Assembly (NCBI GenBank): GCA_014983025.1
Contig: JADCLP010000001.1
Span: 682,001-746,000, forward strand
Length of the DNA: 64,000 nucleotides
Direction of reading: 5' to 3'
Source of the DNA: Erythrobacteraceae bacterium E2-1 Yellow Sea
Lineage (GTDB): Bacteria; Pseudomonadota; Alphaproteobacteria; Sphingomonadales; Sphingomonadaceae
Made by a program: the position numbers and the translations under genes. Under the pieces are notes generated by a model. The model worked only from the letters and a program-made list of their open reading frames with translations, was not told the DNA's origin and did no database searches. The first letter of the stretch is position 1. Each line of letters begins with the position of its first letter. Positions 1 to 64,000 of this stretch are shown here, in pieces.

Positions 1-28
1 CGATCGAGGTGCCCAAAGGCAGTGCGCC

Positions 29-52
29 GGTATATTACTCCGCAAATATACC
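29..52 (+). promoter_or_regulatory. Inverted repeat, probable operator before the defence pair
   Basis: GGTATAT and ATATACC form a perfect 7-bp inverted repeat separated by 10 nt, in a locally AT-rich stretch. It ends 13 nt before an ATG at 66 that has TAAGG just in front. Placement and symmetry suggest a repressor or activator site over the promoter of the next two genes. No regulator gene is visible next to it. The symmetry is seen directly; the role is inferred. Confidence 0.4.
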
Positions 53-65
53 ATACTTAAGGCAA

Positions 66-839
66 ATGACGTCTGCGCGACCGATGGCTCCAAACGAAGT
101 CGTCGAACACATAGTTGCCTGGCACAAAGCGAGTACTGAAAATCCGCGCCAAACTGCTGAGTCTCGCTTCCTTAGTGAACTCGCTGAGTTTCTAGTAGAT
201 GCGGATGTCACCGCGCGGGAAGCGCGGATCAGAACCCTCAAGCCGTGGTCGGACTTATTACGCTCTTCCGCAGGGTACTTGGCGAGAAGAGCGCGAGAGC
301 TGGCCGCCGGTGCGCCAAACGAGTTGATTGAAACGGCTGAACCTTTGGAGGAAATCGCTGATGCCTTCGACATTGTCGCGCACGAAAGAACAGCCCTAAA
401 TCGATCACGTGCTCCCTTGATCGGAGCAATCGACACTGTTCTTGAAACAATCGACAAAATCCGTCCGCGTTGGCTACCTCATGAAGTTTTCGGCGAGGAA
501 ACTGAGGTCAACCAGCGTGAGCAAATCGAAAAAATCTCACGTCAACTTGCGGGACTTGTCGGCAGGGCAACTGAGCGTGAGCGATTCTTACGCACCCAAG
601 AAATCTTGGACGAAGCAGCCGGATATGGTGATACGCTTGCACGGGTCGCATCAGCAGGTGTCGCGCTCGGTGGAACCGAGCGTGTAGAAAAGTTGCGGAG
701 CATAGCGGAATCCATCCGTGAGCTCGAAACCCGCCGTTTGCCCATGGACGGTGGAGCTTCGATTGACCGAATGATCAACGACCTTGGGCAGGAAAGCGAA
801 AACCTCAAGAACTGGATAGAAGAATTTGGACTTCCTTGA
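66..839 (+). CDS. Hypothetical helical protein, first gene of a nuclease-NTPase pair
   Basis: A 257-residue protein starting at ATG 66. The frame stays open upstream to the window edge, with a GTG at 9, but the stretch before 66 is AT-rich and holds an inverted repeat, so I prefer 66. The protein is rich in Ala, Glu, Arg and Leu, looks almost wholly alpha-helical, and has no signal peptide, membrane segment or recognisable catalytic motif. Its last 14 bases overlap the start of the large nuclease-NTPase gene, so the two are probably translated together and may form a sensor or partner plus effector. I do not recognise the family. A longer protein starting outside the window cannot be excluded. 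Confidence 0.6.
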   Translation: MTSARPMAPNEVVEHIVAWHKASTENPRQTAESRFLSELAEFLVDADVTAREARIRTLKPWSDLLRSSAGYLARRARELAAGAPNELIETAEPLEEIADAFDIVAHERTALNRSRAPLIGAIDTVLETIDKIRPRWLPHEVFGEETEVNQREQIEKISRQLAGLVGRATERERFLRTQEILDEAAGYGDTLARVASAGVALGGTERVEKLRSIAESIRELETRRLPMDGGASIDRMINDLGQESENLKNWIEEFGLP

Positions 840-3800
840 CCTACAAATTCCTCCTCCATCCTCTTGGACGAAGTTTGAAGATCTATGCCGTGCATTGTTC
901 GCTGCAATCTGGGATGACAACGGGACTCAAAGGAATGGACGGACTGGCCAAGCGCAGCATGGCGTAGATGTCTTCGGGCACCCAGAGGGATTGGCCGGTG
1001 CGCTTCATGGTGTTCAGTGCAAAGGAAAGGACGGCCGGTATCGGTCAGTTGCGACAACAGCCGAATTCGATGACGAATTGGCAAAGGCTGAAAAATTCAG
1101 CCCGCAACTTGCGCGATGGTATTTCGTAACGACTGCGCCAAATGACGCGGCGCTTCAGAAGCATGCCAGAGAAGTTTCACAGCTTCGCAATAAGCGCGGA
1201 CAATTTCGAGTGGACGTGCTCGGTTGGGAAAGCGTGCAAGCTCTTCTAGCGCAACATCCAGAAGTTATCGAAGAATTCTACCCCGAACTCGGAACGCGCA
1301 TTCCAGAAATCCTTCGACGGCTGGAATCGCTTCCCGCGGAGATAGGGGAGGCAATCCGAGGGATGTCTGCAGAGCCGCCTTGTATTTCTCGATGGCAATC
1401 AGTCGATTTCAATTCCGAACGCGACCTGGGGCCGGCTCTGATGGGACGGCCGTTGGGCGCAGCTGACGTCAAGGCATGTCCCGAGATACCAGAAGCCAAT
1501 CTTGCGCTCGAAGAGATCGAGCGAGCTTTTTCAGCTCGACTGGTCGGCATCCCAGGCGCTGGCAAATCGGTGTGTGCGCTCCAGACCGCTAGGCGAATGT
1601 ACGACAAAGGCTGGCGGGTCGTTCGTTGCTTAGGGACGATCGGTAAAGATCTGTGTCTTACTACCGACGACATCCCAACTCTGCATGTCGTCGACGACGC
1701 TCATCTGCTTTCCGACGAAACCATCCAGTTGGCCGAGCAAGCAACCACATCGACCAAATGGCTGCTGTCAACGCATACCCTTGCCGACGATACTCATCAC
1801 TCGGCAGGTGCCATACCCATCGATACCAAACGCGCCGTTGCTCATATTGCTGGCGAGTTGCGCCGAAACCGCGACGAGACACTTCGCGTTGTTATGCGCG
1901 TGGACGATCGGGTAGGAGACGATATCGGCGATGAAAGCATCGATCATCGCCTCAGCGCTGCCGAAGAGGCAGACTTTCCATGGCAGTTCTGCTTTATTCT
2001 TGGTGGAGGTTGGCGTCGCGCAAAGTTGGCGGCTCAAAAGGCACATTCCTCTGGGAACGATCTCGTTCTTGCGGCGGCCGCTATAAGACAGATCGCGTCA
2101 CGAGACGCACAATGCCAAATATCGCAATTGGAATATCTGATCTCTTCGGCCAGCGAGGATACAGATGGGCTTGACGCACAAGTCGCTCGACTTGTGCGCG
2201 AACGCAGCCTCATTTCTACCGGCGACCTTCGATGCCCACATCAGCGTTTCGCCACCGTTATACTTGGCCGCATATTAGAAGCCCAAAGTGAGAGTGGCAG
2301 GCAGGCGATCGGCAGAATGCTTCGAGCAGTACTTGGAGATCCGGAAATGCCGCTGCTGGGTCTATTTCTCCTGCTCCGCGAACTTAGTAGCGCGGGCCGT
2401 GGGCGCAGATGGACAAGGCTAGTGAAAGCGAACTGGCTGGAGCCACTTTTCGAGAGATGTCGGTCTGCTCAAAGCGGTCCCGAAGTGAGCGGTGCGGCCC
2501 ATTTGCTCAACGAGTTTGAGACTTATGCGAATGACTGGCTGCAAGATGTCATTTGCGACTTCAAGTCTGTAATCGCAAACTGGATTGCCGACCCGCCAGA
2601 GCGAACAGGTTACGCAATCGGCCATCTACTCAACGTCATTAACCAGAGGAACGAGGAAGCCGGTCGGGAGATTCTGAACATCGCGGGCGCGGAGCAAGTC
2701 GCACGCGCCATGAATGCAGCCGATCCAGTGCGCGCCGGAGAAATTGCGAACATGTTGTCGCTCGCCTGGGCCGGACAGGATGAAATCTGGCGCAATACCT
2801 ATCTTCGCACGATCGACCGTAATGCGTGCCAGGTGCTCGTATCCAATTGGCCTGATGACTCCCACCTTTGGAGTGCTGCGGATTATTGTCGGCACTTTGT
2901 GAGCATGGATGAAGAATTCGGTCTGGACCTAATCGAAGGATTGTTGCCTGCGATTGAGGGGCGTTTGCGCGCAGACCCGGCAAAGGCTTTCCACGAACTT
3001 GATGAGATTGTCTGGCACTCTCTAAGGCTCTTCGATCCGCTCGGGCTCTATAAGGGCAAGAATGCGCCGAACAAACGCATGCGATTGCTGGGCCGCAAGC
3101 TCTGCGCAATCTGGAATCCCGAAGACTTGGCAGAAAAGCTATCCACTGCCAGCAAAAGAGATTTTCAATCTGTCACCCGGTTGTTGCACTTCTTGCGCAA
3201 CGTGTCGAAGTCGCGATTTGAGGCAACGGTTGCATTCCTCGATTGGGATTTGATCGACGCGACGATTGGCGATGATTGGCGAACTGGCAAAGGTGAATGG
3301 GTGAGGCTGCTTGGACAGGTCTACTCGACTGATGCAGGACGGAAAGCCGCAGCCAATCTGGTTGAGAGAAACCTCGGAACGATTGTTTCGATGCCGACCA
3401 CCTTGGCTCTAATCGCGCCTGAGCAGGCATTTCGGCACGTTGAATCCGGTGGCGAGATCGCATTGAGCTACTTTGACAATTTCGATTGGAGGCTTGCCCC
3501 CGGCGTATTGGCGAAGTTCGCGGATCATCGCTCGGATCTGGTCGACGCTCTTCTCAAGCCACACGAAGAGAAATGCGGTGATGTCATCACAAGGGAAAGT
3601 CCGAGCTTCTACAAAGATGCCCTGCTGTTCCTCAGAATTCATTGGCAAATAGCCAACAATAGCTTTCAGCGAATGCTCGACTCCATCGATCCGGATAAAG
3701 CTAAATTGAGCTGGGCTAACGCAATGCGGGGCAAGAAAGCAGAACGCGATGTCGGAGCATATCTGATTGAGCGAACGCTCGACCGATCAGATGCCATAGG

Positions 3801-3882
3801 CCGAATCGCTCGCGAGTTGCGCGCACAGTTTCCAGTTAGCTCAATTGCACATGCGTCGCACCTCGAACGGTTCGACGAATGA
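826..3882 (+). CDS. Mrr-like nuclease fused to a P-loop NTPase, candidate antiphage effector
   Basis: A 1018-residue protein. Residues 15-130 resemble a restriction-endonuclease-like (Mrr_cat type) fold: Asp48 in GVDVFG and Gln64-Cys-Lys66 in GVQCKGK fit the D...QxK catalytic core. Residues 241-249 (GIPGAGKSV) are a Walker A motif, and VVDDAH around 288-293 is the Walker B. The remaining 600 or so residues look like helical repeats without obvious motifs. Nuclease, NTPase and long helical C-terminus is the layout of STAND-type defence proteins such as Avs relatives, but I cannot assign a known type. The start is TTG 826, inside the previous gene. The next Met is near residue 180 and would remove the nuclease. 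The location in an integrative element beside conjugation genes fits a defence role. Confidence 0.7.
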   Translation: MDFLDLQIPPPSSWTKFEDLCRALFAAIWDDNGTQRNGRTGQAQHGVDVFGHPEGLAGALHGVQCKGKDGRYRSVATTAEFDDELAKAEKFSPQLARWYFVTTAPNDAALQKHAREVSQLRNKRGQFRVDVLGWESVQALLAQHPEVIEEFYPELGTRIPEILRRLESLPAEIGEAIRGMSAEPPCISRWQSVDFNSERDLGPALMGRPLGAADVKACPEIPEANLALEEIERAFSARLVGIPGAGKSVCALQTARRMYDKGWRVVRCLGTIGKDLCLTTDDIPTLHVVDDAHLLSDETIQLAEQATTSTKWLLSTHTLADDTHHSAGAIPIDTKRAVAHIAGELRRNRDETLRVVMRVDDRVGDDIGDESIDHRLSAAEEADFPWQFCFILGGGWRRAKLAAQKAHSSGNDLVLAAAAIRQIASRDAQCQISQLEYLISSASEDTDGLDAQVARLVRERSLISTGDLRCPHQRFATVILGRILEAQSESGRQAIGRMLRAVLGDPEMPLLGLFLLLRELSSAGRGRRWTRLVKANWLEPLFERCRSAQSGPEVSGAAHLLNEFETYANDWLQDVICDFKSVIANWIADPPERTGYAIGHLLNVINQRNEEAGREILNIAGAEQVARAMNAADPVRAGEIANMLSLAWAGQDEIWRNTYLRTIDRNACQVLVSNWPDDSHLWSAADYCRHFVSMDEEFGLDLIEGLLPAIEGRLRADPAKAFHELDEIVWHSLRLFDPLGLYKGKNAPNKRMRLLGRKLCAIWNPEDLAEKLSTASKRDFQSVTRLLHFLRNVSKSRFEATVAFLDWDLIDATIGDDWRTGKGEWVRLLGQVYSTDAGRKAAANLVERNLGTIVSMPTTLALIAPEQAFRHVESGGEIALSYFDNFDWRLAPGVLAKFADHRSDLVDALLKPHEEKCGDVITRESPSFYKDALLFLRIHWQIANNSFQRMLDSIDPDKAKLSWANAMRGKKAERDVGAYLIERTLDRSDAIGRIARELRAQFPVSSIAHASHLERFDE

Positions 3883-4055
3883 GCACTGCATTTCAGTCAG
3901 CAATTGAGATATGAGGTTTTCGGGTTGGAGATCGCGTCCAGCGGATAAATCGCATTGCCCTCCGTTTTCCGCCAGCTGATCTCCCCCACCGATGTCTGCT
4001 TTTCGGCAAGGACAATTTTATATCCTATGTCCGACATTGAGGCGCAAACCCGACG

Positions 4056-6965
4056 TTAAATCCCAATATCGAGGGTCTTGCTCTTCGTTCGAGTAAGTTC
4101 CTTCTCGACTTTCTGCTGGTCAGGCTTGGGCTGGTCAATGGAATTCCCCTTAGCCGCAGCAGCTCGCAGCCTCTCGGTCACTTCAAGGGCCGAGGCCTTC
4201 TCACCCCTGTTTCGAGCCACTGCTGCGCCGAGCTTTCGCGTATGGTCCATTACGAGAGTGAGGTGATCGCGAAGCCTGGTCACCGTTACGAGGAACGTCT
4301 TCTGGTTCGAGAGATTGCGCTCGCGGCTGTCCATCACCGCGATCCCGCGGTCGGATGTTAGACCCTGCGCCATATGAGCGTTGAGAGCATAGGCGAGATC
4401 GATCCGTTTTAGCATCGGATCGGCTTTAGCCAGCGTAATTTGCTCGCCGCTTGAGGTTTCGACGGTGACCTTTCCTCGGTTGATCGCCACCACCCTAGCC
4501 TGGTCGGCATTGAAAAGGCCACGCTTGTGATCGTTGCGCGTCCAGCGGATTTTGTCTCCCTCATGGACCTCGAGCTTCCTCTCTTCGAACAGGGAGAGGT
4601 TGTCGTTCGTTTGGCCCGCCTTGAGCCGTGAAGGATCAATGCTGAAACGCCTGCCGCGCTTGTTTACCACGGTCACATGCTTAGTACCGCCACGGCCATC
4701 CAATATCCGATATTCTCCCGGCATTAGGCCGAGCGTCTTTTCTCGCCGCGAGACCTCCAGAACGCGGCCTGCTTGATAGGAGGCCCGATATCGCAGTTCT
4801 TCGCGCGTGGTGTTCACGCGGTCGAGAACGCGTAGCGCCATCTTGCCTGGTCCGATTTCGCGATTGGCGAGGAGGCCGGTCTGGACGGCCTCGTTGACGG
4901 CTGAGCGGATTTTCCGTCCTGATGCATAGATCGCTGTCCGATCACGCTCGGACTCAGGCAGAGAAAGCCACTGTTCGGCAACTACAATGGCGCCATCACC
5001 ATTTGCCTCGATCGTGTGATCTTTCAGCTGCGCCAGTGCTTTTGAGACATCGCCCTTTTGGGCGGCAGCCTGAGCTTCGCGGACGACTGGATTTCGGGCG
5101 CGTAGATTGGTGTTCATGTCTGCCCTAGCAATCCCCGCCTTCTGGAGCAGGGCAAAAGGTTTACCGGCATCCACCGCGCCCAACTGCTTGCGATCACCCA
5201 TCAGGACGAGCCTATGCACACCAGCCAAGTTTGCCAGTCGGACCAGCTTTTCCTTGTCTTCGTTGGAGACCATCGAAGCCTCGTCGAGCACCAGAACACT
5301 ATCCTTGAGAGCCGATTGCGCTTCGGAGCGGTGCACGAGGTTTGCGGGCTCATCGAGTAGCTTCTTCCAGCCGCCGAGGAAGCGCGCCAGCGTTTGCGAG
5401 CCGATACCGGTGTCGCGCTCGAGCATCTGGACCAGAGTGTTCTGGATCGCGAGCCCGACGACCTGCCGACCCTCCTCGCGCAGGACTTGTGCAACAGGGG
5501 CCAAAACGCTGCTCTTGCCCGCTCCGGCAATGCCCTGGATTGCGACAGTTCGGTCCTGTGAAGTCAGGATCAGTCGGGCAGCCGACAGCTGGCCGTCATT
5601 GAGACGAAATCCGTGACCAATCTCGGCCGATGCCTGTACCCGATCCTCTGCCTGTTTCGGTGAGAGGGCGACTTCAACTTCCCCTTTTCCAGCCTCGACC
5701 TCGGCAATGATGCGCTGCTCGGTTTCAATGGCATCGCGGGATGCAAGCCAACCTTTGTGATTGCCCTTCCCGGCAACAAGGTGGCCTGTGCGCACGAGCG
5801 CGCGGGTGCGCTTTTCGACATCTGCAATGGTGGTCGGCAATCCGAAATCCAGCGCCGTCTTGTAGAGCGCTTCGCGTTCGAACGCCGCTTCGCGCTGCGA
5901 CAGATGGCGCACGGCCGAAGCGACCGCCTGCGCGGCGGCGATGGTCTGCTTGTCCTGCCTAAGCACCGAAACCGGAACAAGCGGGTCTGCGGGGGGACTG
6001 CGCACGTGCGCTGCAAATTGCCTGAGAAGCGCACGGCCACGTTCGACCAGGGAGGTAAAGGCGCTTCCCGGCATACCGGCTTGCGTAGCGCGTCCCTGCG
6101 CGCGCTCGATGATTGGAGAGAGGTCAAGTCCGATCGACCTTGCGGTCTCATCCCAGACTTTGCCGAGCGTGTCCCGGTCCTCGATTACCTTCTTGGCAGC
6201 GCGCGTATCGAGCGCGGCGATCCGGCCTGCTTCAAGCCCCAGACCGCGCCGCGCTTCGAGCACCTCCTTTCGTCTCGAAGAGAACGCCATGACTTGGTCG
6301 CGGGAGACCCCTTGCGCTTCGAAATTACCGTGCTTGAGCGTCGGCCCCGGTTCGTAACCAAGCTTCTCGACCGCCACCCGAAAGCGCGCCATCGCGATCG
6401 AATTGAGGGTAGTGTTGAGCTGCCAAAGCCGATCGTTCTTAAGGGTTCGCCACTTGCCATCCTTGCCCTGCGTCACATTGGCGATGACCGCGTGAAAGTG
6501 GAGGTTGGGCTCCTGGTTGCGGTTGGTGTCGTGCTGGAACAAGCCGATCGCTAGGTTGCTAGTCGGTTGGGTAAGAACATTGCCATCCTTCACAATGCGG
6601 GTTTCGGAGGCGTTCTTCTCGGCCCATTGCAACGCTTCGACGACAGCCTCGCGGTAGGCAGTGATAATCCGTTCGTCCTTGCCGACAAGCGCGAGCAGCG
6701 ACCAGCTCTTGGGCACGGAGAAAGTAAGATCGGTGCCCGGTCGATGCGCTTGTCCGGAATTGCCAACGCTCGTTCCATCGGGCAGCTCACCTCGCAATAG
6801 AGCGTCGAAGGCCTTGGCATCGACCCTCCCTTCCAGCCCAAGCCTCTTGGCGCCCTCACCGAGCCATTGCCCCGAACGGTCGGCATCCGCCTTGGCGTAG
6901 TAATTGTCGGACGCGAAGTAATTGGCCGCCGCTGAGGAGGAGCGGACATTGGCAACAGAAAGCAT
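4056..6965 (-). CDS. traA: MobF-family conjugative relaxase/helicase (TrwC/TraI type)
   Basis: A 969-residue relaxase that would nick oriT and unwind the transferred strand. The N-terminal TrwC relaxase domain has Tyr16 and Tyr22-Tyr23 as candidate nucleophiles and the metal-binding HFH at 156-158 (the HUH motif). The RecD-like helicase domain has Walker A GIAGAGKSS at 478-486 and Walker B LDEAS near 560-564. AAGG lies 7 nt before the ATG. It follows the coupling protein gene on the same strand after a 46-bp gap, so both are probably co-transcribed. Its length is close to the usual 950-1100 residues and no key residue is missing. It is a different MOB family from the relaxase at 42901. Confidence 0.93.
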   Translation of the reverse strand: MLSVANVRSSSAAANYFASDNYYAKADADRSGQWLGEGAKRLGLEGRVDAKAFDALLRGELPDGTSVGNSGQAHRPGTDLTFSVPKSWSLLALVGKDERIITAYREAVVEALQWAEKNASETRIVKDGNVLTQPTSNLAIGLFQHDTNRNQEPNLHFHAVIANVTQGKDGKWRTLKNDRLWQLNTTLNSIAMARFRVAVEKLGYEPGPTLKHGNFEAQGVSRDQVMAFSSRRKEVLEARRGLGLEAGRIAALDTRAAKKVIEDRDTLGKVWDETARSIGLDLSPIIERAQGRATQAGMPGSAFTSLVERGRALLRQFAAHVRSPPADPLVPVSVLRQDKQTIAAAQAVASAVRHLSQREAAFEREALYKTALDFGLPTTIADVEKRTRALVRTGHLVAGKGNHKGWLASRDAIETEQRIIAEVEAGKGEVEVALSPKQAEDRVQASAEIGHGFRLNDGQLSAARLILTSQDRTVAIQGIAGAGKSSVLAPVAQVLREEGRQVVGLAIQNTLVQMLERDTGIGSQTLARFLGGWKKLLDEPANLVHRSEAQSALKDSVLVLDEASMVSNEDKEKLVRLANLAGVHRLVLMGDRKQLGAVDAGKPFALLQKAGIARADMNTNLRARNPVVREAQAAAQKGDVSKALAQLKDHTIEANGDGAIVVAEQWLSLPESERDRTAIYASGRKIRSAVNEAVQTGLLANREIGPGKMALRVLDRVNTTREELRYRASYQAGRVLEVSRREKTLGLMPGEYRILDGRGGTKHVTVVNKRGRRFSIDPSRLKAGQTNDNLSLFEERKLEVHEGDKIRWTRNDHKRGLFNADQARVVAINRGKVTVETSSGEQITLAKADPMLKRIDLAYALNAHMAQGLTSDRGIAVMDSRERNLSNQKTFLVTVTRLRDHLTLVMDHTRKLGAAVARNRGEKASALEVTERLRAAAAKGNSIDQPKPDQQKVEKELTRTKSKTLDIGI

Positions 6966-7011
6966 AGGTCAGCCTTCGCTCAAGACCCCTCGCTATCCCC
7001 GGTGCGAGCGA

Positions 7012-9336
7012 TCAAATCTCCGCGTCGACGTCACCCAAATCGTGATCGTATTTGTCATGGGCCGCTCCGCCGAGAAGCGAACGCTGCTGTTCTTCCTGAA
7101 GCTTTCGGTCGACCTTTCCACGCTGATCATCGTCGCGCTGCCAAGCATCAGGATCGGGTAGATCGCTTCGCGGTGATCCTTCGCGTTCTTTTGCAACGTC
7201 CTGCGCCGTGTCGTCCCCGCCTGGCTTTTCATGAATCGGAAGCTCGCCTTGGCGTCGATCCTCCGGCGGGCGGTGCCCGACCTTTGGTTGGGTCTCATCG
7301 ACCGCATTCGTGCGAGCCTGTTCTGCCTGCCTGGTCGAAGGCTTCTCTGTCTGATCCCGAACCTTCGGCTCGCTCTTCGAGTTGATATTGGCTGAGCGCG
7401 AGGGATGTCGTTTCGGTTCCTTCCTGTCCTTCATCTTGCGCGGATCACCCTCGTCGCTGTTGCTGGAAGCGCCGTCATCCGCACTCCCATCTATCGTCTC
7501 GGCGGTAGCATTCGCCGGACCACCTGTCGGTGTTGTGGTGGCAGCGCGCGCAATGAACCCTTCGGCTCGCCGAGGCCAATCGCGCGGGGACAAGGTGACA
7601 GGCGCTGCCGGAAAACCGTCGGGAAATTTGATAAAGCCTTCTAGGCTCCTGAGGCCCATGAATTCATCGGGCAGAAGCAACGGCACAACCTGCCGACGAG
7701 GTGTCAGGCTGACCGCATCGCGGGCGTTGTTGTAGCCATAGCTGTAGCCCTCCTCCATCTCGCGCACTTCCCGGTGGCCGATAATGTCCGAGCACCATGT
7801 GGCGGTCTCACGATCGGCAGTAGCCAGGATCAACTTGGTCCTTGCAAGCGAAGACAGAGTCATCGCCATGTTCTCGCCGTAGACCTCCTTGAGCTTGGCA
7901 AAAGTGTGGACGCCTGTGACGATCGCGCCCCCGAAGTTGCGCGCGGTTTGCAGACCCTTTTCAAGCGAGGGCAGGCGATGGAGCGCGCCCAGTTCGTCGA
8001 TCAGGAACCACAGCTTGAGTTCACGCGTCCGCCGTCCAGTCATGAGCGTGTTTATCGCTGTGTCGAGCCACAGCGTGAGCAACTGCGAGAGAACTGTCAT
8101 GTCGACATAGCGCGCTGACAGGAACAGCAGCGATCCTTCCTCGCACTCGCCTGCGACCCACTGGCGGACCGAGAACGGCTCTCCTTTGTCGGGAAGCATC
8201 TGCATCGCCTTGGCGTTGACGTTGAACACCGCACGCACCGATTCCGCCATTCTGGCAGCGCTGGGCGTGCTGATCGGACCGGCCATCGTGTCTTCAACAA
8301 GGCGATGAAGATCGGAGAGATCGGCATTCATCAACTCGTTAGCGAGCGCGGCATTGGTCCCGCGTCCTGCCTCTTTCAACTTGATGCATGTCTCAACGAA
8401 CAAGGTGCGCGCGGCGAGCACCCAGAACTGTTCAGAGCCTCCGCCATCATGAGGCACAAGCGACTCCGCCGCTGCATGGAATTCAGCACGCGAAGTGCAA
8501 TCGTCGAATACGCTCCACGCAGGACAACGCTGATCGAGAGGGTTGAGGATGATGTCGCGCTCGGGCTCATAGAAGGTCTCGACAAAAGCGCCGGTGAGGT
8601 CGAAAATTACCGCGCGCTCTCCCCTCTTCCTGATCTCTGAAACGAGTTCCGTGAGGGCGACCGTCTTGCCTGTACCGGTGGTGCCAACGAGCATGGTGTG
8701 GCTTTGTTCGCGGCGCCAAGGCCAGCTTACACCAGCAACATGAGCGGGCGAATAGAGGCCCGCCGATTGCAAAGCACTTGCTCCGGCAAACCGCCATTTC
8801 CAGCCGAGAGAATTGCCATATTCGCGGGCGCGTTCGACCCGGTTGTGCTGCCCGATTTCCTTTTCGAGTTCGGGCAGCGTCGAGAGCGACGCGCCGCGGA
8901 CATGCTTCCTTTGTTTGGATCGTTCCCCGAAATGTTCAGCCACCCACCAGAAGAGGATAAACAGCGGCGCAAGAACAAGGGCTGAGGTGACAAGCGCGTC
9001 CTTCACCGATTCCTGAAAAAGGGCCATAGCCTCCCGCATTGGTGGGTACTCGGTGATCACCGAAATGGGGAAAGCGACCATGCTTCCATCGGCCAGTTGC
9101 AGGTTCACAAGCTTCTCAGGGTCGAACTCCATGAAGCCGTATCCCGAGGCATAGATGTGCATCCAGAGTAGGTAGGTCTGATGGTCACTCAGCCTTCCTG
9201 TCACCTCCCAGTAGATGAGACCCAGAACGACGAGCAATGTGACAATCAATGGTCCTTTCAGGCCTGCTGCAAACATGAAACCGAAGTGCCCGAGAAGCTG
9301 GCTTCCGCGGGTAAAATTGACCAGATTATGCTTCAT
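7012..9336 (-). CDS. traD: Type IV coupling protein TraD/VirD4 family
   Basis: A 774-residue ATPase that brings the relaxase-DNA complex to the secretion channel. Two N-terminal membrane segments (about 26-44 and 115-133) precede a soluble ATPase with Walker A VGTTGTGKT at 217-225 and a hydrophobic Walker B-like stretch ending in FLIDELG. The last 170 residues are charged and low in complexity, as in many TraD tails. I place the start at 9336 because GGAGG lies 5 nt upstream; a longer start at 9381 would overlap the preceding gene more deeply. It overlaps the small mobilisation gene by 11 bp and is followed by the relaxase gene. Confidence 0.92.
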   Translation of the reverse strand: MKHNLVNFTRGSQLLGHFGFMFAAGLKGPLIVTLLVVLGLIYWEVTGRLSDHQTYLLWMHIYASGYGFMEFDPEKLVNLQLADGSMVAFPISVITEYPPMREAMALFQESVKDALVTSALVLAPLFILFWWVAEHFGERSKQRKHVRGASLSTLPELEKEIGQHNRVERAREYGNSLGWKWRFAGASALQSAGLYSPAHVAGVSWPWRREQSHTMLVGTTGTGKTVALTELVSEIRKRGERAVIFDLTGAFVETFYEPERDIILNPLDQRCPAWSVFDDCTSRAEFHAAAESLVPHDGGGSEQFWVLAARTLFVETCIKLKEAGRGTNAALANELMNADLSDLHRLVEDTMAGPISTPSAARMAESVRAVFNVNAKAMQMLPDKGEPFSVRQWVAGECEEGSLLFLSARYVDMTVLSQLLTLWLDTAINTLMTGRRTRELKLWFLIDELGALHRLPSLEKGLQTARNFGGAIVTGVHTFAKLKEVYGENMAMTLSSLARTKLILATADRETATWCSDIIGHREVREMEEGYSYGYNNARDAVSLTPRRQVVPLLLPDEFMGLRSLEGFIKFPDGFPAAPVTLSPRDWPRRAEGFIARAATTTPTGGPANATAETIDGSADDGASSNSDEGDPRKMKDRKEPKRHPSRSANINSKSEPKVRDQTEKPSTRQAEQARTNAVDETQPKVGHRPPEDRRQGELPIHEKPGGDDTAQDVAKEREGSPRSDLPDPDAWQRDDDQRGKVDRKLQEEQQRSLLGGAAHDKYDHDLGDVDAEI

Positions 9337-9655
9337 CGCTGCCTCCAGCAGGACGAGGAGCAACGAGCCCGAGACGTTCAAGCCTGCGCTGGTACGCGGC
9401 GACGGTTCGATCGCGAAGATCGGTTTCAGGATGGTGCGTAAGCAGGGCGTCGAGTGCGACCGTTATGAAGATATTCTGGCGCACCGGATCAGTCGCGGGT
9501 GTCCGCAAATCCGCCTCGGTGGCGCGGTTCCAGGCATCGAAGATACAGTCTCCGATGACTATGCTTGAACTGACATTGCGCTCGCGCGCCTGGTCCCTGA
9601 TCCAGTCAGCGATCAGGGGTGTGACATAAGCCACAAATCGTTTGTCTCTAGGCAT
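9326..9655 (-). CDS. Small mobilisation accessory protein, probable oriT-binding
   Basis: A 109-residue basic protein just upstream of traD and overlapping it. The N-terminal part (MPRDKRFVAYVTPLIADWI) has the strand-then-helix look of ribbon-helix-helix auxiliary proteins that sit at this position in MobF modules (TraM/TrwA-like). I infer that it binds oriT or the operon promoter, but I do not recognise the exact family. The start is chosen at 9655 because AAGGAG lies 9 nt upstream; a start 24 nt earlier would put that site inside the gene. Confidence 0.65.
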   Translation of the reverse strand: MPRDKRFVAYVTPLIADWIRDQARERNVSSSIVIGDCIFDAWNRATEADLRTPATDPVRQNIFITVALDALLTHHPETDLRDRTVAAYQRRLERLGLVAPRPAGGSDEA

Positions 9656-10240
9656 AAACCCAAGCTCCTTGTGTCTCAAAGAACCTGGCTCACCCTTCGA
9701 AAGGCAAGTGCCATTCTATGCCAGTAGCCAAGGTGTAGGAAATCGAAAACTTTCTTCTGAAATTCCGCGACTTACATCAATTTGGACCAGTTCGGCACAG
9801 TCAGGATTGCAGCTGGACCGAGCCTGGCACAGAAGCGGACACCTCCCGTTTGCGCCGGAATTGCGCCAGTTTTCAGGCGGCATCGCTGCGTACGGTGTGC
9901 TGGGTCAAGCCCATTCTCAAGTGCGCGTCAGTGACCAGGAAGTTCGCCCGACTTCACCTGCGAGAAATGCTTTTTGTTTCAACCGGATCGCGAAGCGCGG
10001 CGCGGCATTTGAGCGCCGAATGAGTTTGCATAATGGGACACATCCGCGTCAGATTTTTCCTGATTTGTTCCGAAATGGGGACCAAATAGCCATCAACAGA
10101 AGGACGACCTCTGCCTGCTGAGCCATCCCGCCTATTCCGATGTTGCGTTGGAGAAATAAGGGCGTATATGTTCCCTTTTTGTTCCTACCTATTGCAATGT
10201 GCCTCAGTGTGCTGCAAGGTGCTGCAAAAGGGGAACGCCG
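9656..10240. other. Intergenic region: mobilisation promoter side and left end of mini-island
   Basis: A 585-bp gap without a convincing gene. The part up to 9885 is upstream of the mobilisation operon and would be the natural place for its promoter and part of an oriT, though I see no nic consensus I can defend. The part after 9900 lies inside the mini-island and contains the upstream region of the ribbon-helix-helix gene. Confidence 0.4.
9886..9900 (+). repeat. Left 15-bp direct repeat, candidate attL of the mini-island
   Basis: CTGCGTACGGTGTGC occurs here and again, identically and in the same orientation, at 17774-17788, beside the upstream end of the tandem integrase genes. The two copies bracket about 7.9 kb holding the methylase/nuclease genes and both integrases. 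Attachment-site function is inferred from the exact repeat and its position next to the integrase. Confidence 0.65.
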
Positions 10241-10447
10241 ATGGCAGCCAAAAATCGAGTCACGGTCAATCTTGAGGACGAGGATTACGAAGCTCTCGTT
10301 GACGTTGCCACTAGAGCCGACCGCTCGATTGCATGGGTCGGAAGGCAAGCAATCGTGGAGTTCTTAGCGTCTCAAGAGCGGAAGGAAGTGCCCCTTCTCG
10401 CTACCGCGGGAACAGGCAACTCATTCCATGGAAAACCCAAGGGATGA
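10241..10447 (+). CDS. Ribbon-helix-helix (CopG-like) regulator of the restriction cluster
   Basis: A 68-residue protein. Residues 5-42 (RVTVNLEDEDYEALV, then ADRSIAWVGRQAIVEFL) match the beta-strand, helix, helix pattern of ribbon-helix-helix DNA-binding proteins. AAGGGG sits 7 nt before the ATG; upstream in-frame starts give an unlikely Cys-rich extension. Its stop overlaps the start of the methyltransferase gene (ATGA), which implies translational coupling. A role as the controller of the methylase operon is inferred from position; some CopG proteins are instead antitoxins. Confidence 0.75.
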   Translation: MAAKNRVTVNLEDEDYEALVDVATRADRSIAWVGRQAIVEFLASQERKEVPLLATAGTGNSFHGKPKG

Positions 10448-11346
10448 AGTATCTCGGCGGCGACATATACCAAGGTGATTGCCTCAAGGTGATGGCTGAC
10501 TTGCCCGATCAGTCAGTCGATCTGATCCTTTGCGATCTACCTTATGGGACCACGCAGAATAAGTGGGACAGCGTCATTCCGTTAGACGAGCTTTGGTCTC
10601 AATATCGAAGGATCATCAAGCCGAAAGGCGTGATAGCTTTGTCATCCCAAGGTATCTTCACAGCGCGCCTGATGCTGAGCAATGAGGCGTGGTTTAAGTA
10701 CAAATTCGTGTGGGTAAAAAGCAAGCCGACCAACTTTCTCAATGCTCGTCGCCAGCCCCTTCGGCAACACGAGGACATCTGCATTTTCTACGGCAGACAA
10801 CCTAATTACAGGCCTGTCATGTCGAAGGGTGAACCGTACGATAAGGGGACCCGCAAAGCGCAGTATACCGGAAGCTATGGGGACTTTAAGCCTGTCCAGG
10901 TGAAGAGTGACGGCGAGCGGTTTCCGACCGATACGCTTTACTGCAAGACAGCTGAAAGCGAAGCAGGCGGCCGAGTGTGGCACCCCACACAGAAGCCCGT
11001 TGCGTTGGGTCGTTACCTGATACGGATGTTCACTGGGCCGGGTGACGTTGTGTTGGACAACGCGTTCGGAAGCGGAAGCTTTTTGGTTGCCGCAGCGCTT
11101 GAGGGGCGGCGTTTCATCGGAATCGAAAAGAACGAGGAGGTCCACCTCTTCAAGGAAAAGCAAATTGACTACATCAAGGTCGCCAAGGAGCGGCTTGCAG
11201 AGGTTGAAGCAGCCATCAAAGCTAAGACCCCCGCACCGCCGTTATATTCGGCACTTCAACCTGCGGCACGAGCTGGTCAGCCAAACCGTCGGGGTATGGT
11301 TGACGTCGATGCGGTCATTAGAGACTCGGAGAAACTAACCGCGTGA
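10444..11346 (+). CDS. Beta-class DNA methyltransferase (N4-cytosine/N6-adenine)
   Basis: A 300-residue methyltransferase. The catalytic motif IV DLPY is at 31-34 and the SAM-binding FGSGSF at 208-213, followed by RRFIGIE. Motif IV preceding motif I is the circularly permuted beta-class order. The segment between, with RRQPLRQHEDICIFY near 100-120, would contain target recognition. DLPY instead of the usual DPPY is seen in many N6-adenine enzymes. The start at 10444 overlaps the regulator stop, and its own stop overlaps the next gene (GTGA), so three genes form one tightly coupled operon. Sequence specificity cannot be read from the protein. Confidence 0.88.
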   Translation: MKYLGGDIYQGDCLKVMADLPDQSVDLILCDLPYGTTQNKWDSVIPLDELWSQYRRIIKPKGVIALSSQGIFTARLMLSNEAWFKYKFVWVKSKPTNFLNARRQPLRQHEDICIFYGRQPNYRPVMSKGEPYDKGTRKAQYTGSYGDFKPVQVKSDGERFPTDTLYCKTAESEAGGRVWHPTQKPVALGRYLIRMFTGPGDVVLDNAFGSGSFLVAAALEGRRFIGIEKNEEVHLFKEKQIDYIKVAKERLAEVEAAIKAKTPAPPLYSALQPAARAGQPNRRGMVDVDAVIRDSEKLTA

Positions 11347-14063
11347 GTGGTCCCGCTGCTAACTACAATGAGCGTTCATGGGCGATTGATTTGATCGGCC
11401 ATATGAAGTTGCTCGCCGCCCGCGATAATCGTTCGATCAAAGATGCAGGCGGTGAGCAAACCGTCAAGGCGGAAGGGGGTAGCCTCTTCCCGGATGTCTT
11501 GCTTTTCGGCGATCGTTCAACCGCACGGATTCTGCAGGGTTGGGAATTGAAGATGCCCGATACGAGCATCGACGATTTCGAGTTCCGTGATAACGCGGAG
11601 ACCAAAGCGCGAGCTCTCGGCCTAGATAGTTTTCTGCTTTGGAACGTGTCGCATGCGCGGCTTTACACCCGCAACGATGAAACGGACGAGTTTGAAGCAG
11701 CGGAGCGTTGGGATGAACTCTCGGACATCAAGACCCGCGCTAGCGTGGCAAGCAGCCGAGGGCGGTGGGAAGCCTTAGCAGAGAAAATTTTCGGGCATCT
11801 GAATGACCTTTTTGACCGTGGGTCGCTGGAAGGTCGACAGTTTATCGACGCTTATCGCAGCGGTGGCGTAACATCTCTCATTATGGAAAATTCGGGGTTG
11901 GTAGCACAGGCGTTGACGAACGCCGCGCGCCGAGATTCTCGACTACGAGCCGAGATGACATTGTGGTGGGACCGATACCGGGCCGAATATGGCGAGGGCT
12001 CCAAAGAGCAGGTCTTAGCGCAAGCAGTTATATCCAATTGGATTGGGAAAATTCTATTCGGACACATCCTCAGAGAGAAGGATGTGCGCGCCCGGCGAGT
12101 TGCTGCGATTGATGAAGACACCACTCCTAGTGAAGCGCTCGACCTATTCCGGCAATTGTCCGAGGACTGCAATTTCTGGACGATATTCTCGGATAGCCTA
12201 GGGCTAAGTCTGGTGCCCACGCCGGTCTGGGACCAACTCTTACAGTTCCACAAATTGCTGTCCGACCTGCGGGTTGGTTCGGTAGACCAGGGGCAGCTCT
12301 CTGGAGTACTGGAAGCCACGGTCGAGGTGGCCGTTCGCAAACTTCGCGGGCAATATCCTACACCAATCGAGCTTGCGCGCCTCCTCACAAGCCTATGTAT
12401 TCGGAACACGGTGGAGGACCGGGTTCTCGATCCGTGCTGCGGAAGTGGGACGATTGCGCGCGCAGCAATCGAACAGAAGTTATCGGCGGGTGTCGATCCT
12501 GACCGGGTGGCTTCGACGGTTTTTGCAGGCGACCAAGATCCACAAGCGGTGCAGATCGCGACCTTCGCATTGGCAAAAGCGAGCCTGATGCATCAGCCGC
12601 TACGTATATTCCAAAGGGACGCTTTTTCTCTAGAACGCGAAACCGATCTTGACTTCCGTAATCCTACAAACGGCAATGTCTTTGCCGAACGCGTTGGCCA
12701 GTTTGACGCCATTACCAGCAACTTGCCCTTCGTAGCGCAGGCTGGGCGAAAGCAATATGGGAATGCCCTTGACCGTGTGGCTGCAAGCCTCGGCCAAGGT
12801 GGTGAAAGGTTCACTCGGCGCGCCGACGTTTCAGCATATTTGCCGTTCGCCTTACATCCGCTTTTGAATGGCAATGGGCGTCTTGGAATCATCATTACCA
12901 ATGCGTGGCTTGGTACAGATTGGGGCGACGATTTCTACTCGCTACTGGGACGCTACTATGATCTCAAGTGTGTGATCACGTCGGGCGCTGGACGCTGGTT
13001 TCAGAACAGCGAGGTTGTTACCAACATCCTGATTCTCGACAAGAAAGCTGATCCATCAACGCCCAGCGGCAATGTTAAGTACGTGGTCTTGACCCGACCG
13101 CTAGAAGAGCTTGCTGATGAGGAAGCGGTTGAGATCGCAGCGGCTCAAATTGAGCTAGGCCAGACGCAGAATGACACGATGACAATTCGCGAAGTCAGCC
13201 ACGCTGACCTCGCCCGGTATCGGCAATTCGGATTAGGCGGGAACGCGCAATTCGTCGACTGTGATTGGGTTCTAGACCTACCGCTGAGACCGCTGACCGA
13301 TCACTTCGCAATCCGGCGTGGAGAACGTCGGGGAATGAATGCGCTTTTCTACCCTGATGCTGGGCATGGCATCGAGGCGGAATACGTGAAACCGCTAGCA
13401 AAAGGACCGAGCGATTTCGCCCGACTGACAAGTCCCGCCGCAAAGGTGGCCTTCTCTTGTTCCCGATCCAAGGCGGAACTTGAAGCTCTGGGGCACAAGG
13501 GAGCACTAGCTTGGATCAAGCGATTCGAGACGCACGAAAACATTGCCAAGTTGAGCCGGAATGGCATGCATTGGTATGAGATGCGCGCGGACACGCTGAC
13601 CGATTTGGTGATGTTTATTGCTTATGGTGACCGTCTGTTTGTCGGTCGTGTTGATCCGCCGGCATTCGCAGATCAGCGTTTGGTGCGGCTTGACCCAGTT
13701 CGCGAGATCGACATCGATTTGATGCATGCGTTGCTCAACAGCACGATATCAATGTTCCTAATCGAAGGTATGGGGTTCGGGAGAGGCTTGGGTGCCTTGG
13801 ACTTGAACAAGGATCGCATTGAAAATTACATGCACTGCCTCGATCCGGGGAAACTCGATACGGCAGGCATTGAAGCGATCAAAGCGGCGTTCACGCCTCT
13901 TACTTCGCGCGATATTCTTGAGATTGCCGATGAGCTGGAGCAGGCAGATCGTCGTGAATTCGACCAGGCGGTGCTCAATGCCTTCCGACTAGATATCGAT
14001 CTGGACCGGATTTATGATGCCCTGCTCTCGCTTGCAGAAATCCGTCGCACGGCAAACGAATAG
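11343..14063 (+). CDS. N6-adenine DNA methylase with N-terminal PD-(D/E)xK-like domain (type IIG-like)
   Basis: A 906-residue protein. The N-terminus has Pro50-Asp51 followed by WELK at 67-70, which fits a PD-(D/E)xK nuclease fold. A helical linker leads to an N6-methylase core with DPCCGSGT at 363-370 (motif I) and NLPF at 460-463 (motif IV, usually NPPF/NPPY). The C-terminal 350 residues probably include a target-recognition domain. This is the architecture of type IIG single-chain restriction-modification enzymes. The start is GTG, overlapping the upstream methyltransferase stop by 4 nt. It ends 6 bp from the convergent PLD nuclease gene. It could instead act as a methylase only, with the PLD protein as nuclease. 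Confidence 0.82.
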   Translation: MSGPAANYNERSWAIDLIGHMKLLAARDNRSIKDAGGEQTVKAEGGSLFPDVLLFGDRSTARILQGWELKMPDTSIDDFEFRDNAETKARALGLDSFLLWNVSHARLYTRNDETDEFEAAERWDELSDIKTRASVASSRGRWEALAEKIFGHLNDLFDRGSLEGRQFIDAYRSGGVTSLIMENSGLVAQALTNAARRDSRLRAEMTLWWDRYRAEYGEGSKEQVLAQAVISNWIGKILFGHILREKDVRARRVAAIDEDTTPSEALDLFRQLSEDCNFWTIFSDSLGLSLVPTPVWDQLLQFHKLLSDLRVGSVDQGQLSGVLEATVEVAVRKLRGQYPTPIELARLLTSLCIRNTVEDRVLDPCCGSGTIARAAIEQKLSAGVDPDRVASTVFAGDQDPQAVQIATFALAKASLMHQPLRIFQRDAFSLERETDLDFRNPTNGNVFAERVGQFDAITSNLPFVAQAGRKQYGNALDRVAASLGQGGERFTRRADVSAYLPFALHPLLNGNGRLGIIITNAWLGTDWGDDFYSLLGRYYDLKCVITSGAGRWFQNSEVVTNILILDKKADPSTPSGNVKYVVLTRPLEELADEEAVEIAAAQIELGQTQNDTMTIREVSHADLARYRQFGLGGNAQFVDCDWVLDLPLRPLTDHFAIRRGERRGMNALFYPDAGHGIEAEYVKPLAKGPSDFARLTSPAAKVAFSCSRSKAELEALGHKGALAWIKRFETHENIAKLSRNGMHWYEMRADTLTDLVMFIAYGDRLFVGRVDPPAFADQRLVRLDPVREIDIDLMHALLNSTISMFLIEGMGFGRGLGALDLNKDRIENYMHCLDPGKLDTAGIEAIKAAFTPLTSRDILEIADELEQADRREFDQAVLNAFRLDIDLDRIYDALLSLAEIRRTANE

Positions 14064-14069
14064 TACGGA

Positions 14070-15131
14070 TCAAATATAACCGAATCGTCGCCCGCTGGGC
14101 CCATTTCTCGTCACAAACTGGGCATCAATGCCCTTCGATTGTTTAACAATACTTTTGAATTCTTGGCTCGTGATTTTGAGCAACTGCATATTGAATTTCT
14201 TAGTTCCAGGAAGTTTCCGGAAAACGATTGCAAGATCGGAACGGTTCGCTCCTGATGCAGGCCTCGTTGTTGTTCTGTTGACTGCGGATTGGATGGACGC
14301 CGAATTGAGCATCAGGCGCCACATGTCGTTCTGCACCCGTTTCGTGAAAACGAGCGCGTGCTCCTGTCCATCAACAGTGACGAACTTTCTCTTTTCCGGT
14401 GAAGCACTCAACGCAAAGTAGGGCATCATTGCCTTTGGGAACTCAAGGTCGCGCCCGCCAGCATTTGCGCTACCGACTTCGAGCCAAGCGATAGTTGCGC
14501 TTTTCGGACTGCCATCAAACGTAGGTTCTTCGCCTACAACCTCGTGGGGATCAGGTTCAGGTGGAGCGGCTCCAATGTCAGCAACCTTCTTTCGTTGCTT
14601 CTTCGCCTTTTTGAACAGTTCCTTGTAGTCTGTAAGCTCCTGGACGGAGGGAGAGTGACCCAAGTTCCACATCTCCCGCCATTGCTTCTTAAGGGCGTTG
14701 GCTTCCTTTGCAGCCTCGGCGGTCAGTATCACGGCAACTTCACCATTCTTGCGGAGACCGTTTACCGTCATGTTTCCCGAGCCAATGGCGGCAGCAGCAT
14801 TGCTCTTTTCGCTCGAAGACCAAAGGAGATACATCTTGGGGTGAAATCTGCATGATGGTGTAAGCTTCACAACACGCAGTTCGCTACCGGGCAACTGCTC
14901 TATGTACTCCAGCGCTTCTGGCTGGCTGATCGCGTCGTCTAGACCGACTACCCATCTTGATACTTGCGGGATGCCACCCACCGCCAAGGCGAGCGCTTTC
15001 ACGCCGGGTAAGGTGGCGTACGCAACGGCGACATCCAGACGGTCGAAATTTCCCGCCGCGCTGGCAACGGTTAAGGCCTTACCCAGCGTTTGGTCTGCCG
15101 CTCCACCCTGCGAGATCAGCGTCCACTTCAA
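14070..15131 (-). CDS. PLD-family endonuclease-like protein of the restriction cluster
   Basis: A 353-residue protein. His97-x-Lys99 in RFHPKMYLLW, then GSGN at 117-120 and Glu131 in KNGEV form the HxK(x)nN(x)nE/D signature of phospholipase D-like nucleases such as the BfiI/NgoFVII restriction enzymes. Only one HxK is seen, so a homodimer would be needed for a complete active site. A Lys-rich segment at about 175-195 may contact DNA. The gene is convergent with the methylase operon, separated by 6 bp. The start is a weak TTG at 15131 with no clear ribosome site; the frame is open for about 85 nt upstream without an ATG or GTG. Confidence 0.75.
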   Translation of the reverse strand: MKWTLISQGGAADQTLGKALTVASAAGNFDRLDVAVAYATLPGVKALALAVGGIPQVSRWVVGLDDAISQPEALEYIEQLPGSELRVVKLTPSCRFHPKMYLLWSSSEKSNAAAAIGSGNMTVNGLRKNGEVAVILTAEAAKEANALKKQWREMWNLGHSPSVQELTDYKELFKKAKKQRKKVADIGAAPPEPDPHEVVGEEPTFDGSPKSATIAWLEVGSANAGGRDLEFPKAMMPYFALSASPEKRKFVTVDGQEHALVFTKRVQNDMWRLMLNSASIQSAVNRTTTRPASGANRSDLAIVFRKLPGTKKFNMQLLKITSQEFKSIVKQSKGIDAQFVTRNGPSGRRFGYI

Positions 15132-15251
15132 CGCAGACCGCCAAGAATGTGTGTGATCGAATACCCAGTCATTGATGCACCCCCTCGAAACGCAGGATGC
15201 ACATGAAAATTGAGAAGTCTACAGCACGACGCTTATTCGTGCGTCACGAAG

Positions 15252-16448
15252 TCATTGAAGAGCCTGAGCAATAGCATCACCAATCTGCTGAACCGCTTCG
15301 AGCAAGTGACCGTCATCAAGGTGAGCATACCGGGCCGTGGTCTGCACATTGGCGTGACCAAGTAGGCGGCCGATCATCGGCAGCGTTTCCTTGTTCATCG
15401 CTGCGTGGCTGGCGAAGGTGTGGCGCAGGTCGTGGATGCGAACGCCGGGTAGTCCTGCCTCGTCCCTGACCCTACGCCAGAAACCATTCACACAACGAAG
15501 CGGCTTGCGGTAGCCGTAATTCCAGAACGGATATGGAATCCTCTCGAATCGCGGTAGCGCGGCGATCACTTCGCGGGCTGCCGAGCCGAGCCATACAGTT
15601 CGTGGTCCGGTCTTGCTGTCGCGCAAGTGCAGTCGGTTGCCCTTGATGTCGCTCCATTCCAGCGTGAGGATTTCGCTCTTCCGGCAACCTGTCAGCAGTA
15701 GAAGCGTGATGGCCGCGCCCGCGCATTGCTTCGTGCGATCATCTGATGATCGCAGCTTCGCCAACTCGGCACCCAGACGGGCCAGCTCATCATTGGTCAG
15801 GAAGCGCTCGCACTGGCGCTTGCGGTTGGGCCGGACGGAGCGGCACGGGTTGGTGTTTTCGAGCCGGTAGCCCCATTCCTCGGCCTTGTTCAGCATGTGC
15901 TTGAGGATTTCGAAGGTCCGGTTCGATGCTCCCGGCCCGGTCCGATTGTTGAGGTCCGCAAACCAGCTCGTCACATGGCCCTCGTTCAGCTCATCGATGT
16001 AGACGCCAGCAAAGGCGTCATCGAAATAGCGGCGGCGGTAGCCGGTGTGCGTTTCCAAGGTGGATGCTTTCCAGCGTGGCGCCCAACGATCCCAGTATTC
16101 GCTCACGAAGTCGGCGAAGCTCGGCGCGGACCGAATGCGCTGACGTTCGGTTGCCGGATTGCGACCGACCTGCGCGTAAGCAATGACTCGGCGCGCGACC
16201 ATCTGGGCCTGGTAGCGAGTCAGGACCGAAGCTGGCCCGATTGTGACCGTGCGCATACGGCCTGCCATGCGGGTCTGGACGATGTAAACGTTGCGACCGC
16301 TCGGATAGTGTCGGATACCAAACCCGTGTTCGACGCCCAACCAGGTCGTTGTACGCGCCTTGCCTTTGGGAACGAGCTTGAAGTTGACGGTTGCCCCGAC
16401 CTCGGCAAGCGCCTCCTCGACGATCCGCTTGAGACTGGCGGCTGTCAT
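15252..16448 (-). CDS. Tyrosine recombinase/integrase, second of a tandem pair
   Basis: A 398-residue phage-type integrase. It shows an N-terminal arm-binding region (GFGIRHYPSGRNVYIV), a core-binding domain at about 110-200, and a catalytic domain with the Arg of TGCRKSEIL, HDLRHTFAS, LLGHANVQTT and Tyr of TARYAHL. All catalytic residues appear present. Its ATG overlaps the end of the upstream integrase by 4 nt, so the two are co-translated and probably act together on the same attachment sites. Confidence 0.93.
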   Translation of the reverse strand: MTAASLKRIVEEALAEVGATVNFKLVPKGKARTTTWLGVEHGFGIRHYPSGRNVYIVQTRMAGRMRTVTIGPASVLTRYQAQMVARRVIAYAQVGRNPATERQRIRSAPSFADFVSEYWDRWAPRWKASTLETHTGYRRRYFDDAFAGVYIDELNEGHVTSWFADLNNRTGPGASNRTFEILKHMLNKAEEWGYRLENTNPCRSVRPNRKRQCERFLTNDELARLGAELAKLRSSDDRTKQCAGAAITLLLLTGCRKSEILTLEWSDIKGNRLHLRDSKTGPRTVWLGSAAREVIAALPRFERIPYPFWNYGYRKPLRCVNGFWRRVRDEAGLPGVRIHDLRHTFASHAAMNKETLPMIGRLLGHANVQTTARYAHLDDGHLLEAVQQIGDAIAQALQ

Positions 16449-17617
16449 GGCCTGAGGCCAATCGCTTGCGCCAGCGAGCCGGAAACCCGCTCGGCGGCTT
16501 CGCCGATCACGTCATCGGACAGGTGGGCATATTTAGCGGTCGTCTCGACCAGCTTGTGGCCCAGCAGTTTCCCGATGGTCGACAAGGGCACGTTGTCCAT
16601 GATCGCGGTCGAAGCGAAGCTGTGGCGCAGATCATGGATGCGAACGTCAGGCAAAGCGCAACGTCGCCGGAAATCGTACCACCAGGTATCAAAGTTCAGC
16701 GGGCGTTGTCCGCTCCGGTTCGGGAACACAAGTTTGCTGTCATCACGCCGCTCGATCCCTGCGAGGACATCCTGAGCTTGTGAATTGAGCCAAATGACCT
16801 TGGGACCCGTCTTGCTGTCTGGCAGCCGCAGTCGGGGCGGCTTCACCCACTCCCAGCGCAGATTCTTGATCTCGCCCACGCGTGCACCAGTGAACAAGAG
16901 CAGGCGAGCGATTGCGACCTCTGCCGGTCGGTCTGCCTCAGCCTCACACAATGCCGCTCCGATCCGGCGATACTCGGCGGGCGTCAAATAGCGCTCAACG
17001 CTTTGCCGCTTGTAGCGCGGCATCCCACGGCAAGGGTTCGAACCTAGCCGACGCATCTTGAGCGCTTCGGCATATTTGAACAGCGCGGACAGCACGGGCA
17101 CTGCGCGGTTGAACTTCACCTCGCTCTCTCCCGCGCATCCGTCGCGCCAGCGGTGGATGTCTGGTGGGAGGATGTCCGCCACGCGCGTGTCGCCAAACGT
17201 AGGCTTAATATCGAGCCGCCACGCATCCCAATTTCGTTTCGTGGTCGAGGGCTTCCAGACGCGGGATAGATCATCCCAATAGGCTTCAACGAAGTCGTTC
17301 ATCGTCGGTGTGGCCTTCACCACTGCGCGCTTAGGCAATCCGTCGAGCGCGGCTTCGGCAAGAATGCGGCGAGCTTGCGCCCTTGCCAGTCCTGCTTCAA
17401 GTTCGTCGGTCCGGCCAAGGGTGATGCGGCGATGCTTTCCGCGATGCCGCAAGCGAACGAACCAGAAGTAGTTCCCGCTCGGCCTTACGCGCAAGCCGAA
17501 GCCCGCAAGCTCGGTGTCCCAGATGCAGTATTCGCGTTCGCGCAGCGGCAATTTGCGGCGAGCGAAATTGCCATCGAGAAGTGCTCTGCGCGCAGACCTT
17601 TGACGGTTGGGGACCAT
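16445..17617 (-). CDS. Tyrosine recombinase/integrase, first of a tandem pair
   Basis: A complete catalytic domain is visible: FTGARVGEI with the first Arg, HDLRHSFAS, LLGHKLVETT and the Tyr of TAKYAHL, preceded by a DUF4102-like arm domain (TELAGFGLRVRPSG). I place the start at ATG 17617, with GAGGG about 12 nt upstream, giving 390 residues. The frame continues to a TTG at 17758, which would add 47 poorly conserved-looking residues. The candidate attachment site at 17774 lies just upstream, the usual arrangement for an integrase. It overlaps the second integrase by 4 nt. Confidence 0.88.
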   Translation of the reverse strand: MVPNRQRSARRALLDGNFARRKLPLREREYCIWDTELAGFGLRVRPSGNYFWFVRLRHRGKHRRITLGRTDELEAGLARAQARRILAEAALDGLPKRAVVKATPTMNDFVEAYWDDLSRVWKPSTTKRNWDAWRLDIKPTFGDTRVADILPPDIHRWRDGCAGESEVKFNRAVPVLSALFKYAEALKMRRLGSNPCRGMPRYKRQSVERYLTPAEYRRIGAALCEAEADRPAEVAIARLLLFTGARVGEIKNLRWEWVKPPRLRLPDSKTGPKVIWLNSQAQDVLAGIERRDDSKLVFPNRSGQRPLNFDTWWYDFRRRCALPDVRIHDLRHSFASTAIMDNVPLSTIGKLLGHKLVETTAKYAHLSDDVIGEAAERVSGSLAQAIGLRP

Positions 17618-17773
17618 ATGGCATTCGCCCTCATGCAAACTGCCCCCAGAACCCTTGGAAATACTGTCATTTGCGGGGACCGGGCGGCATTCAACAGCGC
17701 CCTCTCTGCCGAGCACCTTGAGCGTATCGCGCACTGATTTTATTGCACTTTTTCCCAAAACATAGCAGTGCTA

Positions 17774-17788
17774 CTGCGTACGGTGTGC
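17774..17788 (+). repeat. Right 15-bp direct repeat, candidate attR of the mini-island
   Basis: This is the second identical copy of CTGCGTACGGTGTGC. It lies 157 bp upstream of the preferred integrase start (16 bp upstream of the alternative TTG). The preceding bases GCAGT-GCT-ACTGC add a local dyad that overlaps the repeat, which would suit a recombinase core site. Confidence 0.65.
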
Positions 17789-17848
17789 CATCCCTCTACA
17801 ATTGCGCGGGCCGACCCAGAAATGATTGCGGCTCTCTGATCGTGGGGC

Positions 17849-17865
17849 TTGGCAATCCTTGCCAA
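17849..17865. promoter_or_regulatory. TTGGCAA inverted repeat in the candidate oriT/mob region
   Basis: TTGGCAA-TCC-TTGCCAA is a perfect 7-bp inverted repeat with a 3-nt spacer. Before the mini-island inserted, this sequence would have lain a few hundred bp upstream of the mobilisation operon. It may be an operator or part of an oriT; neither can be decided from sequence alone. Confidence 0.3.
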
Positions 17866-18167
17866 AGGAGCGTGAGCAACCTTTCGCACGAACCGGTGCC
17901 TGCGAGCGGTCATGTCGAAGCTACACCCTCAACAAGAGGCAGCACCTGCGCAAGAGGGACCGGCAAAGGACCAAGTGTGAAGCGGCGGGAACGGGACCTG
18001 TCGGTCCTGCCGCGCGCGCTGGTCCGACCCGGTCGCGGTGCGCAAGTGCGTGCGGGGCCCGGAACAAAGACACCGCGCCCGCAGGAGCACCGCCGCAGGT
18101 GGTGCGGGACCGAGCGCGTCACCAGCCCCGCTCCACATCCCGCCCTCCTCTTCCACCAGCGAACACG

Positions 18168-18202
18168 AAAAAAGGGCAGGAACCGTCACCGGCTCCCGCC
18201 CT
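18168..18202 (-). terminator. Rho-independent terminator after the 73-residue gene
   Basis: On the minus strand a 13-bp stem (two mismatches) with a 4-nt loop is followed directly by six T residues. It starts 10 bp after the stop of the gene ending at 18212. Stem, loop and T-run are all visible. Confidence 0.75.
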
Positions 18203-18211
18203 ATTGGACGC

Positions 18212-18433
18212 TCAGAACTCGTCGAGCATTGCGCCATGCACCGTGTGCACCACACGGCTGGCCAGATGTGCTGGCAAGGCGTTGTAGTCACCTTCGTCGA
18301 GAGCGAAGTATCCAAGGTCGTCATCCTCGACGACGTGCTGGTCGAAGAAACTGTGCAAGGCCCGCTGTTCGGCAGTGGCGAGTGCTTCAAAGTAGCTGTT
18401 CGAATTCGATTCAATATTGCCAAGTGTAGTCAT
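18212..18433 (-). CDS. Conserved hypothetical acidic protein, 73 aa
   Basis: A 73-residue acidic protein (EDDDLGYFALDEGDYNALP) with no membrane segment or recognised domain. The start at 18433 has AGGAGG 5 nt upstream in the context CATCAGGAGG, shared with other genes of this element. It has its own leader hairpin and its own terminator, so it is probably a monocistronic unit. Function unknown. Confidence 0.7.
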   Translation of the reverse strand: MTTLGNIESNSNSYFEALATAEQRALHSFFDQHVVEDDDLGYFALDEGDYNALPAHLASRVVHTVHGAMLDEF

Positions 18434-18436
18434 GAT

Positions 18437-18473
18437 TTCCTCCTGATGTCTGTCGGTGAGACGACAGGAGGAA
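18437..18473 (-). promoter_or_regulatory. Leader hairpin covering the Shine-Dalgarno of the 73-aa gene
   Basis: The 9-nt arm TTCCTCCTG in the transcript is fully complementary to CAGGAGGAA, which contains the ribosome-binding site. Inside it, CTGTCG and CGACAG can form an inner helix. Folding would hide the ribosome site. It belongs to the family of leaders described for 19512, 21309, 24066 and 33576. Confidence 0.5.
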
Positions 18474-18776
18474 GGCGGATGGGCACGGTGCCGGCGGGTC
18501 AGGGATCGCCCATAGGGGCGACCGCGAAGCGGCGGTGGGGGCAACGATTTTGTTGGACCGCAGCGCAAGCGAAGGGAAGTCAAAATGGTGGGGCCCCGCC
18601 GTCCTTGACGCGTCGGTGCCAGGCCCGTCATCCTTGAAAGTCCGTGAGCCAGGCCCCTCCCCCGCCCGATAAAAGCGCCCGTGCCAGTCATCTGCAAAAG
18701 GACTTTCCTACAGGGTCTGGCCTGTTCCATTGGAGCCCGTGGGAGGAACGCGAAAGGGGAGTAAGGACGGACTCCA
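18474..18776. other. Divergent spacer between the 73-aa and DUF6437 genes
   Basis: About 300 bp of GC-rich sequence lie between divergent genes and must contain both promoters. I see no strong -35/-10 pair. Open frames through it are shadows with biased, Arg/Pro-rich composition. Confidence 0.4.
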
Positions 18777-19040
18777 ATGCCATCGAAACGAAGCGCTGTA
18801 GCCGCACTCCAGAAGCTGGAGGCTGACCGGCTGGCACTCGACCAGCGTCAGAAAGAACTCGAACAACAGGCGGCTCTTGAACTGGGCCATGTGATCCTCG
18901 GAACGGGCCTCGAAACGTTCTCGAAGAAAGGCCTGGCTAAAGCGGCCGTGGAGCTCGCAAAGCTGGGGGAGGATGAGGCGTTGAAGCGGCTGGGTGCTTC
19001 TATATCTTCTCCTCGCTCTCAACAAACGCCTGTGAAGTAG
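18777..19040 (+). CDS. DUF6437-like small protein
   Basis: An 87-residue protein beginning MPSKRSAVAALQKLEADRLALD, with a coiled-coil-like N-terminal half (residues 5-35), then LGTGLETFSKKGLAKAA and a helical C-terminus. The pattern matches what I recall of DUF6437, a small family common on sphingomonad plasmids and integrative elements; its function is unknown. AAGGA lies 8 nt before the ATG. It is the only plus-strand gene in this stretch and converges on ssb, with a strong hairpin between them. Confidence 0.7.
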   Translation: MPSKRSAVAALQKLEADRLALDQRQKELEQQAALELGHVILGTGLETFSKKGLAKAAVELAKLGEDEALKRLGASISSPRSQQTPVK

Positions 19041-19048
19041 AACGATGA

Positions 19049-19081
19049 AAGGGGTCCTGTCCGGCTTGGACAGGACCCCTT
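19049..19081 (-). terminator. Perfect 14-bp hairpin between DUF6437 and ssb genes
   Basis: AAGGGGTCCTGTCC and its exact complement flank a 5-nt loop. On the minus strand it ends in TTT after the ssb stop, so it probably terminates ssb; on the plus strand it would slow or stop transcription from the DUF6437 gene. The stem is perfect but the T-tract is short. Confidence 0.6.
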
Positions 19082-19105
19082 CGGGAGAGAGATCGACGAG
19101 AGAGT

Positions 19106-19504
19106 TCAGTCGATCTCGGGAGCATCCTTGTTGTCGTCGTTCTCGCCGGAGCCGTTGCCGCGCGAGAGGAAGTCGACCTTGTCGGCGAGGATCTCGGTAC
19201 CGTAGCGTGTGACCCCTTCCTTGTCTTCCCACTGGGTGTAGTGGATGCGGCCCTGGACGCTGACCAGCTGGCCCTTGGTGCAGTACTGCCCGACGGTCTT
19301 GGCAAGGCCGTTGAAGCAGGTCACCCGGTGGAACTCGCTTTCCTTGGCAGTGTAGCCGTTCTCGTCCTTGTAGGTCTTGCCGTCCTTGTCCCGTGCGGGG
19401 CGATCGGTGACGACGGTGATCCCAGTGACATTGGTGCCGCCCTTGGTCTCGCGAGTTTCCGGATCGCGGGCGATGCGGCCGGTGAGGATTGCGATATTGG
19501 TCAT
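19106..19504 (-). CDS. ssb: Single-stranded DNA-binding protein
   Basis: A 132-residue SSB. The N-terminus MTNIAILTGRIARDPETRE, the central FHRVTCFNGLAKTVGQYCTKG and LVSVQGRIHYTQWEDKEG..RYGTEI are the standard OB-fold motifs. The C-terminus ends DNKDAPEID, acidic but without the usual DIPF tip, so partner recruitment may differ from the chromosomal SSB. On conjugative elements such SSBs coat the single strand entering the recipient. Its leader carries an unusually long hairpin that hides the ribosome site. Confidence 0.93.
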   Translation of the reverse strand: MTNIAILTGRIARDPETRETKGGTNVTGITVVTDRPARDKDGKTYKDENGYTAKESEFHRVTCFNGLAKTVGQYCTKGQLVSVQGRIHYTQWEDKEGVTRYGTEILADKVDFLSRGNGSGENDDNKDAPEID

Positions 19505-19511
19505 GGTTGTA

Positions 19512-19566
19512 TTCCTTCAGTTCCTCAAACCGGAGACCATCTCCGGCTTGCGAACATCTGAAAGAA
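19512..19566 (-). promoter_or_regulatory. Long leader hairpin sequestering the ssb ribosome site
   Basis: In the transcript TTCTTTCAG (from 19566) pairs with CTGAAGGAA (to 19512, containing the AAGGAA ribosome site) with one G-U pair. Next GTTC pairs with GAAC, and an 11-bp stem around CCGGAGA/TCTCCGG has one G-U pair and a short loop. The whole is a nearly continuous helix ending 8 nt before the start codon. It could be a translational switch or a single-strand promoter structure. Confidence 0.55.
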
Positions 19567-19775
19567 GCAGGGCATGGGAGGACTGCACCGCAGGCCTGAA
19601 AGGCCGAAGGGAAACCTGTTCATGACGGGTGGTGCGGGCAGGCGCGCGAAGCGCGACAACACGGCCGTCAAAGGAACGGGTTGCCGTCCTCAGCTGACCT
19701 GGTTCAGGACTGTTCGCGAAGAAAGCCGGATGGGTATCGGATGCGGGTCTGAAGGCTCAGATCAACCCGCTGCAA

Positions 19776-20045
19776 TCAACTTTCGCCGTCGCTTTCCGAT
19801 GCTGCCAGGAGATCCATGAAGTTGCGGGCTGCTTCCCGGTCTTCCTCGTTCTCGAACGCCGCATCGAGGTCGGGGGCGGACCCGAACATGTGCAGGAACG
19901 ACCACAGTGCAAAGCGCTTGCCCCTGTCCTCTTCGAGGCCCAGGTCGACCCGGCAATGCTCAATCCCGGCTGCCAAAGTGTCGGGTGATATCTCAGCCAT
20001 ATTGGTCGAGGCAAAGTAGCGAAGGAGAAGATCATCGAGTTGCAT
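19776..20045 (-). CDS. Hypothetical protein, 89 aa
   Basis: An 89-residue acidic protein (MQLDDLLLRYFASTNMAEI...EEDREAARNFMDLLAASES), helical, without membrane segments or known motifs. The start at 20045 is preferred over 20111 because the upstream extension is hydrophobic and unlike the rest, although no good ribosome site is seen. It lies in the same orientation as ssb and the DUF2493 gene and may be part of their transcript. Confidence 0.55.
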   Translation of the reverse strand: MQLDDLLLRYFASTNMAEISPDTLAAGIEHCRVDLGLEEDRGKRFALWSFLHMFGSAPDLDAAFENEEDREAARNFMDLLAASESDGES

Positions 20046-20214
20046 TGGAAATCTTGTAGCGTGGCAAATCAGATGCGGGAACGATAAGTGCCACACCGCT
20101 GCAATAAACAAGCCTATCCATCCACAAGGGAGTAGCTTCAGAGGCGCTCAGCTACGCAACGAAGTTGTTCGAAAGCGTATCTATTCGGGCCTGTCGTTAC
20201 TCTACAATCGACTC

Positions 20215-20318
20215 AAAGACATTAAGTGCTATGTCAGCTTCGCGACCCGAAGGGCTCGGAGCAGCAATGCAATGAGTTCTCTCCTTATGGGCGGCTCCGA
20301 ATGGGGCCGCCCTTTTTT
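20215..20318 (+). ncRNA. Candidate small RNA ending at a strong terminator
   Basis: A strong plus-strand terminator (20289-20318) has no plus-strand gene within 1.2 kb upstream. Just before it are a small stem CTTCG/CGAAG (20238-20252) and a 14-codon frame starting at ATG 20231. A short structured RNA or a leader-peptide attenuator are the obvious possibilities. The promoter is not clear; TCGACT followed 15 nt later by CTATGT is a poor match. Exact 5' end unknown. Confidence 0.3.
20289..20318 (+). terminator. Strong rho-independent terminator without an upstream gene
   Basis: GGGCGGCTCC and GGGGCCGCCC form a 10-bp stem around GAAT, followed by six T residues. Both neighbouring genes read the other way, so it must end a plus-strand transcript starting inside 20046-20280. 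Confidence 0.75.
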
Positions 20319-20357
20319 CCGCGATGGAGATGAAATCGACCGAAAGGAGAGTAAAGC

Positions 20358-21299
20358 CTAGGCCGTGCTTGTCGGGCTGCTACCCAACGGCCCGCGACGA
20401 TCAACAACCGTGATGCGCTGCTTCTTGGCCTCGATGACAAGGCGTTCAGTCACGCCATTGCCCGGAAATGCCACCACGTAGCGAGGGTTAAGAGCGAGCA
20501 TTTGCTCGTTGCGCTTGAACCCTGCGCGAGCCCCAAGACGGCGTTCAAGCCCGAATGTCAGCTGCTGCACTTCGTGGCGCTCAGCCCAGGATGCGGCGAG
20601 TTTGTCGGCTCCTTTGCCGTCGCCGCCATGAACGAGAAAGAGATCTGGAACGACGTCGCGAACCTTGTCGAGCGTAGCCCAGATGTTGGCAGCGTAGGTC
20701 TTTGCGTCGGCTTCGTTTTCGAAGCGGTTGCGGCCGCCGGCAAAGACGACCGGAGTACCCTCGGGCGAATGTGCAGCCTGACGGCATTCCTTGCGCACGC
20801 GCAGGAAATCGCGAGCATCGATCACTGCGGAAGTCATGGTCTTCGAATGACGCGCACGCGATCCTGAAACAGGCTTCCACGAGGAGCCGGTTTCGTCGCG
20901 ATAGAGACCTGCCGCAACCTCGCGCATCTGCTCGAACGCCTGCATGCTGGCTTCAGCCGACTGGGCCCGCAGGGTCTGCTCCTCGAGGTTGGACGAATGC
21001 ACTTCGGAGCCGTCGGCGGATGCCAGAAGGGCACGGATTTCATCCGAGGCCCGGTCGACTTGGGCCGACTTGCGGCTGGCGGCACGGTGGAAGAGGTTGA
21101 CGAAGCCCCAGGCGAGATCCTCGGCGTCGGCTTCGAGCGCGGTGTCGGCGAACAGCGCAAAGAGATCCGACCAAACCGCTCCGAGCGTGTGAGCCATGGC
21201 GTCCTCGCAAGGGAAGTCGGCCTCGTTGAAAGGGGCAGGCGTGATCGAGAAGCCGGATAGATCGAGACCGGCAAGCTGGCTGGCGAAACTGTCATACAT
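20358..21299 (-). CDS. DUF2493 (SLOG-like) domain protein
   Basis: A 313-residue protein. The C-terminal 120 residues, with VVFAGGRNRFENEADAK, LVHGGDGKGADKLAASWAE and NPRYVVAFPGNGVTERLVIEAK, match the DUF2493/YspA Rossmann-like SLOG family thought to bind a nucleotide-derived ligand. The N-terminal 180 residues are helical and acidic. Such proteins are very common on sphingomonad mobile elements; their function is unproven. The start at 21299 has AGGAGG 11 nt upstream and a leader hairpin. Upstream lies a 270-bp GC-rich leader. Confidence 0.8.
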   Translation of the reverse strand: MYDSFASQLAGLDLSGFSITPAPFNEADFPCEDAMAHTLGAVWSDLFALFADTALEADAEDLAWGFVNLFHRAASRKSAQVDRASDEIRALLASADGSEVHSSNLEEQTLRAQSAEASMQAFEQMREVAAGLYRDETGSSWKPVSGSRARHSKTMTSAVIDARDFLRVRKECRQAAHSPEGTPVVFAGGRNRFENEADAKTYAANIWATLDKVRDVVPDLFLVHGGDGKGADKLAASWAERHEVQQLTFGLERRLGARAGFKRNEQMLALNPRYVVAFPGNGVTERLVIEAKKQRITVVDRRGPLGSSPTSTA

Positions 21300-21308
21300 C
21301 TGAGTAGT

Positions 21309-21338
21309 CCTCCTGAGACCGGCGAATGCCGGCAGAGG
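21309..21338 (-). promoter_or_regulatory. Leader hairpin at the DUF2493 ribosome site
   Basis: CCGGC-ATTC-GCCGG forms a perfect inner stem, and the flanking CCTCTG can pair with CAGGAGG that contains the ribosome site, with one bulge. It has the same design as the other element A leaders. A GGACC/GGTCC dyad lies further upstream at 21473-21487. Confidence 0.45.
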
Positions 21339-21570
21339 AATTTCCGCGCGGGCCTGTTCGCCGTGCCCGACAAGGACCGGGACAAGGGAACGCCGCACCG
21401 CGGCAGCGGGAAACCCCGCAAGGCAAGGCTGGCGCGGGCCACACGGGCCGCAGCCTTGCGCGGGTTGCGGTGGGACCTGACCGGTCCAGGGCACAAAGAC
21501 CAGCGAACAGGCTCGCGCGGGACTTTGTCGGAGCGTTGCTGGAGTTGCCTTGGAGGAATCCAAGATCGGT

Positions 21571-22299
21571 TCAGGAGCGCTCCGGAAGGCCGAATTGCTC
21601 CGGCGTGAAGGCAAGTACCTCCGCGTGCGGGAAAGCCGCGATCGCGGTTAGTCGGTCGCCTTCGTGGCGCAAGTGCCAGCCCCGCCCGTGATCTGGTTCC
21701 GATTTCGCGAAGCCGGCCGGATCGAGCAGTGCGAGATTAATACCGTCCGGGTCCCGCGCGGAGCGCGCCCGGATGGCCTGACCACCCGCTTCGCGCACCG
21801 ACACAGCAAGGTCCTGGCAATGCGAATAGTCGTCGGGATCAAGCCATCGTGCGGCATCGGCGTCGAGCGGCGATCTGGTCGTATCGGTCAACCGCCTAAC
21901 CGAAATGGGCACCGAAAAGCTCAAGTGCTCGCTGGTCCGATTGCCCGGCACGAAACCCGGTGAGCGGCTGTAGAACTTGAGCCGCCAGTAGGCAGTCTCG
22001 GCAATCGCCGTGCCCTCGGCTTCACTGGCATAAAAGATCCCGGGTCGCTCGTTCGCTCGGCGAAAGCGGCTGGCTACCGTGTGGCCGTAGCGAAAGGGTG
22101 AAGCGAGGAGGTAATGCAACCCAAGCGCTGTCTTGGGCAGGTCCGGCTTTGCGCTATCTGCCAGTTCCTCAAGCCGCTGTTGCTCGCCAAGATCGGAGGT
22201 CAGTCGATTGGTCGAGATGCGATGCTGCGCTTCAACTACCCGCCATACCGTCCGGCGGTAGCGGCGGAACTCAGACGCGAGCGCGGTGGGCGTCCACAT
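21571..22299 (-). CDS. RES-domain toxin (NAD+ degrading)
   Basis: A 242-residue protein. The RES features are Arg and Tyr in the first third (VWRVVEAQH, GRRFRRANERPGIFYAS), a conserved Glu in AEGTAIAETAYWRLKFY, and a C-terminal Ser-containing segment. Members studied (ParT, MbcT) break down NAD+ and stop growth. The start at ATG 22299 lies within the antitoxin gene (29-nt overlap), the usual arrangement for this system. A start at 22356 would be longer but lacks support. Confidence 0.85.
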   Translation of the reverse strand: MWTPTALASEFRRYRRTVWRVVEAQHRISTNRLTSDLGEQQRLEELADSAKPDLPKTALGLHYLLASPFRYGHTVASRFRRANERPGIFYASEAEGTAIAETAYWRLKFYSRSPGFVPGNRTSEHLSFSVPISVRRLTDTTRSPLDADAARWLDPDDYSHCQDLAVSVREAGGQAIRARSARDPDGINLALLDPAGFAKSEPDHGRGWHLRHEGDRLTAIAAFPHAEVLAFTPEQFGLPERS

Positions 22300-22648
22300 A
22301 GTCGCAAACGGTGATAAGACCCTTGAAGCTGTCGACGAGATCGATCGGGCGCGCATCGAGATCGAGATTGGCGGTTGTCAGCCATGCCCGCGCAGACATG
22401 TCATCGCTCCCGAGCAAAGCGTCGAGCGAACGGAATAGCCGCAGGAGGAACTGAGCAGCTTCGAAAGACTTCGATGCAGGGTCGAGCTGCGCCTTGCCCG
22501 AGCGCAGGCGTGAGGCAGTCGATTCCGATACACCGAGGATTGCACCAAGCTTGGGATTGGTGAGGCCCCAGAACTCGGCGATGCGCGCGATAGCAGAGGT
22601 GAGGACCTTGCCATCATCGGGTTGCAATTCGAGTGGCTTCGTCGCCAT
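22271..22648 (-). CDS. Xre/MbcA/ParS-type antitoxin of the RES toxin
   Basis: A 125-residue protein. An N-terminal helix-turn-helix (LGAILGVSESTASRLRSGKAQL) is followed by the toxin-binding domain (FLLRLFRSLDALLGSDDMSARAWLTTANLDLDARPIDLVDS). It should neutralise the RES toxin and repress the operon. AAAGGA is 6 nt before the ATG at 22648. It lies 39 bp downstream of the 142-aa gene, so the pair could also be transcribed with ArdC. Confidence 0.88.
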   Translation of the reverse strand: MATKPLELQPDDGKVLTSAIARIAEFWGLTNPKLGAILGVSESTASRLRSGKAQLDPASKSFEAAQFLLRLFRSLDALLGSDDMSARAWLTTANLDLDARPIDLVDSFKGLITVCDYVDAHRARV

Positions 22649-22687
22649 AGCCTGTCCTTTCATGTGCAAGATATACACAATTGTCCC

Positions 22688-23116
22688 TCAAATGCAAGAT
22701 TTCTGGCGTTCGAAGATCGCCTCTCCGTTCGAGAAACGCCCGACCATTTTGAGTTCGCCGAACATTCGTTCGAAACGCGGCGCCACTTGGGCGATCCAGT
22801 GGCGCGCACGGGCCGCGCGCGGGTGAGAGAAGTCAGCTTCCCAAAAGCGAGCATCATCGCGAGGGGCGAGCCAGATCGCGGCAAGCCCGCAATAGGTCGA
22901 TATCCCGCAATCGGCGAAGGCGTTGCGCAGAAGGATACGGTCCTCGCGACCGCGCCATCCATCGAAGGTCTCGAAGGATGGAAAGGCTGCCTTTGTGGTA
23001 TCGATGATCTCGTCGACGAGGCACTCATAGACCCAGTCCGCATCGTCGTCTTCGCCGTCATCGAGCAGGCGAAAGGCTACCAATGAGCCGGTCGGATAGC
23101 TGACGGAACGTCCCAT
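22688..23116 (-). CDS. Hypothetical protein downstream of ArdC, 142 aa
   Basis: A 142-residue soluble protein (SYPTGSLVAFRLLDDGEDDDADWVYECLVDEI...) with an acidic N-terminal third and several Trp and Phe residues. No known motif is seen. It starts 11 bp after the ArdC stop, so it is almost certainly co-transcribed and may assist that antirestriction protein. Function not recognised. Confidence 0.65.
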   Translation of the reverse strand: MGRSVSYPTGSLVAFRLLDDGEDDDADWVYECLVDEIIDTTKAAFPSFETFDGWRGREDRILLRNAFADCGISTYCGLAAIWLAPRDDARFWEADFSHPRAARARHWIAQVAPRFERMFGELKMVGRFSNGEAIFERQKSCI

Positions 23117-23127
23117 CTCACCGCTCC

Positions 23128-24057
23128 TTAGGCTGCACTAGCCAAATCGACGTCGGTCTCGCCTTCAGTTGATTGGAATTCACCCAGTTCGAGCAGCAAG
23201 GTGGCTGCCTCCTCGGCCTTTGCTGCCGCGGTCAGGATCGCGCGCTCGTCCGATTTGAGGATCTTGAGCCAAGACGCGATATAGCTCGCATGATGGTCGA
23301 GGTGGGTGACCGGAAGGCCCAGTTCAGCGCCAAGAATGGCAGACGATAGCTCGGCGATCAGTTCTTCAGCGGCATAGGCATCGCTACCGAAGCGGTTCTT
23401 GAGATCGCGATCGAGCCGCGAGGAATGCCCCGTCCAGTGCGACAGCTCATGCGCGAGTGTCGCATAGTAGTGGTCATAGGCTTCGAAGAGTTCAACAGGC
23501 GGCATGGTGACGCGGTCGCGCAGCGGCTCGTAGTATGCTTGCGCGCCGTGATGCCGCAGGTTTGCCTCGATCCGGGCGAAGAAGGCATCGAGCCGCTCTT
23601 CGCGGCCTTCGGGCTCAAGCGCGGCAACCAGAGGCTTGGGATGGTAGAATTCGGAAAGGCCATCGCACTGGTCGGCGTTGAATACCGAATAGGCCTTCAG
23701 CACGCGACGGTTCTCCGTGTCCTGCCCGCCGTCAGCGGTTTCAACTTCCTTTGTGTAGCTCTTGTAGAAGATCGCGATGGTCGACTTCTCGCCTTTGCGG
23801 ACCTGACCACCGAGCTTCTGACTCTGGCGGTATGTCATCCAGTAGGGAGAGGTGTATCCGCAGGCATCGGCCACCATACACAACCAAAAGGTGTTCATGC
23901 CGCGATAGGGCGTCCCGCAGCAACGCAAGGGGCGCGAAACCGGCAAGCCACGCCACGGCTTGACCCAGGGCTTGGTGCCCTCTTCGAGCTTTTCAATGAT
24001 GGCGGCAGTGATGCGTCCGGCTGGAGAAACTGAAGCGGTGCGGCGGGACTTGGTCAT
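23128..24057 (-). CDS. ardC: ArdC-like antirestriction protein with zincin domain
   Basis: A 309-residue protein. The N-terminal ArdC-type ssDNA-binding domain includes GTKPWVKPW, YRGMNTFWLC, SPYWMTYRQSQKLGGQVRKGEKS and VFNADQCDGL; the C-terminal zincin-like domain has HELSH at 203-207 and a downstream Glu (AAEELIAELSSAILG). ArdC proteins protect DNA entering a recipient by conjugation from restriction. The start at 24057 has AGGAGA 6 nt upstream. It heads a minus-strand operon with the 142-aa gene and perhaps the toxin-antitoxin pair, and has the shared leader hairpin. Confidence 0.9.
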   Translation of the reverse strand: MTKSRRTASVSPAGRITAAIIEKLEEGTKPWVKPWRGLPVSRPLRCCGTPYRGMNTFWLCMVADACGYTSPYWMTYRQSQKLGGQVRKGEKSTIAIFYKSYTKEVETADGGQDTENRRVLKAYSVFNADQCDGLSEFYHPKPLVAALEPEGREERLDAFFARIEANLRHHGAQAYYEPLRDRVTMPPVELFEAYDHYYATLAHELSHWTGHSSRLDRDLKNRFGSDAYAAEELIAELSSAILGAELGLPVTHLDHHASYIASWLKILKSDERAILTAAAKAEEAATLLLELGEFQSTEGETDVDLASAA

Positions 24058-24065
24058 CGATCGTC

Positions 24066-24108
24066 TCCTGATCACCGGAACGGACGTGTCCGGGTTCAGG
24101 AATCAGGA
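24066..24108 (-). promoter_or_regulatory. Leader hairpin sequestering the ardC ribosome site
   Basis: In the transcript TCCTGAT, with a second copy TCCTGA, can pair with ATCAGGA, which contains the ribosome site; CGGAC/GTCCG forms an inner stem. The two alternative arms could give two competing folds, which would suit a switch. Confidence 0.5.
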
Positions 24109-24277
24109 AGCTCACTCTCCTCTTAGCTTCGATGTCGGCTTTGCGCCCCAATTCTGGTCGTAGGCCGCACATTGCAAGGTGCCCGAAAGCGGACCGATTG
24201 CTTTTCTGATCCGGCAGGCTGCGCCAATTTTGAGTGCTGGGTGGAAACCCGTTGGTCTGTAGCTTGAATTCGCTGGG

Positions 24278-24673
24278 CTAGCCTTCGCCCGCGAGGCTTT
24301 CCAATACCGGGCACCGATCATTGCTCGTGGTGCCACATTGCTCGATCAGTTTAGCGAGAGCGTTCTCCATACGCTCAAGGTCGGCCCGCTTCGCACGGAT
24401 GTTTGCGAGGTGCTGTTCGGCGATCGATTGCACCTCATCGCAACGCACTTCCTGACCTGGCGTTAAGTCAAGCAATGCCCGCACCTCTTCGAGGGAAAAT
24501 CCGAGTTCGCGCGCGCGCCGAATGAAGCGGAGGCGCTCCGTGTCGTGAGGACCATAGTCGCGGTAGGCGCCCCTTCTCGGCGGAGCATCGATAACGCCTA
24601 TCCGTTCGTAATACCGGATTGTCTCGATGTTACACCCGGTCCGCTTCGCCACTTCGCCAATTTTCAAAGCCAA
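24278..24673 (-). CDS. merR: MerR-family mercury-responsive regulator
   Basis: A 131-residue MerR protein. It has an N-terminal winged helix (IGEVAKRTGCNIETIRYYERIGVI), a long dimerisation helix, and Cys78, Cys113 and Cys121. The first two match the 35-residue spacing of the Hg(II) ligands in classical MerR and the third is one residue closer than usual, so Hg(II) sensing is likely but another soft metal is possible. It is divergent from merT, with a textbook 19-bp-spaced promoter between them. Confidence 0.88.
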   Translation of the reverse strand: MALKIGEVAKRTGCNIETIRYYERIGVIDAPPRRGAYRDYGPHDTERLRFIRRARELGFSLEEVRALLDLTPGQEVRCDEVQSIAEQHLANIRAKRADLERMENALAKLIEQCGTTSNDRCPVLESLAGEG

Positions 24674-24677
24674 CCTC

Positions 24678-24708
24678 TTGAGTCTGTAGTTGCTACAGAC
24701 TGTAAATA
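24678..24708 (+). promoter_or_regulatory. MerR-controlled promoter and operator of the mer operon
   Basis: The -35 TTGAGT (24678-24683) and -10 TAAATA (24703-24708) are exactly 19 bp apart, the overlong spacing that makes MerR-type promoters dependent on DNA untwisting. The operator GTCTGTAG-TTG-CTACAGAC (24682-24700) is a perfect 8-bp dyad lying in the spacer. Confidence 0.88.
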
Positions 24709-24742
24709 GGTATGCGAATCGAGGTTTGCAAAAGGACGATCG

Positions 24743-25090
24743 ATGCGCGGCATCAGCACATGGTGGAACGGATTGGCGACGGGCGGGGGTATCTTTGCAG
24801 CCTTCGGGGCAGCTGCATGCTGTGCACTGCCCTTGATGCTCGCGTCGGTGGGTGTGGGCTCGGCGTGGCTTGGCAGCATCTCGCCGGTCCTGGCCCCCTA
24901 TCGCGTCCCGTTGCTGAGCCTGGCGTCGGCTCTTCTTCTCGCTGCGACCCTCCGTTTGCTCTGGCAGTTTCGGCAGGCACGAACATGCCCGGCGGACAGT
25001 GCATGCGGATCATCGACTTATCGAGCGCTGACCGCCATAGGAATTGCCATCGGTGCGGCGCTGCTGACAGGTGCCTTCCTCTATGGCTGA
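24743..25090 (+). CDS. merT: Mercuric ion transporter MerT
   Basis: A 115-residue inner-membrane protein with three hydrophobic segments and the vicinal Cys26-Cys27 pair in the first (AAACCALPLML), the Hg(II)-relay site of MerT. A second Cys pair lies in the loop TCPADSAC near 80-86. AAAGGA lies 6 nt upstream. No merP follows: its place is taken by a Cys-rich GDCCVxC protein that overlaps the merT stop by 8 nt. Confidence 0.9.
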   Translation: MRGISTWWNGLATGGGIFAAFGAAACCALPLMLASVGVGSAWLGSISPVLAPYRVPLLSLASALLLAATLRLLWQFRQARTCPADSACGSSTYRALTAIGIAIGAALLTGAFLYG

Positions 25091-25295
25091 TCCGATCCTG
25101 ATCTCGCGCTTGCGCTGTCCCGAATGCGGTCATGAGGAGGACATGGAAATGCCGACCAACGCTTGCCTGTTCTTCCATAACTGCGCGGGTTGCGGCGTTC
25201 GCCTTCAGCCGCTCCAAGGCGATTGCTGCGTGTTCTGCTCGTACGGCACCGTTCCCTGCCCCCCAATACAGGAAGGGGATTGCTGCCATGGCTGA
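25083..25295 (+). CDS. GDCCVxC-domain small cysteine-rich protein
   Basis: A 70-residue protein with 11 cysteines: CPECG at 12-16, Cys28, CAGC at 34-37, GDCCVFC at 46-52, Cys59 and a C-terminal CC at 67-68. This is the family annotated as GDCCVxC domain-containing (seleno)protein, in which one Cys is replaced by selenocysteine in some members; here all are plain Cys codons. Embedding between merT and a MerA-like gene, overlapping both by 8 nt, suggests a soluble Hg(II) carrier replacing MerP or the MerA N-terminal domain. No signal peptide. Confidence 0.8.
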   Translation: MADPILISRLRCPECGHEEDMEMPTNACLFFHNCAGCGVRLQPLQGDCCVFCSYGTVPCPPIQEGDCCHG

Positions 25296-26619
25296 GGCTT
25301 TCGATTTCGTCGCCATCGGATCGGGAACTGCTGCGCAGGTCGCGGTCCACCAGATGGCCAACGCCGGGAAGCGCTGCGCGGTTATCGATTATCGGCCTTA
25401 CGGTGGCACATGTGCGCTTCGAGGGTGCGACCCGAAAAAGATGATGGTGAGCGGAGAGGAAGCGCTCGCGGCATACAGGCGAATGAAGGGGAAGGGCATC
25501 AAGGGCTCGGTTTCAATTGATTGGGCCGACCTCCAGGCATTCAAGCGCAGCTTTACCGACCCCGTCCCTGAAAAGCAGGAAGCTCGCTACGAGCGTAAGG
25601 GCGTCGCGACTTTTCACGGCGCGGCACGCTTTGCCGGCCCCGACAGGATCGTGATAGGCGACCGGGAACTGAGTTTCTCGCACGCTCTTATCGCAACGGG
25701 AGCAGAGCCTCGGCCGCTTGGGATCGAAGGTGAGGAATTGCTGATTCACAGCGATGCATTCCTAGAACACAAAACCCTTCCAGATCGGATCGTATTCGTC
25801 GGCGGCGGATACATTGCCGCAGAATTTGCCCACCTCGCCGCGCGCGCCGGTGCAAAGGTCACAATCTTCCAACGAGGCCGCATTCTGAAAGCCTTCGACC
25901 CTGACACGGTCGATTGGCTCATGCCAAGTTTCGATGATCTCGGCATCGAAATTGTGGACGCTGAAGTGGACCGCGTAACGAAGAAAGGCAACGTGCTGAC
26001 CGTCCATGCTGGCGACCGCAGGATCGAAGGGAGCCTGGTGGTGCACGCTGCCGGAAGAATCCCTGCGATCGGCTCGCTCGATCTGGAGGCGGGAGACGTC
26101 GCCTGTGACGCGGGTCGCTTGGCACTTACCGCCCAGCTACGGAGCCAAAGTAACCCCAAGGTCTTCGCGGCAGGTGACGCTGCTGCAAATGGCCCGCCAC
26201 TGACTCCAGTCTCCAGTAACGATGCCAAGGTCGTGGTAGAAAACATACTCGATGATACCGGTCGAACTCCGAACTATCGAGGGGTGCCAAGTGCACTTTT
26301 CACGGAGCCGCCGGCGGCCAGGGTCGGAATGCTGGAAAGCGAGGCGCGTGAGGCAGGGCTGGATTTCACGGTGCATGCTGGCTCGCACCCTGGTTGGTTC
26401 TCGGCGAGGCGGCTGAACGAAGAGATCTACGGCCACAAGCTGCTGGTCGAGAACGGAACGGGACGCATCCTTGGAGCCCACTTGGTCGGCCCTGACGCCG
26501 ACGAGCTCGTCAATATCTTCGGCTTGGCCATGCGCCATGGGCTAAACGCGGACGACATCAAATCTACCATGTTCGCTTATCCGACGGCGGCCTCCGATGC
26601 AGGGTATATGTTGGGATGA
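25288..26619 (+). CDS. MerA-like FAD/NAD(P)H-dependent disulfide oxidoreductase
   Basis: A 443-residue class I pyridine nucleotide-disulfide oxidoreductase. The FAD-binding IGSGTAA (10-16), redox-active Cys42/Cys47 in GGTCALRGCDPKK, the NAD(P)-binding VGGGYIAAEFA and the FAD site FAAGDAAA are seen. The usual GTCVNVGCVPSK is changed at several positions. Tyr431 in FAYPT matches the Tyr that MerA has where other family members have His. It lacks both the N-terminal heavy-metal domain and the C-terminal vicinal Cys pair of classical MerA. It probably reduces Hg(II) with help from the GDCCVxC protein, but another disulfide-type substrate is possible. The true start is ATG 25288. Confidence 0.75.
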   Translation: MAEAFDFVAIGSGTAAQVAVHQMANAGKRCAVIDYRPYGGTCALRGCDPKKMMVSGEEALAAYRRMKGKGIKGSVSIDWADLQAFKRSFTDPVPEKQEARYERKGVATFHGAARFAGPDRIVIGDRELSFSHALIATGAEPRPLGIEGEELLIHSDAFLEHKTLPDRIVFVGGGYIAAEFAHLAARAGAKVTIFQRGRILKAFDPDTVDWLMPSFDDLGIEIVDAEVDRVTKKGNVLTVHAGDRRIEGSLVVHAAGRIPAIGSLDLEAGDVACDAGRLALTAQLRSQSNPKVFAAGDAAANGPPLTPVSSNDAKVVVENILDDTGRTPNYRGVPSALFTEPPAARVGMLESEAREAGLDFTVHAGSHPGWFSARRLNEEIYGHKLLVENGTGRILGAHLVGPDADELVNIFGLAMRHGLNADDIKSTMFAYPTAASDAGYMLG

Positions 26620-27008
26620 GCAACGCGGAAGCCACCAACAAGCGTGACTTGGCCGCCAACCGTCTGCACCGTATCCTAATCTGGGGCGTGCCGTTTGCGG
26701 CGCTAATCGGCCTAAACTTTACCGCAGAACTTCTGCAACCGAACGAGAGGGTGGAAATCGCGGCGGTGCTGTTCCTATGGATGGGGGCGGCGTGCTCGTT
26801 AAACGCTTTGCGTTGCCGTCGGCTTCACTGCATGATCGCAGGGCCAGCATTTCTGATTGGTGCTGCGCTTTTTGCCATGGTGGCATTCGGCTTGGCTGAT
26901 TTCGGGAAACACGGTCCAAGCGTCATCATCTGGGTCACGTTTGGGGTAGTTGCTGGCAGCTTTATCGCCGAACGGATAGCAGGGAAGTATTGGCGAAGAC
27001 CGGCGTAA
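26616..27008 (+). CDS. Small membrane protein of the mer operon with CxRCRRLHC region
   Basis: A 130-residue protein with about four membrane segments (20-38, 48-64, 74-96, 103-123). Cys60, Cys67 and Cys72 cluster at the end of the second and start of the third segment (ACSLNALRCRRLHC). Its ATG overlaps the stop of the reductase gene (ATGA), so it is part of the same operon. A second Hg(II) uptake route, like MerC or MerF but of a different family, is an inference from location and cysteines. Confidence 0.65.
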   Translation: MSNAEATNKRDLAANRLHRILIWGVPFAALIGLNFTAELLQPNERVEIAAVLFLWMGAACSLNALRCRRLHCMIAGPAFLIGAALFAMVAFGLADFGKHGPSVIIWVTFGVVAGSFIAERIAGKYWRRPA

Positions 27009-27173
27009 GCTCAGGTTTCTGTTCACAGCGAAATAGAAACGAGACCCTCTCCACCAAGAACCTTTTCAAAGCGAACACGAGCGGGTGGTCTCGATCAAGC
27101 AGACTGCCGTCTGCTTCTGCTGCGCAGTCGCCTGGGAGCGGACTGTTAGCAACCGGCCCAAAATTTGACATGG

Positions 27174-27207
27174 AAAAGGCGGCCCGTCCCGATTGGGACG
27201 GACCGCC
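27174..27207 (-). terminator. Rho-independent terminator after parB
   Basis: On the minus strand GGCGG-(mismatch)-CCGTCCC and its complement form a 12-pair stem around a 4-nt loop, followed directly by TTTT. It lies 30 bp past the parB stop. It would also stop read-through in the other direction only weakly. Confidence 0.7.
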
Positions 27208-27237
27208 CGCCGAGTGACCTGGACCTGTCAGGAGGGG

Positions 27238-29211
27238 TCAGGCAGCCTGCTCGGCAATTTCGTCAGTTGCTTCCACGTTGGCCGCCTCGTCGCCTCCGTG
27301 GTCCGCCAGTTCGGCTTCTTCAGAACCGGCGAAACGCATTATAGGTGGAACCCAGGCCTGCGCCCGTTCCTTGACCTCGGGCTCGCCAATGAAGTTGCCG
27401 GAGAAGATGCGCTCGGCAGCGCTCGCCAGTTCGGCCTTCTTCGATGCGGCATAGCGACTGACGAGTTCGGGACCGCCGGCGCCATCGAGCGCTTCGAGCG
27501 TGCGAGCCTTGGCCACGCGGTCGAAGTAGTTGGCCGCCGTGGGACGCCACCAATGCGCGGTCTCGATTTCAAGTAACGAGCCAAGCGCCTCGTGCAGCGG
27601 CACCGAACGTTCGCCTTCGCACGCAAGGCTTGCAACTAGAGTGCGCGAGACGACATGACCAAGCCATGCCGAGCGCGCCTCGTCTGAGAGTGCCCGGAAC
27701 CTGGCAAACCGCTCGACATCGCTCTCGCCAGCACGCCAGCTTTCATCGAGCGCCCCCGCGGACTCGGCCAGTGCAGCGCTTGCCGGTGCATCCTTGGCTT
27801 CGAACCCAGTGACCGGCCCGGAAGCCACCGAGCCGGCCAGCGTCGACGCCTTCTTGGCGCGCCAGTCTTGCCCATCGGCATCGGCAAGCGTGAAGACCAT
27901 GAAGTCGAGCGCCAGTGCCGGATCGTTGGCCAGATGGATGGCCAGGATATCGCGGCGTTGCATCGCGAGCTCGTCGAGCAGGCGCTGCGACAACGAGCTT
28001 CCCGTGGGCTTCGCCGGACCGTTCTCTTCAATGGCCTCGACCACACCTTCGTCAGCGATGACCTCGGTCTCGGTGTAGAATTGTGGGACCAAGGTCGGCT
28101 CGCCATTGCGCGAGAGGACGAGGAAGGCACCGGCCTCGGATTTCAGTTCGTCGGCGAGCACTGGCGGCCGGTCATTGAGCGCGCGCATGGCGCGGTCGAT
28201 AACCACGAGTTCCAGCTCGGCCTTGGCGACCTCGTCCTCGTCGCTGTCCTCGTCTTCAAGCACGGCGGCGACGCGGTCGTATTCGGCCTCGAGCTCGCCG
28301 AGTTCCTTTACTTCCTGTTCGATCATGGGTGCAGGTTCGCAAGGCAAGCGATTGAGGCCATCGACAAGGTCATGACTGACATAGTTGCCAAGCGTCGGAC
28401 GCACCCAGGCAAGGCCGTATTCGATCGCGGCCTTTTCTGCCGCTTCTTCCATGGCCTTGTGCGCGAGGTCCTCGAGCAGCGCGATATCGATCCAGCTTTC
28501 GCTGGCGTCATCGTCGAACAGTTCGCGTTCGATCCGGCCACCCGCGGCGAGGTAGACATCGCGTCCGACGAGCACGGCACGCGGATCGGAACCGCGGACC
28601 GTGGCATCGAGCACCATGCGGCGGATGGTGTCAGGCGTGATCTGGTACCAGGCGTCCTGCAGCTCGGCATAGACATGTGCCTGACGCTCCACGTCGGAGA
28701 TCGCGCCGTAGGCCTTGGCCATATCGAGCGTGATCGTGCCTTCGGCGAGCGCTTCGAAGACGCAAGGCGCGAGAGAGGCTAGGCGCAGACGTCCTTCGAC
28801 GAACCTGACGGTGAGGCCGAAGCGGCGCGCCACGTCTTCAGGGGTGGCTCCCGCCTCGATGATGGAAGCGAAGGCCTGCGCCTCGTCGGCGGGGTTCATC
28901 GCGAGACGCTGGAAGTTCTCGGCAAGGCTGGCTTCGCGCACTTCGCTCTCCTCGCCTTCGATGACGAGGCAGGTGACCTCATGGCCTTCGGGTAAAGTGC
29001 CCTCACCAGCCAGCGCCTGCAGCGCGGCAAGACGACGACCGCCGGCCTCGACTTCGAACTTGCCGCGCTTTCCTTTACGCACGACAAGGTTCTGCAGCAG
29101 ACCGCGCGCAGCAATGTCTGCCCGCAGCTGGAGGTCGGCCAGCACGTCACTCGATTTGCGAACGTTGCGCGGGCTTGGGACGAGCTTCTTCAAGTGGATC
29201 GACTGGATCAT
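27238..29211 (-). CDS. parB: ParB/RepB/Spo0J family protein, plasmid type
   Basis: A 657-residue protein. The N-terminal ParB domain includes SPRNVRKSS (ParB box I region), VEAGGRRLAALQAL and the signature ENFQRLAMNPADEAQAF, followed by a helix-turn-helix (EDVARRFGLTVRFVEGRLRLA). The C-terminal 450 residues are long and partly acidic, unlike chromosomal ParB. No parA is adjacent, so it may be a regulator or nuclease-like ParB rather than a segregation protein. The start at 29211 has CATCAGGAGA 6 nt upstream. It follows the Strawberry-notch gene by 104 bp. Confidence 0.87.
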   Translation of the reverse strand: MIQSIHLKKLVPSPRNVRKSSDVLADLQLRADIAARGLLQNLVVRKGKRGKFEVEAGGRRLAALQALAGEGTLPEGHEVTCLVIEGEESEVREASLAENFQRLAMNPADEAQAFASIIEAGATPEDVARRFGLTVRFVEGRLRLASLAPCVFEALAEGTITLDMAKAYGAISDVERQAHVYAELQDAWYQITPDTIRRMVLDATVRGSDPRAVLVGRDVYLAAGGRIERELFDDDASESWIDIALLEDLAHKAMEEAAEKAAIEYGLAWVRPTLGNYVSHDLVDGLNRLPCEPAPMIEQEVKELGELEAEYDRVAAVLEDEDSDEDEVAKAELELVVIDRAMRALNDRPPVLADELKSEAGAFLVLSRNGEPTLVPQFYTETEVIADEGVVEAIEENGPAKPTGSSLSQRLLDELAMQRRDILAIHLANDPALALDFMVFTLADADGQDWRAKKASTLAGSVASGPVTGFEAKDAPASAALAESAGALDESWRAGESDVERFARFRALSDEARSAWLGHVVSRTLVASLACEGERSVPLHEALGSLLEIETAHWWRPTAANYFDRVAKARTLEALDGAGGPELVSRYAASKKAELASAAERIFSGNFIGEPEVKERAQAWVPPIMRFAGSEEAELADHGGDEAANVEATDEIAEQAA

Positions 29212-29315
29212 GGGTGTTCTCCTGATGGAATGAAGGCGCAGGTGAGGATCACGAGGCCCACAAGCCCAAAGGGCTCCCTCCACTCTCATCCTGAGATTTG
29301 GGTCTGCCCGAGGGA

Positions 29316-32300
29316 TCAGGCGGCAAGCGCGGGGAGGACAGACGAGGCTCTCGACACCGGGACGAACAGCCGCGTGCGGTAGCGGATGATCTCGGTGAAG
29401 CAGCCCTTGCCCTTGTACCAGTCGAGCCGATCGGGCGAGAACCCGGTGAGTTCAAGACGCTGCTCGCCGCCAACCAGCGAGCGCTTCACGGTGAGAGAAT
29501 CATGGCATGCCAGGCCCAGTGGTTTGCCGCTGGCCATGACGAGGTCGCCGATCTGGTCCGGCGCCGGTCCGGTAACTCCGGAAAGACCAAACGTCTCGGC
29601 GATCGCAGCGAGATCGATATCGAGCACTTCGCGGCCGATGATCGATTGACCATCCTCGGCGACGAGCCGGGTGACGCGGACATGATCGCCGGGCAGGCGT
29701 TTCCAGACCGGAAGCAGCAGCCCAGTGGCGAGATGGACACGCTCGGTCACCGGTGAAGCGGCGGCCTCTTCTTCCTCGGCTCGCCAGGCGCTCGTGAACG
29801 CGGTGACGCCAATTTCTTCCCAGTGGCTTTCAGCGAGTGCCTCAAGCGTCCAGTTCGCGGACTTGAGCGGTCGCAGCAGGCGTCGGCGTTCGATCACAGC
29901 CCCGTCGTCGGCGATGAGTCGCCGGGCAGGAACCGACAGCGCGACCTTGCCCGAGCGCGCATTGCGCATTGGGATCGCGTGCGGGCTGCCAATCTCGTGC
30001 ATCCGCACCAGGCGCTGCAATCGCAGAGGCCGAAGGTGCCGGCTCACTTCGAGCGAGACGAGACGGGTCTCGGCACCGGTCACGGGATCTGAGCGCAGGA
30101 GCTCATCGGCGAGGACCGTGAAGTGATCGACCCTGACGGTTTCCAGTCCCTGGTCGAGTGTTCCGGCCTCGCGCGCGGCTTCGATCCGCGCTTCGACGAG
30201 GCCGAGATATTCGTCGAATATGGCGTTCTGGAGTGCGATCGGCAGCGCGAGAATGCGGTTGAGCCAGCGCTGGATCGTGGGGAGATTGTCGCTGAGCCCG
30301 CCATCGGGGTTTTCAAGCCGGAGGCCGGTCCTTTCAACGAAGTTGCCGAAGCTAGTGGCCTCGAGCTTGCCGTCATAGAGCAGCTGGAACCAGCGGCTGA
30401 GCGCGTCGCGCGCATAGTCGCTTTCGAGATTGTCTGCCGGGTCGAACAGGTTCTGCCCGCCTGTCTGGCGCTGGCCGCGCGTCAGCGCGCCCAAGGCGTC
30501 GAGCCTTCGCGCAATGGTCGAGATGAACCGGCGTTCTCCCTTAACGTCGGTCGTTACCGGCCGAAACAGCGGGGCCGAGGCCTGGTTGGTGCGGTTGGTC
30601 CGACCAAGACCTTGTATCGCGTTGTCGGCACGCCAGCCCGGCTCGAGCAGGAAATGGATCCGGCGCTGCTGGTTCCGGCAGCCGAGGTCGGCATGGTAGG
30701 ATCGCCCCGTGCCGCCCGCATCCGAGAAGACCAGGATGCGCTTGGTCCCTTCCATGAATCTTTGCGCTTCGGTGACATTGGCGCTGGGGCTTCGCCGTTC
30801 GAGGCGTTGCTGGCCATCGCGTCCCATCACCAGCCTGCGGGTCCGGCCCGTGACCTCGGCCACGGCCTCTGTTCCGAAGTGCTCGATGATCGCATCGAGC
30901 GCAGCGGCGATTGGCGGCAGCGCGCAGAGCTGCTCGATCAGCGCATCGCGCGCGGCCACGGCGCGCGGGCAGAAAACGGGATTGCCCAGCTCGTCGCTCA
31001 TTGCTTCGGAGCGAAGGGTGCCATCCTCGTCGGTGAAGACCTGCATCAGGCGTACCGGGAAGCTCTTGGCGAGATAGTCGATGACGTATTCGCGCGGGGA
31101 CAAATCGATGTCGAGCGCTTCGCGTTCTTCCACGGTAAGGTCGGCAAGGCGACGGTCGAGCATAGCCTCGGCGGTAGAGACCAGCTGCACGACTACGGAA
31201 TGGTCCTCGCCAAGCGCCGCTTCCATAGCAGGGATCAGGCTCGGCAGTTTCATCGAGAGCAGAAGCTGGGCAAAGAAGCGCTGCTTGGTGCCTTCGAAGA
31301 TCGACAGCGCTGCCGCTTTGGCATTGCGGTTGAGCGTATCGCCGCTGTCTTCGTCGACCACCCGCGTTGCCTCCAGCGCCGCTTCAAGATTGCGGTGAAT
31401 GATCGCCCAGGCATCGGCATAGGCATCGTAGATCCGCACCTGCGCTTGGGTCAGCTTGTGCTCCAGGATATCGTACTCGACCCCGGCAAAGGACAGAGCG
31501 CGAGCGAGATAAAGCCCTTGTGCCTTGAGGTCGCGGGCGACGAGTTCCATCGCTGCCACACCACCAGCGCGGATTTCGGTCATGAACGCCTCGTGGGTCG
31601 GAAAGGCGGTCTCGGGTCCCCAGAGGCCAAGCCGGGAGGTGTAGCCAAGGTTGGCAATATCCGAAGCGCCGGTGGCCGAAGCGTAAAGCACGCGGGCGCG
31701 CGCCAGATGGTTCTGCAGCCTCAGACCCGCCATGCCCTGTTCGGAACCCTTGACCTTGCCGCGGGTCGATGAGCTCCCGAGCGCATTGGCCATGGCGTGG
31801 GCTTCGTCGAAGGCAATCACGCCGTCGAAATCCTCGCCCGCCCAGGCAAGCATCTGGTCGAGCCGAGTGTCTTCGGCGCGCCCCGAGCGCAGCGTCGGAT
31901 AGGTGACGAAGAGAATGCCTTCGGACATCGTGACAGGGTGGCCAAGTTTCCAGCGCGAGAGCGGCTGGAGATCAAGCGGCAGCCCACCAAGTGCTTCCCA
32001 GTCGCGGCGTGCATCTTCAAGGAGCGCCTCATTCTTGGTGATCCAGATATGGCGACGCTCGCCGGCGAGCCAGCGGTCCATGATGACCGCTGCGATCTGC
32101 CGTCCCTTGCCCGCTCCGGTCCCGTCGCCGAGGAAGAAGCCTTGGCGGTAGGCGTGGCCGTCATCGGACAATTCCAGCGAGGTGCCTTCTTGGCTAACCT
32201 TGAATTGACCCGGGAGGTCGCGTGCGAATGCCTGGACAGCGTAGACCAGTGTCTCGCATTGCGCTTCGGACAAGAGGCTATTGGCCTGCCAATTTGCGGG

Positions 32301-33563
32301 GAGACGCGGGCTAACGTTCGACTGCGGAGCCGCAACCGACCCCATGGCGACCGATTCCACGAGTGGGGTGGGATGAAACGGCGCGCCTTCAAAAGCGATA
32401 CGGCTTGGCCGATAAGGCAGGTAGATGCCTGTCTGTTCGGGCACCGGCGCGGGTTCGGCGAAGACCGAATAGGCAAGGTCGATCGCATTTGCCTTGGCTT
32501 CTGCTGTCGCTGCGAAAGGCGCCACCGGACGGACTGGCGCGCGATGCGTTGAGGTCTCGCCAACGAGGCGCACTGGCTTTCCGACTGGCAGGCGATGGAG
32601 GACGGCGGATGTTTGCGCGCGGCGCGGAAGCGCGTTGACAAGCTCGTGGAGCTCGATCAGGTCGCAGGTATCTCCGGTGATCGCGGGCGAGGACGCAGTC
32701 GGCGTCTTGTCGAACACGGCCAGGCGAACGGCGATCCCTGTCCCTGTCCGGCAAAACATCTGCTGCAAGCGAACATCGAGGAGCAGCGACGCCTCGTCCT
32801 GTGCGTCGGCGAAGGCGGAAGCATCGAAGCCTTCGGGCATAATGGCAACGATCATTGCCCCATTGGCAGCAATACGGATTGCACTGCGCAGGTGGCGCTG
32901 CGCCGTCTCACCGTCCTTGCCGCGTTCCTGGCTGCGCGCGAACGGCGGATTCATCAGCACGACCGACGGAACAGGGCCACGGTGAAGGTCGGCGATCAGT
33001 TCCCCGTCATGCGCAGTGATGGTGGCAGAAGGGAAGATGTTGCTCAGGCTGTCTCGTCTTGCCGGATCGATCTCATTGAGGACCAACGAGGCGCTCTGGA
33101 CGCTGCCCCAAACGGCAAGGGCGCCATTGCCTGCCGATGGTTCGAGGAACGTGTCCTGCGCGCAGACGGCGGCGGCCTTTGCCATCAGCCATGCCAGCAT
33201 CGGCGGGGTCGAGAACTGCTGGAGCTCGACCTGCGCCTCGCTGCGAACGTGCCGGGGCGGCACGGCTGCTTCGAGCCAGTCGAAACGCGCTTCTGCTTCG
33301 TGCACACTCGTCGCGAGATCGATGCGCGAAGACTTTCGAAGCCAGAGCAGCGCACCAATCTCGACGGCGTTGTTATAGTCGTCGATGGTCCATGCACTTC
33401 CCCAGTCCAGCGCGCCGGTCTCTTCGGCGAACAGCCCGGAAATGTCGGCACGGGTAAGATGACGACCCGAGGTGAGAAGATCGGCAACTCGGGTGCCAAT
33501 AGTGTAAGCCAACGGCGCTGAAGAAATTTGCTCGCCGGCGGGAAACAGGTCTGATTGAAACAT
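29316..33563 (-). CDS. Strawberry-notch-type helicase with N-terminal methylase domain (DarB-like)
   Basis: A 1415-residue protein. The N-terminal N6-adenine methylase-like domain has EPSAGNG at 141-147 and NPPF at 205-208. A superfamily 2 helicase of the Strawberry-notch type follows: Walker A GTGAGKG near 480, FDEAHAMANA near 590, and a C-terminal helicase part with GLGRTNRTNQ. Phage P1 DarB, which protects injected DNA from type I restriction, combines methylase and helicase domains in a similar way, so an antirestriction role during conjugation is a reasonable inference. The start at 33563 has AGGAGG 10 nt upstream. Long frames on the opposite strand are shadows of its high-GC coding sequence. 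Confidence 0.82.
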   Translation of the reverse strand: MFQSDLFPAGEQISSAPLAYTIGTRVADLLTSGRHLTRADISGLFAEETGALDWGSAWTIDDYNNAVEIGALLWLRKSSRIDLATSVHEAEARFDWLEAAVPPRHVRSEAQVELQQFSTPPMLAWLMAKAAAVCAQDTFLEPSAGNGALAVWGSVQSASLVLNEIDPARRDSLSNIFPSATITAHDGELIADLHRGPVPSVVLMNPPFARSQERGKDGETAQRHLRSAIRIAANGAMIVAIMPEGFDASAFADAQDEASLLLDVRLQQMFCRTGTGIAVRLAVFDKTPTASSPAITGDTCDLIELHELVNALPRRAQTSAVLHRLPVGKPVRLVGETSTHRAPVRPVAPFAATAEAKANAIDLAYSVFAEPAPVPEQTGIYLPYRPSRIAFEGAPFHPTPLVESVAMGSVAAPQSNVSPRLPANWQANSLLSEAQCETLVYAVQAFARDLPGQFKVSQEGTSLELSDDGHAYRQGFFLGDGTGAGKGRQIAAVIMDRWLAGERRHIWITKNEALLEDARRDWEALGGLPLDLQPLSRWKLGHPVTMSEGILFVTYPTLRSGRAEDTRLDQMLAWAGEDFDGVIAFDEAHAMANALGSSSTRGKVKGSEQGMAGLRLQNHLARARVLYASATGASDIANLGYTSRLGLWGPETAFPTHEAFMTEIRAGGVAAMELVARDLKAQGLYLARALSFAGVEYDILEHKLTQAQVRIYDAYADAWAIIHRNLEAALEATRVVDEDSGDTLNRNAKAAALSIFEGTKQRFFAQLLLSMKLPSLIPAMEAALGEDHSVVVQLVSTAEAMLDRRLADLTVEEREALDIDLSPREYVIDYLAKSFPVRLMQVFTDEDGTLRSEAMSDELGNPVFCPRAVAARDALIEQLCALPPIAAALDAIIEHFGTEAVAEVTGRTRRLVMGRDGQQRLERRSPSANVTEAQRFMEGTKRILVFSDAGGTGRSYHADLGCRNQQRRIHFLLEPGWRADNAIQGLGRTNRTNQASAPLFRPVTTDVKGERRFISTIARRLDALGALTRGQRQTGGQNLFDPADNLESDYARDALSRWFQLLYDGKLEATSFGNFVERTGLRLENPDGGLSDNLPTIQRWLNRILALPIALQNAIFDEYLGLVEARIEAAREAGTLDQGLETVRVDHFTVLADELLRSDPVTGAETRLVSLEVSRHLRPLRLQRLVRMHEIGSPHAIPMRNARSGKVALSVPARRLIADDGAVIERRRLLRPLKSANWTLEALAESHWEEIGVTAFTSAWRAEEEEAAASPVTERVHLATGLLLPVWKRLPGDHVRVTRLVAEDGQSIIGREVLDIDLAAIAETFGLSGVTGPAPDQIGDLVMASGKPLGLACHDSLTVKRSLVGGEQRLELTGFSPDRLDWYKGKGCFTEIIRYRTRLFVPVSRASSVLPALAA

Positions 33564-33575
33564 GGCAATTCGTCC

Positions 33576-33636
33576 TCCTGATGAAGGCATCGGGACACGC
33601 CCGCTGCTGGATCAGGAATTCGAGAGGCCCCCTCTC
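33576..33636 (-). promoter_or_regulatory. Leader hairpins before the Strawberry-notch helicase
   Basis: In the transcript GAGAGG-GGG-CCTCTC forms one stem (33622-33636); then TCCTGAT (33611-33617) pairs perfectly with ATCAGGA (33576-33582), which overlaps the AGGAGG ribosome site. It is the clearest member of the leader family together with ardC, with which it also shares the GAGGAGAG start of the leader. Confidence 0.5.
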
Positions 33637-33638
33637 CT

Positions 33639-34553
33639 CTACCGCGCCGCTTTGCGGCGCAGCCATGCTGTAAGTTCGTCGTTCCAGTCGGTATCGGGTG
33701 AAGAGGGTTTGCGGACCTGGATCGTCCGCCCTTCTTGTGCGTAGGCTGCCAAACCACGCGACGCGGCCAGCTCGCCGCCAGCATCATGATCGACGAAGAG
33801 ATGGAGTTCGGTCACGCTCTCGGGCACGCCGACGAGACCGAAGCGCTCATTGCCCAGTGTCGCCCATACGGGGATGCCGGTGAGAGCATAGGCCGACATC
33901 GCGCTCTCGATACCTTCGGCAAGGCCGAGCTTGCCGGAGGCCGGAGCAACAAGGCGGACAGCAGCCTCACTGAGCGCGCCAAGCGCGCGCTTTGGCTTGT
34001 CGAAAGCGGCCTTGGTTGAAACCTCGCTCGACAGGAACGTGCGATGGATGGCGATTGGGCCCTCGTCGAGGCTGACTGCCGCGATCATGGCGGGCAGAAA
34101 GCGGGTCCGTCCTTTCGGCCCGAGCGGCGTTTGCGGATGAAAGCGAAGAGCTGAAGATGCGGCAAGGATGCCGCGGCTCTCAAGGTAGGCCTTCGCCGGA
34201 CTGGCACCCAATGGTTCCGCTTCGCGCCAGATCCTCAACGCTGCTGCCGAGGGTTTGCCCATTCTGGTCGACTTGAGTTGATTCTCGGCTGAAGAACCCG
34301 AGAAAAACCTAGTCACCTCGAATCCTTCGCGCGCCATTGCGGAAAGCACGCTCTGTTGATCGCAGCCCGCAAAGCAATGGAAGAGAATAGCCTTTCGGCC
34401 GAGCGTCACGCCGAGCGAAGGTGTGCGGTCATCATGCGCGGGACAGCACGCCATCCCCTTTGTGCCTGACCATTTGCCCCCTCGGCTTTCGCAGATCTTG
34501 CGGGCGGTGTCCTCAAGCGAGGTACGTGACAGGGTTGAATTCGAAACAGGCAT
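33639..34553 (-). CDS. CHC2 zinc-finger and Toprim domain protein (primase-like)
   Basis: A 304-residue protein. Residues 36-66 (CCPAHDDRTPSLGV...HCFAGC) are a CHC2 primase zinc finger; the C-terminal half has the Toprim core LAEGIESAMSAYAL and LHLFVDHDAGGELAA. The central catalytic core of DnaG seems reduced, and no helicase domain follows, so this is a short plasmid-type primase relative. GGAG lies 5 nt before the ATG. It is upstream of the helicase gene by 75 bp in the same direction and could prime complementary-strand synthesis after transfer. Confidence 0.83.
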   Translation of the reverse strand: MPVSNSTLSRTSLEDTARKICESRGGKWSGTKGMACCPAHDDRTPSLGVTLGRKAILFHCFAGCDQQSVLSAMAREGFEVTRFFSGSSAENQLKSTRMGKPSAAALRIWREAEPLGASPAKAYLESRGILAASSALRFHPQTPLGPKGRTRFLPAMIAAVSLDEGPIAIHRTFLSSEVSTKAAFDKPKRALGALSEAAVRLVAPASGKLGLAEGIESAMSAYALTGIPVWATLGNERFGLVGVPESVTELHLFVDHDAGGELAASRGLAAYAQEGRTIQVRKPSSPDTDWNDELTAWLRRKAAR

Positions 34554-34692
34554 ACCGGCTCCATCGCCTCACAATTGCCCCCTCCAGACGAACCCCTCTC
34601 CTCTCGGATAAACTTGCAAAAAAACGTTTTCCTACACCCATTCGTTCTATTTATGTTCTCTTGCGGATCGAGGCAAGGTGAAAGGTAATTCA

Positions 34693-35283
34693 ATGCGAAT
34701 GTCTCTGGTGGCTTGCGGTTGCGGTGCGCTCGCGATTGCGATTTCGGGATCCGCGCACGCGCAGGAGTTTCAGGTCATCGACCATGACCTCGGCACAGTT
34801 GAGGTTACAACCGACAAAGGGCGCGCTTTCAACCCGACTGCAATCCACTTGGGCAAGCCAGATGGCGGCGCGGCCTATATCGATAGAAGCTTCAAGGAAG
34901 CCTTGTATGAGCCACTCATCCGGCAAGCTGAAGCGCGATACCAATTGCCGCCTCGACTGCTTCAGGCCCTGATTTGGCAGGAATCGCGGTTCAACCCGAT
35001 GGCAATCAGTCCGGCTGGCGCCGCTGGGCTCGCTCAACTCATGCCGGGAACGGCAAGAGAACTTGGTGTCCGCAATCGCCACGATCCGGCTGAGAACATC
35101 GATGGCGGCGCGCGGTATCTGAAGCAGATGCTAGAGCGCTTCGGTGCGATCCATCTCGCGCTGGCCGCATACAATGCTGGACCCGGCGCTGTGTCGCGAG
35201 CCGGCGGGATACCGAAAAATCGGGAAACACCTGGATATGTGAAGAGCGTTATCGACCGATGGATGGCATACAGTTCGATATGA
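34693..35283 (+). CDS. Periplasmic lytic transglycosylase (SLT domain), conjugation type
   Basis: A 196-residue protein. The signal peptide MRMSLVACGCGALAIAISGSAHA is probably cleaved before QEF. The SLT domain has catalytic Glu97 in IWQESRFNP, then AGAAGLAQLMPGTARELGV, NIDGGARYLKQML and ALAAYNAGPGAV. VirB1-like enzymes of this type open peptidoglycan for the conjugation machine. The start at 34693 follows AAAGG at a spacing of 7; a GTG 15 nt earlier is less likely. Its stop overlaps the next ATG. Confidence 0.9.
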   Translation: MRMSLVACGCGALAIAISGSAHAQEFQVIDHDLGTVEVTTDKGRAFNPTAIHLGKPDGGAAYIDRSFKEALYEPLIRQAEARYQLPPRLLQALIWQESRFNPMAISPAGAAGLAQLMPGTARELGVRNRHDPAENIDGGARYLKQMLERFGAIHLALAAYNAGPGAVSRAGGIPKNRETPGYVKSVIDRWMAYSSI

Positions 35284-35483
35284 CTACGAATCGGAAAAGG
35301 ATCAGCGGACGGCTCGAGCACCTTCCTCGGGGAGCTGTAATTGTAACCGATGCCGGAGATCATTGGGTTCTCGAAGACTACGAACCCTCAAACGAAGACT
35401 TTGGATTTGAGGTTACCGCAGAGGGTATCGTTGTCGGGTTCGACCGCCTTCGCGTCGAATGGCTGGGGCAGGTGCCCGCCTAG
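35280..35483 (+). CDS. DUF5818-like small protein
   Basis: A 67-residue protein coupled to the transglycosylase gene by ATGA overlap. The pattern RISGRLEHLPRGAVIVTDAGDHWVLED...VTAEGIVVGFDRLRVEWLG resembles the small beta-rich DUF5818 family found in sphingomonads. Function unknown. A longer start at 35259 is possible. Confidence 0.6.
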   Translation: MTTNRKRISGRLEHLPRGAVIVTDAGDHWVLEDYEPSNEDFGFEVTAEGIVVGFDRLRVEWLGQVPA

Positions 35484-35490
35484 GAGCAGG

Positions 35491-36744
35491 TCACGCGGCT
35501 CTCAAAACTGCAATGTTTTGCGCTTTGCCGCCGATGGAATCGAGGAAGTCTGCCCAATCCTGCAGCATTGCACGCCGAGGAGCGAGATATTCGGCAGCAT
35601 TGTATGCTCCGCGAACTTCGTTCTCTTCGCTGTGTGCCAATTGCAGTTCGACCCAGTCTTCATGATATCTGCGGATCCACATCGGTGGTTCGCCGACCTC
35701 GACCAGCTGCTCATTCGCCCAGGTGCTCGCCAAACCCCTGAAGCCGTGAACAGTTTGTCGCCCGTGGTAACCGAGCCGATAGAGGCCATAGATCATCGTA
35801 TTCTCGGAAAGCGGCATCTTGGGCTTCTGGCCTGGAAAGACGTATTCTCCTTCGGACTTGCTGATCATATCTTGAGCAAGAGAAGCGGCTTGTCGCGACA
35901 AAGGCACGATATGCTCGCGGCCCATTTTCATCCGATCAGCGCCAATGCGCCAAACTGGTGAATCTCCGACTAGACCTTCAAACTCGTGCTTCTTGGCGAA
36001 CCGGAGTTCCTTGGTCCGGACCCATGTAAGAAGAGCAAAGGTCAATGCCGCCCGCGTAATTTCGGATCGTCTCTCACCCTCTTCCTGGTATCGCTCCATC
36101 TTGATGATGAGTTCTGGTAGCTGTGCCAGAGGCAGCTTCGCCATATGCTTGACCCGAGGACGTGGCTTCAAAGCCCCCCGAAGATGCGCCGTTGGATCGG
36201 AATCGCAAAGTCCGCTGGCAATCGCGAACTGGAATACCTGACCAATACATTGCTTGGCCCGTCGACTGATGTCGAGCGCGCCGCGCTCCTCGATCTTCCG
36301 AATGACCTTCAGGACTTCTGGTGGAGTTATCTCATGCATCATGAGCTCGCCTAAGACAGGAAGCACGTCCTGCTCCATCCGCGACCACACGCGCTTCGCA
36401 TGGGCGGGATTGAGACTACTTGCTCTGTTCTCATGCCACATGGTGGCAATCGCCCTGAAGGTCTTAGCCTCTTCGAAGTCCCGACCCGGATTGTGAACCA
36501 TCGGGTCCCTGCCTTCGGCCAGCACACCCTTGGCAGCTCTCTTGAGTTCTCTTGCGGCCGCTATTCCGACTTCGGGGTAGGCACCGAAAGAAAGCAGCTT
36601 CTCTTTCCCGTGGTACCGGTATTTCAGCCGCCAGAGCTTCGAGCCGTTCTTTTGCACGAGGAGGAATAATCCCTCCCCATCCGCAAGCTTGTATGGACGC
36701 TCAGCCGCCTTCGCTTTTTTGATCTGAATCTCACTCAAGGCCAT
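35491..36744 (-). CDS. P4-type tyrosine integrase of element A
   Basis: A 417-residue integrase. The N-terminal DUF4102 arm-binding domain (KLADGEGLFLLVQKNGSKLWRLKYRYHGKEKLLSFGAYPEVGI) and a catalytic domain with the Arg of TWVRTKELRFA, HGFRGLASTWANE, LAHSEENEVRGAYNAAEYL (final Tyr) are present. AAGGAG lies about 11 nt upstream. Its 5' end faces the tRNA-Met 3' fragment at 36923, as expected for an integrase that targeted this tRNA. TACCCCC repeats cover its promoter and ribosome-site region. Confidence 0.92.
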   Translation of the reverse strand: MALSEIQIKKAKAAERPYKLADGEGLFLLVQKNGSKLWRLKYRYHGKEKLLSFGAYPEVGIAAARELKRAAKGVLAEGRDPMVHNPGRDFEEAKTFRAIATMWHENRASSLNPAHAKRVWSRMEQDVLPVLGELMMHEITPPEVLKVIRKIEERGALDISRRAKQCIGQVFQFAIASGLCDSDPTAHLRGALKPRPRVKHMAKLPLAQLPELIIKMERYQEEGERRSEITRAALTFALLTWVRTKELRFAKKHEFEGLVGDSPVWRIGADRMKMGREHIVPLSRQAASLAQDMISKSEGEYVFPGQKPKMPLSENTMIYGLYRLGYHGRQTVHGFRGLASTWANEQLVEVGEPPMWIRRYHEDWVELQLAHSEENEVRGAYNAAEYLAPRRAMLQDWADFLDSIGGKAQNIAVLRAA

Positions 36745-36745
36745 T

Positions 36746-36797
36746 GGGGGTATCGCTCCTTTTCGCTACCCCCGGAAAATACCCCCAAAATACCCCC
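36746..36797 (-). promoter_or_regulatory. TACCCCC repeat cluster over the element A integrase promoter
   Basis: TACCCCC occurs at 36767, 36780 and 36791 (spacing 13 and 11 bp), and the inverted GGGGGTA at 36746-36752 lies between the ribosome site and start codon. Near-helical spacing over a promoter suggests an operator for integrase autoregulation or arm-type sites. Confidence 0.4.
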
Positions 36798-36820
36798 ACA
36801 CCAAATCCGGCTTCAAGCGA

Positions 36821-36912
36821 ATGCATGCGCACGCAGGCGGACGCGAATCACTCACATCATTCTGTTTTAATTGAGTTTTACGGATGCATGCGGAAGCAAG
36901 CGAACCCATGCG
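36821..36912. repeat. CATGCG-containing repeats beside the att site, candidate integrase arm sites
   Basis: ATGCATGCG followed by an AGC/CGC-rich tail occurs at 36821 and 36884, 63 bp apart, with a shorter CCATGCGGA near 36906. Lying between the integrase start and the tRNA-derived repeat, these are good candidates for arm-type binding sites. Confidence 0.4.
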
Positions 36913-36922
36913 GATTCGAGAT

Positions 36923-36937
36923 TGGTAGCGGAGGAGG
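36923..36937 (+). repeat. tRNA-Met 3'-end copy, junction of elements A and B (att)
   Basis: TGGTAGCGGAGGAGG is identical to the last 15 nt of the tRNA-Met gene at 46710-46724, including CCA, in the same orientation. It sits between two divergent P4-type integrase genes. I read it as the attachment junction left by tandem integration into the tRNA. Confidence 0.7.
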
Positions 36938-37127
36938 CGCTATAACTTTCGTCTCAGGCAATTTCAGAGCGTCTCCAACTACTCTGTAAAATCAGCGATT
37001 TATCTTGTAACGTGTTCGCGGTTGGTCGCCCTGAATCGCCTGAATTCCCGCTGAAATGTGGGAACGATTGTGGGACCGACTGCCCCCGTTTTTGGCGGTA
37101 TGAATCCCTGACAGGGACTCGAACCTG
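36938..37127. other. Junction segment with arm-like repeat and second tRNA fragment
   Basis: No gene is seen. AAATGTGGGAAC (37054, followed by a second TGTGG) matches 18 of 20 positions at 46631, just inside the right end of element B. AGGGACTCGAACC (37113-37125) equals the next part of the tRNA-Met gene (46722-46734, T arm). The 15-bp and 13-bp tRNA fragments together would rebuild 25 bp of the tRNA, overlapping by AGG. Confidence 0.5.
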
Positions 37128-38324
37128 ATGGCGCTGACAGTTTTGAAAGTGAAGAACGCGAAGCCCGGTCGCCATGTCGATGGCAGGGGCTTGTGCCTGG
37201 TCGTGAAGCCCAGCGGCGCGCGCACCTGGGTGCTGCGCATGCAGTTGAAAGGCCATCGGCGCGACTACGGGCTGGGATCGGCGCATGATGTTTCGTTGGC
37301 CGATGCCAGAACAGCGGCAGCAGAATTGCGCCGCCGGGTTCGTGACGGCTTCGATCCTGTCGCCGAGCGGCGAAAAGCGCGCAAGGTCATTCCGACCTTC
37401 GAAGCCGCAACCCGCACGTGCCATGAAACCCTGGGTGACGGGTGGAAGGACGGGCATCATGCCCGGTGGTTGTCTGGTTTCGAGCGCCACGTCTTTCCGC
37501 GCATCGGCAAGAAGCCGGTCGACAAGGTGGACAGCGCCTGCGTCGTCGAGGCGCTGTCCCCAATCTGGCTGGAGATACCGGAAACAGCGCGACGTTTGCT
37601 CCAGCGCACCGGCGTGGTGCTCGATTTCGCGCATGTGAAAGGCTGGGTGCCAGAAGAAGTGTCTCTGCGTTCGGTGCGCAAGGGCTTGCCTCGCCAGAAC
37701 GACAAGCGGGGACACATGGAGGCCATGCCTTATTCCGATGTACCGGCGCTGATGCAGAAGCTTGCCGCCGCCTCCCCGACGACGGGGCGCGACGCCTTGC
37801 GTTTCACGATCTACAATGCGGTCCGCTCCAACGAAACGCGCCTTGCGGTATGGACCGAGTTCGACCTCGAAAACGCGGTATGGACCATTCCGGCCGAGCG
37901 GATGAAGGCAGGCGAAACCCATGTCGTGCCGCTTTCGGCACCGGTTGTGGCACTGTTGCGCAAACGCTGGAATGAGCGGACCAGTGATACCGGCTTGGTC
38001 TTTTCCAATGATGGCAAGAAGCCGATCAGCGACATGACCATGACGAAACTGCTGCGCGACGACGGTTTCGTCAGCATCACAGTGCACGGCTTTCGATCCA
38101 CCTTCACGGACTGGGCTGCCGAATGCACCGATTTTCCCAAGGAGGTCGCTGACAAGGCACTGGCCCACAAGCTACCCAACAAGGTCGAAGCCGCCTACCG
38201 CCGAACCGATTTCTTCGAGAAGCGCCGGACCCTGATGACGCAATGGGCCGATTATCTGGGCAATCGCGCCCCGGCAGCGGAAAGGGCGGCGGCCGAGCTT
38301 ATTCCGGCTCGCGCTGCCGCATAA
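37128..38324 (+). CDS. P4-type tyrosine integrase of element B
   Basis: A 398-residue integrase. The DUF4102 arm domain (HVDGRGLCLVVKPSGARTWVLRMQLKGHRRDYGLGS), a core-binding region, and a catalytic domain with Arg in IYNAVRSNETRLA, the Lys of ERMKAGETH, HGFRSTFTDWA, LAHKLPNKVEAAYRR (final Tyr) are all visible. It is only distantly similar to the element A enzyme. AGGGA lies about 10 nt upstream, inside a sequence that also matches the tRNA T arm. It overlaps the end of the small helix-turn-helix gene on the opposite strand. Confidence 0.92.
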   Translation: MALTVLKVKNAKPGRHVDGRGLCLVVKPSGARTWVLRMQLKGHRRDYGLGSAHDVSLADARTAAAELRRRVRDGFDPVAERRKARKVIPTFEAATRTCHETLGDGWKDGHHARWLSGFERHVFPRIGKKPVDKVDSACVVEALSPIWLEIPETARRLLQRTGVVLDFAHVKGWVPEEVSLRSVRKGLPRQNDKRGHMEAMPYSDVPALMQKLAAASPTTGRDALRFTIYNAVRSNETRLAVWTEFDLENAVWTIPAERMKAGETHVVPLSAPVVALLRKRWNERTSDTGLVFSNDGKKPISDMTMTKLLRDDGFVSITVHGFRSTFTDWAAECTDFPKEVADKALAHKLPNKVEAAYRRTDFFEKRRTLMTQWADYLGNRAPAAERAAAELIPARAAA

Positions 38325-38493
38325 CCAGTTCGCGCAGACTGGCAGTCGTGATGCGGGTGGACTTGCCGAGCTTGATGGCCTCAATCTCGCCCGAAGCAAT
38401 CAGTTCGTAGAGCTTGGTTCGACCGACGCCGATCATGCGTGCGGCCTCCTTGACCTTCACGCAGATCGGCTCGACCGAGGGCGGCGCTGTCAC
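38299..38493 (-). CDS. Excisionase-type helix-turn-helix protein
   Basis: A 64-residue protein with VKEAARMIGVGRTKLYELIASGEIEAIKLGKSTRITTASLRELV, the winged helix of excisionase/MerR-like HTH_17 proteins. It overlaps the AlpA-like gene by 4 nt and the integrase 3' end on the other strand. It could direct excision of element B or regulate its integrase. Confidence 0.85.
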   Translation of the reverse strand: MTAPPSVEPICVKVKEAARMIGVGRTKLYELIASGEIEAIKLGKSTRITTASLRELVMRQREPE

Positions 38494-38696
38494 AGCGGTG
38501 CGCCCTCATGGCGGTATGCCACCGGATCATCGATCCAGCGGTTTACGGCGGATTCCCGCCAACCCGCGCCATGGACGCTGATCTTCACCTGGGGCGGGAA
38601 TGTACCCTCGGCGATCTTGCGGTACATAGTGGAGCGGGAAAGGCCTGTGCGGGCCAGGACAGTCTTCAGGCGAATGATCTTGTCGGTGTTGGACAT
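38490..38696 (-). CDS. AlpA-family regulator
   Basis: A 68-residue protein (IIRLKTVLARTGLSRSTMYRKIAEGTFPPQVKISVHGAGWRESAVNRWI) matching AlpA/phage transcriptional activators that control integrase or excision genes in P4-like elements. The start at 38696 is chosen because the upstream extension is not AlpA-like; GGAAG lies about 10 nt upstream. It is co-transcribed with the excisionase-type gene. Confidence 0.86.
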   Translation of the reverse strand: MSNTDKIIRLKTVLARTGLSRSTMYRKIAEGTFPPQVKISVHGAGWRESAVNRWIDDPVAYRHEGAPL

Positions 38697-39068
38697 GGGA
38701 CTTGCTTCCATTCGTTGGCAGTTACTGGTTGCCCCTGACGCAAGGTTTGATCGTCCATATGCTTGGCGCAAGGCGGTTTTCGAGGGGACAAGCCCACATC
38801 GCAAGCGCGGATAGAATGAAAGGGAGAAGGATAGGCATGGCTATGGACGGATAGGGTAGGTAACGGACGGCAACACTGTGCGGCCTGATGCGGCAAAATA
38901 TTTTGCCATCCCCTGCTGATAATCAGAATTTTTCTTAATTGACGGCCTTTGCGACGGAGATTTGCGCCGCCACTGACGGCGTTTGCGCGCGAATCGCGCA
39001 GATATTGGTTCATATTGGTGCACAATCGAGTTCTGGCCTTTCGACCTGCCGATTGGCATGGTCAGCAG
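38697..39068. promoter_or_regulatory. Divergent control region with phased repeats
   Basis: A 372-bp gap between the AlpA-like gene and the phosphoribosyltransferase gene. TGACGGC(C/G)TTTGCG occurs at 38940 and 38974; ATATTGGT occurs twice exactly 10 bp apart (39002 and 39012); TGCGCG...CGCGCA forms a dyad between them. The repeats point to a multi-site operator; the remainder holds nothing I can recognise. Confidence 0.4.
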
Positions 39069-39836
39069 ATGAACAATGCGTTGCCGATCAGACTACCTTG
39101 GCCTCCAGACTTCCCCGATGTTGTCATCCACACCGATGTCCGCACGCGTGATAGCCATCCAGCCTACACCGCCGCGAAGGCGGGGGATGCGGAGGCTGCT
39201 CTCATATTGGCATCCGATCTCCTGTCTCATGAAGGAATTGCGCGACTCCGGGACGTCATCGGCAATCGGCCAACTCTTCTCTTGCCGGTCGTGGCGGACG
39301 AGCTTACGGGCTTCAACGCGATCCCGGATGCAATGGCACAAGTGCTCGGCAACGAACTCGGCATCCCTGTCGTTGCCGGTGAAATCGTCCAGACCAACAA
39401 AGTCGGCCATACCCGCGCCCCAGCGTTTCAGCGGCTGGTCACCCCGGCGACGTTCGAAGGGCAGGTCCAACCAGGCGCACGCTATGTGCTCGTGGACGAT
39501 CATGTTGGCCTTGGCGGCACGCTCGCCAACCTGCGCGGTTACGTCGAGGCACGGGGCGGAGAGGTCATCGCGATCACGACCCTGACCGAAAGCCGCGACG
39601 CGCGCGTAATTTCCTTGCAGCCCGCGACGCGAAATGTGCTATGGGCACACCATGGCCAAGCACTTGACGAACTCTGGAAAAGCCAGTTCGGCTACGGGAT
39701 CGACTGCCTCACGGAAGTCGAAGCCCTCAACCTATGTCGTCAGCACTCCGTTGCCGGCATCGAGGATTTCTTGGCTCAGGCAGCAATCGAAGCACGTGGC
39801 CGAGGTCTCCAAACAGCGGTTGAATCGGGCGACTGA
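39069..39836 (+). CDS. Phosphoribosyltransferase-family protein
   Basis: A 255-residue protein. YVLVDDHVGLGGT at 139-151 is the PRPP-binding motif of type I phosphoribosyltransferases, and LLLPVVADELTGFNAIP and ETVQTNK-like segments fit the fold. Similar proteins are cargo on alphaproteobacterial islands; the substrate is unknown and a defence or stress role is possible. The start at ATG 39069 lacks a clear ribosome site. The gene stands alone behind a repeat-rich control region. Confidence 0.78.
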   Translation: MNNALPIRLPWPPDFPDVVIHTDVRTRDSHPAYTAAKAGDAEAALILASDLLSHEGIARLRDVIGNRPTLLLPVVADELTGFNAIPDAMAQVLGNELGIPVVAGEIVQTNKVGHTRAPAFQRLVTPATFEGQVQPGARYVLVDDHVGLGGTLANLRGYVEARGGEVIAITTLTESRDARVISLQPATRNVLWAHHGQALDELWKSQFGYGIDCLTEVEALNLCRQHSVAGIEDFLAQAAIEARGRGLQTAVESGD

Positions 39837-39978
39837 TTTCTAGGCACCGCCCAGGCCGCGAATGCACCTGTTCAGGTCCGTATCGACTCGATTCTCAGGA
39901 AAGAACCAGCCTCAGCCCGGTATGGACGATGGGCGACCGGCGCCCATGGCACTCATTCTGCTAACTTTGGCGATTCAA

Positions 39979-40413
39979 TCAGGCGCAATTATCTTTGGAT
40001 ATTTCATATTCATACAGCGCCTGACTATCTTGAGATAGAAACGTGTAGACATAGATCACCCCTAAATCGAGCGCTTTCCTTGAATCCGCCTGATTACAAA
40101 GCCTCGAAGTGCTTTCAGTAATTCCAGAGTCCTTCATATCATTTATGATAGGGGATAATTCGGAAAAATTATGATGAACGACATAAGACATTACAAATCG
40201 ATTGCCTACGGAGTGTGCTTGCGCCCAAGTGAAATTTGAACTCATCCTTTGGGGGAGATTCGGGGTGGCTACTTCTGCAAGAGTTCTTGCCGATTGAATG
40301 GCTACATCCGAATTTTGCTCTTCAGTGACCGGCTGAGTTTGACCTGATTGTCCGGGGCCGCAACCGGCAAGCAGTCCTAACCCGAATGCCGCGACGATAG
40401 TTTTGTGCGTCAT
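39979..40413 (-). CDS. Putative lipoprotein, AT-richer cargo gene
   Basis: A 144-residue protein with signal MTHKTIVAAFGLGLLAGC, where LAGC is a lipobox, followed by a Gln/Gly-rich linker and a soluble domain without known motifs. Base composition is visibly richer in A and T than the neighbours, a sign of separate origin. GGAG is 9 nt upstream. Function unknown. Confidence 0.7.
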   Translation of the reverse strand: MTHKTIVAAFGLGLLAGCGPGQSGQTQPVTEEQNSDVAIQSARTLAEVATPNLPQRMSSNFTWAQAHSVGNRFVMSYVVHHNFSELSPIINDMKDSGITESTSRLCNQADSRKALDLGVIYVYTFLSQDSQALYEYEISKDNCA

Positions 40414-40727
40414 TGCCACCACTCCCCTTGAAGCTATTCGCAGACCGTTGGATTCGCTCGGCCATCCCATTCGACATGGCAGTCAGATTCTGCATCCGAA
40501 CTACCGCCGTCTGTGCATTTCGCTAATATTAGAAATACATAGACCCCGACAATTAAATGCCATAGCTGAAAGCCGCTGCCCTTCTTTCCACCATTGTTTT
40601 CCAACTAACGGCGCCCCCTGCTAGGAAATGGCGGTATCTACAACGCCCACCGCACTAAATCGATCAAGATCATAGATCAATTCGAGCTAACGGCACGCAT
40701 TTTATTGAAGCGGAGGGGAAGAATCTA
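40414..40727. other. AT-richer gap between lipoprotein and membrane protein genes
   Basis: About 314 bp with no gene I can support. It is AT-richer than the surroundings and presumably contains the lipoprotein promoter. No repeat or terminator stood out. Confidence 0.35.
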
Positions 40728-41069
40728 TCACATGGGGACCAATGAAACCCACGCGAGGACAGCCGCAAGCAGCACGATCCCCAAGGCGATCAGCGCTGAT
40801 CCGGCAGCGGTTCCACGTGGTTTGCTCTCATACCGGGCTTTGCATCGGATCAGAATGGTCTGAAACCAGCCGCTGAACAGCCAAAGGTACGCCGTGAACA
40901 CACCAAGCGCCGAATAGACGATGATGTTCCGGGGCCAGATCAGCGGCGCAATTAGCGCAACGACGCCAGCCTCAATGGTTAGCATAAACCCGAGGGTCAC
41001 ATAGATGTAGGCCCAGCTCTCGCTGCCCCGCCTCACCTCTGCATCGACCTCATCCTTGAGCTTGACCAT
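40728..41069 (-). CDS. Hypothetical membrane protein, 113 aa
   Basis: A 113-residue protein with three membrane segments (about 21-43, 49-72 and 90-110) and a basic loop RCKARYESKPRG. No family is recognised. AGGA lies about 9 nt before the ATG at 41069. It lies 90 bp downstream of the HIRAN/GIY-YIG gene on the same strand and may be co-transcribed with it. Confidence 0.6.
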   Translation of the reverse strand: MVKLKDEVDAEVRRGSESWAYIYVTLGFMLTIEAGVVALIAPLIWPRNIIVYSALGVFTAYLWLFSGWFQTILIRCKARYESKPRGTAAGSALIALGIVLLAAVLAWVSLVPM

Positions 41070-41159
41070 ATGCTTGATCCTACGACTCGCCCGAACTTCA
41101 AGCCGACAGCCGACCAACGTGCAAGCACGAACGGCAGGGTCGGTCCAGTTCGTGTTCGG

Positions 41160-42125
41160 CTAGGCCAGAAACAGCCGTCTTTTGAGCGCGTAAAGCGTGT
41201 CGTTCACCTTTCGCCGTTCAACTTCAAGCACGGAAATCTTCTCCCGCAGGGCAGGCAGTTCCCTTTGTGCAAGTTCGGCATTTCGCTTGATCTCCGCTGA
41301 CGCGAACAGGCCCCAAAATCCCGAGGATTCCTTGATCCATCGCCGCGCGTCATCTGCGCGGTCGCGCCGCTCATAGATCGCCTGCGACAGAGCCTCATAT
41401 CTCTTTTCAAGATCCGCCAGTTCGCTTGCGCAATTGCGTCGTTCCTGATCGAGCGCAACTCTTGCTTTGTCATCCAGCACAATTCTGGGTTCCTCGGCAT
41501 TGATCGTGTTTCGCAGGCCGCCGAAACTCTCCACCCATGTGCGCTCACGATCAACCAACCAGCGTGCGAGAGCAAGTCCGCCAAGCCCGCCAGGGGCTCT
41601 TTCCAGGAGCTCGGCCTGAAAGGCGGCTGCACCCTCCGAGCGCCATGCCCGGCGAAGTTCGGGATTTAGATGAATACCGCGCCTCAGCTCGTCCCAATGT
41701 TCTGCAAGTCGGTTCTGAACATTCACGGACTGGCCGATGTAGCACCGCTCGTAGCCCTTGATGAAAATCCGATAGATACCGATAACGCCAAATTCGCAAA
41801 CTGTCGGGGCCTGCGATTTTTCGAGGGGCCGGTCTATCTTCACTGCGACTGGTATTGATCCCGGCGACCGCGCCCTCAACGTGTCGATACTGACCTGCGA
41901 ACTTGCGCCGTCATCAAGAAGGGGCGCAATGATCGCCGCCGCCTCCCGGTCGATGTGACCAAGCACTTTGTCGCTGGAAACGACGGCAACGGCGTTTCTG
42001 TCATGGATGTTGTGCGGTTCGCGGCGTAGCGTGGCCTGCTGTGCCAGACAGCGTGCGGCTTCATCCAGCGCGACGCCATAATATTTCATTCCCACCAGTG
42101 AAGCTCTTACTGTGGTGATGGCCAA
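41160..42125 (-). CDS. HIRAN and GIY-YIG nuclease fusion protein
   Basis: A 321-residue protein. Residues 3-75 look like a HIRAN domain (VRASLVGMKYYG, LRREPHNIHDRNAVAVVSSDKVLGHIDREAA), a DNA-end or stalled-fork reader. Residues 112-210 are a GIY-YIG nuclease domain: GIY at 116-118, CYIGQS at 128-133, Arg139, His143 and a later Glu. The C-terminal 90 residues form a charged coiled coil. The start is TTG 42125 with AGAGG 9 nt upstream. I know of no characterised protein with this combination; repair, restriction of foreign DNA or element maintenance are possible. Confidence 0.78.
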   Translation of the reverse strand: MAITTVRASLVGMKYYGVALDEAARCLAQQATLRREPHNIHDRNAVAVVSSDKVLGHIDREAAAIIAPLLDDGASSQVSIDTLRARSPGSIPVAVKIDRPLEKSQAPTVCEFGVIGIYRIFIKGYERCYIGQSVNVQNRLAEHWDELRRGIHLNPELRRAWRSEGAAAFQAELLERAPGGLGGLALARWLVDRERTWVESFGGLRNTINAEEPRIVLDDKARVALDQERRNCASELADLEKRYEALSQAIYERRDRADDARRWIKESSGFWGLFASAEIKRNAELAQRELPALREKISVLEVERRKVNDTLYALKRRLFLA

Positions 42126-42160
42126 GGTTTCAGACCTCTAAAGAATCTGTCATGCTCTAC

Positions 42161-42484
42161 TCATGCCGATGCATGGTCGCAATTCTGATCTTCGAACGCC
42201 CGCTTGCCCTTCCGCTTCCACAGAACCATTGCCTTTTCGCGATCCTCGCCGCGCAGCTTGGCGGCAATCGTGAGGAATGCGCCATAGAGCGTGGCGCGGT
42301 CATCATCGGCGAGTTCGACCAGCCCGGCCTTCACGACCAGGCCGCCCAGTTCGATCAGTTGCCGCGTGCGTTCGCGCCGCTTGACCTGCCATTCTCGCAT
42401 GTCGGTTCGCGCCTTTCGTGCCTCAAGCCGATGCCGCGCCGCCGTCAAGCGGGAGAGTGCCATCCGGCTGGCCTTGAGTTCCAT
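42161..42484 (-). CDS. traD: TraD-like small conjugal transfer protein
   Basis: A 107-residue basic protein. RKARTDMREWQVKRRERTRQLIELGGLVVKAGLVEL and REKAMVLWKRKGKRAFE match the small TraD proteins beside Ti-type traA. It is unrelated to the coupling protein at 7012 despite the name. It overlaps the traC-like gene by 62 nt if it starts at 42484; a start at 42463 is also possible. Confidence 0.72.
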   Translation of the reverse strand: MELKASRMALSRLTAARHRLEARKARTDMREWQVKRRERTRQLIELGGLVVKAGLVELADDDRATLYGAFLTIAAKLRGEDREKAMVLWKRKGKRAFEDQNCDHASA

Positions 42485-42728
42485 CGCCACGCTTGCGCGC
42501 CTTGCTCTGAAAGAAGGCCGCGCCACGCTTGCGCCAAACCTCCTTCTTTTGGGCTTCGCTGGTTTCTGCAATGACGAGGAGCGCACCGGCCAGCGTTTCC
42601 GCATCGGTCGCATCGGCCCCGGTGGCAATCACCAGTTCGCCGAGTTGCTGCACGCGGCGTTCCTTCAGTTGCTTCGCCTTGTCGGCGAGCGCCTTCAATT
42701 CCGAATCAAAGTCACGGGGTTTGCGCAT
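42423..42728 (-). CDS. traC: TraC-like small conjugal transfer protein
   Basis: A 101-residue protein (MRKPRDFDSELKALADKAKQLKERRVQQLGELVIATGADATDAETLAGALL) matching the TraC/mobilisation accessory proteins divergent from Ti-type traA. These bind near oriT and help the relaxase. GGAGA lies 6 nt upstream. The spacer between it and traA (42729-42900) is the usual oriT location in this module. Confidence 0.75.
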   Translation of the reverse strand: MRKPRDFDSELKALADKAKQLKERRVQQLGELVIATGADATDAETLAGALLVIAETSEAQKKEVWRKRGAAFFQSKARKRGDGTQGQPDGTLPLDGGAASA

Positions 42729-42900
42729 CGAAGTTCTCCATTGAGAGGTGATGCGCTGATGATAATATCGATGCTCTCCCAATGCTGTAGAGTCGTCGAG
42801 ACGGCCTGATACTGAATAGTCCCGAGCAGGATTTTATCATGGGAGGGCGCGCTTATACGTCGTGCCGACGTGGCGCTCATGGCGTAGATGGATTGCCGTC

Positions 42901-45786
42901 ATGGCGATCTTCCATCTCTCCGTCAAAGTCATCAGCCGGTCGAGCGGGCGCAGCGCCGTGGCCGCCGCAGCCTATCGCGGGGCTGAGCGGCTGCATGACG
43001 AACGGCTCGACCGTGACCATGATTTCACCCACAAGGACGGAGTAGTCCATTCCGAAGTGATGCTGCCGGAAGGCGCGCCGGAGGAATTTGCCGACCGCGA
43101 GAAACTGTGGAATTCCGTCGAGGCCGCAGAAAAGCGCAAAGACGCGCAGCTTGCCCGCGAGGTCGAATTCGCCATTCCGCGCGAGCTGACCCAGGAACAG
43201 GGCATCGAGCTGGCGCGGGAGTTTGCCGAAGCCGAGTTCGTCGAAAAGGGCATGATCGCCGACCTCAATGTCCATTGGGATATTGGCGCAGACGGCCAGC
43301 CCAGGCCCCACGCACATGTCATGCTCACAATGCGCGAAGTCGGCAAAGATGGCTTCGGCGCGAAGGTGCGCGAGTGGAACAAGGCCGAACTGGTCGAGCA
43401 ATGGCGCGAGCGCTGGGCCGACCATGTCAATCAGCGCCTGGCTGAACTCGACATCGACGCGCGCGTCGATCACCGCAGCCTTGAGGCGCAGGGCATTGCG
43501 CTGGAGCCGCAGGACAAGATTGGCCCTGCCGCGTCGCGTATGGGCGTGCGCGGGCTTGAAGCCGAACGGATCGAAGAACACCGTGCCGTCGCGCAACGCA
43601 ACGGCGAGCGGATCATTGCCAATCCCGCTGTCGCCCTCGACGCGATCACGCACAGCCAGGCCACCTTCACGAACCGCGATCTGGCGATGTTCGTGCATCG
43701 GCACAGCGACGGGAAGGAGCAGTTCGATCAGGCGATAAGCGCGGTGCGCGGATCATCCGACCTGATCGCGCTGGGCAAGGACGGACGCGGCGAAGAGCGG
43801 TTCACATCGCGTCAGATGATCGAAACCGAGCAGCGGCTTGGCCGCGCTTCGGAGTTGCTGGCGGAGCGCGACCGGCATCAGGTCGAAGATCATAGCCGAG
43901 AAGGCGCGCTGGCGCGCGGGGCGCAGCGCGGCCTTGCGCTTTCCGGCGAGCAACGCGCAGCATTCGAGCATGTGACCGATGGGCGCGGCCTGAGCCTCGT
44001 TGTCGGCTATGCCGGGACCGGCAAGAGCGCGATGCTGGGTGTAGCGCGCGAGGCTTGGGAAAGCGCGGGCTATACCGTTCGCGGTGCTGCCCTGTCCGGC
44101 ATTGCCGCCGAGGGATTGGAGCACGGTTCAGGCATTGCCTCGCGCACCATCGCCAGCCTTGAACATCAGTGGGGCCAGGGCCGCGAATTGCTCACGTCGC
44201 GCGATGTGCTGGTGATCGACGAGGCAGGCATGGTCGGCACGCGCCAGATGGAGCGCGTGCTGTCCCATGCCGCCGATGCAGGCGCGAAAGTCGTCCTCGT
44301 CGGCGATCCGCAGCAGCTCCAGGCGGTCGAAGCCGGAGCCGCCTTCCGTGCGATCCACGAACGTCACGGCGGCGTCGAAATCAGCGAGGTCCGCCGTCAG
44401 CATAGCGGCTGGCAACAGGAGGCCACGCGGCACCTTGCTACCGGGCGCACCGGCTCGGCCATTCACGCCTATGACGAACGCGGCATGGTGCATGTTGTCG
44501 AGACGCGGGAGGCCGCACGCGGCGAACTGATCGAGCGCTGGGATCGCGACCGGCAGGCCAACCCCGGCGATACGCGGATCATCCTCACCCACACCAATGA
44601 CGAGGTGCGCGAACTCAATGAAGCGGCGCGTGGACGGCTGCGCGACGCGGGCGAACTGGGCAACGACGTGTCGATCAAAGCTGATCGCGGGGAACGCGCA
44701 TTCGCATCCGGCGACCGCATCATGTTCCTGCGAAATGAGCGCGGGCTGGGCGTCAAGAACGGCACCCTTGGCACCATCGAACAGGTGACGCCGCAGCGCA
44801 TGGCGGTGCGCACCGACGATGGCCGCAACGTGGCTTTCGACACCAAAGACTACGCCCATATCGATCATGGCTATGCCGCGACGATCCACAAGGCGCAGGG
44901 CATGACTGTGAACCGAGCGCATGTGCTGGCGACGCCGGGCATGGACAGCCACAGCGCCTATGTCTCGATGTCCCGCCACCGCGATGGCCTTGCCCTGCTT
45001 TATGGCCGCGATGACTTCGCCGATCAGTCGAAACTTGTCCGCACGTTGAGCCGTGAGCGCGGTAAGGACATGGCCAGCGACTACAAGCCCGAGCAGCAGT
45101 TTGCCGAACGGCGCGGCATCACTTTCCGCGAGCGGATCGAGGAGCTCGCCCGGCAATTGCCGGAACGGGCGAAGTCGATCTTCGCTGGCTTCCGTCCGCA
45201 GGCCAACCGGCTCGTACGCCTGCCGACCGATCAGGCTGGCCTTTCCGACCAGCGCCGGGCGGTCGAGCGCTATGTACGTGCTACCAACGACATCGGGCAG
45301 ATGCGTGAACAGGGATTGCCGGTCCTGCCACACCAGCACGACGCGCTGGAGAAGGCCGGGAAGGCACTCGATGCGATCCGGCCCCATGGCAGCGCCGACC
45401 TCACCAGCGCTTTGCAGCGCCAACCCTCGCTCGTCCGTGAGGCCGCCGATGGTCGCAGCCAGGGCGCAATGCGCGCCATGCAGCTCGAAGCGGAAATCCG
45501 CGTCGATCCCGCGCAGCGCGCCGACCGCTTTGTCAGCGACTGGCAGCGGCTCGGGCAGGCGCGGCAAGCCATGCAGCGCGATGGCGACACTAAGGGCGCG
45601 CAGAGCCTTACCAACCGCATGACGGACATGGCGAAAGGGCTGGAGCGCGATGCGCAGGTCGAATCCCTGCTGCGCAGTCGCACCCGCGAGCTTGGCATCA
45701 AGACAGAACTCGGTCGCGATCTGGCCCGCGACCTTGCCGCTTCCATCTCGATGGAGCGGAGCCGGTCAATCGGCATGGGCCTGTAG
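42901..45786 (+). CDS. traA: Ti-type relaxase/helicase TraA (MobQ)
   Basis: A 961-residue protein. The N-terminal MobA/MobL relaxase includes Tyr25 in AAAAYRGAERL, His125 and the HAH pair at 137-139. The RecD-like helicase has Walker A GYAGTGKSA at 367-375 and Walker B VIDEAGMVG near 438-446, and DHGYAATIHKAQGMT as a late helicase motif. The start at ATG 42901 fits the family N-terminus. With TraC/TraD on the other side it forms a complete mobilisation module, but no coupling protein or secretion genes follow, so element B should depend on a helper, perhaps element A. Confidence 0.94.
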   Translation: MAIFHLSVKVISRSSGRSAVAAAAYRGAERLHDERLDRDHDFTHKDGVVHSEVMLPEGAPEEFADREKLWNSVEAAEKRKDAQLAREVEFAIPRELTQEQGIELAREFAEAEFVEKGMIADLNVHWDIGADGQPRPHAHVMLTMREVGKDGFGAKVREWNKAELVEQWRERWADHVNQRLAELDIDARVDHRSLEAQGIALEPQDKIGPAASRMGVRGLEAERIEEHRAVAQRNGERIIANPAVALDAITHSQATFTNRDLAMFVHRHSDGKEQFDQAISAVRGSSDLIALGKDGRGEERFTSRQMIETEQRLGRASELLAERDRHQVEDHSREGALARGAQRGLALSGEQRAAFEHVTDGRGLSLVVGYAGTGKSAMLGVAREAWESAGYTVRGAALSGIAAEGLEHGSGIASRTIASLEHQWGQGRELLTSRDVLVIDEAGMVGTRQMERVLSHAADAGAKVVLVGDPQQLQAVEAGAAFRAIHERHGGVEISEVRRQHSGWQQEATRHLATGRTGSAIHAYDERGMVHVVETREAARGELIERWDRDRQANPGDTRIILTHTNDEVRELNEAARGRLRDAGELGNDVSIKADRGERAFASGDRIMFLRNERGLGVKNGTLGTIEQVTPQRMAVRTDDGRNVAFDTKDYAHIDHGYAATIHKAQGMTVNRAHVLATPGMDSHSAYVSMSRHRDGLALLYGRDDFADQSKLVRTLSRERGKDMASDYKPEQQFAERRGITFRERIEELARQLPERAKSIFAGFRPQANRLVRLPTDQAGLSDQRRAVERYVRATNDIGQMREQGLPVLPHQHDALEKAGKALDAIRPHGSADLTSALQRQPSLVREAADGRSQGAMRAMQLEAEIRVDPAQRADRFVSDWQRLGQARQAMQRDGDTKGAQSLTNRMTDMAKGLERDAQVESLLRSRTRELGIKTELGRDLARDLAASISMERSRSIGMGL

Positions 45787-45796
45787 GAGAAGTGAA

Positions 45797-46609
45797 ATGG
45801 ATACCGATGACGTAGAAATGATCTTGGACTTTGAGCCGGAACCGGATCCCGACCCGCCCGTCCCGGAGGCCGAGGGCGATCTCGCCGCCGAGGCGTTCGC
45901 CCGCCTTGAAGGGGAACTGGCTCTCATGCGCCGGGCGGTCCAGCATCTTGCCGCCGAGCGCGCGGACATTGTCATTCCCGACTATGGCCCGACCCTGACC
46001 GACATGGCCAAGCGGATGGGCGCGATTGACGGGAGCCTGAAGAGCATGGCTGGTCATCCAGCGATGCAGATGACCCCTGACAGCATCGGCAATCGGATTG
46101 CCGCCGCAGCAGAAGCTGCCCGGCGCAACGATCAGGACAGGATCAGCCAGGCGCGGGACGATTTGCACCATGCAGCCCAGACGATGCGTAGCGTCACGGC
46201 CCATGCACGCACCGCTGCCGAGCAGCGGCAGCAGGTCTACCAGGTGGCAGGCGGAGCATTGCTCGCCGGAATACTCTTATGGTCTTTCCTTCCCGGCACC
46301 ATTGCTCGCGCGATGCCGGATAACTGGCACTGGCCAGAGCGCATGGCGGCGCGGGTCGTGGGCGCGCCCTCACGCTGGGATGCAGGCGCGCGGCTGATGC
46401 AGAGCGACAGCCCTGAGGCATGGAATGCACTGGTGCAGGCCTCTGACATCCAGCGCGACAACCGAGATACCATTGACGCTTGCCGGAAGACCGCTGCAAC
46501 ATCGCAGCAGCCAGTGCGATGCACCCTCAAGATTCGTCCGGACAGCTCAGAGAGGAAGACAGCAACAACGCGAGAGGGGGCCGCGCAACGATCCCACAGA
46601 GGAGCATAA
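45797..46609 (+). CDS. DUF6118-like membrane protein downstream of TraA
   Basis: A 270-residue protein with an acidic N-terminus, a helical region (LAAERADIVIPDYGPTLTDMAKRM), one membrane segment (about 153-171, AGGALLAGILLWSFLPGTI) and a periplasmic-like tail with two Cys. This matches DUF6118 proteins that often follow traA. AGGAGA is 6 nt upstream and the gap to traA is 10 bp. Function unknown; a link between relaxase and membrane is possible. Confidence 0.75.
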   Translation: MDTDDVEMILDFEPEPDPDPPVPEAEGDLAAEAFARLEGELALMRRAVQHLAAERADIVIPDYGPTLTDMAKRMGAIDGSLKSMAGHPAMQMTPDSIGNRIAAAAEAARRNDQDRISQARDDLHHAAQTMRSVTAHARTAAEQRQQVYQVAGGALLAGILLWSFLPGTIARAMPDNWHWPERMAARVVGAPSRWDAGARLMQSDSPEAWNALVQASDIQRDNRDTIDACRKTAATSQQPVRCTLKIRPDSSERKTATTREGAAQRSHRGA

Positions 46610-46630
46610 CAGCCCATTCCGACCCGCACA

Positions 46631-46650
46631 AAATGTGGGAACAAATGTGG
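46631..46650 (+). repeat. Arm-like repeat at right end of element B
   Basis: AAATGTGGGAACAAATGTGG matches 18 of 20 positions to 37054-37073 in the same orientation. It lies 60 bp inside the tRNA-Met attachment site and probably binds the integrase. Confidence 0.45.
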
Positions 46651-46709
46651 TTTCGATTTTCCGGAAAAGTCATTTTGTCTTTTGAAAACAAAGCGATAAA
46701 TGACTTGAA

Positions 46710-46786
46710 TGGTAGCGGAGGAGGGACTCGAACCCCCGACACGCGGATTATGATTCCGCTGCTCTAACCACCTGAGCTACTCCGCC
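46710..46786 (-). tRNA. tRNA-Met (CAT), attachment target of the elements
   Basis: A complete cloverleaf of 77 nt with encoded CCA: acceptor GGCGGAG/CTCCGCT, D arm GCTC...GAGC, anticodon stem GCGGA/TCCGC with loop ATCATAA (anticodon CAT), and T arm GGGGG-TTCGAGT-CCCTC. An elongator tRNA-Met is most likely; a lysidine-modified tRNA-Ile2 has the same anticodon, but the stems look Met-like. The 3' end faces the mobile elements and its last 15 nt recur at 36923. Confidence 0.92.
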
Positions 46787-46883
46787 CCAAAGGGGATTGC
46801 CGGGGAATAAGCCGCACGGCAGGCGGGCCATTTAGGGTGCAGTTTGCCCCCGGTCAACTGCGAAGATGGACATTTCAGCCTGC

Positions 46884-47396
46884 TTACCTGCGAAAGGGCC
46901 AGCTCCGTTCAAATTGCCACAAGTCGCCATCCCAGCGATGGGTGGAAAGCCCAGTGAAACGAAAGCTGCGATCAATCCCCTGCCCCGCCAACTGGGCCTG
47001 CAATTTGCGCGCTTCCCGCTCAGGCACCTTGTTCTGCAATGTTATGTGGAGTTGCAATGGCCGCAAATCCTGTTGCTGCACAATGCCATGCAATTGCTCT
47101 GCCAATTCGGCATGAATGGCCACCATACCGATGCTTTCAACCTTCAGCGCCGTTCCCCCACCCAAATCCATCACACCAGCAATCTTCGCCTCAACAGGCG
47201 GTGTAGTGGCAGCGATGGATTTAAGGCGTGCGTGAACTTCCCCTTCTGCAGAGGGCGGCAGTCCGTGAAATAGCGTCACATGAGCGGGCAGTCGATTGCG
47301 TTCAGGTGTATAATGCGCGCGGCGCAAGGCATCTGCCCAGGTCAATATATCCGGCGGCAGCGCAGCAAGGATCAAGATCGCACCACCGCTGGGCAT
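46884..47396 (-). CDS. thpR: 2'-5' RNA ligase/RNA 2',3'-cyclic phosphodiesterase family protein
   Basis: A 170-residue 2H phosphoesterase. The two HxTx motifs, HVTLFH near residue 39 and LHITLQ near 115, are intact. The family opens 2',3'-cyclic phosphates on RNA ends. The start at 47396 is 2 bp after the mltG stop, so it is in the mltG transcript. It is the first chromosomal gene beyond the tRNA. Confidence 0.85.
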   Translation of the reverse strand: MPSGGAILILAALPPDILTWADALRRAHYTPERNRLPAHVTLFHGLPPSAEGEVHARLKSIAATTPPVEAKIAGVMDLGGGTALKVESIGMVAIHAELAEQLHGIVQQQDLRPLQLHITLQNKVPEREARKLQAQLAGQGIDRSFRFTGLSTHRWDGDLWQFERSWPFRR

Positions 47397-47398
47397 TG

Positions 47399-48367
47399 TT
47401 ACATTTCGCCGCGATTGCGCCGGATCGTTCGCCACTTTCCGACATTGGCATTGTGTTCCGCCAGCGTGTCAGCAAAGGCATGCCCGCCGCTGCCATCGGC
47501 CACCATGAACAGCGCACTGGTTTTGGCCGGGTTCAGCACAGCCGCAATGCTCTCACGCCCTGGATTGGTGATCGGCCCTTTGGGCAGCCCCGCCATGGAG
47601 TAGGTATTGTAGCCATTGACCGCCGTGATTTCAGATTGGCGGATACGGCGTCCCAGCGGCTTGCCCTGGGTAATGGGGTAGATAATCGTTGGGTCAGCCT
47701 GCAGCTTCATCCCAATTTTCAGCCGGTTGGAATAAAGCCCCGCAACCATGCGCCGTTCGCTGGGAACGCCGGTTTCCTTCTCTACGACAGACGCCAATAT
47801 CACCGCCTCTTGAGGGGTATCGACTGCAATATCAGGCGCGCGATCTTTCCAAGCTTCTGCCAGATATGTCGTCATCGCGGCTTGCATCCGATCCAACACC
47901 GCCTGGCGGCTTTCACCCCGTTCAAAATCATAACTGTCGGGAAGCACTGACCCTTCTGCCGGCACCGCGACTTCGCCTGTCAGCAGGGGTTCTGCCATCA
48001 ACCTTTCACGCACCATCACTGAAGGCAGCCCTTCGGGTATGGTGACGAAACGCATCATCACATCGCCCGCCTGCAAGGTCGAGAGGATGGCATTGCCGCT
48101 GGAGGATATGGGCAAGAGGAACTCACCCGCCTTGATCGGCGCGGACCCGCCAAAAACCTTCGCCCCCAGCAGGAATCTGTCAGCAGAGCTGATGAAGCCT
48201 TCTTCTTCCAGTCTATGCGCAATCGCCGTCAGGCTGGCGCCCTGCGGCACGATAAAGGGCCGCTCCTCCTCCATGACAGAGGGCATATACCAGTTCGCCG
48301 CAAAGCCCAGAAAGGCAAGCACCGGCAGCGCCGCCAGCAACAGGGCGACGAGACGAACACGCTTCAT
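47399..48367 (-). CDS. mltG: Endolytic murein transglycosylase MltG
   Basis: A 322-residue YceG-family protein. An N-terminal membrane anchor (about 7-27) precedes a LysM-like segment (IVPQGASLTAIAHRLEEEGFIS) and the catalytic ASVVEKETGVPSERRMVAGLYSNRLKIGMKLQADPTIIYP, where the Glu of EKETG cleaves nascent glycan strands. It lies 6 bp from fabF in one operon. Confidence 0.95.
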   Translation of the reverse strand: MKRVRLVALLLAALPVLAFLGFAANWYMPSVMEEERPFIVPQGASLTAIAHRLEEEGFISSADRFLLGAKVFGGSAPIKAGEFLLPISSSGNAILSTLQAGDVMMRFVTIPEGLPSVMVRERLMAEPLLTGEVAVPAEGSVLPDSYDFERGESRQAVLDRMQAAMTTYLAEAWKDRAPDIAVDTPQEAVILASVVEKETGVPSERRMVAGLYSNRLKIGMKLQADPTIIYPITQGKPLGRRIRQSEITAVNGYNTYSMAGLPKGPITNPGRESIAAVLNPAKTSALFMVADGSGGHAFADTLAEHNANVGKWRTIRRNRGEM

Positions 48368-48373
48368 GTCAGA

Positions 48374-49633
48374 TCAGTCGATCTTTTTGATGATCAGTGA
48401 AGCGTTGGTGCCGCCAAAGCCGAAGCTGTTGTTCAGCGCAGCACGCACTTCGCGCTTCTTGGCCACCTTGGGCACCAGATCGACGCCTTCGGTGCCTTCA
48501 TCCGGATCGTCCAGATTCAGCGTCGGCGGGACAATCTGATCACGGATGGCCAGAATACAGAAAATCGCTTCAACCGCGCCAGCTCCGCCCAGAAGGTGGC
48601 CGATGGCCGATTTGGTGCTGCTCATCGATGCACCGCTCAGATCGTCACCCAGCACGCGCTTGACCGAAGCCAGCTCAATCGTGTCCGCCATGGTCGATGT
48701 GCCATGGGCATTGACGTAATCGATATCCCCCGGTTCCATCCCCGCCTTGCGCATCGCCATACGCATGGCGAGTTCCGCGCCCTTGCCTTCAGGATGCGGG
48801 GCAGTGACGTGATAGGCATCACCCGACAGGCCGTAACCGACCACTTCGGCATAGATCTTCGCACCGCGCGCCTTGGCATGCTCATATTCTTCAAGCACGA
48901 CCACGCCAGCACCTTCACCCATCACAAAACCATCACGGCCCTTGTCATAGGGGCGGCTGGCTTCCGTCGGGCGGTCATTCATGCTCATGTTCAGCGCCTT
49001 GGCCTGCGCAAAACCGGCAATACCAATCGGGCAAATGGTCGATTCCGCACCGCCTGCCAGCATCACATCCGCATCGCCATCCTTGATCATCCGCGCAGCA
49101 TCACCGATCGAATGCGCGCCGGTTGAACAGGCGGTGACAACCGCGTGGTTCGGCCCCATCAGGCCATATTTGATCGAAACCTGGCCGCTGATGAGGTTGA
49201 TCAGGCGACCATGGACGAAGTGCGGAGAGACGCGGCCAGGGCCACGATTGGCCAGCACCAACGATTCGCTTTCGATACCCGGCAAGCCACCAATGCCCGA
49301 ACCGATCGAGCAGCCTGTGCGCATCTTCAGATCATCATCCATGTCGGTAAGGCCGGCATCTTCCATTGCCTGGCCTGCGGCATCAATGCCGAACACGATG
49401 AACGGGTCGACCTGGCGCTGAATCTTGAAATCAACGCGTTTTTCAGGGTCGAAGCCCCATTCGTGATCCTTGGGCTTCACCTCGCAGGCGATGGTGCATT
49501 TCTGGTCCGACGTGTCGAACTTGGTGATCTGGCCAGCACCGCTCTTACCCGCGATCAGATTGGCCCATGACGTCTCAACATCCGCACCCAGCGGGGTGAC
49601 AAGGCCCAATCCGGTTACAACCACACGACGCAT
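48374..49633 (-). CDS. fabF: Beta-ketoacyl-ACP synthase II
   Basis: A 419-residue condensing enzyme of fatty acid elongation. The active-site Cys169 lies in VVTACSTGAHSIG, with His near 310 (NAHGTST) and near 347 (SAIGHLLGGAGAVE). Length and motifs are typical of FabF. It sits between acpP upstream and mltG downstream, the common alphaproteobacterial order acpP-fabF-mltG. Confidence 0.97.
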   Translation of the reverse strand: MRRVVVTGLGLVTPLGADVETSWANLIAGKSGAGQITKFDTSDQKCTIACEVKPKDHEWGFDPEKRVDFKIQRQVDPFIVFGIDAAGQAMEDAGLTDMDDDLKMRTGCSIGSGIGGLPGIESESLVLANRGPGRVSPHFVHGRLINLISGQVSIKYGLMGPNHAVVTACSTGAHSIGDAARMIKDGDADVMLAGGAESTICPIGIAGFAQAKALNMSMNDRPTEASRPYDKGRDGFVMGEGAGVVVLEEYEHAKARGAKIYAEVVGYGLSGDAYHVTAPHPEGKGAELAMRMAMRKAGMEPGDIDYVNAHGTSTMADTIELASVKRVLGDDLSGASMSSTKSAIGHLLGGAGAVEAIFCILAIRDQIVPPTLNLDDPDEGTEGVDLVPKVAKKREVRAALNNSFGFGGTNASLIIKKID

Positions 49634-49656
49634 CAGAAACTCTCCGCAAATATGCC

Positions 49657-49688
49657 ACAGGCCCGGCCCGCTAGGGGGTCGGGCCTGT
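49657..49688 (-). other. Inverted repeat between acpP and fabF
   Basis: ACAGGCCCG and CGGGCCTGT form a 9-bp perfect stem with a 14-nt loop that can pair further. There is no T-tract, so it is more likely an mRNA processing or attenuation hairpin than a full terminator; excess acpP message over fabF would make sense. Confidence 0.4.
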
Positions 49689-49730
49689 CAATGCGCTGCC
49701 ACAGATGCGACAGCAAGGCAAAGGGGCCGA

Positions 49731-49967
49731 TCAGCCCTTGTTTTCTTCGATATACTTCGTGGCATCGCCCACGGTGGTGATCTTTTCAGCGGCATCATCA
49801 GGAATTTCGACACCGAATTCCTCTTCAAATGCCATCACCAGTTCGACGATGTCGAGGCTGTCTGCACCCAGATCGTCAATAAAGCTGGCTTCCTGGGTCA
49901 CCTTGTCGGCTTCCACACCCAGATGCTCCACAACAATCTTCTGCACGCGGTCGGCAGTATCGCTCAT
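49731..49967 (-). CDS. acpP: Acyl carrier protein
   Basis: A 78-residue acidic protein with the phosphopantetheine Ser in [19 protein letters not shown]. The start at 49967 ([17 protein letters not shown]) has AGAGGGA 5 nt upstream; an earlier in-frame ATG would add 13 atypical residues. Confidence 0.97.
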
Positions 49968-50077
49968 AATAATCCCTCTGTCTTTGGGGTTTTTGAATTT
50001 CGACAATCGCCCTAATGAGTGGCGCGGGCAAGCGCAAGGGGCATAGGCCCCCTTGTGCGATTTGAACGTTCAGTTTG

Positions 50078-51886
50078 TCAGGCGCCCTCACCATCAAGCT
50101 TTGTTGGCTTTTGGGGCGGCTCCACCACGCGCAGGTGCAATTCACGCAACTGCTTGGGCTCTGCCGGGCTGGGCGCGCCCATCAGCAGATCTTCTGCCTT
50201 CTGGTTCATCGGGAACAGGGTGATTTCACGCAGATTCTGCGCGCCGCACAGCAGCATCACGATGCGGTCCACACCAGCGGCCATCCCGCCATGCGGCGGT
50301 GCGCCATATTGGAATGCGCGGTACATACCGCCAAACTGTTCTTCGACGTCCGCCTTGGACAGGCCGACAATTTCAAACGCCTTCACCATGGTTTCCGGCT
50401 TGTGATTACGGATAGAGCCGGATGCGATTTCATAGCCATTGCAGACCAGATCATATTGAAAGGCGTTGATCGTCAGCGGGTCCTGATTTTCCAGCGCATC
50501 CAGCCCGCCCTGCGGCATGGAGAATGGGTTGTGGCTGAAATCGACCTTCTTTTCATCCTCATCATATTCATAGAAGGGGAAATCGACGATCCAGGCCAGT
50601 TCAAACCGATCCTGATCGATCAGTTCCAGCTGTTCGCCCACACGGATGCGGGCCGCGCCAGCCAGCTTGGCAGCATCGGCTTCCTTGCCCGCGGCAAAAA
50701 ACAATCCGTCATTTTCGCCCAGACCCAGCTCATCATAAATCTTCTGCATGTTTTCGGGCCCGTGATTCTTGGCGATCGGCCCGCCAAATTCACCACCCTT
50801 GCGGGTGACATAGCCAAGCCCTGCAAAGCCTTCTTTCCGGGCCCAGTCATTCATATCGTCAAAGAACTTGCGGCTCTTTTCATGCGTACCGGGGGCTGGA
50901 ATCGCGCGCACCACACCGCCTGTACCCACGATCTTTTCAAACAGGCCAAAACCGGAGTGGGTGAAGTGGTCGGACACGTCCGTAATGATCAGCGGATTGC
51001 GCAGATCCGGCTTGTCACTGCCATATTTCAGCATGGCTTCGGCGTGCGGGATGCGTGGGAAGCTGCCTGCAGGCGTCACATGCTTGCCGTTGGCAAAGGC
51101 TTCAAATGTACCGGCGATCACCGGCTCCATCGTGTCCCAGACCTCTTCCTGCGTGACGAAGCTCATTTCCAGGTCAAGCTGGTAGAATTCGCCCGGCAGG
51201 CGGTCGGCGCGCGGGTCTTCATCGCGGAAACACGGTGCAATCTGGAAATAGCGGTCAAAACCCGCCACCATCAGCAGCTGCTTATATTGCTGCGGGGCCT
51301 GCGGCAGGGCGTAGAATTTGCCCGCATGGATGCGGCTGGGCACCAGAAAGTCACGTGCGCCCTCTGGCGAAGAAGCGGTGAGGATAGGGGTAGAAAATTC
51401 GTTGAACCCTGCCGCTGACATACGTTGGCGCATGTCAGACACCACGGCCACGCGGGTCATGATATTTTTGTGCAGCGTTTCACGGCGCAGATCGAGGAAG
51501 CGATACTTCAGGCGCACATCTTCAGGATATTCCTGTTCACCCGCCACCGGCATGGGCAGCTCTTCGGCAGCACTCTGCACCGTCACCGATCGCGCGAACA
51601 CTTCGATAGCTCCGGTCGGCAGGTCCTTGTTCACGGTCTCAGGCGTGCGCGCCTTCACATCGCCATCAATTGTGATGACCGATTCGAGCCGCAGCTTCTC
51701 CAGCACCGGCAAGGCAGGCGAATCTTCATCCGCAACGATCTGCGTAATGCCGTAATGATCACGCAAATCGATGAACAGGACGCCGCCATGGTCACGTTTG
51801 CGGTGAATCCAGCCCGAAAGGCGGACGGATTCACCGGTATTTGCATCGCTCAGCTGTGCGCAATTGTGGGTACGATAGGCGTGCAT
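50078..51886 (-). CDS. aspS: Aspartyl-tRNA synthetase
   Basis: A 602-residue class II synthetase of the bacterial type. The N-terminal OB-fold ([29 protein letters not shown]), class II motif 2 region ([25 protein letters not shown]), the bacterial insertion domain and motif 3 ([17 protein letters not shown]) are visible. Whether it also charges tRNA-Asn cannot be told here. Confidence 0.97.
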
Positions 51887-52068
51887 CTAATATCTTTCCA
51901 ATTTCGGGTGTAAGACGCTAAGAGCGCGCGCACATAAACAGGCGCGCGACACATGCGCAAACAATGCGCGCGCTAACAGGGGAATGGGGTGGTTTTGTCA
52001 AGGCACTCCACCAACCAATGGGCATTTGCCCGGGGGCGGTACTCCGCCCGATAGAGATGAAAAGACGA

Positions 52069-53283
52069 ATGAAAATACATGATCTGATTACCACGACCGA
52101 TGCACTTGCTGATTTGTGCGAGCGCCTTTCCAAAAGCGATTTTGTCACGGTCGACACCGAATTCATGCGCGAAAACACCTATTGGCCAGAATTGTGCCTG
52201 GTGCAGATCGCCAATGAAGAAGAAGCCGCAGCGATCGATCCGCTGGCTGACGGGATCGACTTGACCCCGCTGTTGGACCTGATGACCGAGAATGAGGACG
52301 TTCTGAAGGTCTTCCATGCAGGCGGGCAGGATGTCGAAATCATCGTCAACCTTTCTGGCAAGACGCCCCATCCTATTTTCGACACGCAGATTGCCATGAT
52401 GGCGATCAGCCAGAGCGAACAGATCGGCTACGCCAATCTGGTGGAAAGCTGGCTAGGCATCACCGTGGACAAGGGTGCGCGCTTTACCGATTGGAGCCGC
52501 CGCCCGCTGACTGACAGGCAGATTGAATATGCCATTGGCGATGTCACGCATCTGTCCAAGATTTTCCCGCGCATCCTGAAAAAACTGATCAAGACAGGCC
52601 GCGGTGACTGGCTGGATGCCGAAATGGAAAAGCTGGCCGATGTCAGCAATTACATCACCGACCCCGATCAGGCTTGGCGCCGTATCCGTCAGCAGGGCCG
52701 CAACCCGCAAGTATTGGGCCGCTTACGCGCCCTGGCCGCATGGCGCGAGGGCGAGGCACAGCACAAGAATATCCCCCGTGGCCGCATCATGCGTGATGAG
52801 ACATTGGCCGATATTGCCAGCCATCCACCCAAGAAGCAGGCCGATCTGGCCAAGGTACGCGGTTTGTCTGCCGCATGGCGCGACAATGATATTGGCAAAC
52901 GACTGCTGAAGGTGCTGGAAAAGGCAGAACCGATCGACAAGGACGATTTGCCCGAGAGGCTGAAGAAAGGCGCGCCGCTGGGCAAGGAAGGCGCGCTGGT
53001 CGCTGATCTGCTCAAGCTGCTGCTGAAGATCCGTTCGCGTGAAATCGATGTTGCCGCGCGCCTGCTGACCCGAGCCGAGGAGATGGAAGCACTCGCCGCC
53101 GGGGTGCGCGATCTGCCCGTATTGCAAGGCTGGCGTTACGATATTTTCGGGCGCGACGCGCTGGAACTGGTCGAAGGCAAGCTGGCCTTCGCAGTCAGGG
53201 ATGGCAAGCTGGCGATGACGCATGTCGATGACGTGCAGGCAGGCATGGAAGAAACATTGCAAGTGGCGCAAGCGGCGGAGTGA
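52069..53283 (+). CDS. rnd: Ribonuclease D
   Basis: A 404-residue 3'-5' exoribonuclease. The DEDDy motifs are TVDTEFMRE, FHAGGQDVEI and YAIGDVTHL; a C-terminal HRDC region includes AAWREGEAQHKNIPRGRIMRDETLADIA. It trims tRNA precursors. The start is chosen at MKIHDLIT (52069); an ATG 12 nt earlier is possible. Confidence 0.95.
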   Translation: MKIHDLITTTDALADLCERLSKSDFVTVDTEFMRENTYWPELCLVQIANEEEAAAIDPLADGIDLTPLLDLMTENEDVLKVFHAGGQDVEIIVNLSGKTPHPIFDTQIAMMAISQSEQIGYANLVESWLGITVDKGARFTDWSRRPLTDRQIEYAIGDVTHLSKIFPRILKKLIKTGRGDWLDAEMEKLADVSNYITDPDQAWRRIRQQGRNPQVLGRLRALAAWREGEAQHKNIPRGRIMRDETLADIASHPPKKQADLAKVRGLSAAWRDNDIGKRLLKVLEKAEPIDKDDLPERLKKGAPLGKEGALVADLLKLLLKIRSREIDVAARLLTRAEEMEALAAGVRDLPVLQGWRYDIFGRDALELVEGKLAFAVRDGKLAMTHVDDVQAGMEETLQVAQAAE

Positions 53284-53300
53284 TTGCCAATCCGTTCACT

Positions 53301-53374
53301 CTGAGCCTGTCAAAGGGCTGCCCTTTTTCTACGATATCCGCCAAGTCGAAAAAACAGGGCTTCGACAAGATCAG
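53301..53374. repeat. Degenerate REP-like palindromic element
   Basis: CTGAGCCTGTCAAAGGGCT (53301) and the roughly complementary AGGGCTTCGACAAGATCAG (53356) look like a decayed copy of the dispersed CTGAGCCTGTCGAAGG-type palindrome common in many proteobacteria. AAAGGG-CTG-CCCTTTTT inside it (53312-53328) could serve as the rnd terminator. Confidence 0.5.
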
Positions 53375-53397
53375 CCCCAACGGATAATTGGAAGCGA

Positions 53398-54294
53398 ATG
53401 TCCACATACCTCCCCACCATCAAACAGCTGCAATATCTGGTTGCCCTGTATGAACACGGCCATTTCGGCCGCGCGGCAGAGGCAAGCTATGTTTCGCAAT
53501 CCACTCTTTCTGCGGGCATTCGCGAACTGGAAACATTGCTGGGCGTAACGTTGGTGGAACGCAGCCGCCGCGTGGTGCGCTTTACCGCCCTGGGCGAACA
53601 GGTGGTGGACAAGGCACATCGCCTGCTGCGTGAAGCAGAGGATTTGTCAGATTTGGTGCAGGCTGCCGGAAAGCCGCTATCGGGCACTTTGCGCATGAGC
53701 GTAATCCCCACCATCGCCCCCTTCATGCTGCCGCGTATTCTGCCGCGTCTCAAAAAAGAGCGGCCTGACCTGAAGCTGTTCCTGCGCGAAGAAACCAGCG
53801 CCGATGCGGTGGAATCGCTGCATCATGGCCGGGTGGATTGCGTGCTTCTCGCCCTGCCCTTCCCCACTGGCGAAGTGGACATGGCGCATATCAGTGATGA
53901 CCGGCTGTTCGTGGCCTTCCCCAAGGATGATCCGCGCGATCCGCCTGCCAGCATTCCCCCGTCCATGATTGATGAAGGACGCCTCTTGCTGCTGGAAGAT
54001 GGGCATTGCCTGCGCGATCATGCGCTGGCCGCCTGCAACCGGCCGGAGCTGCGCGCTTCGGCAACCATGATCGGCACATCGCTGCACACTCTGGTGCAGA
54101 TGGTGAATAATGATCTGGGCCTGACCATGCTGCCGGAAATGGCCCTGGATGCAGGCATTTTGAATGGTACGGATATTGTTGCCCGCCCGCTGAAGGCAGA
54201 AAAACCCAGCCGTGAAATTGCGCTGATCTGGCGTAAGAATTCGCCGCGCAGCGACGATTTCAAGCTGCTGGCAGAGGAATTGAAAGCGGGTTAG
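53398..54294 (+). CDS. oxyR: LysR-family peroxide sensor OxyR
   Basis: A 298-residue LysR regulator. The N-terminal winged helix (LQYLVALYEHGHFGRAAEASYVSQSTLSAGIRELE) and, in the effector domain, Cys204 and Cys213 in EDGHCLRDHALAAC correspond exactly in spacing to the redox-active Cys199/Cys208 of E. coli OxyR. It should activate catalase and related genes on peroxide stress, but no such gene is adjacent. Confidence 0.93.
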   Translation: MSTYLPTIKQLQYLVALYEHGHFGRAAEASYVSQSTLSAGIRELETLLGVTLVERSRRVVRFTALGEQVVDKAHRLLREAEDLSDLVQAAGKPLSGTLRMSVIPTIAPFMLPRILPRLKKERPDLKLFLREETSADAVESLHHGRVDCVLLALPFPTGEVDMAHISDDRLFVAFPKDDPRDPPASIPPSMIDEGRLLLLEDGHCLRDHALAACNRPELRASATMIGTSLHTLVQMVNNDLGLTMLPEMALDAGILNGTDIVARPLKAEKPSREIALIWRKNSPRSDDFKLLAEELKAG

Positions 54295-54310
54295 GCCCGC
54301 GCCATTTGCA

Positions 54311-54574
54311 CTATGCTGGTGCTGCAGAAGCAGCCAGTTTCGCCTGCGCAAACCGTTCAATCTTCTTGGCAGCGATGATCGGCACGACCACAGACAGGGC
54401 GATGCCAACAAGCGAGCAGAAACCGATCCAGATCGCCATCAGCGATCCACCAGCCTGATACATGCCATAGAGCACAGGAACAGCCAGCACCGCGCCGCGC
54501 ACCTCATTAAAGATTACAGCAACTGCGCCCGCCTTCATGAACAGGCCAAGAAATGTAGTCAGTGTCGCACTCAT
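54311..54574 (-). CDS. Small membrane protein, 87 aa
   Basis: An 87-residue protein with two hydrophobic segments (about 15-38 and 43-68) and a short basic, Ala-rich tail (AAKKIERFAQAKLAASAAPA). No family is recognised. It is downstream of pgsA by 65 bp on the same strand. Confidence 0.7.
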   Translation of the reverse strand: MSATLTTFLGLFMKAGAVAVIFNEVRGAVLAVPVLYGMYQAGGSLMAIWIGFCSLVGIALSVVVPIIAAKKIERFAQAKLAASAAPA

Positions 54575-54639
54575 GCATTCGGGGATAGCCCCGAAAGGTT
54601 GATGAACACTTTATATGAGCAAGAATAATCCCTTAGCGA

Positions 54640-55233
54640 TCAATCCATATGCTTCAGGCCGACGCGCAGATAATCCCAGCCGGTAATCAGCGTCAGGATT
54701 GCAGCACCCCACAGCGTGGTCAGGCCAACTGTATGGGGTACATTGGCCTCTATCGAGCCCAGCATTACATTCCAATTGGGCAAACCCCGCCCCAGGATCA
54801 ATGCACCCAGGGCGATGATCTGAAAGGTGGTTTTCCATTTGGCGAGTTTTGTTACCGGTACCGATACCTGCAGCCCGCCCAGAAATTCACGCAGGCCAGA
54901 CACAGCAATTTCGCGCACCAATATGATCAGCCCGGCAACCACATGCATATCGCCGACATAGGGGCCACGCAGCACGCCCTGCGCGGTTAAAACCAGGATC
55001 ACCGCGGCAATCATGATCTTGTCAGCAATGGGATCGAGAAAAATTCCCAGTTTGGATACCGCCCCACTCGACCGGGCAAGATAGCCATCAAAATAATCGG
55101 TAATGCCCATCAGCGAATAAAGGCCGAACGCCAGCAGATAGCCCGTCGCCCAATCAGGCCACCACAGCAGGAAAGCCAGGAAAGGCACCGCCAGAATACG
55201 CGACAGGGTGAGGATGTTGGGCAAGGTCAGCAT
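54640..55233 (-). CDS. pgsA: CDP-diacylglycerol-glycerol-3-phosphate 3-phosphatidyltransferase
   Basis: A 197-residue integral membrane enzyme of phosphatidylglycerol synthesis. The CDP-alcohol phosphotransferase motif D-x2-DG-x2-AR-x8-G-x3-D-x3-D is complete in ITDYFDGYLARSSGAVSKLG followed by IFLDPIADK. Several membrane segments follow the usual pattern. Confidence 0.95.
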   Translation of the reverse strand: MLTLPNILTLSRILAVPFLAFLLWWPDWATGYLLAFGLYSLMGITDYFDGYLARSSGAVSKLGIFLDPIADKIMIAAVILVLTAQGVLRGPYVGDMHVVAGLIILVREIAVSGLREFLGGLQVSVPVTKLAKWKTTFQIIALGALILGRGLPNWNVMLGSIEANVPHTVGLTTLWGAAILTLITGWDYLRVGLKHMD

Positions 55234-55348
55234 TTCGTTCCCACCTCTAGCGCGTCAATCGACGCGGAAAAAGATAACTCATCTACCTTGTTCACTACGC
55301 AACTTCCTTTAAGCTTACCGAAATTAGGAAAGTCATTTGGGACATTAG

Positions 55349-56680
55349 ATGACCACATCCACCCATTTGCTGCGTCGGCGGCGTTTCCTTCCCCTGTTCT
55401 GTACCCAGTTGCTGAACGCGTTTAATGACAATTTGTATAAGACGGCGATGGTTCTGTTCGTCGTCTATACCGTTTATGACGACGAGGGGACAGAAGCCGC
55501 CTTCAGCGGGCTGGCATCTGCATTGTTTATCCTGCCCTTTTTCCTGCTTTCCGCACTCGCTGGCCAGCTGGCCGACATGCGAGACAAAGCGGCCATAATC
55601 CGCATCATCAAGGCGGCAGAAATCGGCATCATGGCCACGGGGGCCATCGGTTTGTATCTTGCATGGCGCGGTATAGCGGTGAGTGAGTTTGCCATTCCAC
55701 TGCTGCTGTTGGCGCTGTTTGCAATGGGGGTCCATTCGACCTTCTTCGGCCCAATCAAATACGCGATATTGCCACAGCACCTCAAACAGGATGAAGTTTT
55801 GGCGGGGACCGGGCTGGTTGAAGCCGGAACCTATATCGCGATTCTGTCAGGCACGATTCTGGCTGGCTTTATCGAGGTAGAATATGCAGCCATTGGCGTG
55901 GTTATTACGGCGGTGATTGGATATTTCACCAGCCGCAGTATTCCCACCGCACCACCTCTGGGAGCGGTTGACAAGCTGGATTGGAACCTGATCCGTGCTT
56001 CGATCAACCTGGTCAAACGCACCATGCATGACCCGCAAATCTTCTATGCAATCATTGCCATCAGTTTCTTCTGGGCAATCGGCGCAGTTCTGATCATCCA
56101 GTTCCCGCCACTGGCGAAGAATACGTTGATGGCCAGCAAGGAAGTGGCCAGCCTGTTCCTGGTGGTTTTTTCAGTTGGCGTGGCATTGGGATCCGTTTCC
56201 ATCAACACACTGCTTAAAGGTCAGGTATCCGCCCGTTATTCCCCCATATCCGTGCTGATAATGGGCGCTTTCGTGGTGGCATTCTATATCGCCTGCCGTA
56301 TTTGGCAGACTGAGCAGCCCTCTCAATTGCTGGACATTGGCGAATTTCTGGCCTGGCCAATGGCGGCTTTCCTGTTGCTGTGCCTGTTGGGCATTGCCAT
56401 TGCTGGTGGCATGTTTGTGGTGCCACTTTATGCCTTTTTAACCACCCGTGTCCCGACGGATCAGGCTTCTCGTACGATTGCAGCCAACAATATCGTCAAT
56501 TCAGGTGCCATGGTTGCAGGTGCAATATTGGCCATGCTGTTGAGCGCCATCAATATTGCTGTGGTTGATCAATTGCTCATGACTGCAGCTATGTGCCTGA
56601 TTTCAGCCTGGTTGGGCAAAAGGCTGCACCAGGCTGAACTGGCCGCACTCAACCCAGTTTCAGAGCAAATCAGGCGATAA
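55349..56680 (+). CDS. MFS transporter, LplT-like
   Basis: A 443-residue protein with about 12 membrane segments. The start FLPLFCTQLLNAFNDNLYKTAMVLFV and the segment HSTFFGPIKYAILPQHLKQDEVLAGTGLVEAGTYIAI resemble the lysophospholipid flippase LplT and the N-terminal MFS half of Aas-type fusions. No acyltransferase domain is attached. It lies divergent from pgsA, which fits a role in phospholipid repair, but the substrate is inferred. Confidence 0.85.
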   Translation: MTTSTHLLRRRRFLPLFCTQLLNAFNDNLYKTAMVLFVVYTVYDDEGTEAAFSGLASALFILPFFLLSALAGQLADMRDKAAIIRIIKAAEIGIMATGAIGLYLAWRGIAVSEFAIPLLLLALFAMGVHSTFFGPIKYAILPQHLKQDEVLAGTGLVEAGTYIAILSGTILAGFIEVEYAAIGVVITAVIGYFTSRSIPTAPPLGAVDKLDWNLIRASINLVKRTMHDPQIFYAIIAISFFWAIGAVLIIQFPPLAKNTLMASKEVASLFLVVFSVGVALGSVSINTLLKGQVSARYSPISVLIMGAFVVAFYIACRIWQTEQPSQLLDIGEFLAWPMAAFLLLCLLGIAIAGGMFVVPLYAFLTTRVPTDQASRTIAANNIVNSGAMVAGAILAMLLSAINIAVVDQLLMTAAMCLISAWLGKRLHQAELAALNPVSEQIRR

Positions 56681-56861
56681 ATACCAGTACCGCAGCAAAA
56701 GTCGCCAGATAGACGCTTGCAAAGCCACGCATATCATCCTTCGTCATTCGCCACAGCACCTCTGCCGGGGCTTCATATTCGCGGCTGCGAATATGGGGCG
56801 GCAAGTTAGCCCGGAATGGGTGCCGGGCTGTTTCGTCTGTCAGGACAAGTGATCTACGCAT
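56670..56861 (-). CDS. Small protein with C-terminal membrane segment, 63 aa
   Basis: A 63-residue protein (basic N-terminus, REYEAPAEVLWRMTKDDMRGF, then a membrane segment at about 47-63). Its end overlaps the MFS stop by 11 bp in the convergent direction. The amphipathic middle and clean membrane tail make it look real, although the ribosome site is poor. Confidence 0.55.
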   Translation of the reverse strand: MRRSLVLTDETARHPFRANLPPHIRSREYEAPAEVLWRMTKDDMRGFASVYLATFAAVLVFIA

Positions 56862-56999
56862 GAAAACGGCTTTAATACTTTCCTAACCATTATGCTCGGT
56901 GGAAATCAGGCCTGTCACAGCATGGGACATTAAGCAGAATCGTCAAGATTGTCGCATCGTAGATTGTGTGTCCAAACTCCCCAAGCTAACTGTTGCAAG

Positions 57000-58667
57000 A
57001 TGAGAGAGACACACACACCGGGCGCGGCCAGATTGCTGGTCGATTGCCTGATTGAACAGGGTACAGACCGCATATTCACGGTTCCGGGGGAAAGCTTCCT
57101 GCCGGTGCTGGATGCGCTGCATGGGCAAGACCAGATTGAACTGGTGACATGCCGCCAGGAAGGCGGCCTTGCTTATATGGCATGCGCTGATGGCGCGCTG
57201 ACAGGCCGACCGGGTGTCGCCTTTGTCACCCGCGGACCCGGCGCCACCAATGCCAGCGTGGGCATTCATGCCGCCTTTCAGGATTCGCAGCCCTTGGTGC
57301 TGTTTGTGGGCGATGTGGACAGTTCCATGCGCGATCGGGAGGGATTTCAGGAAGTGGATTTTGCCACTTTCTTTGCCCCCTTGAGCAAATGGTCTGCGCG
57401 GATTGATGACCCAGACCGCATTCCTGAATATGTTGCGCGCGCCTTTGCCACCGCCATATCGGGCCGCCCCGGCCCGGTGGTGCTGGCATTGCCAGAAGAC
57501 ATGTTGAGCCGTGACACGGCCGCAAAACCGCGGCCATATGTCACCCGCCCGGCGCAGGCACCCTGCCCCGACGCCATGCAGACCATGATGGCGATGATTG
57601 CTGATGCCGCCAGCCCCATTGCCATTATTGGTGGTGCAGGCTGGAACGCGCGTGCGCGTGAAAATTTTCAAGCCTTTGCCGAACGGATCGGCCTACCCGT
57701 GGCACTGGCTTTCCGCCGGCAAGATGCGATTTCCGCCAGTTCGCCGGTCTATGCCGGCAATTTGGGCTATGGCCCCAACCCCAAACTTGTGGAGCGATTG
57801 AAACAGGCAGATCTTGTGCTAGCCGTAGGGGCCAGATTAGGGGAAGCGACCACCGATGGATACAGCTTCCCGTCGCTGGAGCACCCCGATCAGCTACTGA
57901 TCCATGTTCACCCGGACCCTGAAGAACTGAACCGCGTATTCCGCACCGATCTGGCGCTATGCTGCGCGATGGATGATTTTGCCGAAAGCGCCGCCTTGTG
58001 GGAGGATGACAGCATCATTCCTTTCGATGCGGGGGCAGAAGCCAATGCCGAATGGCGCGCATGGTCCACGCCTGCGCCGAGCAATTACCCGCTGGATATG
58101 GCGCAGGCAGTCACCTTCATGCAGCAGGAACTGCCTGGGGATACGATCATCTGTAATGGCGCGGGCAATTTTTCCAGCTGGTGGCACCGATATTGGCGGC
58201 ATAATGCCTATCCCACGCAGCTAGCCCCCACCAATGGCACGATGGGTTATGGCCTGCCCGCCGCAGTGGCGGCTTCCCTGCGACATCCGGACAAATGCGT
58301 GGTGGCCCTGGCGGGTGATGGCGATTTCCTGATGAATGGACAGGAACTGGCCACTGCGATCCAGCATGGTTGCAACATCATTCTGGTACTGGTGGATAAT
58401 GGCACATACGGCACCATCCGCATGCATCAGGAACGTGAATTTCCCGGCCGCGTTGTGGCAACCGATCTGCATAATCCCGATTTTGCGGCACTGGGTGCGG
58501 CATATGGCGCATGGTCCGTCACCGTCGATACCACCGATGGTTACAAGGCGGCCTTGCTGGATGCAAAGGCCCGGGCGGGCGTGCGCATGATCCACTGCAA
58601 GATCGATCCGGAACAGCTAGCGGCCAGCGGCATCACGATCAGCGCGCTGCAAGAGCGGGAAGTTTAA
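57000..58667 (+). CDS. Thiamine pyrophosphate-dependent enzyme, acetolactate synthase-like
   Basis: A 555-residue ThDP enzyme. The catalytic Glu is in CRQEGGLAYMACADG, the central domain has ADLVLAVGARLGE, and the ThDP/Mg motif is GDGDFLMNGQELATA...VLVDNGTYG. It belongs to the IlvB/oxalyl-CoA decarboxylase superfamily, but no regulatory IlvN/IlvH follows, so a biosynthetic acetolactate synthase is unlikely; the substrate is unknown. The start at 57000 lacks a good ribosome site. It overlaps the convergent EVE gene by 4 bp. Confidence 0.87.
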   Translation: MRETHTPGAARLLVDCLIEQGTDRIFTVPGESFLPVLDALHGQDQIELVTCRQEGGLAYMACADGALTGRPGVAFVTRGPGATNASVGIHAAFQDSQPLVLFVGDVDSSMRDREGFQEVDFATFFAPLSKWSARIDDPDRIPEYVARAFATAISGRPGPVVLALPEDMLSRDTAAKPRPYVTRPAQAPCPDAMQTMMAMIADAASPIAIIGGAGWNARARENFQAFAERIGLPVALAFRRQDAISASSPVYAGNLGYGPNPKLVERLKQADLVLAVGARLGEATTDGYSFPSLEHPDQLLIHVHPDPEELNRVFRTDLALCCAMDDFAESAALWEDDSIIPFDAGAEANAEWRAWSTPAPSNYPLDMAQAVTFMQQELPGDTIICNGAGNFSSWWHRYWRHNAYPTQLAPTNGTMGYGLPAAVAASLRHPDKCVVALAGDGDFLMNGQELATAIQHGCNIILVLVDNGTYGTIRMHQEREFPGRVVATDLHNPDFAALGAAYGAWSVTVDTTDGYKAALLDAKARAGVRMIHCKIDPEQLAASGITISALQEREV

Positions 58668-59074
58668 ACTCCGCCCATCTTGCAGATGATTTTCCATTCC
58701 TGGGGCGTGATTTCTGCCACGGAAAGCCGCCCCAGCCGCACCAGTTCACAATCAGCCAGTTTCGGTTCTGCCTTGATCTGTTGCAGCGTGACGGGCGTGG
58801 GAAATTTGACCTTGGGTTTAACCTTCACCGCCGCCCATTTCCCGGTCGGATCGGTCGGGTCCGTGATGCCTGCCACGCTGACCGTGCAGATTCCGACGAT
58901 CTCCAAACCTTCTCGCGAATGATAGAAGAACGCTTCTTCACCCACTTTCATCGCGGCCAAATTGTTCTTCGCCCGGTGGTTACGCACCCCGTCCCAGGTG
59001 CCTTCTTTTTCTGCGACGAGATCATCCCAGCTATATTTGAAGGGTTCTGATTTCATCAGCCAGTGGCGCGGCAC
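58664..59074 (-). CDS. EVE domain protein
   Basis: A 136-residue EVE (PUA-like) protein: HWLMKSEPFKYSWDDL, GTWDGVRNHRAKNNLAAMKVGEEAFFYHS and GICTVS are the family landmarks. Such proteins bind modified bases in DNA or RNA. The start is GTG 59074, with GAGGAG about 8 nt upstream and the family N-terminus following; an ATG in another frame overlaps it. Confidence 0.92.
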   Translation of the reverse strand: MPRHWLMKSEPFKYSWDDLVAEKEGTWDGVRNHRAKNNLAAMKVGEEAFFYHSREGLEIVGICTVSVAGITDPTDPTGKWAAVKVKPKVKFPTPVTLQQIKAEPKLADCELVRLGRLSVAEITPQEWKIICKMGGV

Positions 59075-59231
59075 ATCAATTCTCCTCAATCGCTGTGGCG
59101 GCATTCCTAACCAGCCCGCCCGTCTCAGGCCAGCGCAGTTGACCGCCTTTTTTCAAGTTAACCCGATATTTATCACGTCACTGCATAGAGGGCGCAACAC
59201 GACCGCCATTGTGACGTGAACGGGGAAACAG

Positions 59232-60902
59232 GTGGCAAAGTACGAAAGCACAGAAAGGCTTGGCAAGGCCGAACGCGATGTCGTGACGTTGGGCATTGCT
59301 GTGGCAGCGATTATCCTGTTCGTCGCCACAAGCGGATCGGTTCTGCCGCAGGCCATCCGTTCAATCCTCGGTTCGGGCAGGGGCCCGGATGTGATCCTGG
59401 TCAACGCCCTGCTGTTGAATATCGCACTGATTATATTTGGTTGGCGGCGTTATCGCGAATTGACGGATGAAATCCATGAACGCCGCAAGGCAGAAGAGGT
59501 TGCCCGCCGCCTGGCAGAAACCGATCCACTGACTGGATGCCTCAATCGCCGCAGCATGGCGCGCGCTACGGAGCAACTGCGTAACGCCTGCCTTGACCGC
59601 GGCGAAGCCATTGCCTTCGTCATGATCGATCTCGACAATTTCAAGCAGGTCAATGACATGAACGGTCACTCCGTCGGTGATCGTGTGTTGTCAGAAATTT
59701 CCGAACGATTACGTAACCGCCTTCCCAAGGATGCCATTCTGGCGCGTTTGGGTGGTGATGAATTCGCCTATGTCGTTCCATTCGTCCCCAACCGGATGGA
59801 ACTGATTGATCAGCAGGTCGCCAGCCTGTTTGATACAGTCGGGGCGACAATTAATCTGAATGGCGCGATTGTGGACACCACAATGTCCATCGGTATCGCT
59901 ACAGATGGCGATGGCAGGTCCGATGAATGTGAAATGCTGGATGCTGAAACACTAATGCATCATGCCGATATCGCGATGTATCAAGCCAAGAAACAGGGAA
60001 AGAACCGCTATTTCTGGTTTGAGCCAACGATGGAGAATGAACTGCGCTTCCGGAACGAGTTGGAACGCGGCATTCGACGTGGTCTGGAAACTGGGGAATT
60101 CGTCCCATATTACGAACAGCAGATCGACCTAGCGAGCGGTGATCTGGTCGGCTTTGAAATGCTGGCCCGCTGGCATTCGCCCGAACTGGGCCTGGTTAAT
60201 CCTGAAATATTCATACCTGTTGCAGAAGAAATTGGTGTGATTGGCACCTTGTCCGAACAATTGATGGCGCGCGCCTTTCAGGATGCCCGGCAATGGGATG
60301 CGGAATTGACGCTGTCAGTCAATATTTCACCTGTGCAATTGCGCGATCCATGGTTCTCGCAGAAGCTGCTCAAACTGCTGGTAAAGCACAATTTCCCTCC
60401 ACACAGGCTTGAGATTGAAATCACCGAAAGCTGCCTTCACGAAAACATTGAAATGGTGCGATCGATGATCTCCAGCCTTCGCAACCAGGGCGTGCGTGTC
60501 AGCCTGGATGATTTCGGAACTGGATATTCCAGCCTTGAACAATTGCGCAGCCTGCCGTTTGACCGGCTCAAGATTGATAAAAGTTTCATCAGCGAACTGC
60601 GTAATGCCGATGCCAGTTCCAAGATCGTCGATGCCATCATCTCGCTTGGCAACGGGCTGCAAATGCCAGTGACAGCAGAAGGGATAGAGGATGAGAAAAT
60701 TCTCGAAGCGCTTAAGTCGATGGGGCAATTGAAGGGCCAGGGCTATTTCTATGGTCGGCCAGAGGATGCCTCTCAAGTGAAGGAACGCCTGCGCAAGGCA
60801 GGCAAGCTTACTGACCAGCCGCCGACTGTTCCCGCGACAAGCTCGTCTGAAAAAAGTGGTGGCATTGGCGAAACCACAGCACGCCAGGCAAACCGGTTCT
60901 AA
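59232..60902 (+). CDS. GGDEF and EAL domain protein (cyclic-di-GMP turnover)
   Basis: A 556-residue protein. Two membrane segments (about 18-36 and 52-70) anchor a GGDEF domain with an intact LGGDEFAYV motif, followed by an EAL domain starting FEMLARWHSPELG with DDFGTGYSSLEQLRSLPFDRLKID. EML in place of EAL is a common active variant. It could make or degrade cyclic-di-GMP. The start is GTG with GGGGA upstream. Confidence 0.94.
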   Translation: MAKYESTERLGKAERDVVTLGIAVAAIILFVATSGSVLPQAIRSILGSGRGPDVILVNALLLNIALIIFGWRRYRELTDEIHERRKAEEVARRLAETDPLTGCLNRRSMARATEQLRNACLDRGEAIAFVMIDLDNFKQVNDMNGHSVGDRVLSEISERLRNRLPKDAILARLGGDEFAYVVPFVPNRMELIDQQVASLFDTVGATINLNGAIVDTTMSIGIATDGDGRSDECEMLDAETLMHHADIAMYQAKKQGKNRYFWFEPTMENELRFRNELERGIRRGLETGEFVPYYEQQIDLASGDLVGFEMLARWHSPELGLVNPEIFIPVAEEIGVIGTLSEQLMARAFQDARQWDAELTLSVNISPVQLRDPWFSQKLLKLLVKHNFPPHRLEIEITESCLHENIEMVRSMISSLRNQGVRVSLDDFGTGYSSLEQLRSLPFDRLKIDKSFISELRNADASSKIVDAIISLGNGLQMPVTAEGIEDEKILEALKSMGQLKGQGYFYGRPEDASQVKERLRKAGKLTDQPPTVPATSSSEKSGGIGETTARQANRF

Positions 60903-60963
60903 GCGCAGATAGACCCGCTAAATACTGGACGTTCGGGCATGGCGCGCATAGATGCGCTGCACC

Positions 60964-61785
60964 ATGCGCGTTAACTTCACCAAGATGCACGGTTTGGGCA
61001 ATGATTTCATCGTGCTGGACGCGCGAGCAGAAACCCTGCCCGAAATGACGCCGCCCATCGCCGCCGCACTGGCCAATCGCACCACCGGGATTGGTTGCGA
61101 CCAGTTGATAATGCTGGAGACAGCACAGGCTGGCAGTGAAGCCGATTTTTGCATGCGTATTTTCAATTCTGACGGCGGCGAAGTGGAATCATGCGGCAAT
61201 GCCAGCCGCGCTGTGGCCCTGCTGCATGGCGCCCCAGCTCAGGTTCAAACCGGTGGCGGCCTGATCATGCTGGAGCCGATGGATGGCGGCGCACGCGTCG
61301 ACATGGGTGAACCACGCTTTGGCTGGGAGGAAATCCCCCTCGCCTATGCCATGGATACACTGGCCATGCCGGTCGGTTGGGGTGAATTGGAAAGCCCGGC
61401 AGCAGTGAATGTCGGCAATCCGCATGTGGTGTTCTTTGTGCCAGATGCAGATGCTGTGCCATTGGGAGAGATCGGGCCGGAGATTGAGCATGACCCGATC
61501 TTCCCCCAGCGCGTGAATGTAAACGTCGCCACGGTCGAAAGCCGCAACACAATCCGTCTGCGTGTGTGGGAACGCGGTGCTGGCCTTACACGCGCCTGCG
61601 GTACCGGTGCCTGTGCCGCAGCGATTGCCGCCATGCGACGCGGCCTGGTCGATCGTATGGTCACCGTTGCCCTGCCCGGTGGCAAATTGACCATTGAATG
61701 GACCGATACTGGACGCATCCTGATGACTGGGCCTGCCACCACCAGCTTTACCGGCACATTCGAATGGGATGATTACGCCGCATGA
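60964..61785 (+). CDS. dapF: Diaminopimelate epimerase
   Basis: A 273-residue enzyme of lysine and peptidoglycan precursor synthesis. The two catalytic Cys lie in VESCGNASR and TRACGTGACA; KMHGLGNDFIVLD is the usual N-terminus. It is the first gene of the operon dapF-mtaB-ftsY-yciB, in which every junction overlaps by 4 nt. Confidence 0.97.
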   Translation: MRVNFTKMHGLGNDFIVLDARAETLPEMTPPIAAALANRTTGIGCDQLIMLETAQAGSEADFCMRIFNSDGGEVESCGNASRAVALLHGAPAQVQTGGGLIMLEPMDGGARVDMGEPRFGWEEIPLAYAMDTLAMPVGWGELESPAAVNVGNPHVVFFVPDADAVPLGEIGPEIEHDPIFPQRVNVNVATVESRNTIRLRVWERGAGLTRACGTGACAAAIAAMRRGLVDRMVTVALPGGKLTIEWTDTGRILMTGPATTSFTGTFEWDDYAA

Positions 61786-62957
61786 GCGGAGCTGAGGTCA
61801 TTTCGCTCGGCTGCCGGTTGAACATTGCCGAAAGCGAGCAGATGCGCGCCCTACTGGCTCAGGAAAATGATGTGGTCGTCGTCAATAGCTGCGCCGTCAC
61901 ATCGGAAGCAGTGCGCCAGACCCGTCAGGCAATTCGCAAGGCGCGCCGCGCGCGGCCCGATGCACGTCTGCTCGTAACAGGCTGCGCCGCCGATATCGAA
62001 CGCGCCCAACTTTCAGCCATGCCAGAAGTCGACGGGTTGATTGCCAATGCGGTAAAGCTGGATCCGCGCGCATGGAACGTGCCAGCACAGGCAGCGCCCG
62101 TACCACAAGCGCGTACCCGCGCCTTTATCGCGGTACAAAATGGCTGCGATCATGCCTGTACTTTCTGCGTGATCCCGCAGGGGCGCGGTAAAAGTCGTTC
62201 ACTTGATGTGGATCAGGTTCTGCGTGAGGTGGAAAGCCATATGGCGCAGGGCGCACCAGAAGTGGTGCTGACCGGGGTCGACGTCACCAGTTGGGGGCAT
62301 GACCTGCCGCAACATGTTGCGCTGGGTTCGCTGGTACGGCAGGTACTCGATCATTTTCCTGAATTGATGCGGCTTCGCATGTCATCGCTTGATGGCATTG
62401 AAATCGATGAAGAATTGTTTGACCTTTTTGCGCATGAAAAGCGCATGATGCCGCACCTCCATCTGTCGCTACAGCACGGGGCGGACCTGATCCTGAAGCG
62501 GATGAAACGGCGTCATTTGCGGCAGGATGCAGTGGATCTGGTCGCCCGGCTGAAGGCCATTCGTCCTGAGATTGCCGTGGGGGCAGATCTGATTGCGGGC
62601 TTCCCAACAGAAACTGAAGAGCAGCATCAGGCAAACCTTTCCATCATTCGCGAACTGGGGATCGTGCACGGCCATATCTTCCCCTATTCACCACGCCCCG
62701 GCACGCCAGCCGCACGCATGCCGCAATTGGGGCGTGATCTGATAAAGCAACGCGCCGGTGAACTGCGCGAAGCTGCCAAAAATACGCGCGACCGCTGGAT
62801 GCGCAGCCTTGTGGGGCAAGATCTGTCTGTACTTGCAGAACGCGATGGCACCGGCCATGCGGAAAACTTCGCGCGGGTTACTGTGCCGAAGGGTGTGCAA
62901 GCGGGTGAGATTGTCCACGTAACACCGCAATCAGTCGAGGAAGGACTGCTCAAGTGA
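61782..62957 (+). CDS. mtaB: tRNA t6A37 methylthiotransferase MtaB
   Basis: A 391-residue radical SAM enzyme that converts t6A to ms2t6A at tRNA position 37. The N-terminal UPF0004 domain holds three Cys (LGCRLN, VNSCAVT, VTGCAAD) and the radical SAM triad is CDHACTFC. The C-terminal TRAM-like part is present. ATGA overlap with dapF. Confidence 0.94.
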   Translation: MSGAEVISLGCRLNIAESEQMRALLAQENDVVVVNSCAVTSEAVRQTRQAIRKARRARPDARLLVTGCAADIERAQLSAMPEVDGLIANAVKLDPRAWNVPAQAAPVPQARTRAFIAVQNGCDHACTFCVIPQGRGKSRSLDVDQVLREVESHMAQGAPEVVLTGVDVTSWGHDLPQHVALGSLVRQVLDHFPELMRLRMSSLDGIEIDEELFDLFAHEKRMMPHLHLSLQHGADLILKRMKRRHLRQDAVDLVARLKAIRPEIAVGADLIAGFPTETEEQHQANLSIIRELGIVHGHIFPYSPRPGTPAARMPQLGRDLIKQRAGELREAAKNTRDRWMRSLVGQDLSVLAERDGTGHAENFARVTVPKGVQAGEIVHVTPQSVEEGLLK

Positions 62958-63892
62958 GTGAGGGTGAAACCCCGAAAAAATCATGGGCTGACCGGCTATT
63001 TGGTGGCTTCCGCAAGACGTCAGAACGGCTGAGCGAAAATCTGACGCAGGCCGTTTCGACCGCCAAGTTGGATGATGCAACGCTGGACGATGTCGAAGAT
63101 GCTCTGATCATGTCCGATCTTGGCCCGGCAGTCGCTGCACGCATCCGGCAACGCCTGTCAGACAAGCGTTTTGGCCTGGAGATTTCCGCACGCGAGCTGA
63201 AAGAGGCGGTGGCAGAAGAAATCGCGGAGATACTTCGCCCGGTTGCCAAGCCGCTGGAAATCACGGCTTTCCCCCGCCCACAAGTGATGCTGGTGATCGG
63301 TGTCAATGGCAGCGGCAAGACCACCACCATCGCCAAGCTGGCGCATTGGCTTCAGGAAGATGATTACAGCGTGATGCTGGCGGCAGGCGATACCTTCCGC
63401 GCTGCTGCCATCGGCCAGCTTGCCACCTGGGCAGAACGCGTTGGTGTACCAATCATTCGCGGGCCGGAAGGTGGCGACCCGGCAAGCATCGTGTTTGACG
63501 GGGTGAAAGAAGCGACTGCCAAGGGGATCGACGTATTGATCGTCGATACGGCGGGACGGTTGCAGAACAAGCGCGAATTGATGGACGAGCTGGCCAAGAT
63601 TCGTAAGGTCCTGGGTCGCCTCAATCCAGAGGCACCGCATGATGTGGTGCTGGTGCTGGATGCCACCAATGGTCAGAATGCACTCAGCCAGATTGATGTG
63701 TTCAAGGAAGTGGCAGGCGTCACCGGTCTGATCATGACCAAGCTTGATGGCACCGCGCGCGGCGGCGTGTTGGTGGCGGCAGCTGAAAAATACGGCCTGC
63801 CCATTCATGCGATTGGCGTAGGCGAGAAAATGGACGATTTGCGCCCGTTTGACCCAGATCTGGTCGCGCGCGTTATTGCTGGGGTGGCATGA
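62954..63892 (+). CDS. ftsY: Signal recognition particle receptor FtsY
   Basis: A 312-residue SRP GTPase. The N and G domains show GVNGSGKTTTIAKLA (P loop), DTFRAAAIGQLATWAERVGV, DTAGRLQNKRELMDEL and TKLDGTARGG. The acidic A domain is short, as in many alphaproteobacteria. GTG start overlapping mtaB. Confidence 0.97.
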   Translation: MSEGETPKKSWADRLFGGFRKTSERLSENLTQAVSTAKLDDATLDDVEDALIMSDLGPAVAARIRQRLSDKRFGLEISARELKEAVAEEIAEILRPVAKPLEITAFPRPQVMLVIGVNGSGKTTTIAKLAHWLQEDDYSVMLAAGDTFRAAAIGQLATWAERVGVPIIRGPEGGDPASIVFDGVKEATAKGIDVLIVDTAGRLQNKRELMDELAKIRKVLGRLNPEAPHDVVLVLDATNGQNALSQIDVFKEVAGVTGLIMTKLDGTARGGVLVAAAEKYGLPIHAIGVGEKMDDLRPFDPDLVARVIAGVA

Positions 63893-64000
63893 TGGCGGAA
63901 ACCCAAAACACGAAACCCAAATCCGGCTGGCTTAACATATTGGTCGATTATGGCCCGCTGCTGGTGTTCCTCGGCGTCTATAAATTCTACCAACCGCCAG
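63889..64000 (+). CDS. yciB: Septation protein A / YciB family, partial at window end
   Basis: Only the first 37 residues are in the window: MMAETQNTKPKSGWLNILVDYGPLLVFLGVYKFYQPP, with the typical DYGPLLVFFxxYKF opening of the inner-membrane YciB/IspZ family. It overlaps the ftsY stop by 4 nt. The second of two adjacent ATG codons could be the start. Confidence 0.85.
   Translation, partial: MMAETQNTKPKSGWLNILVDYGPLLVFLGVYKFYQPP

Follow-up and report, generated by a model that had tools for sequence, protein, structure and literature searches.

A restriction island with paired tyrosine integrases at a probable MOBF-type nic site of an Erythrobacteraceae conjugative element

We analyzed a 64,000-nucleotide stretch of the Erythrobacteraceae bacterium E2-1 Yellow Sea genome (the window), in which the 15-bp direct repeat CTGCGTACGGTGTGC occurs as exact plus-strand copies at 9886 to 9900 (cargo end) and 17774 to 17788 (int end), bounding a 7,888-bp element. 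The original prediction placed 15-bp repeats at the island edges, and the exact copies bear it out. At the int end lie two tyrosine integrase genes on the minus strand, int2 (15252 to 16448) and int1 (16445 to 17758 as listed, with a TTG start), which overlap by 4 nt and both encode PF00589 and Arm-DNA-bind_3 (PF13356) domains. The true int1 start is more likely near 17617, since an annotated homologue (L133) begins later, and this would leave an attachment region of about 170 nt. The cargo consists of a DNA N4/N6 methyltransferase (10333 to 11346, plus strand; PF01555, 97.9 bits; PADLOC MTase_II, 205 bits), a 906-residue type IIG-like restriction-modification protein (11343 to 14063, plus strand; PF02384; PADLOC REase_MTase_IIG, 799 bits over residues 7 to 903), and a PLD-fold protein resembling the NgoFVII restriction endonuclease (14070 to 15131, minus strand; PF09565, 28.5 bits against a cut-off of 23.8). 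A small open reading frame at 10199 to 10447 had no match in a Pfam search, and no relaxase was matched within the element in the open reading frame list or by Pfam.

Next to the cargo-end repeat is a conserved right-end module (9901 to 10092, minus strand), delimited by aligning five right ends with the DNA upstream of int1 in C30. The module terminates in an arm-type-like repeat, GGGGACCAAATAGCC, at 10077. Two further arm-type-like repeats lie on the minus strand of the int side, GGTCCCC at 17675 to 17681 (offset +107 from the direct repeat) and ATATGGTCCCC at 17609 to 17620, placed by motif positions. Repeats of this kind were detected at 13 of the 17 int ends and at 10 of the 11 other ends.

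The flanks carry conjugation-type genes by Pfam, consistent with the prediction that methylase, nuclease, and recombinase genes are confined to the island. To the left, all on the minus strand, are a TrwC (MOBF) relaxase-helicase (4056 to 6965; PF08751, 261 bits), a TrwB/TraD-type coupling protein (7012 to 9381; PF10412, 516 bits), and a small gene in the trwA position (9326 to 9679), which adjoins trwB in all eight empty sites described below. A Pfam search assigned no family to the product of the small gene; it was judged to be a ribbon-helix-helix protein by eye only. To the right, also on the minus strand, are a small acidic protein gene (18212 to 18433, start placed by eye), which adjoins the repeat core in 8/8 empty sites, and, on the 3' side of the putative nic, a single-stranded DNA-binding protein gene, ssb (19106 to 19504; PF00436, 100.6 bits), in the same position in 8/8. 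The island thus lies between the ssb-bearing side and trwB/trwC, and TraU is found 14 kb left of the window. The gene order matches trwA-trwB-trwC beside the R388 oriT, as described in PMC4853378.

On the plus strand, each repeat copy closes a stem-loop with 5-nt arms and reads GTACGGTGT up to a putative nic, then GC; we infer nic1 between 9898 and 9899 and nic2 between 17786 and 17787. The nic1 stem-loop, GCGGC-ATC-GCTGC (9877 to 9889, plus strand), comes from the target and has 4/5 pairs, while the element's own, GCAGT-GCT-ACTGC (17765 to 17777, plus strand), has 5/5. Because the int end brings its own stem-loop, a nic-like site stands at both ends after insertion. The layout comprises 5-nt arms, a 3- to 4-nt loop, and G17 T18 A19 N20 G21 G22 T23 G24 T25, with G26 across the nic. 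Rules given for R388 and other MOBF sites call for a 5-nt-arm stem-loop, 9 nt, then a purine, the 9 nt having G17, T18, T23, and usually GTGT at 22 to 25 (PMC4176350). Both window copies follow this pattern, with one mismatch in the cargo-end stem, and the putative nic region adjoins the trwA-position gene, trwB, and trwC, as in MOBF systems. The layout also fits F (oligonucleotide in PMC5422253). The repeat therefore looks like the nic region of an F/R388-type (MOBF) oriT, and the island probably lies where the larger conjugative element is cut to start transfer.

This resemblance extends beyond the window, as the repeat also occurs in MOBF-type elements that lack the integrase pair. In 13 of 25 TrwB loci the motif and stem-loop occupied a single fixed position, and the other 12 lacked the combination; there was one match outside that position, and single-letter shuffles gave 0.022 per 1,500 bp. 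The stems covary, with 5/5 pairs in 17 of 32 unique hairpins (permutation mean 2.4, maximum 9).

We considered whether the repeat could be a coincidence or a common dispersed sequence and the block an accidental neighborhood, and give this practically no credence. A third match in the window, at 37665, has 2 mismatches (shuffled-sequence expectation at up to 2 mismatches, mean 0.09). The whole 2.52-Mb genome contains three matches at up to one mismatch, namely the two exact repeats and one with 1 mismatch, and a reversed-pattern control gave none. The reading is refuted by this count of only two exact copies in 2.5 Mb, by single-core empty sites, and by the same ends enclosing different cargo. 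A tRNA target was likewise set aside, as the window's only tRNA match is at 46710.

Junction-spanning empty sites in other Erythrobacteraceae, searched on either strand, contained one core in 8/8 cases, seven of them exact and one with a single mismatch. An empty locus (L074) and an occupied one (L049) are identical over 1,331 nt on the left and 2,011 nt on the right. The original prediction had proposed looking for the joined empty site and for the same integrase pair with other cargo between the same repeats; the former was found in these eight genomes and the latter in, for example, L047, L048, and L049. Both agree with its view of a self-contained element inserted into a larger "element A." The core of 9886 to 9900 recurs at the right ends of L047, L048, L049, and L053. 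At the int end, in 14/14 genome-contig loci, it lies 29 to 30 bp before the position equivalent to the listed int1 start of the window, and it is present in 27 of 29 family loci, some of which come from the same genome twice (e.g., L016 and L053). Right ends of L045, L051, and L057 were located in extended flanking DNA; for 5 of the 14 genome-contig loci no right end was found, extended DNA included. A search of 13 plasmid regions recovered both ends for 5 of them, among these Photobacterium and Shewanella. Among 15 copies with both ends, 11 hold restriction or other anti-phage genes, two of them on thin evidence.

The copies at L048, L039, and C30 (L004) adjoin another element's end. In C30, int1 is immediately preceded by right-end-module DNA, and we considered this as another boundary. 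We disfavor that interpretation because module and core stand there together, in the same layout as in L039 (by eye). Tandem accretion fits C30, L039, and L048 better, the last with a second left end alongside (by eye).

The integrase pair defines a family. Int1 and int2 overlap by 4 nt (ATGA/GTGA) in 48 of 49 loci, some of which represent a single genome twice. Int1 is monophyletic among 31 pairs from Alpha- and Gammaproteobacteria, and int1 and int2 distances correlate with r of 0.94 (permutation maximum 0.50). As judged by these comparisons, the pair is old and co-inherited. All three catalytic motifs are present in 27/31 Int1 and 24/31 Int2 proteins.

A strict nic match lies upstream of 37/52 tandem pairs versus 0/34 single relatives, in a locus set chosen to avoid counting a genome twice; the loci are related and the counts therefore not independent, so that P = 1.6e-12 holds only under independence. 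Ten of the 15 tandem pairs that fail the strict rule are among the 14 plasmid regions. The ACAC rule had no match in L134, L138, L139, L140, L143, L144, and L146; by eye, every one of these but L138 shows a version that is partial, shifted, or on the opposite strand. TrwC was not detected in 3 of 15 genomes carrying the pair. A phylum-wide search, by the rule used, gave no tandem pair among 29 loci scanned (L148 to L176), and these served as the single-integrase control, with upstream DNA shorter than 200 bp in L164, L166, and L167 and shorter than 400 bp in L148 and L161. At L148, a second integrase fragment lies about 535 bp upstream.

These controls bear on the idea that oriT is merely a convenient, conserved landing site, where the integrases would recognize stem-loop plus core as an attachment site and the island would ride as a passenger of the host ICE with no gain from the relaxase. 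The window element encodes no relaxase, and by eye the L057 and L058 copies occupy chromosomal sites other than oriTs, as this idea allows. Yet the stem is element-borne and covarying, with relaxase-type spacing in many subfamilies, for which a duplex-binding integrase has no obvious need, and single relatives carry no nic copy. We regard this explanation as unlikely.

The core letters are compatible with integrase as well as relaxase exchange. In G305 loci they hint at exchange before core position 9 (L113 being a putative G305-element right end), and in L021 at exchange at or after position 3. If the host relaxase inserted and removed the island, the integrases would be passengers or regulators; the repeats would be relaxase products, since TrwC-type relaxases recombine oriT copies and integrate at nic. 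R388 TrwC is described as a site-specific recombinase on tandem oriTs that needs no more than a 17-bp minimal oriT (14+3) as one of its targets (PMC3264647), and the 15-bp repeat is nearly that minimum (13+2 at the putative nic). The same source describes F TraI as lacking such recombination, yet F-like plasmids share the arrangement. The integrase pair, moreover, is what the copies have in common, and most have arm-type-like repeats at both ends. In L021, core positions 2 to 3 bear letters like those of the target, which would not be expected from nic-exact transfer, although mutation could explain them. We consider relaxase-driven insertion quite improbable.

Our preferred reading, which we regard as likely, is that 9886 to 17788 is a nic-targeting integrative element exchanged by Int1 and Int2 and moved by the host relaxase. 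It builds on features established in the DNA itself: exact repeats, single-core empty sites, and a target resembling a MOBF nic in letters, spacing, stem-loop, and gene neighbors, together with the element-borne nic copy, swapped cargo between the same ends, and the co-inherited pair. Int1 and Int2 would recombine a circular attP (right-end module, core, own stem-loop, and int1) with the core GCACACC[G/C]TAC of the host oriT, leaving core plus stem-loop at each island end. Both integrases would catalyze the exchange, perhaps together in a heteromeric complex, with each end supplying arm-type sites. TrwC would nick the core site, and the host relaxase (TrwC/TraI) would mobilize the element through its carried nic. 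Because the carried nic would let the host relaxase act, the island could hitchhike without a relaxase of its own, its anti-phage genes arriving at the leading edge of transfer. This suggests that such islands spread by the larger element's transfer machinery.

A more speculative extension is that the island short-circuits host conjugation. Transfer initiated at nic1, the copy that retains the host's trwA-side DNA, would enter the island first, and nic2 at the far end of the island would be a rebuilt stop signal. What the relaxase delivers would then be a circle of 7,888 nt, exactly the island, with anti-phage genes leading, and read-through would transfer the whole ICE. The attachment site would be the conjugative nic itself, maintained across Proteobacteria by an old system of two integrases. 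We hold this extension to be doubtful; its odds are lowered by the streptococcal IME_oriT, which is reported as not mobilized in cis (PMC7563843).

IME_oriT (Libante et al. 2020) is nonetheless the nearest precedent, described as sitting in an ICE oriT stem-loop likely to include nic (PMC7563843, PMC5704250). Like it, the island lies, by sequence only, in an ICE oriT stem-loop, and its family has varied cargo and some secondary chromosomal sites. As described, IME_oriT belongs to MobT-type oriTs of Firmicutes and encodes one integrase, an excisionase, and its own Rep_trans-type relaxase, whereas the island has a MOBF-type nic, two co-translated integrases, and neither a Rep_trans relaxase nor a single integrase with excisionase; its family's cargo is mostly anti-phage, unlike that of IME_oriT. 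GInts share a one-end integrase operon, variable cargo, a short other end, and short imperfect repeats (10 to 11 nt), but depend on three recombinases and ginD, each of them essential, and those of pseudomonads target an ABC transporter gene on the chromosome rather than an oriT (Bardaji et al. 2017, PMC5385486). With only two recombinases, and the PLD protein gene next inward rather than a ginABC and ginD set, the island is not a GInt. Strand-biased circularizing elements (SEs) likewise have two catalytic tyrosine recombinases in a one-end operon but need intA-tfp-intB plus srap, a tfp-srap synteny that their description reports in Gammaproteobacteria only (PMC10214605). Nothing lies between int1 and int2, which overlap directly, and we rejected SE membership. 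SXT-type MGIs presumably keep att site and oriT separate, whereas in the island they are one sequence. These MGIs, like the window element, have no relaxase and an oriT-like site related to the helper's, whose relaxase moves them, but they use one integrase plus an RDF and a MobH helper, in contrast to two integrases and MOBF here (PMC5704250). Literature searches showed no account of this arrangement among the papers they listed.

Beyond the original prediction, we find that the repeat is nic-like, that the island brings its own stem-loop, and that an integrase family occupies MOBF-type nic sites. If our reading is right, these elements form a proteobacterial island class that uses the conjugative nic itself as its integration site, and relaxase-less defense islands would have a testable route for moving with MOBF plasmids and ICEs. 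Such a class would also help account for the proximity to oriT of restriction, Gabija, retron, and DRT genes in these elements. A nic stem-loop upstream of tandem integrases would serve as a sequence rule for locating more such elements, new defense cargo, and unmapped MOBF oriTs.

The island proved to be bounded as originally predicted: the sequences at 9886-9900 and 17774-17788 of the window are identical, forming an exact 15-bp direct repeat. Allowing up to one mismatch, the whole 2.52-Mb genome holds a single further site, with one mismatch. Between the repeat copies lie two overlapping tyrosine integrase genes (int1 and int2) and a cargo of genes for an N4/N6 methylase, a type IIG-like REase/MTase, and an NgoFVII-like PLD protein. 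The left flank encodes a TrwB coupling protein and a TrwC relaxase-helicase, the right flank holds a gene for a small acidic protein and ssb, and a TraU gene (F-type mating-pair formation) lies on the same contig at C11:667264, ~14 kb left of the window start. The best interpretation of the surrounding host element is that it is an F-type MOBF conjugative element (ICE) resident in an Erythrobacteraceae genome. Beside its relaxase operon, a 1018-aa protein (826-3882) with a weak nSTAND3 match below the cutoff is possibly a defence NTPase. A separate, single integrase-like gene (35491-36744, identified by eye), which served as the tree outgroup, and a tRNA-Met gene (46710-46786) possibly mark a boundary region of the host ICE.

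Int2 relatives at E <= 1e-100 occur in 35 of 397 family genomes. We took 19 loci with such relatives from named records; the window and 14 of the 19 (L045-L058) have a near-complete int1 just upstream of int2. All 14 carry a sequence like the core of the repeat, GCACACC[G/C]TAC (up to two mismatches), 29-30 bp before the position matching the listed int1 start of the window, and outside the core the DNA is, by eye, unlike among most of them. The right (cargo) end could be located in the window and 9 of the 14 loci: with 15-17-bp exact repeats in L047, L048, L049, and L053, with less perfect repeats in L054 and L058, and in additional DNA for L045, L051, and L057. Searches of the other five (L046, L050, L052, L055, and L056) found no right end. 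Core-to-core spacing is 5,040 to 12,184 bp in the window, L047, L048, L049, L053, L054, and L058, and, computed from coordinates, ~20.5, 19.4, and 14.8 kb for L045, L051, and L057, respectively. Just inside the right end, ~190 bp are conserved among the window and the four loci with exact repeats. The island is a genuine element. Near its conserved right-end module, a small ORF (10199-10447), ribbon-helix-helix-like by eye and with no Pfam match, could be a regulator or excision factor.

The original prediction had also called for a joined empty site in related elements and for the same integrase pair with other cargo between the same repeats, and we found both. Joining both flanks through one repeat copy gave a query with matches in 104 of the 397 family genomes, 8 of them spanning the junction: L064 at 87% identity across all 1,162 bp and L069-L075 at 71-74%. 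Each of the eight has one core only (<=1 mismatch, either strand; seven exact, L075 with one mismatch) and the gene order ssb, small acidic gene, core, small gene, trwB. L066 is a ninth site of this kind, its match limited to one flank. The empty L074 and the occupied L049, from different genomes, share 1,331 identical nt on the left side of the core; on the right side, counted from the core itself, all 2,011 nt compared are identical too.

Cargo differs among copies: L047, for example, has HEC-07 and an AAA protein along with BsuBI/PstI-like R-M, L048 pairs GajA/GajB with a C5 methylase, and in L049 a C5 methylase is accompanied by a Z1 protein and a type II REase. Of the 15 both-ended copies (the window, the nine loci with located right ends, and five on plasmids), 11 carry matches to restriction or other anti-phage genes, two on thin evidence; the scan covered part of the cargo genes. 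R-M genes are common to the window and L053, and L058 has an EcoRII-C REase. By annotation, plasmid copies carry dcm, vsr, and an REase (Sphingorhabdus), DRT3 and a HEPN protein (Novosphingobium pP6W1), or a retron Ec67-type RT (Shewanella baltica); the thin cases are an N-6 methylase in pPHDD1 and the candidate-defence match PDC-M33A in L057. The four copies with no such match are L045 (metal-efflux-like by eye), L051 (HlyD-type), L054 (one protein scanned), and the MR-1 megaplasmid (a bacteriocin-like/ABC transporter set). Type III R-M genes lie near L056, a locus without a located right end.

On the + strand of the window, each repeat forms the end of a stem-loop, followed by GTACGGTGT|GC. 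The nicking site (nic) of the R388 origin of transfer (oriT) is described as a hairpin, its arms 5 nt and its loop 4 nt long, after which come nucleotides 17-25, reading GTATTGTCT, and a purine (PMC4176350), and the F/R1 TraI substrate as GCAAAAACTTGTTTTTGCGTGGGGTGTGGT (PMC5422253). Both window sites conform to the R388/F nic rules, the stem at 9877-9889 with one mismatch. We found ssb 3' of nic, and in F this gene is a marker of the leading region. The gene order is that described for R388, namely oriT, trwA (an RHH protein), trwB, and trwC (PMC4853378), with the RHH nature of the 117-aa gene in the trwA position judged here by eye. A third nic-like site in the genome (C11:529621, CTGTGTACGGTGTGC) has a possible stem, by eye, of ACAGC-AGGC-GCTGT, with no TrwB, TrwC, or SSB match within its 3-kb locus.

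As an independent test of the target, we searched for TrwB in 147 genomes of the order and assembled 25 loci (L103-L127; matches 1.7e-166 to 6.4e-71, a range that includes some further matches without a locus). Core plus stem-loop occurs in 13 of the 25, the window counted among them, at one fixed place ~1.15-1.2 kb before the TrwB domain; disregarding the stem, the core is there in 15. Chance gives 0.022 per 1,500 bp in single-letter shuffles, and the remaining sequence plus reverse strand of the TrwB loci holds one match. Stem pairing averages 4.22 of 5 versus 3.11 with arms permuted (maximum 3.63 among 2,000; 75 sites, 32 unique hairpins), and perfect stems number 17 among the unique hairpins versus a permutation mean of 2.4 and maximum of 9; because the sequences are related, this permutation is not a formal probability.

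The int-end stem-loop is constant inside one integrase subfamily and different among subfamilies, and different subfamilies occupy the same target DNA (e.g., L016, L017, L038, L040, and L041, by eye). The element thus brings its own nic-like site: an inserted copy has its own stem-loop at the int end and that of the target at the cargo end. In C30 (a contig of the source genome), L039, and L048, one copy immediately adjoins the end of another, so arrays appear to grow at rebuilt sites. Near the right end, the window, L049, L053, L062, and L051 have TrwB and/or TrwC; on the left, ssb and/or the acidic gene are present also in L046, L047, and L052. Flanks look chromosomal by eye in L048, L057, and L058; TrwC is encoded somewhere in 12 of the 15 genomes holding these loci and was not detected in 3. 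The existence of copies such as L057 and L058 shows that insertion does not require a full oriT. The source genome also has a second, diverged integrase pair (C30:4685-7179; 57% in Int2). Its attP-like layout of right-end module, core, stem-loop, and int1 immediately follows a short TetR-like gene (scoring below the Pfam cutoff), and a RelE-family gene comes after the pair; a search for its right end found none.

In 48 of 49 loci, the stop of int1 and the start of int2 overlap in ATGA or GTGA; L035, the sole exception, lacks a neighbouring int1. One tree of 31 pairs, with members from Photobacterium, Shewanella, Vibrio, Aliivibrio, and Rhodobacterales, places all int1 sequences in a single clade (support 0.71); the int2 sequences form no such clade, as those of Rhodobacterales branch outside. 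Int1-tip and int2-tip distances correlate at r 0.94, and 1,000 permutations reach at most 0.50. A strict nic rule derived from R388 work, scored near the first integrase, holds for 37 of 52 tandem loci (subsets 24/28, 9/10, and 4/14), misses 15, and holds for 0 of 34 single-integrase controls (29 loci, 3 of them with <200 bp before the integrase frame, plus L035 and four others); the Fisher p of 1.6e-12 ignores relatedness, and the loci are related. Inside the int end, 13 of 17 copies have GGTCCCC repeats at a distance of 107 and/or 173 bp (11 have both); inside the other end, 10 of the 11 copies scanned have a single GGTCCC repeat at 158-185 bp. Their layout suggests arm-type sites, in line with the Arm-DNA-bind_3 domains of the integrases.

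Int2 relatives also occur in 47 plasmid records. We fetched 14 plasmid regions, and 13 (all except L138) were searched for a second core; five of these have two cores on the same strand, 9.2 kb apart with one mismatch in pPHDD1 of Photobacterium damselae, 8.2 kb apart in the S. baltica plasmid, 11.0 kb in the S. oneidensis MR-1 megaplasmid, 10.3 kb in pP6W1, and 11.9 kb in the Sphingorhabdus plasmid. Counting annotated genes outward from the right repeat, traI comes second in both pPHDD1 and the S. baltica plasmid. The pPHDD1 int end, reversed, is GCAAAACTTGTTTTGCGTGGGGTGTC, close to the F nic apart from a C at position 26 and arms that are shorter by one base; the strict rule misses it for this reason. 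In a Tritonibacter plasmid (L144, 7431), a mobF relaxase gene lies near tandem integrases, and the nic-like stem-loop there has the orientation opposite to that in the Erythrobacteraceae elements.

The idea of an oriT-targeting island is already known, because IME_oriT, as these papers describe them, likewise enter an oriT stem-loop and have secondary sites; they differ in having an integrase plus excisionase, their own relaxase, and MobT oriTs as targets (PMC7563843, PMC5704250). Our search of the open-access literature (subscription papers and preprints being outside its scope) found no description of MOBF-oriT-targeting or tandem-integrase versions. Insertion by the relaxase instead of the integrases is a serious rival, since TrwC of R388 is reported to recombine tandem oriTs (PMC3264647); against it speak the conservation of the integrase pair among copies, the arm-type-like repeats, and the F-like hosts, the same paper describing TraI of F as without this activity. 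On this evidence, all of it comparative, our best reading is that Int1 and Int2 would use the nic of a MOBF oriT as the recombination partner of attP, which is itself a core bearing a nic. The exchange would leave a nic-like site at each end of the element, and the element could then be processed by the host relaxase.
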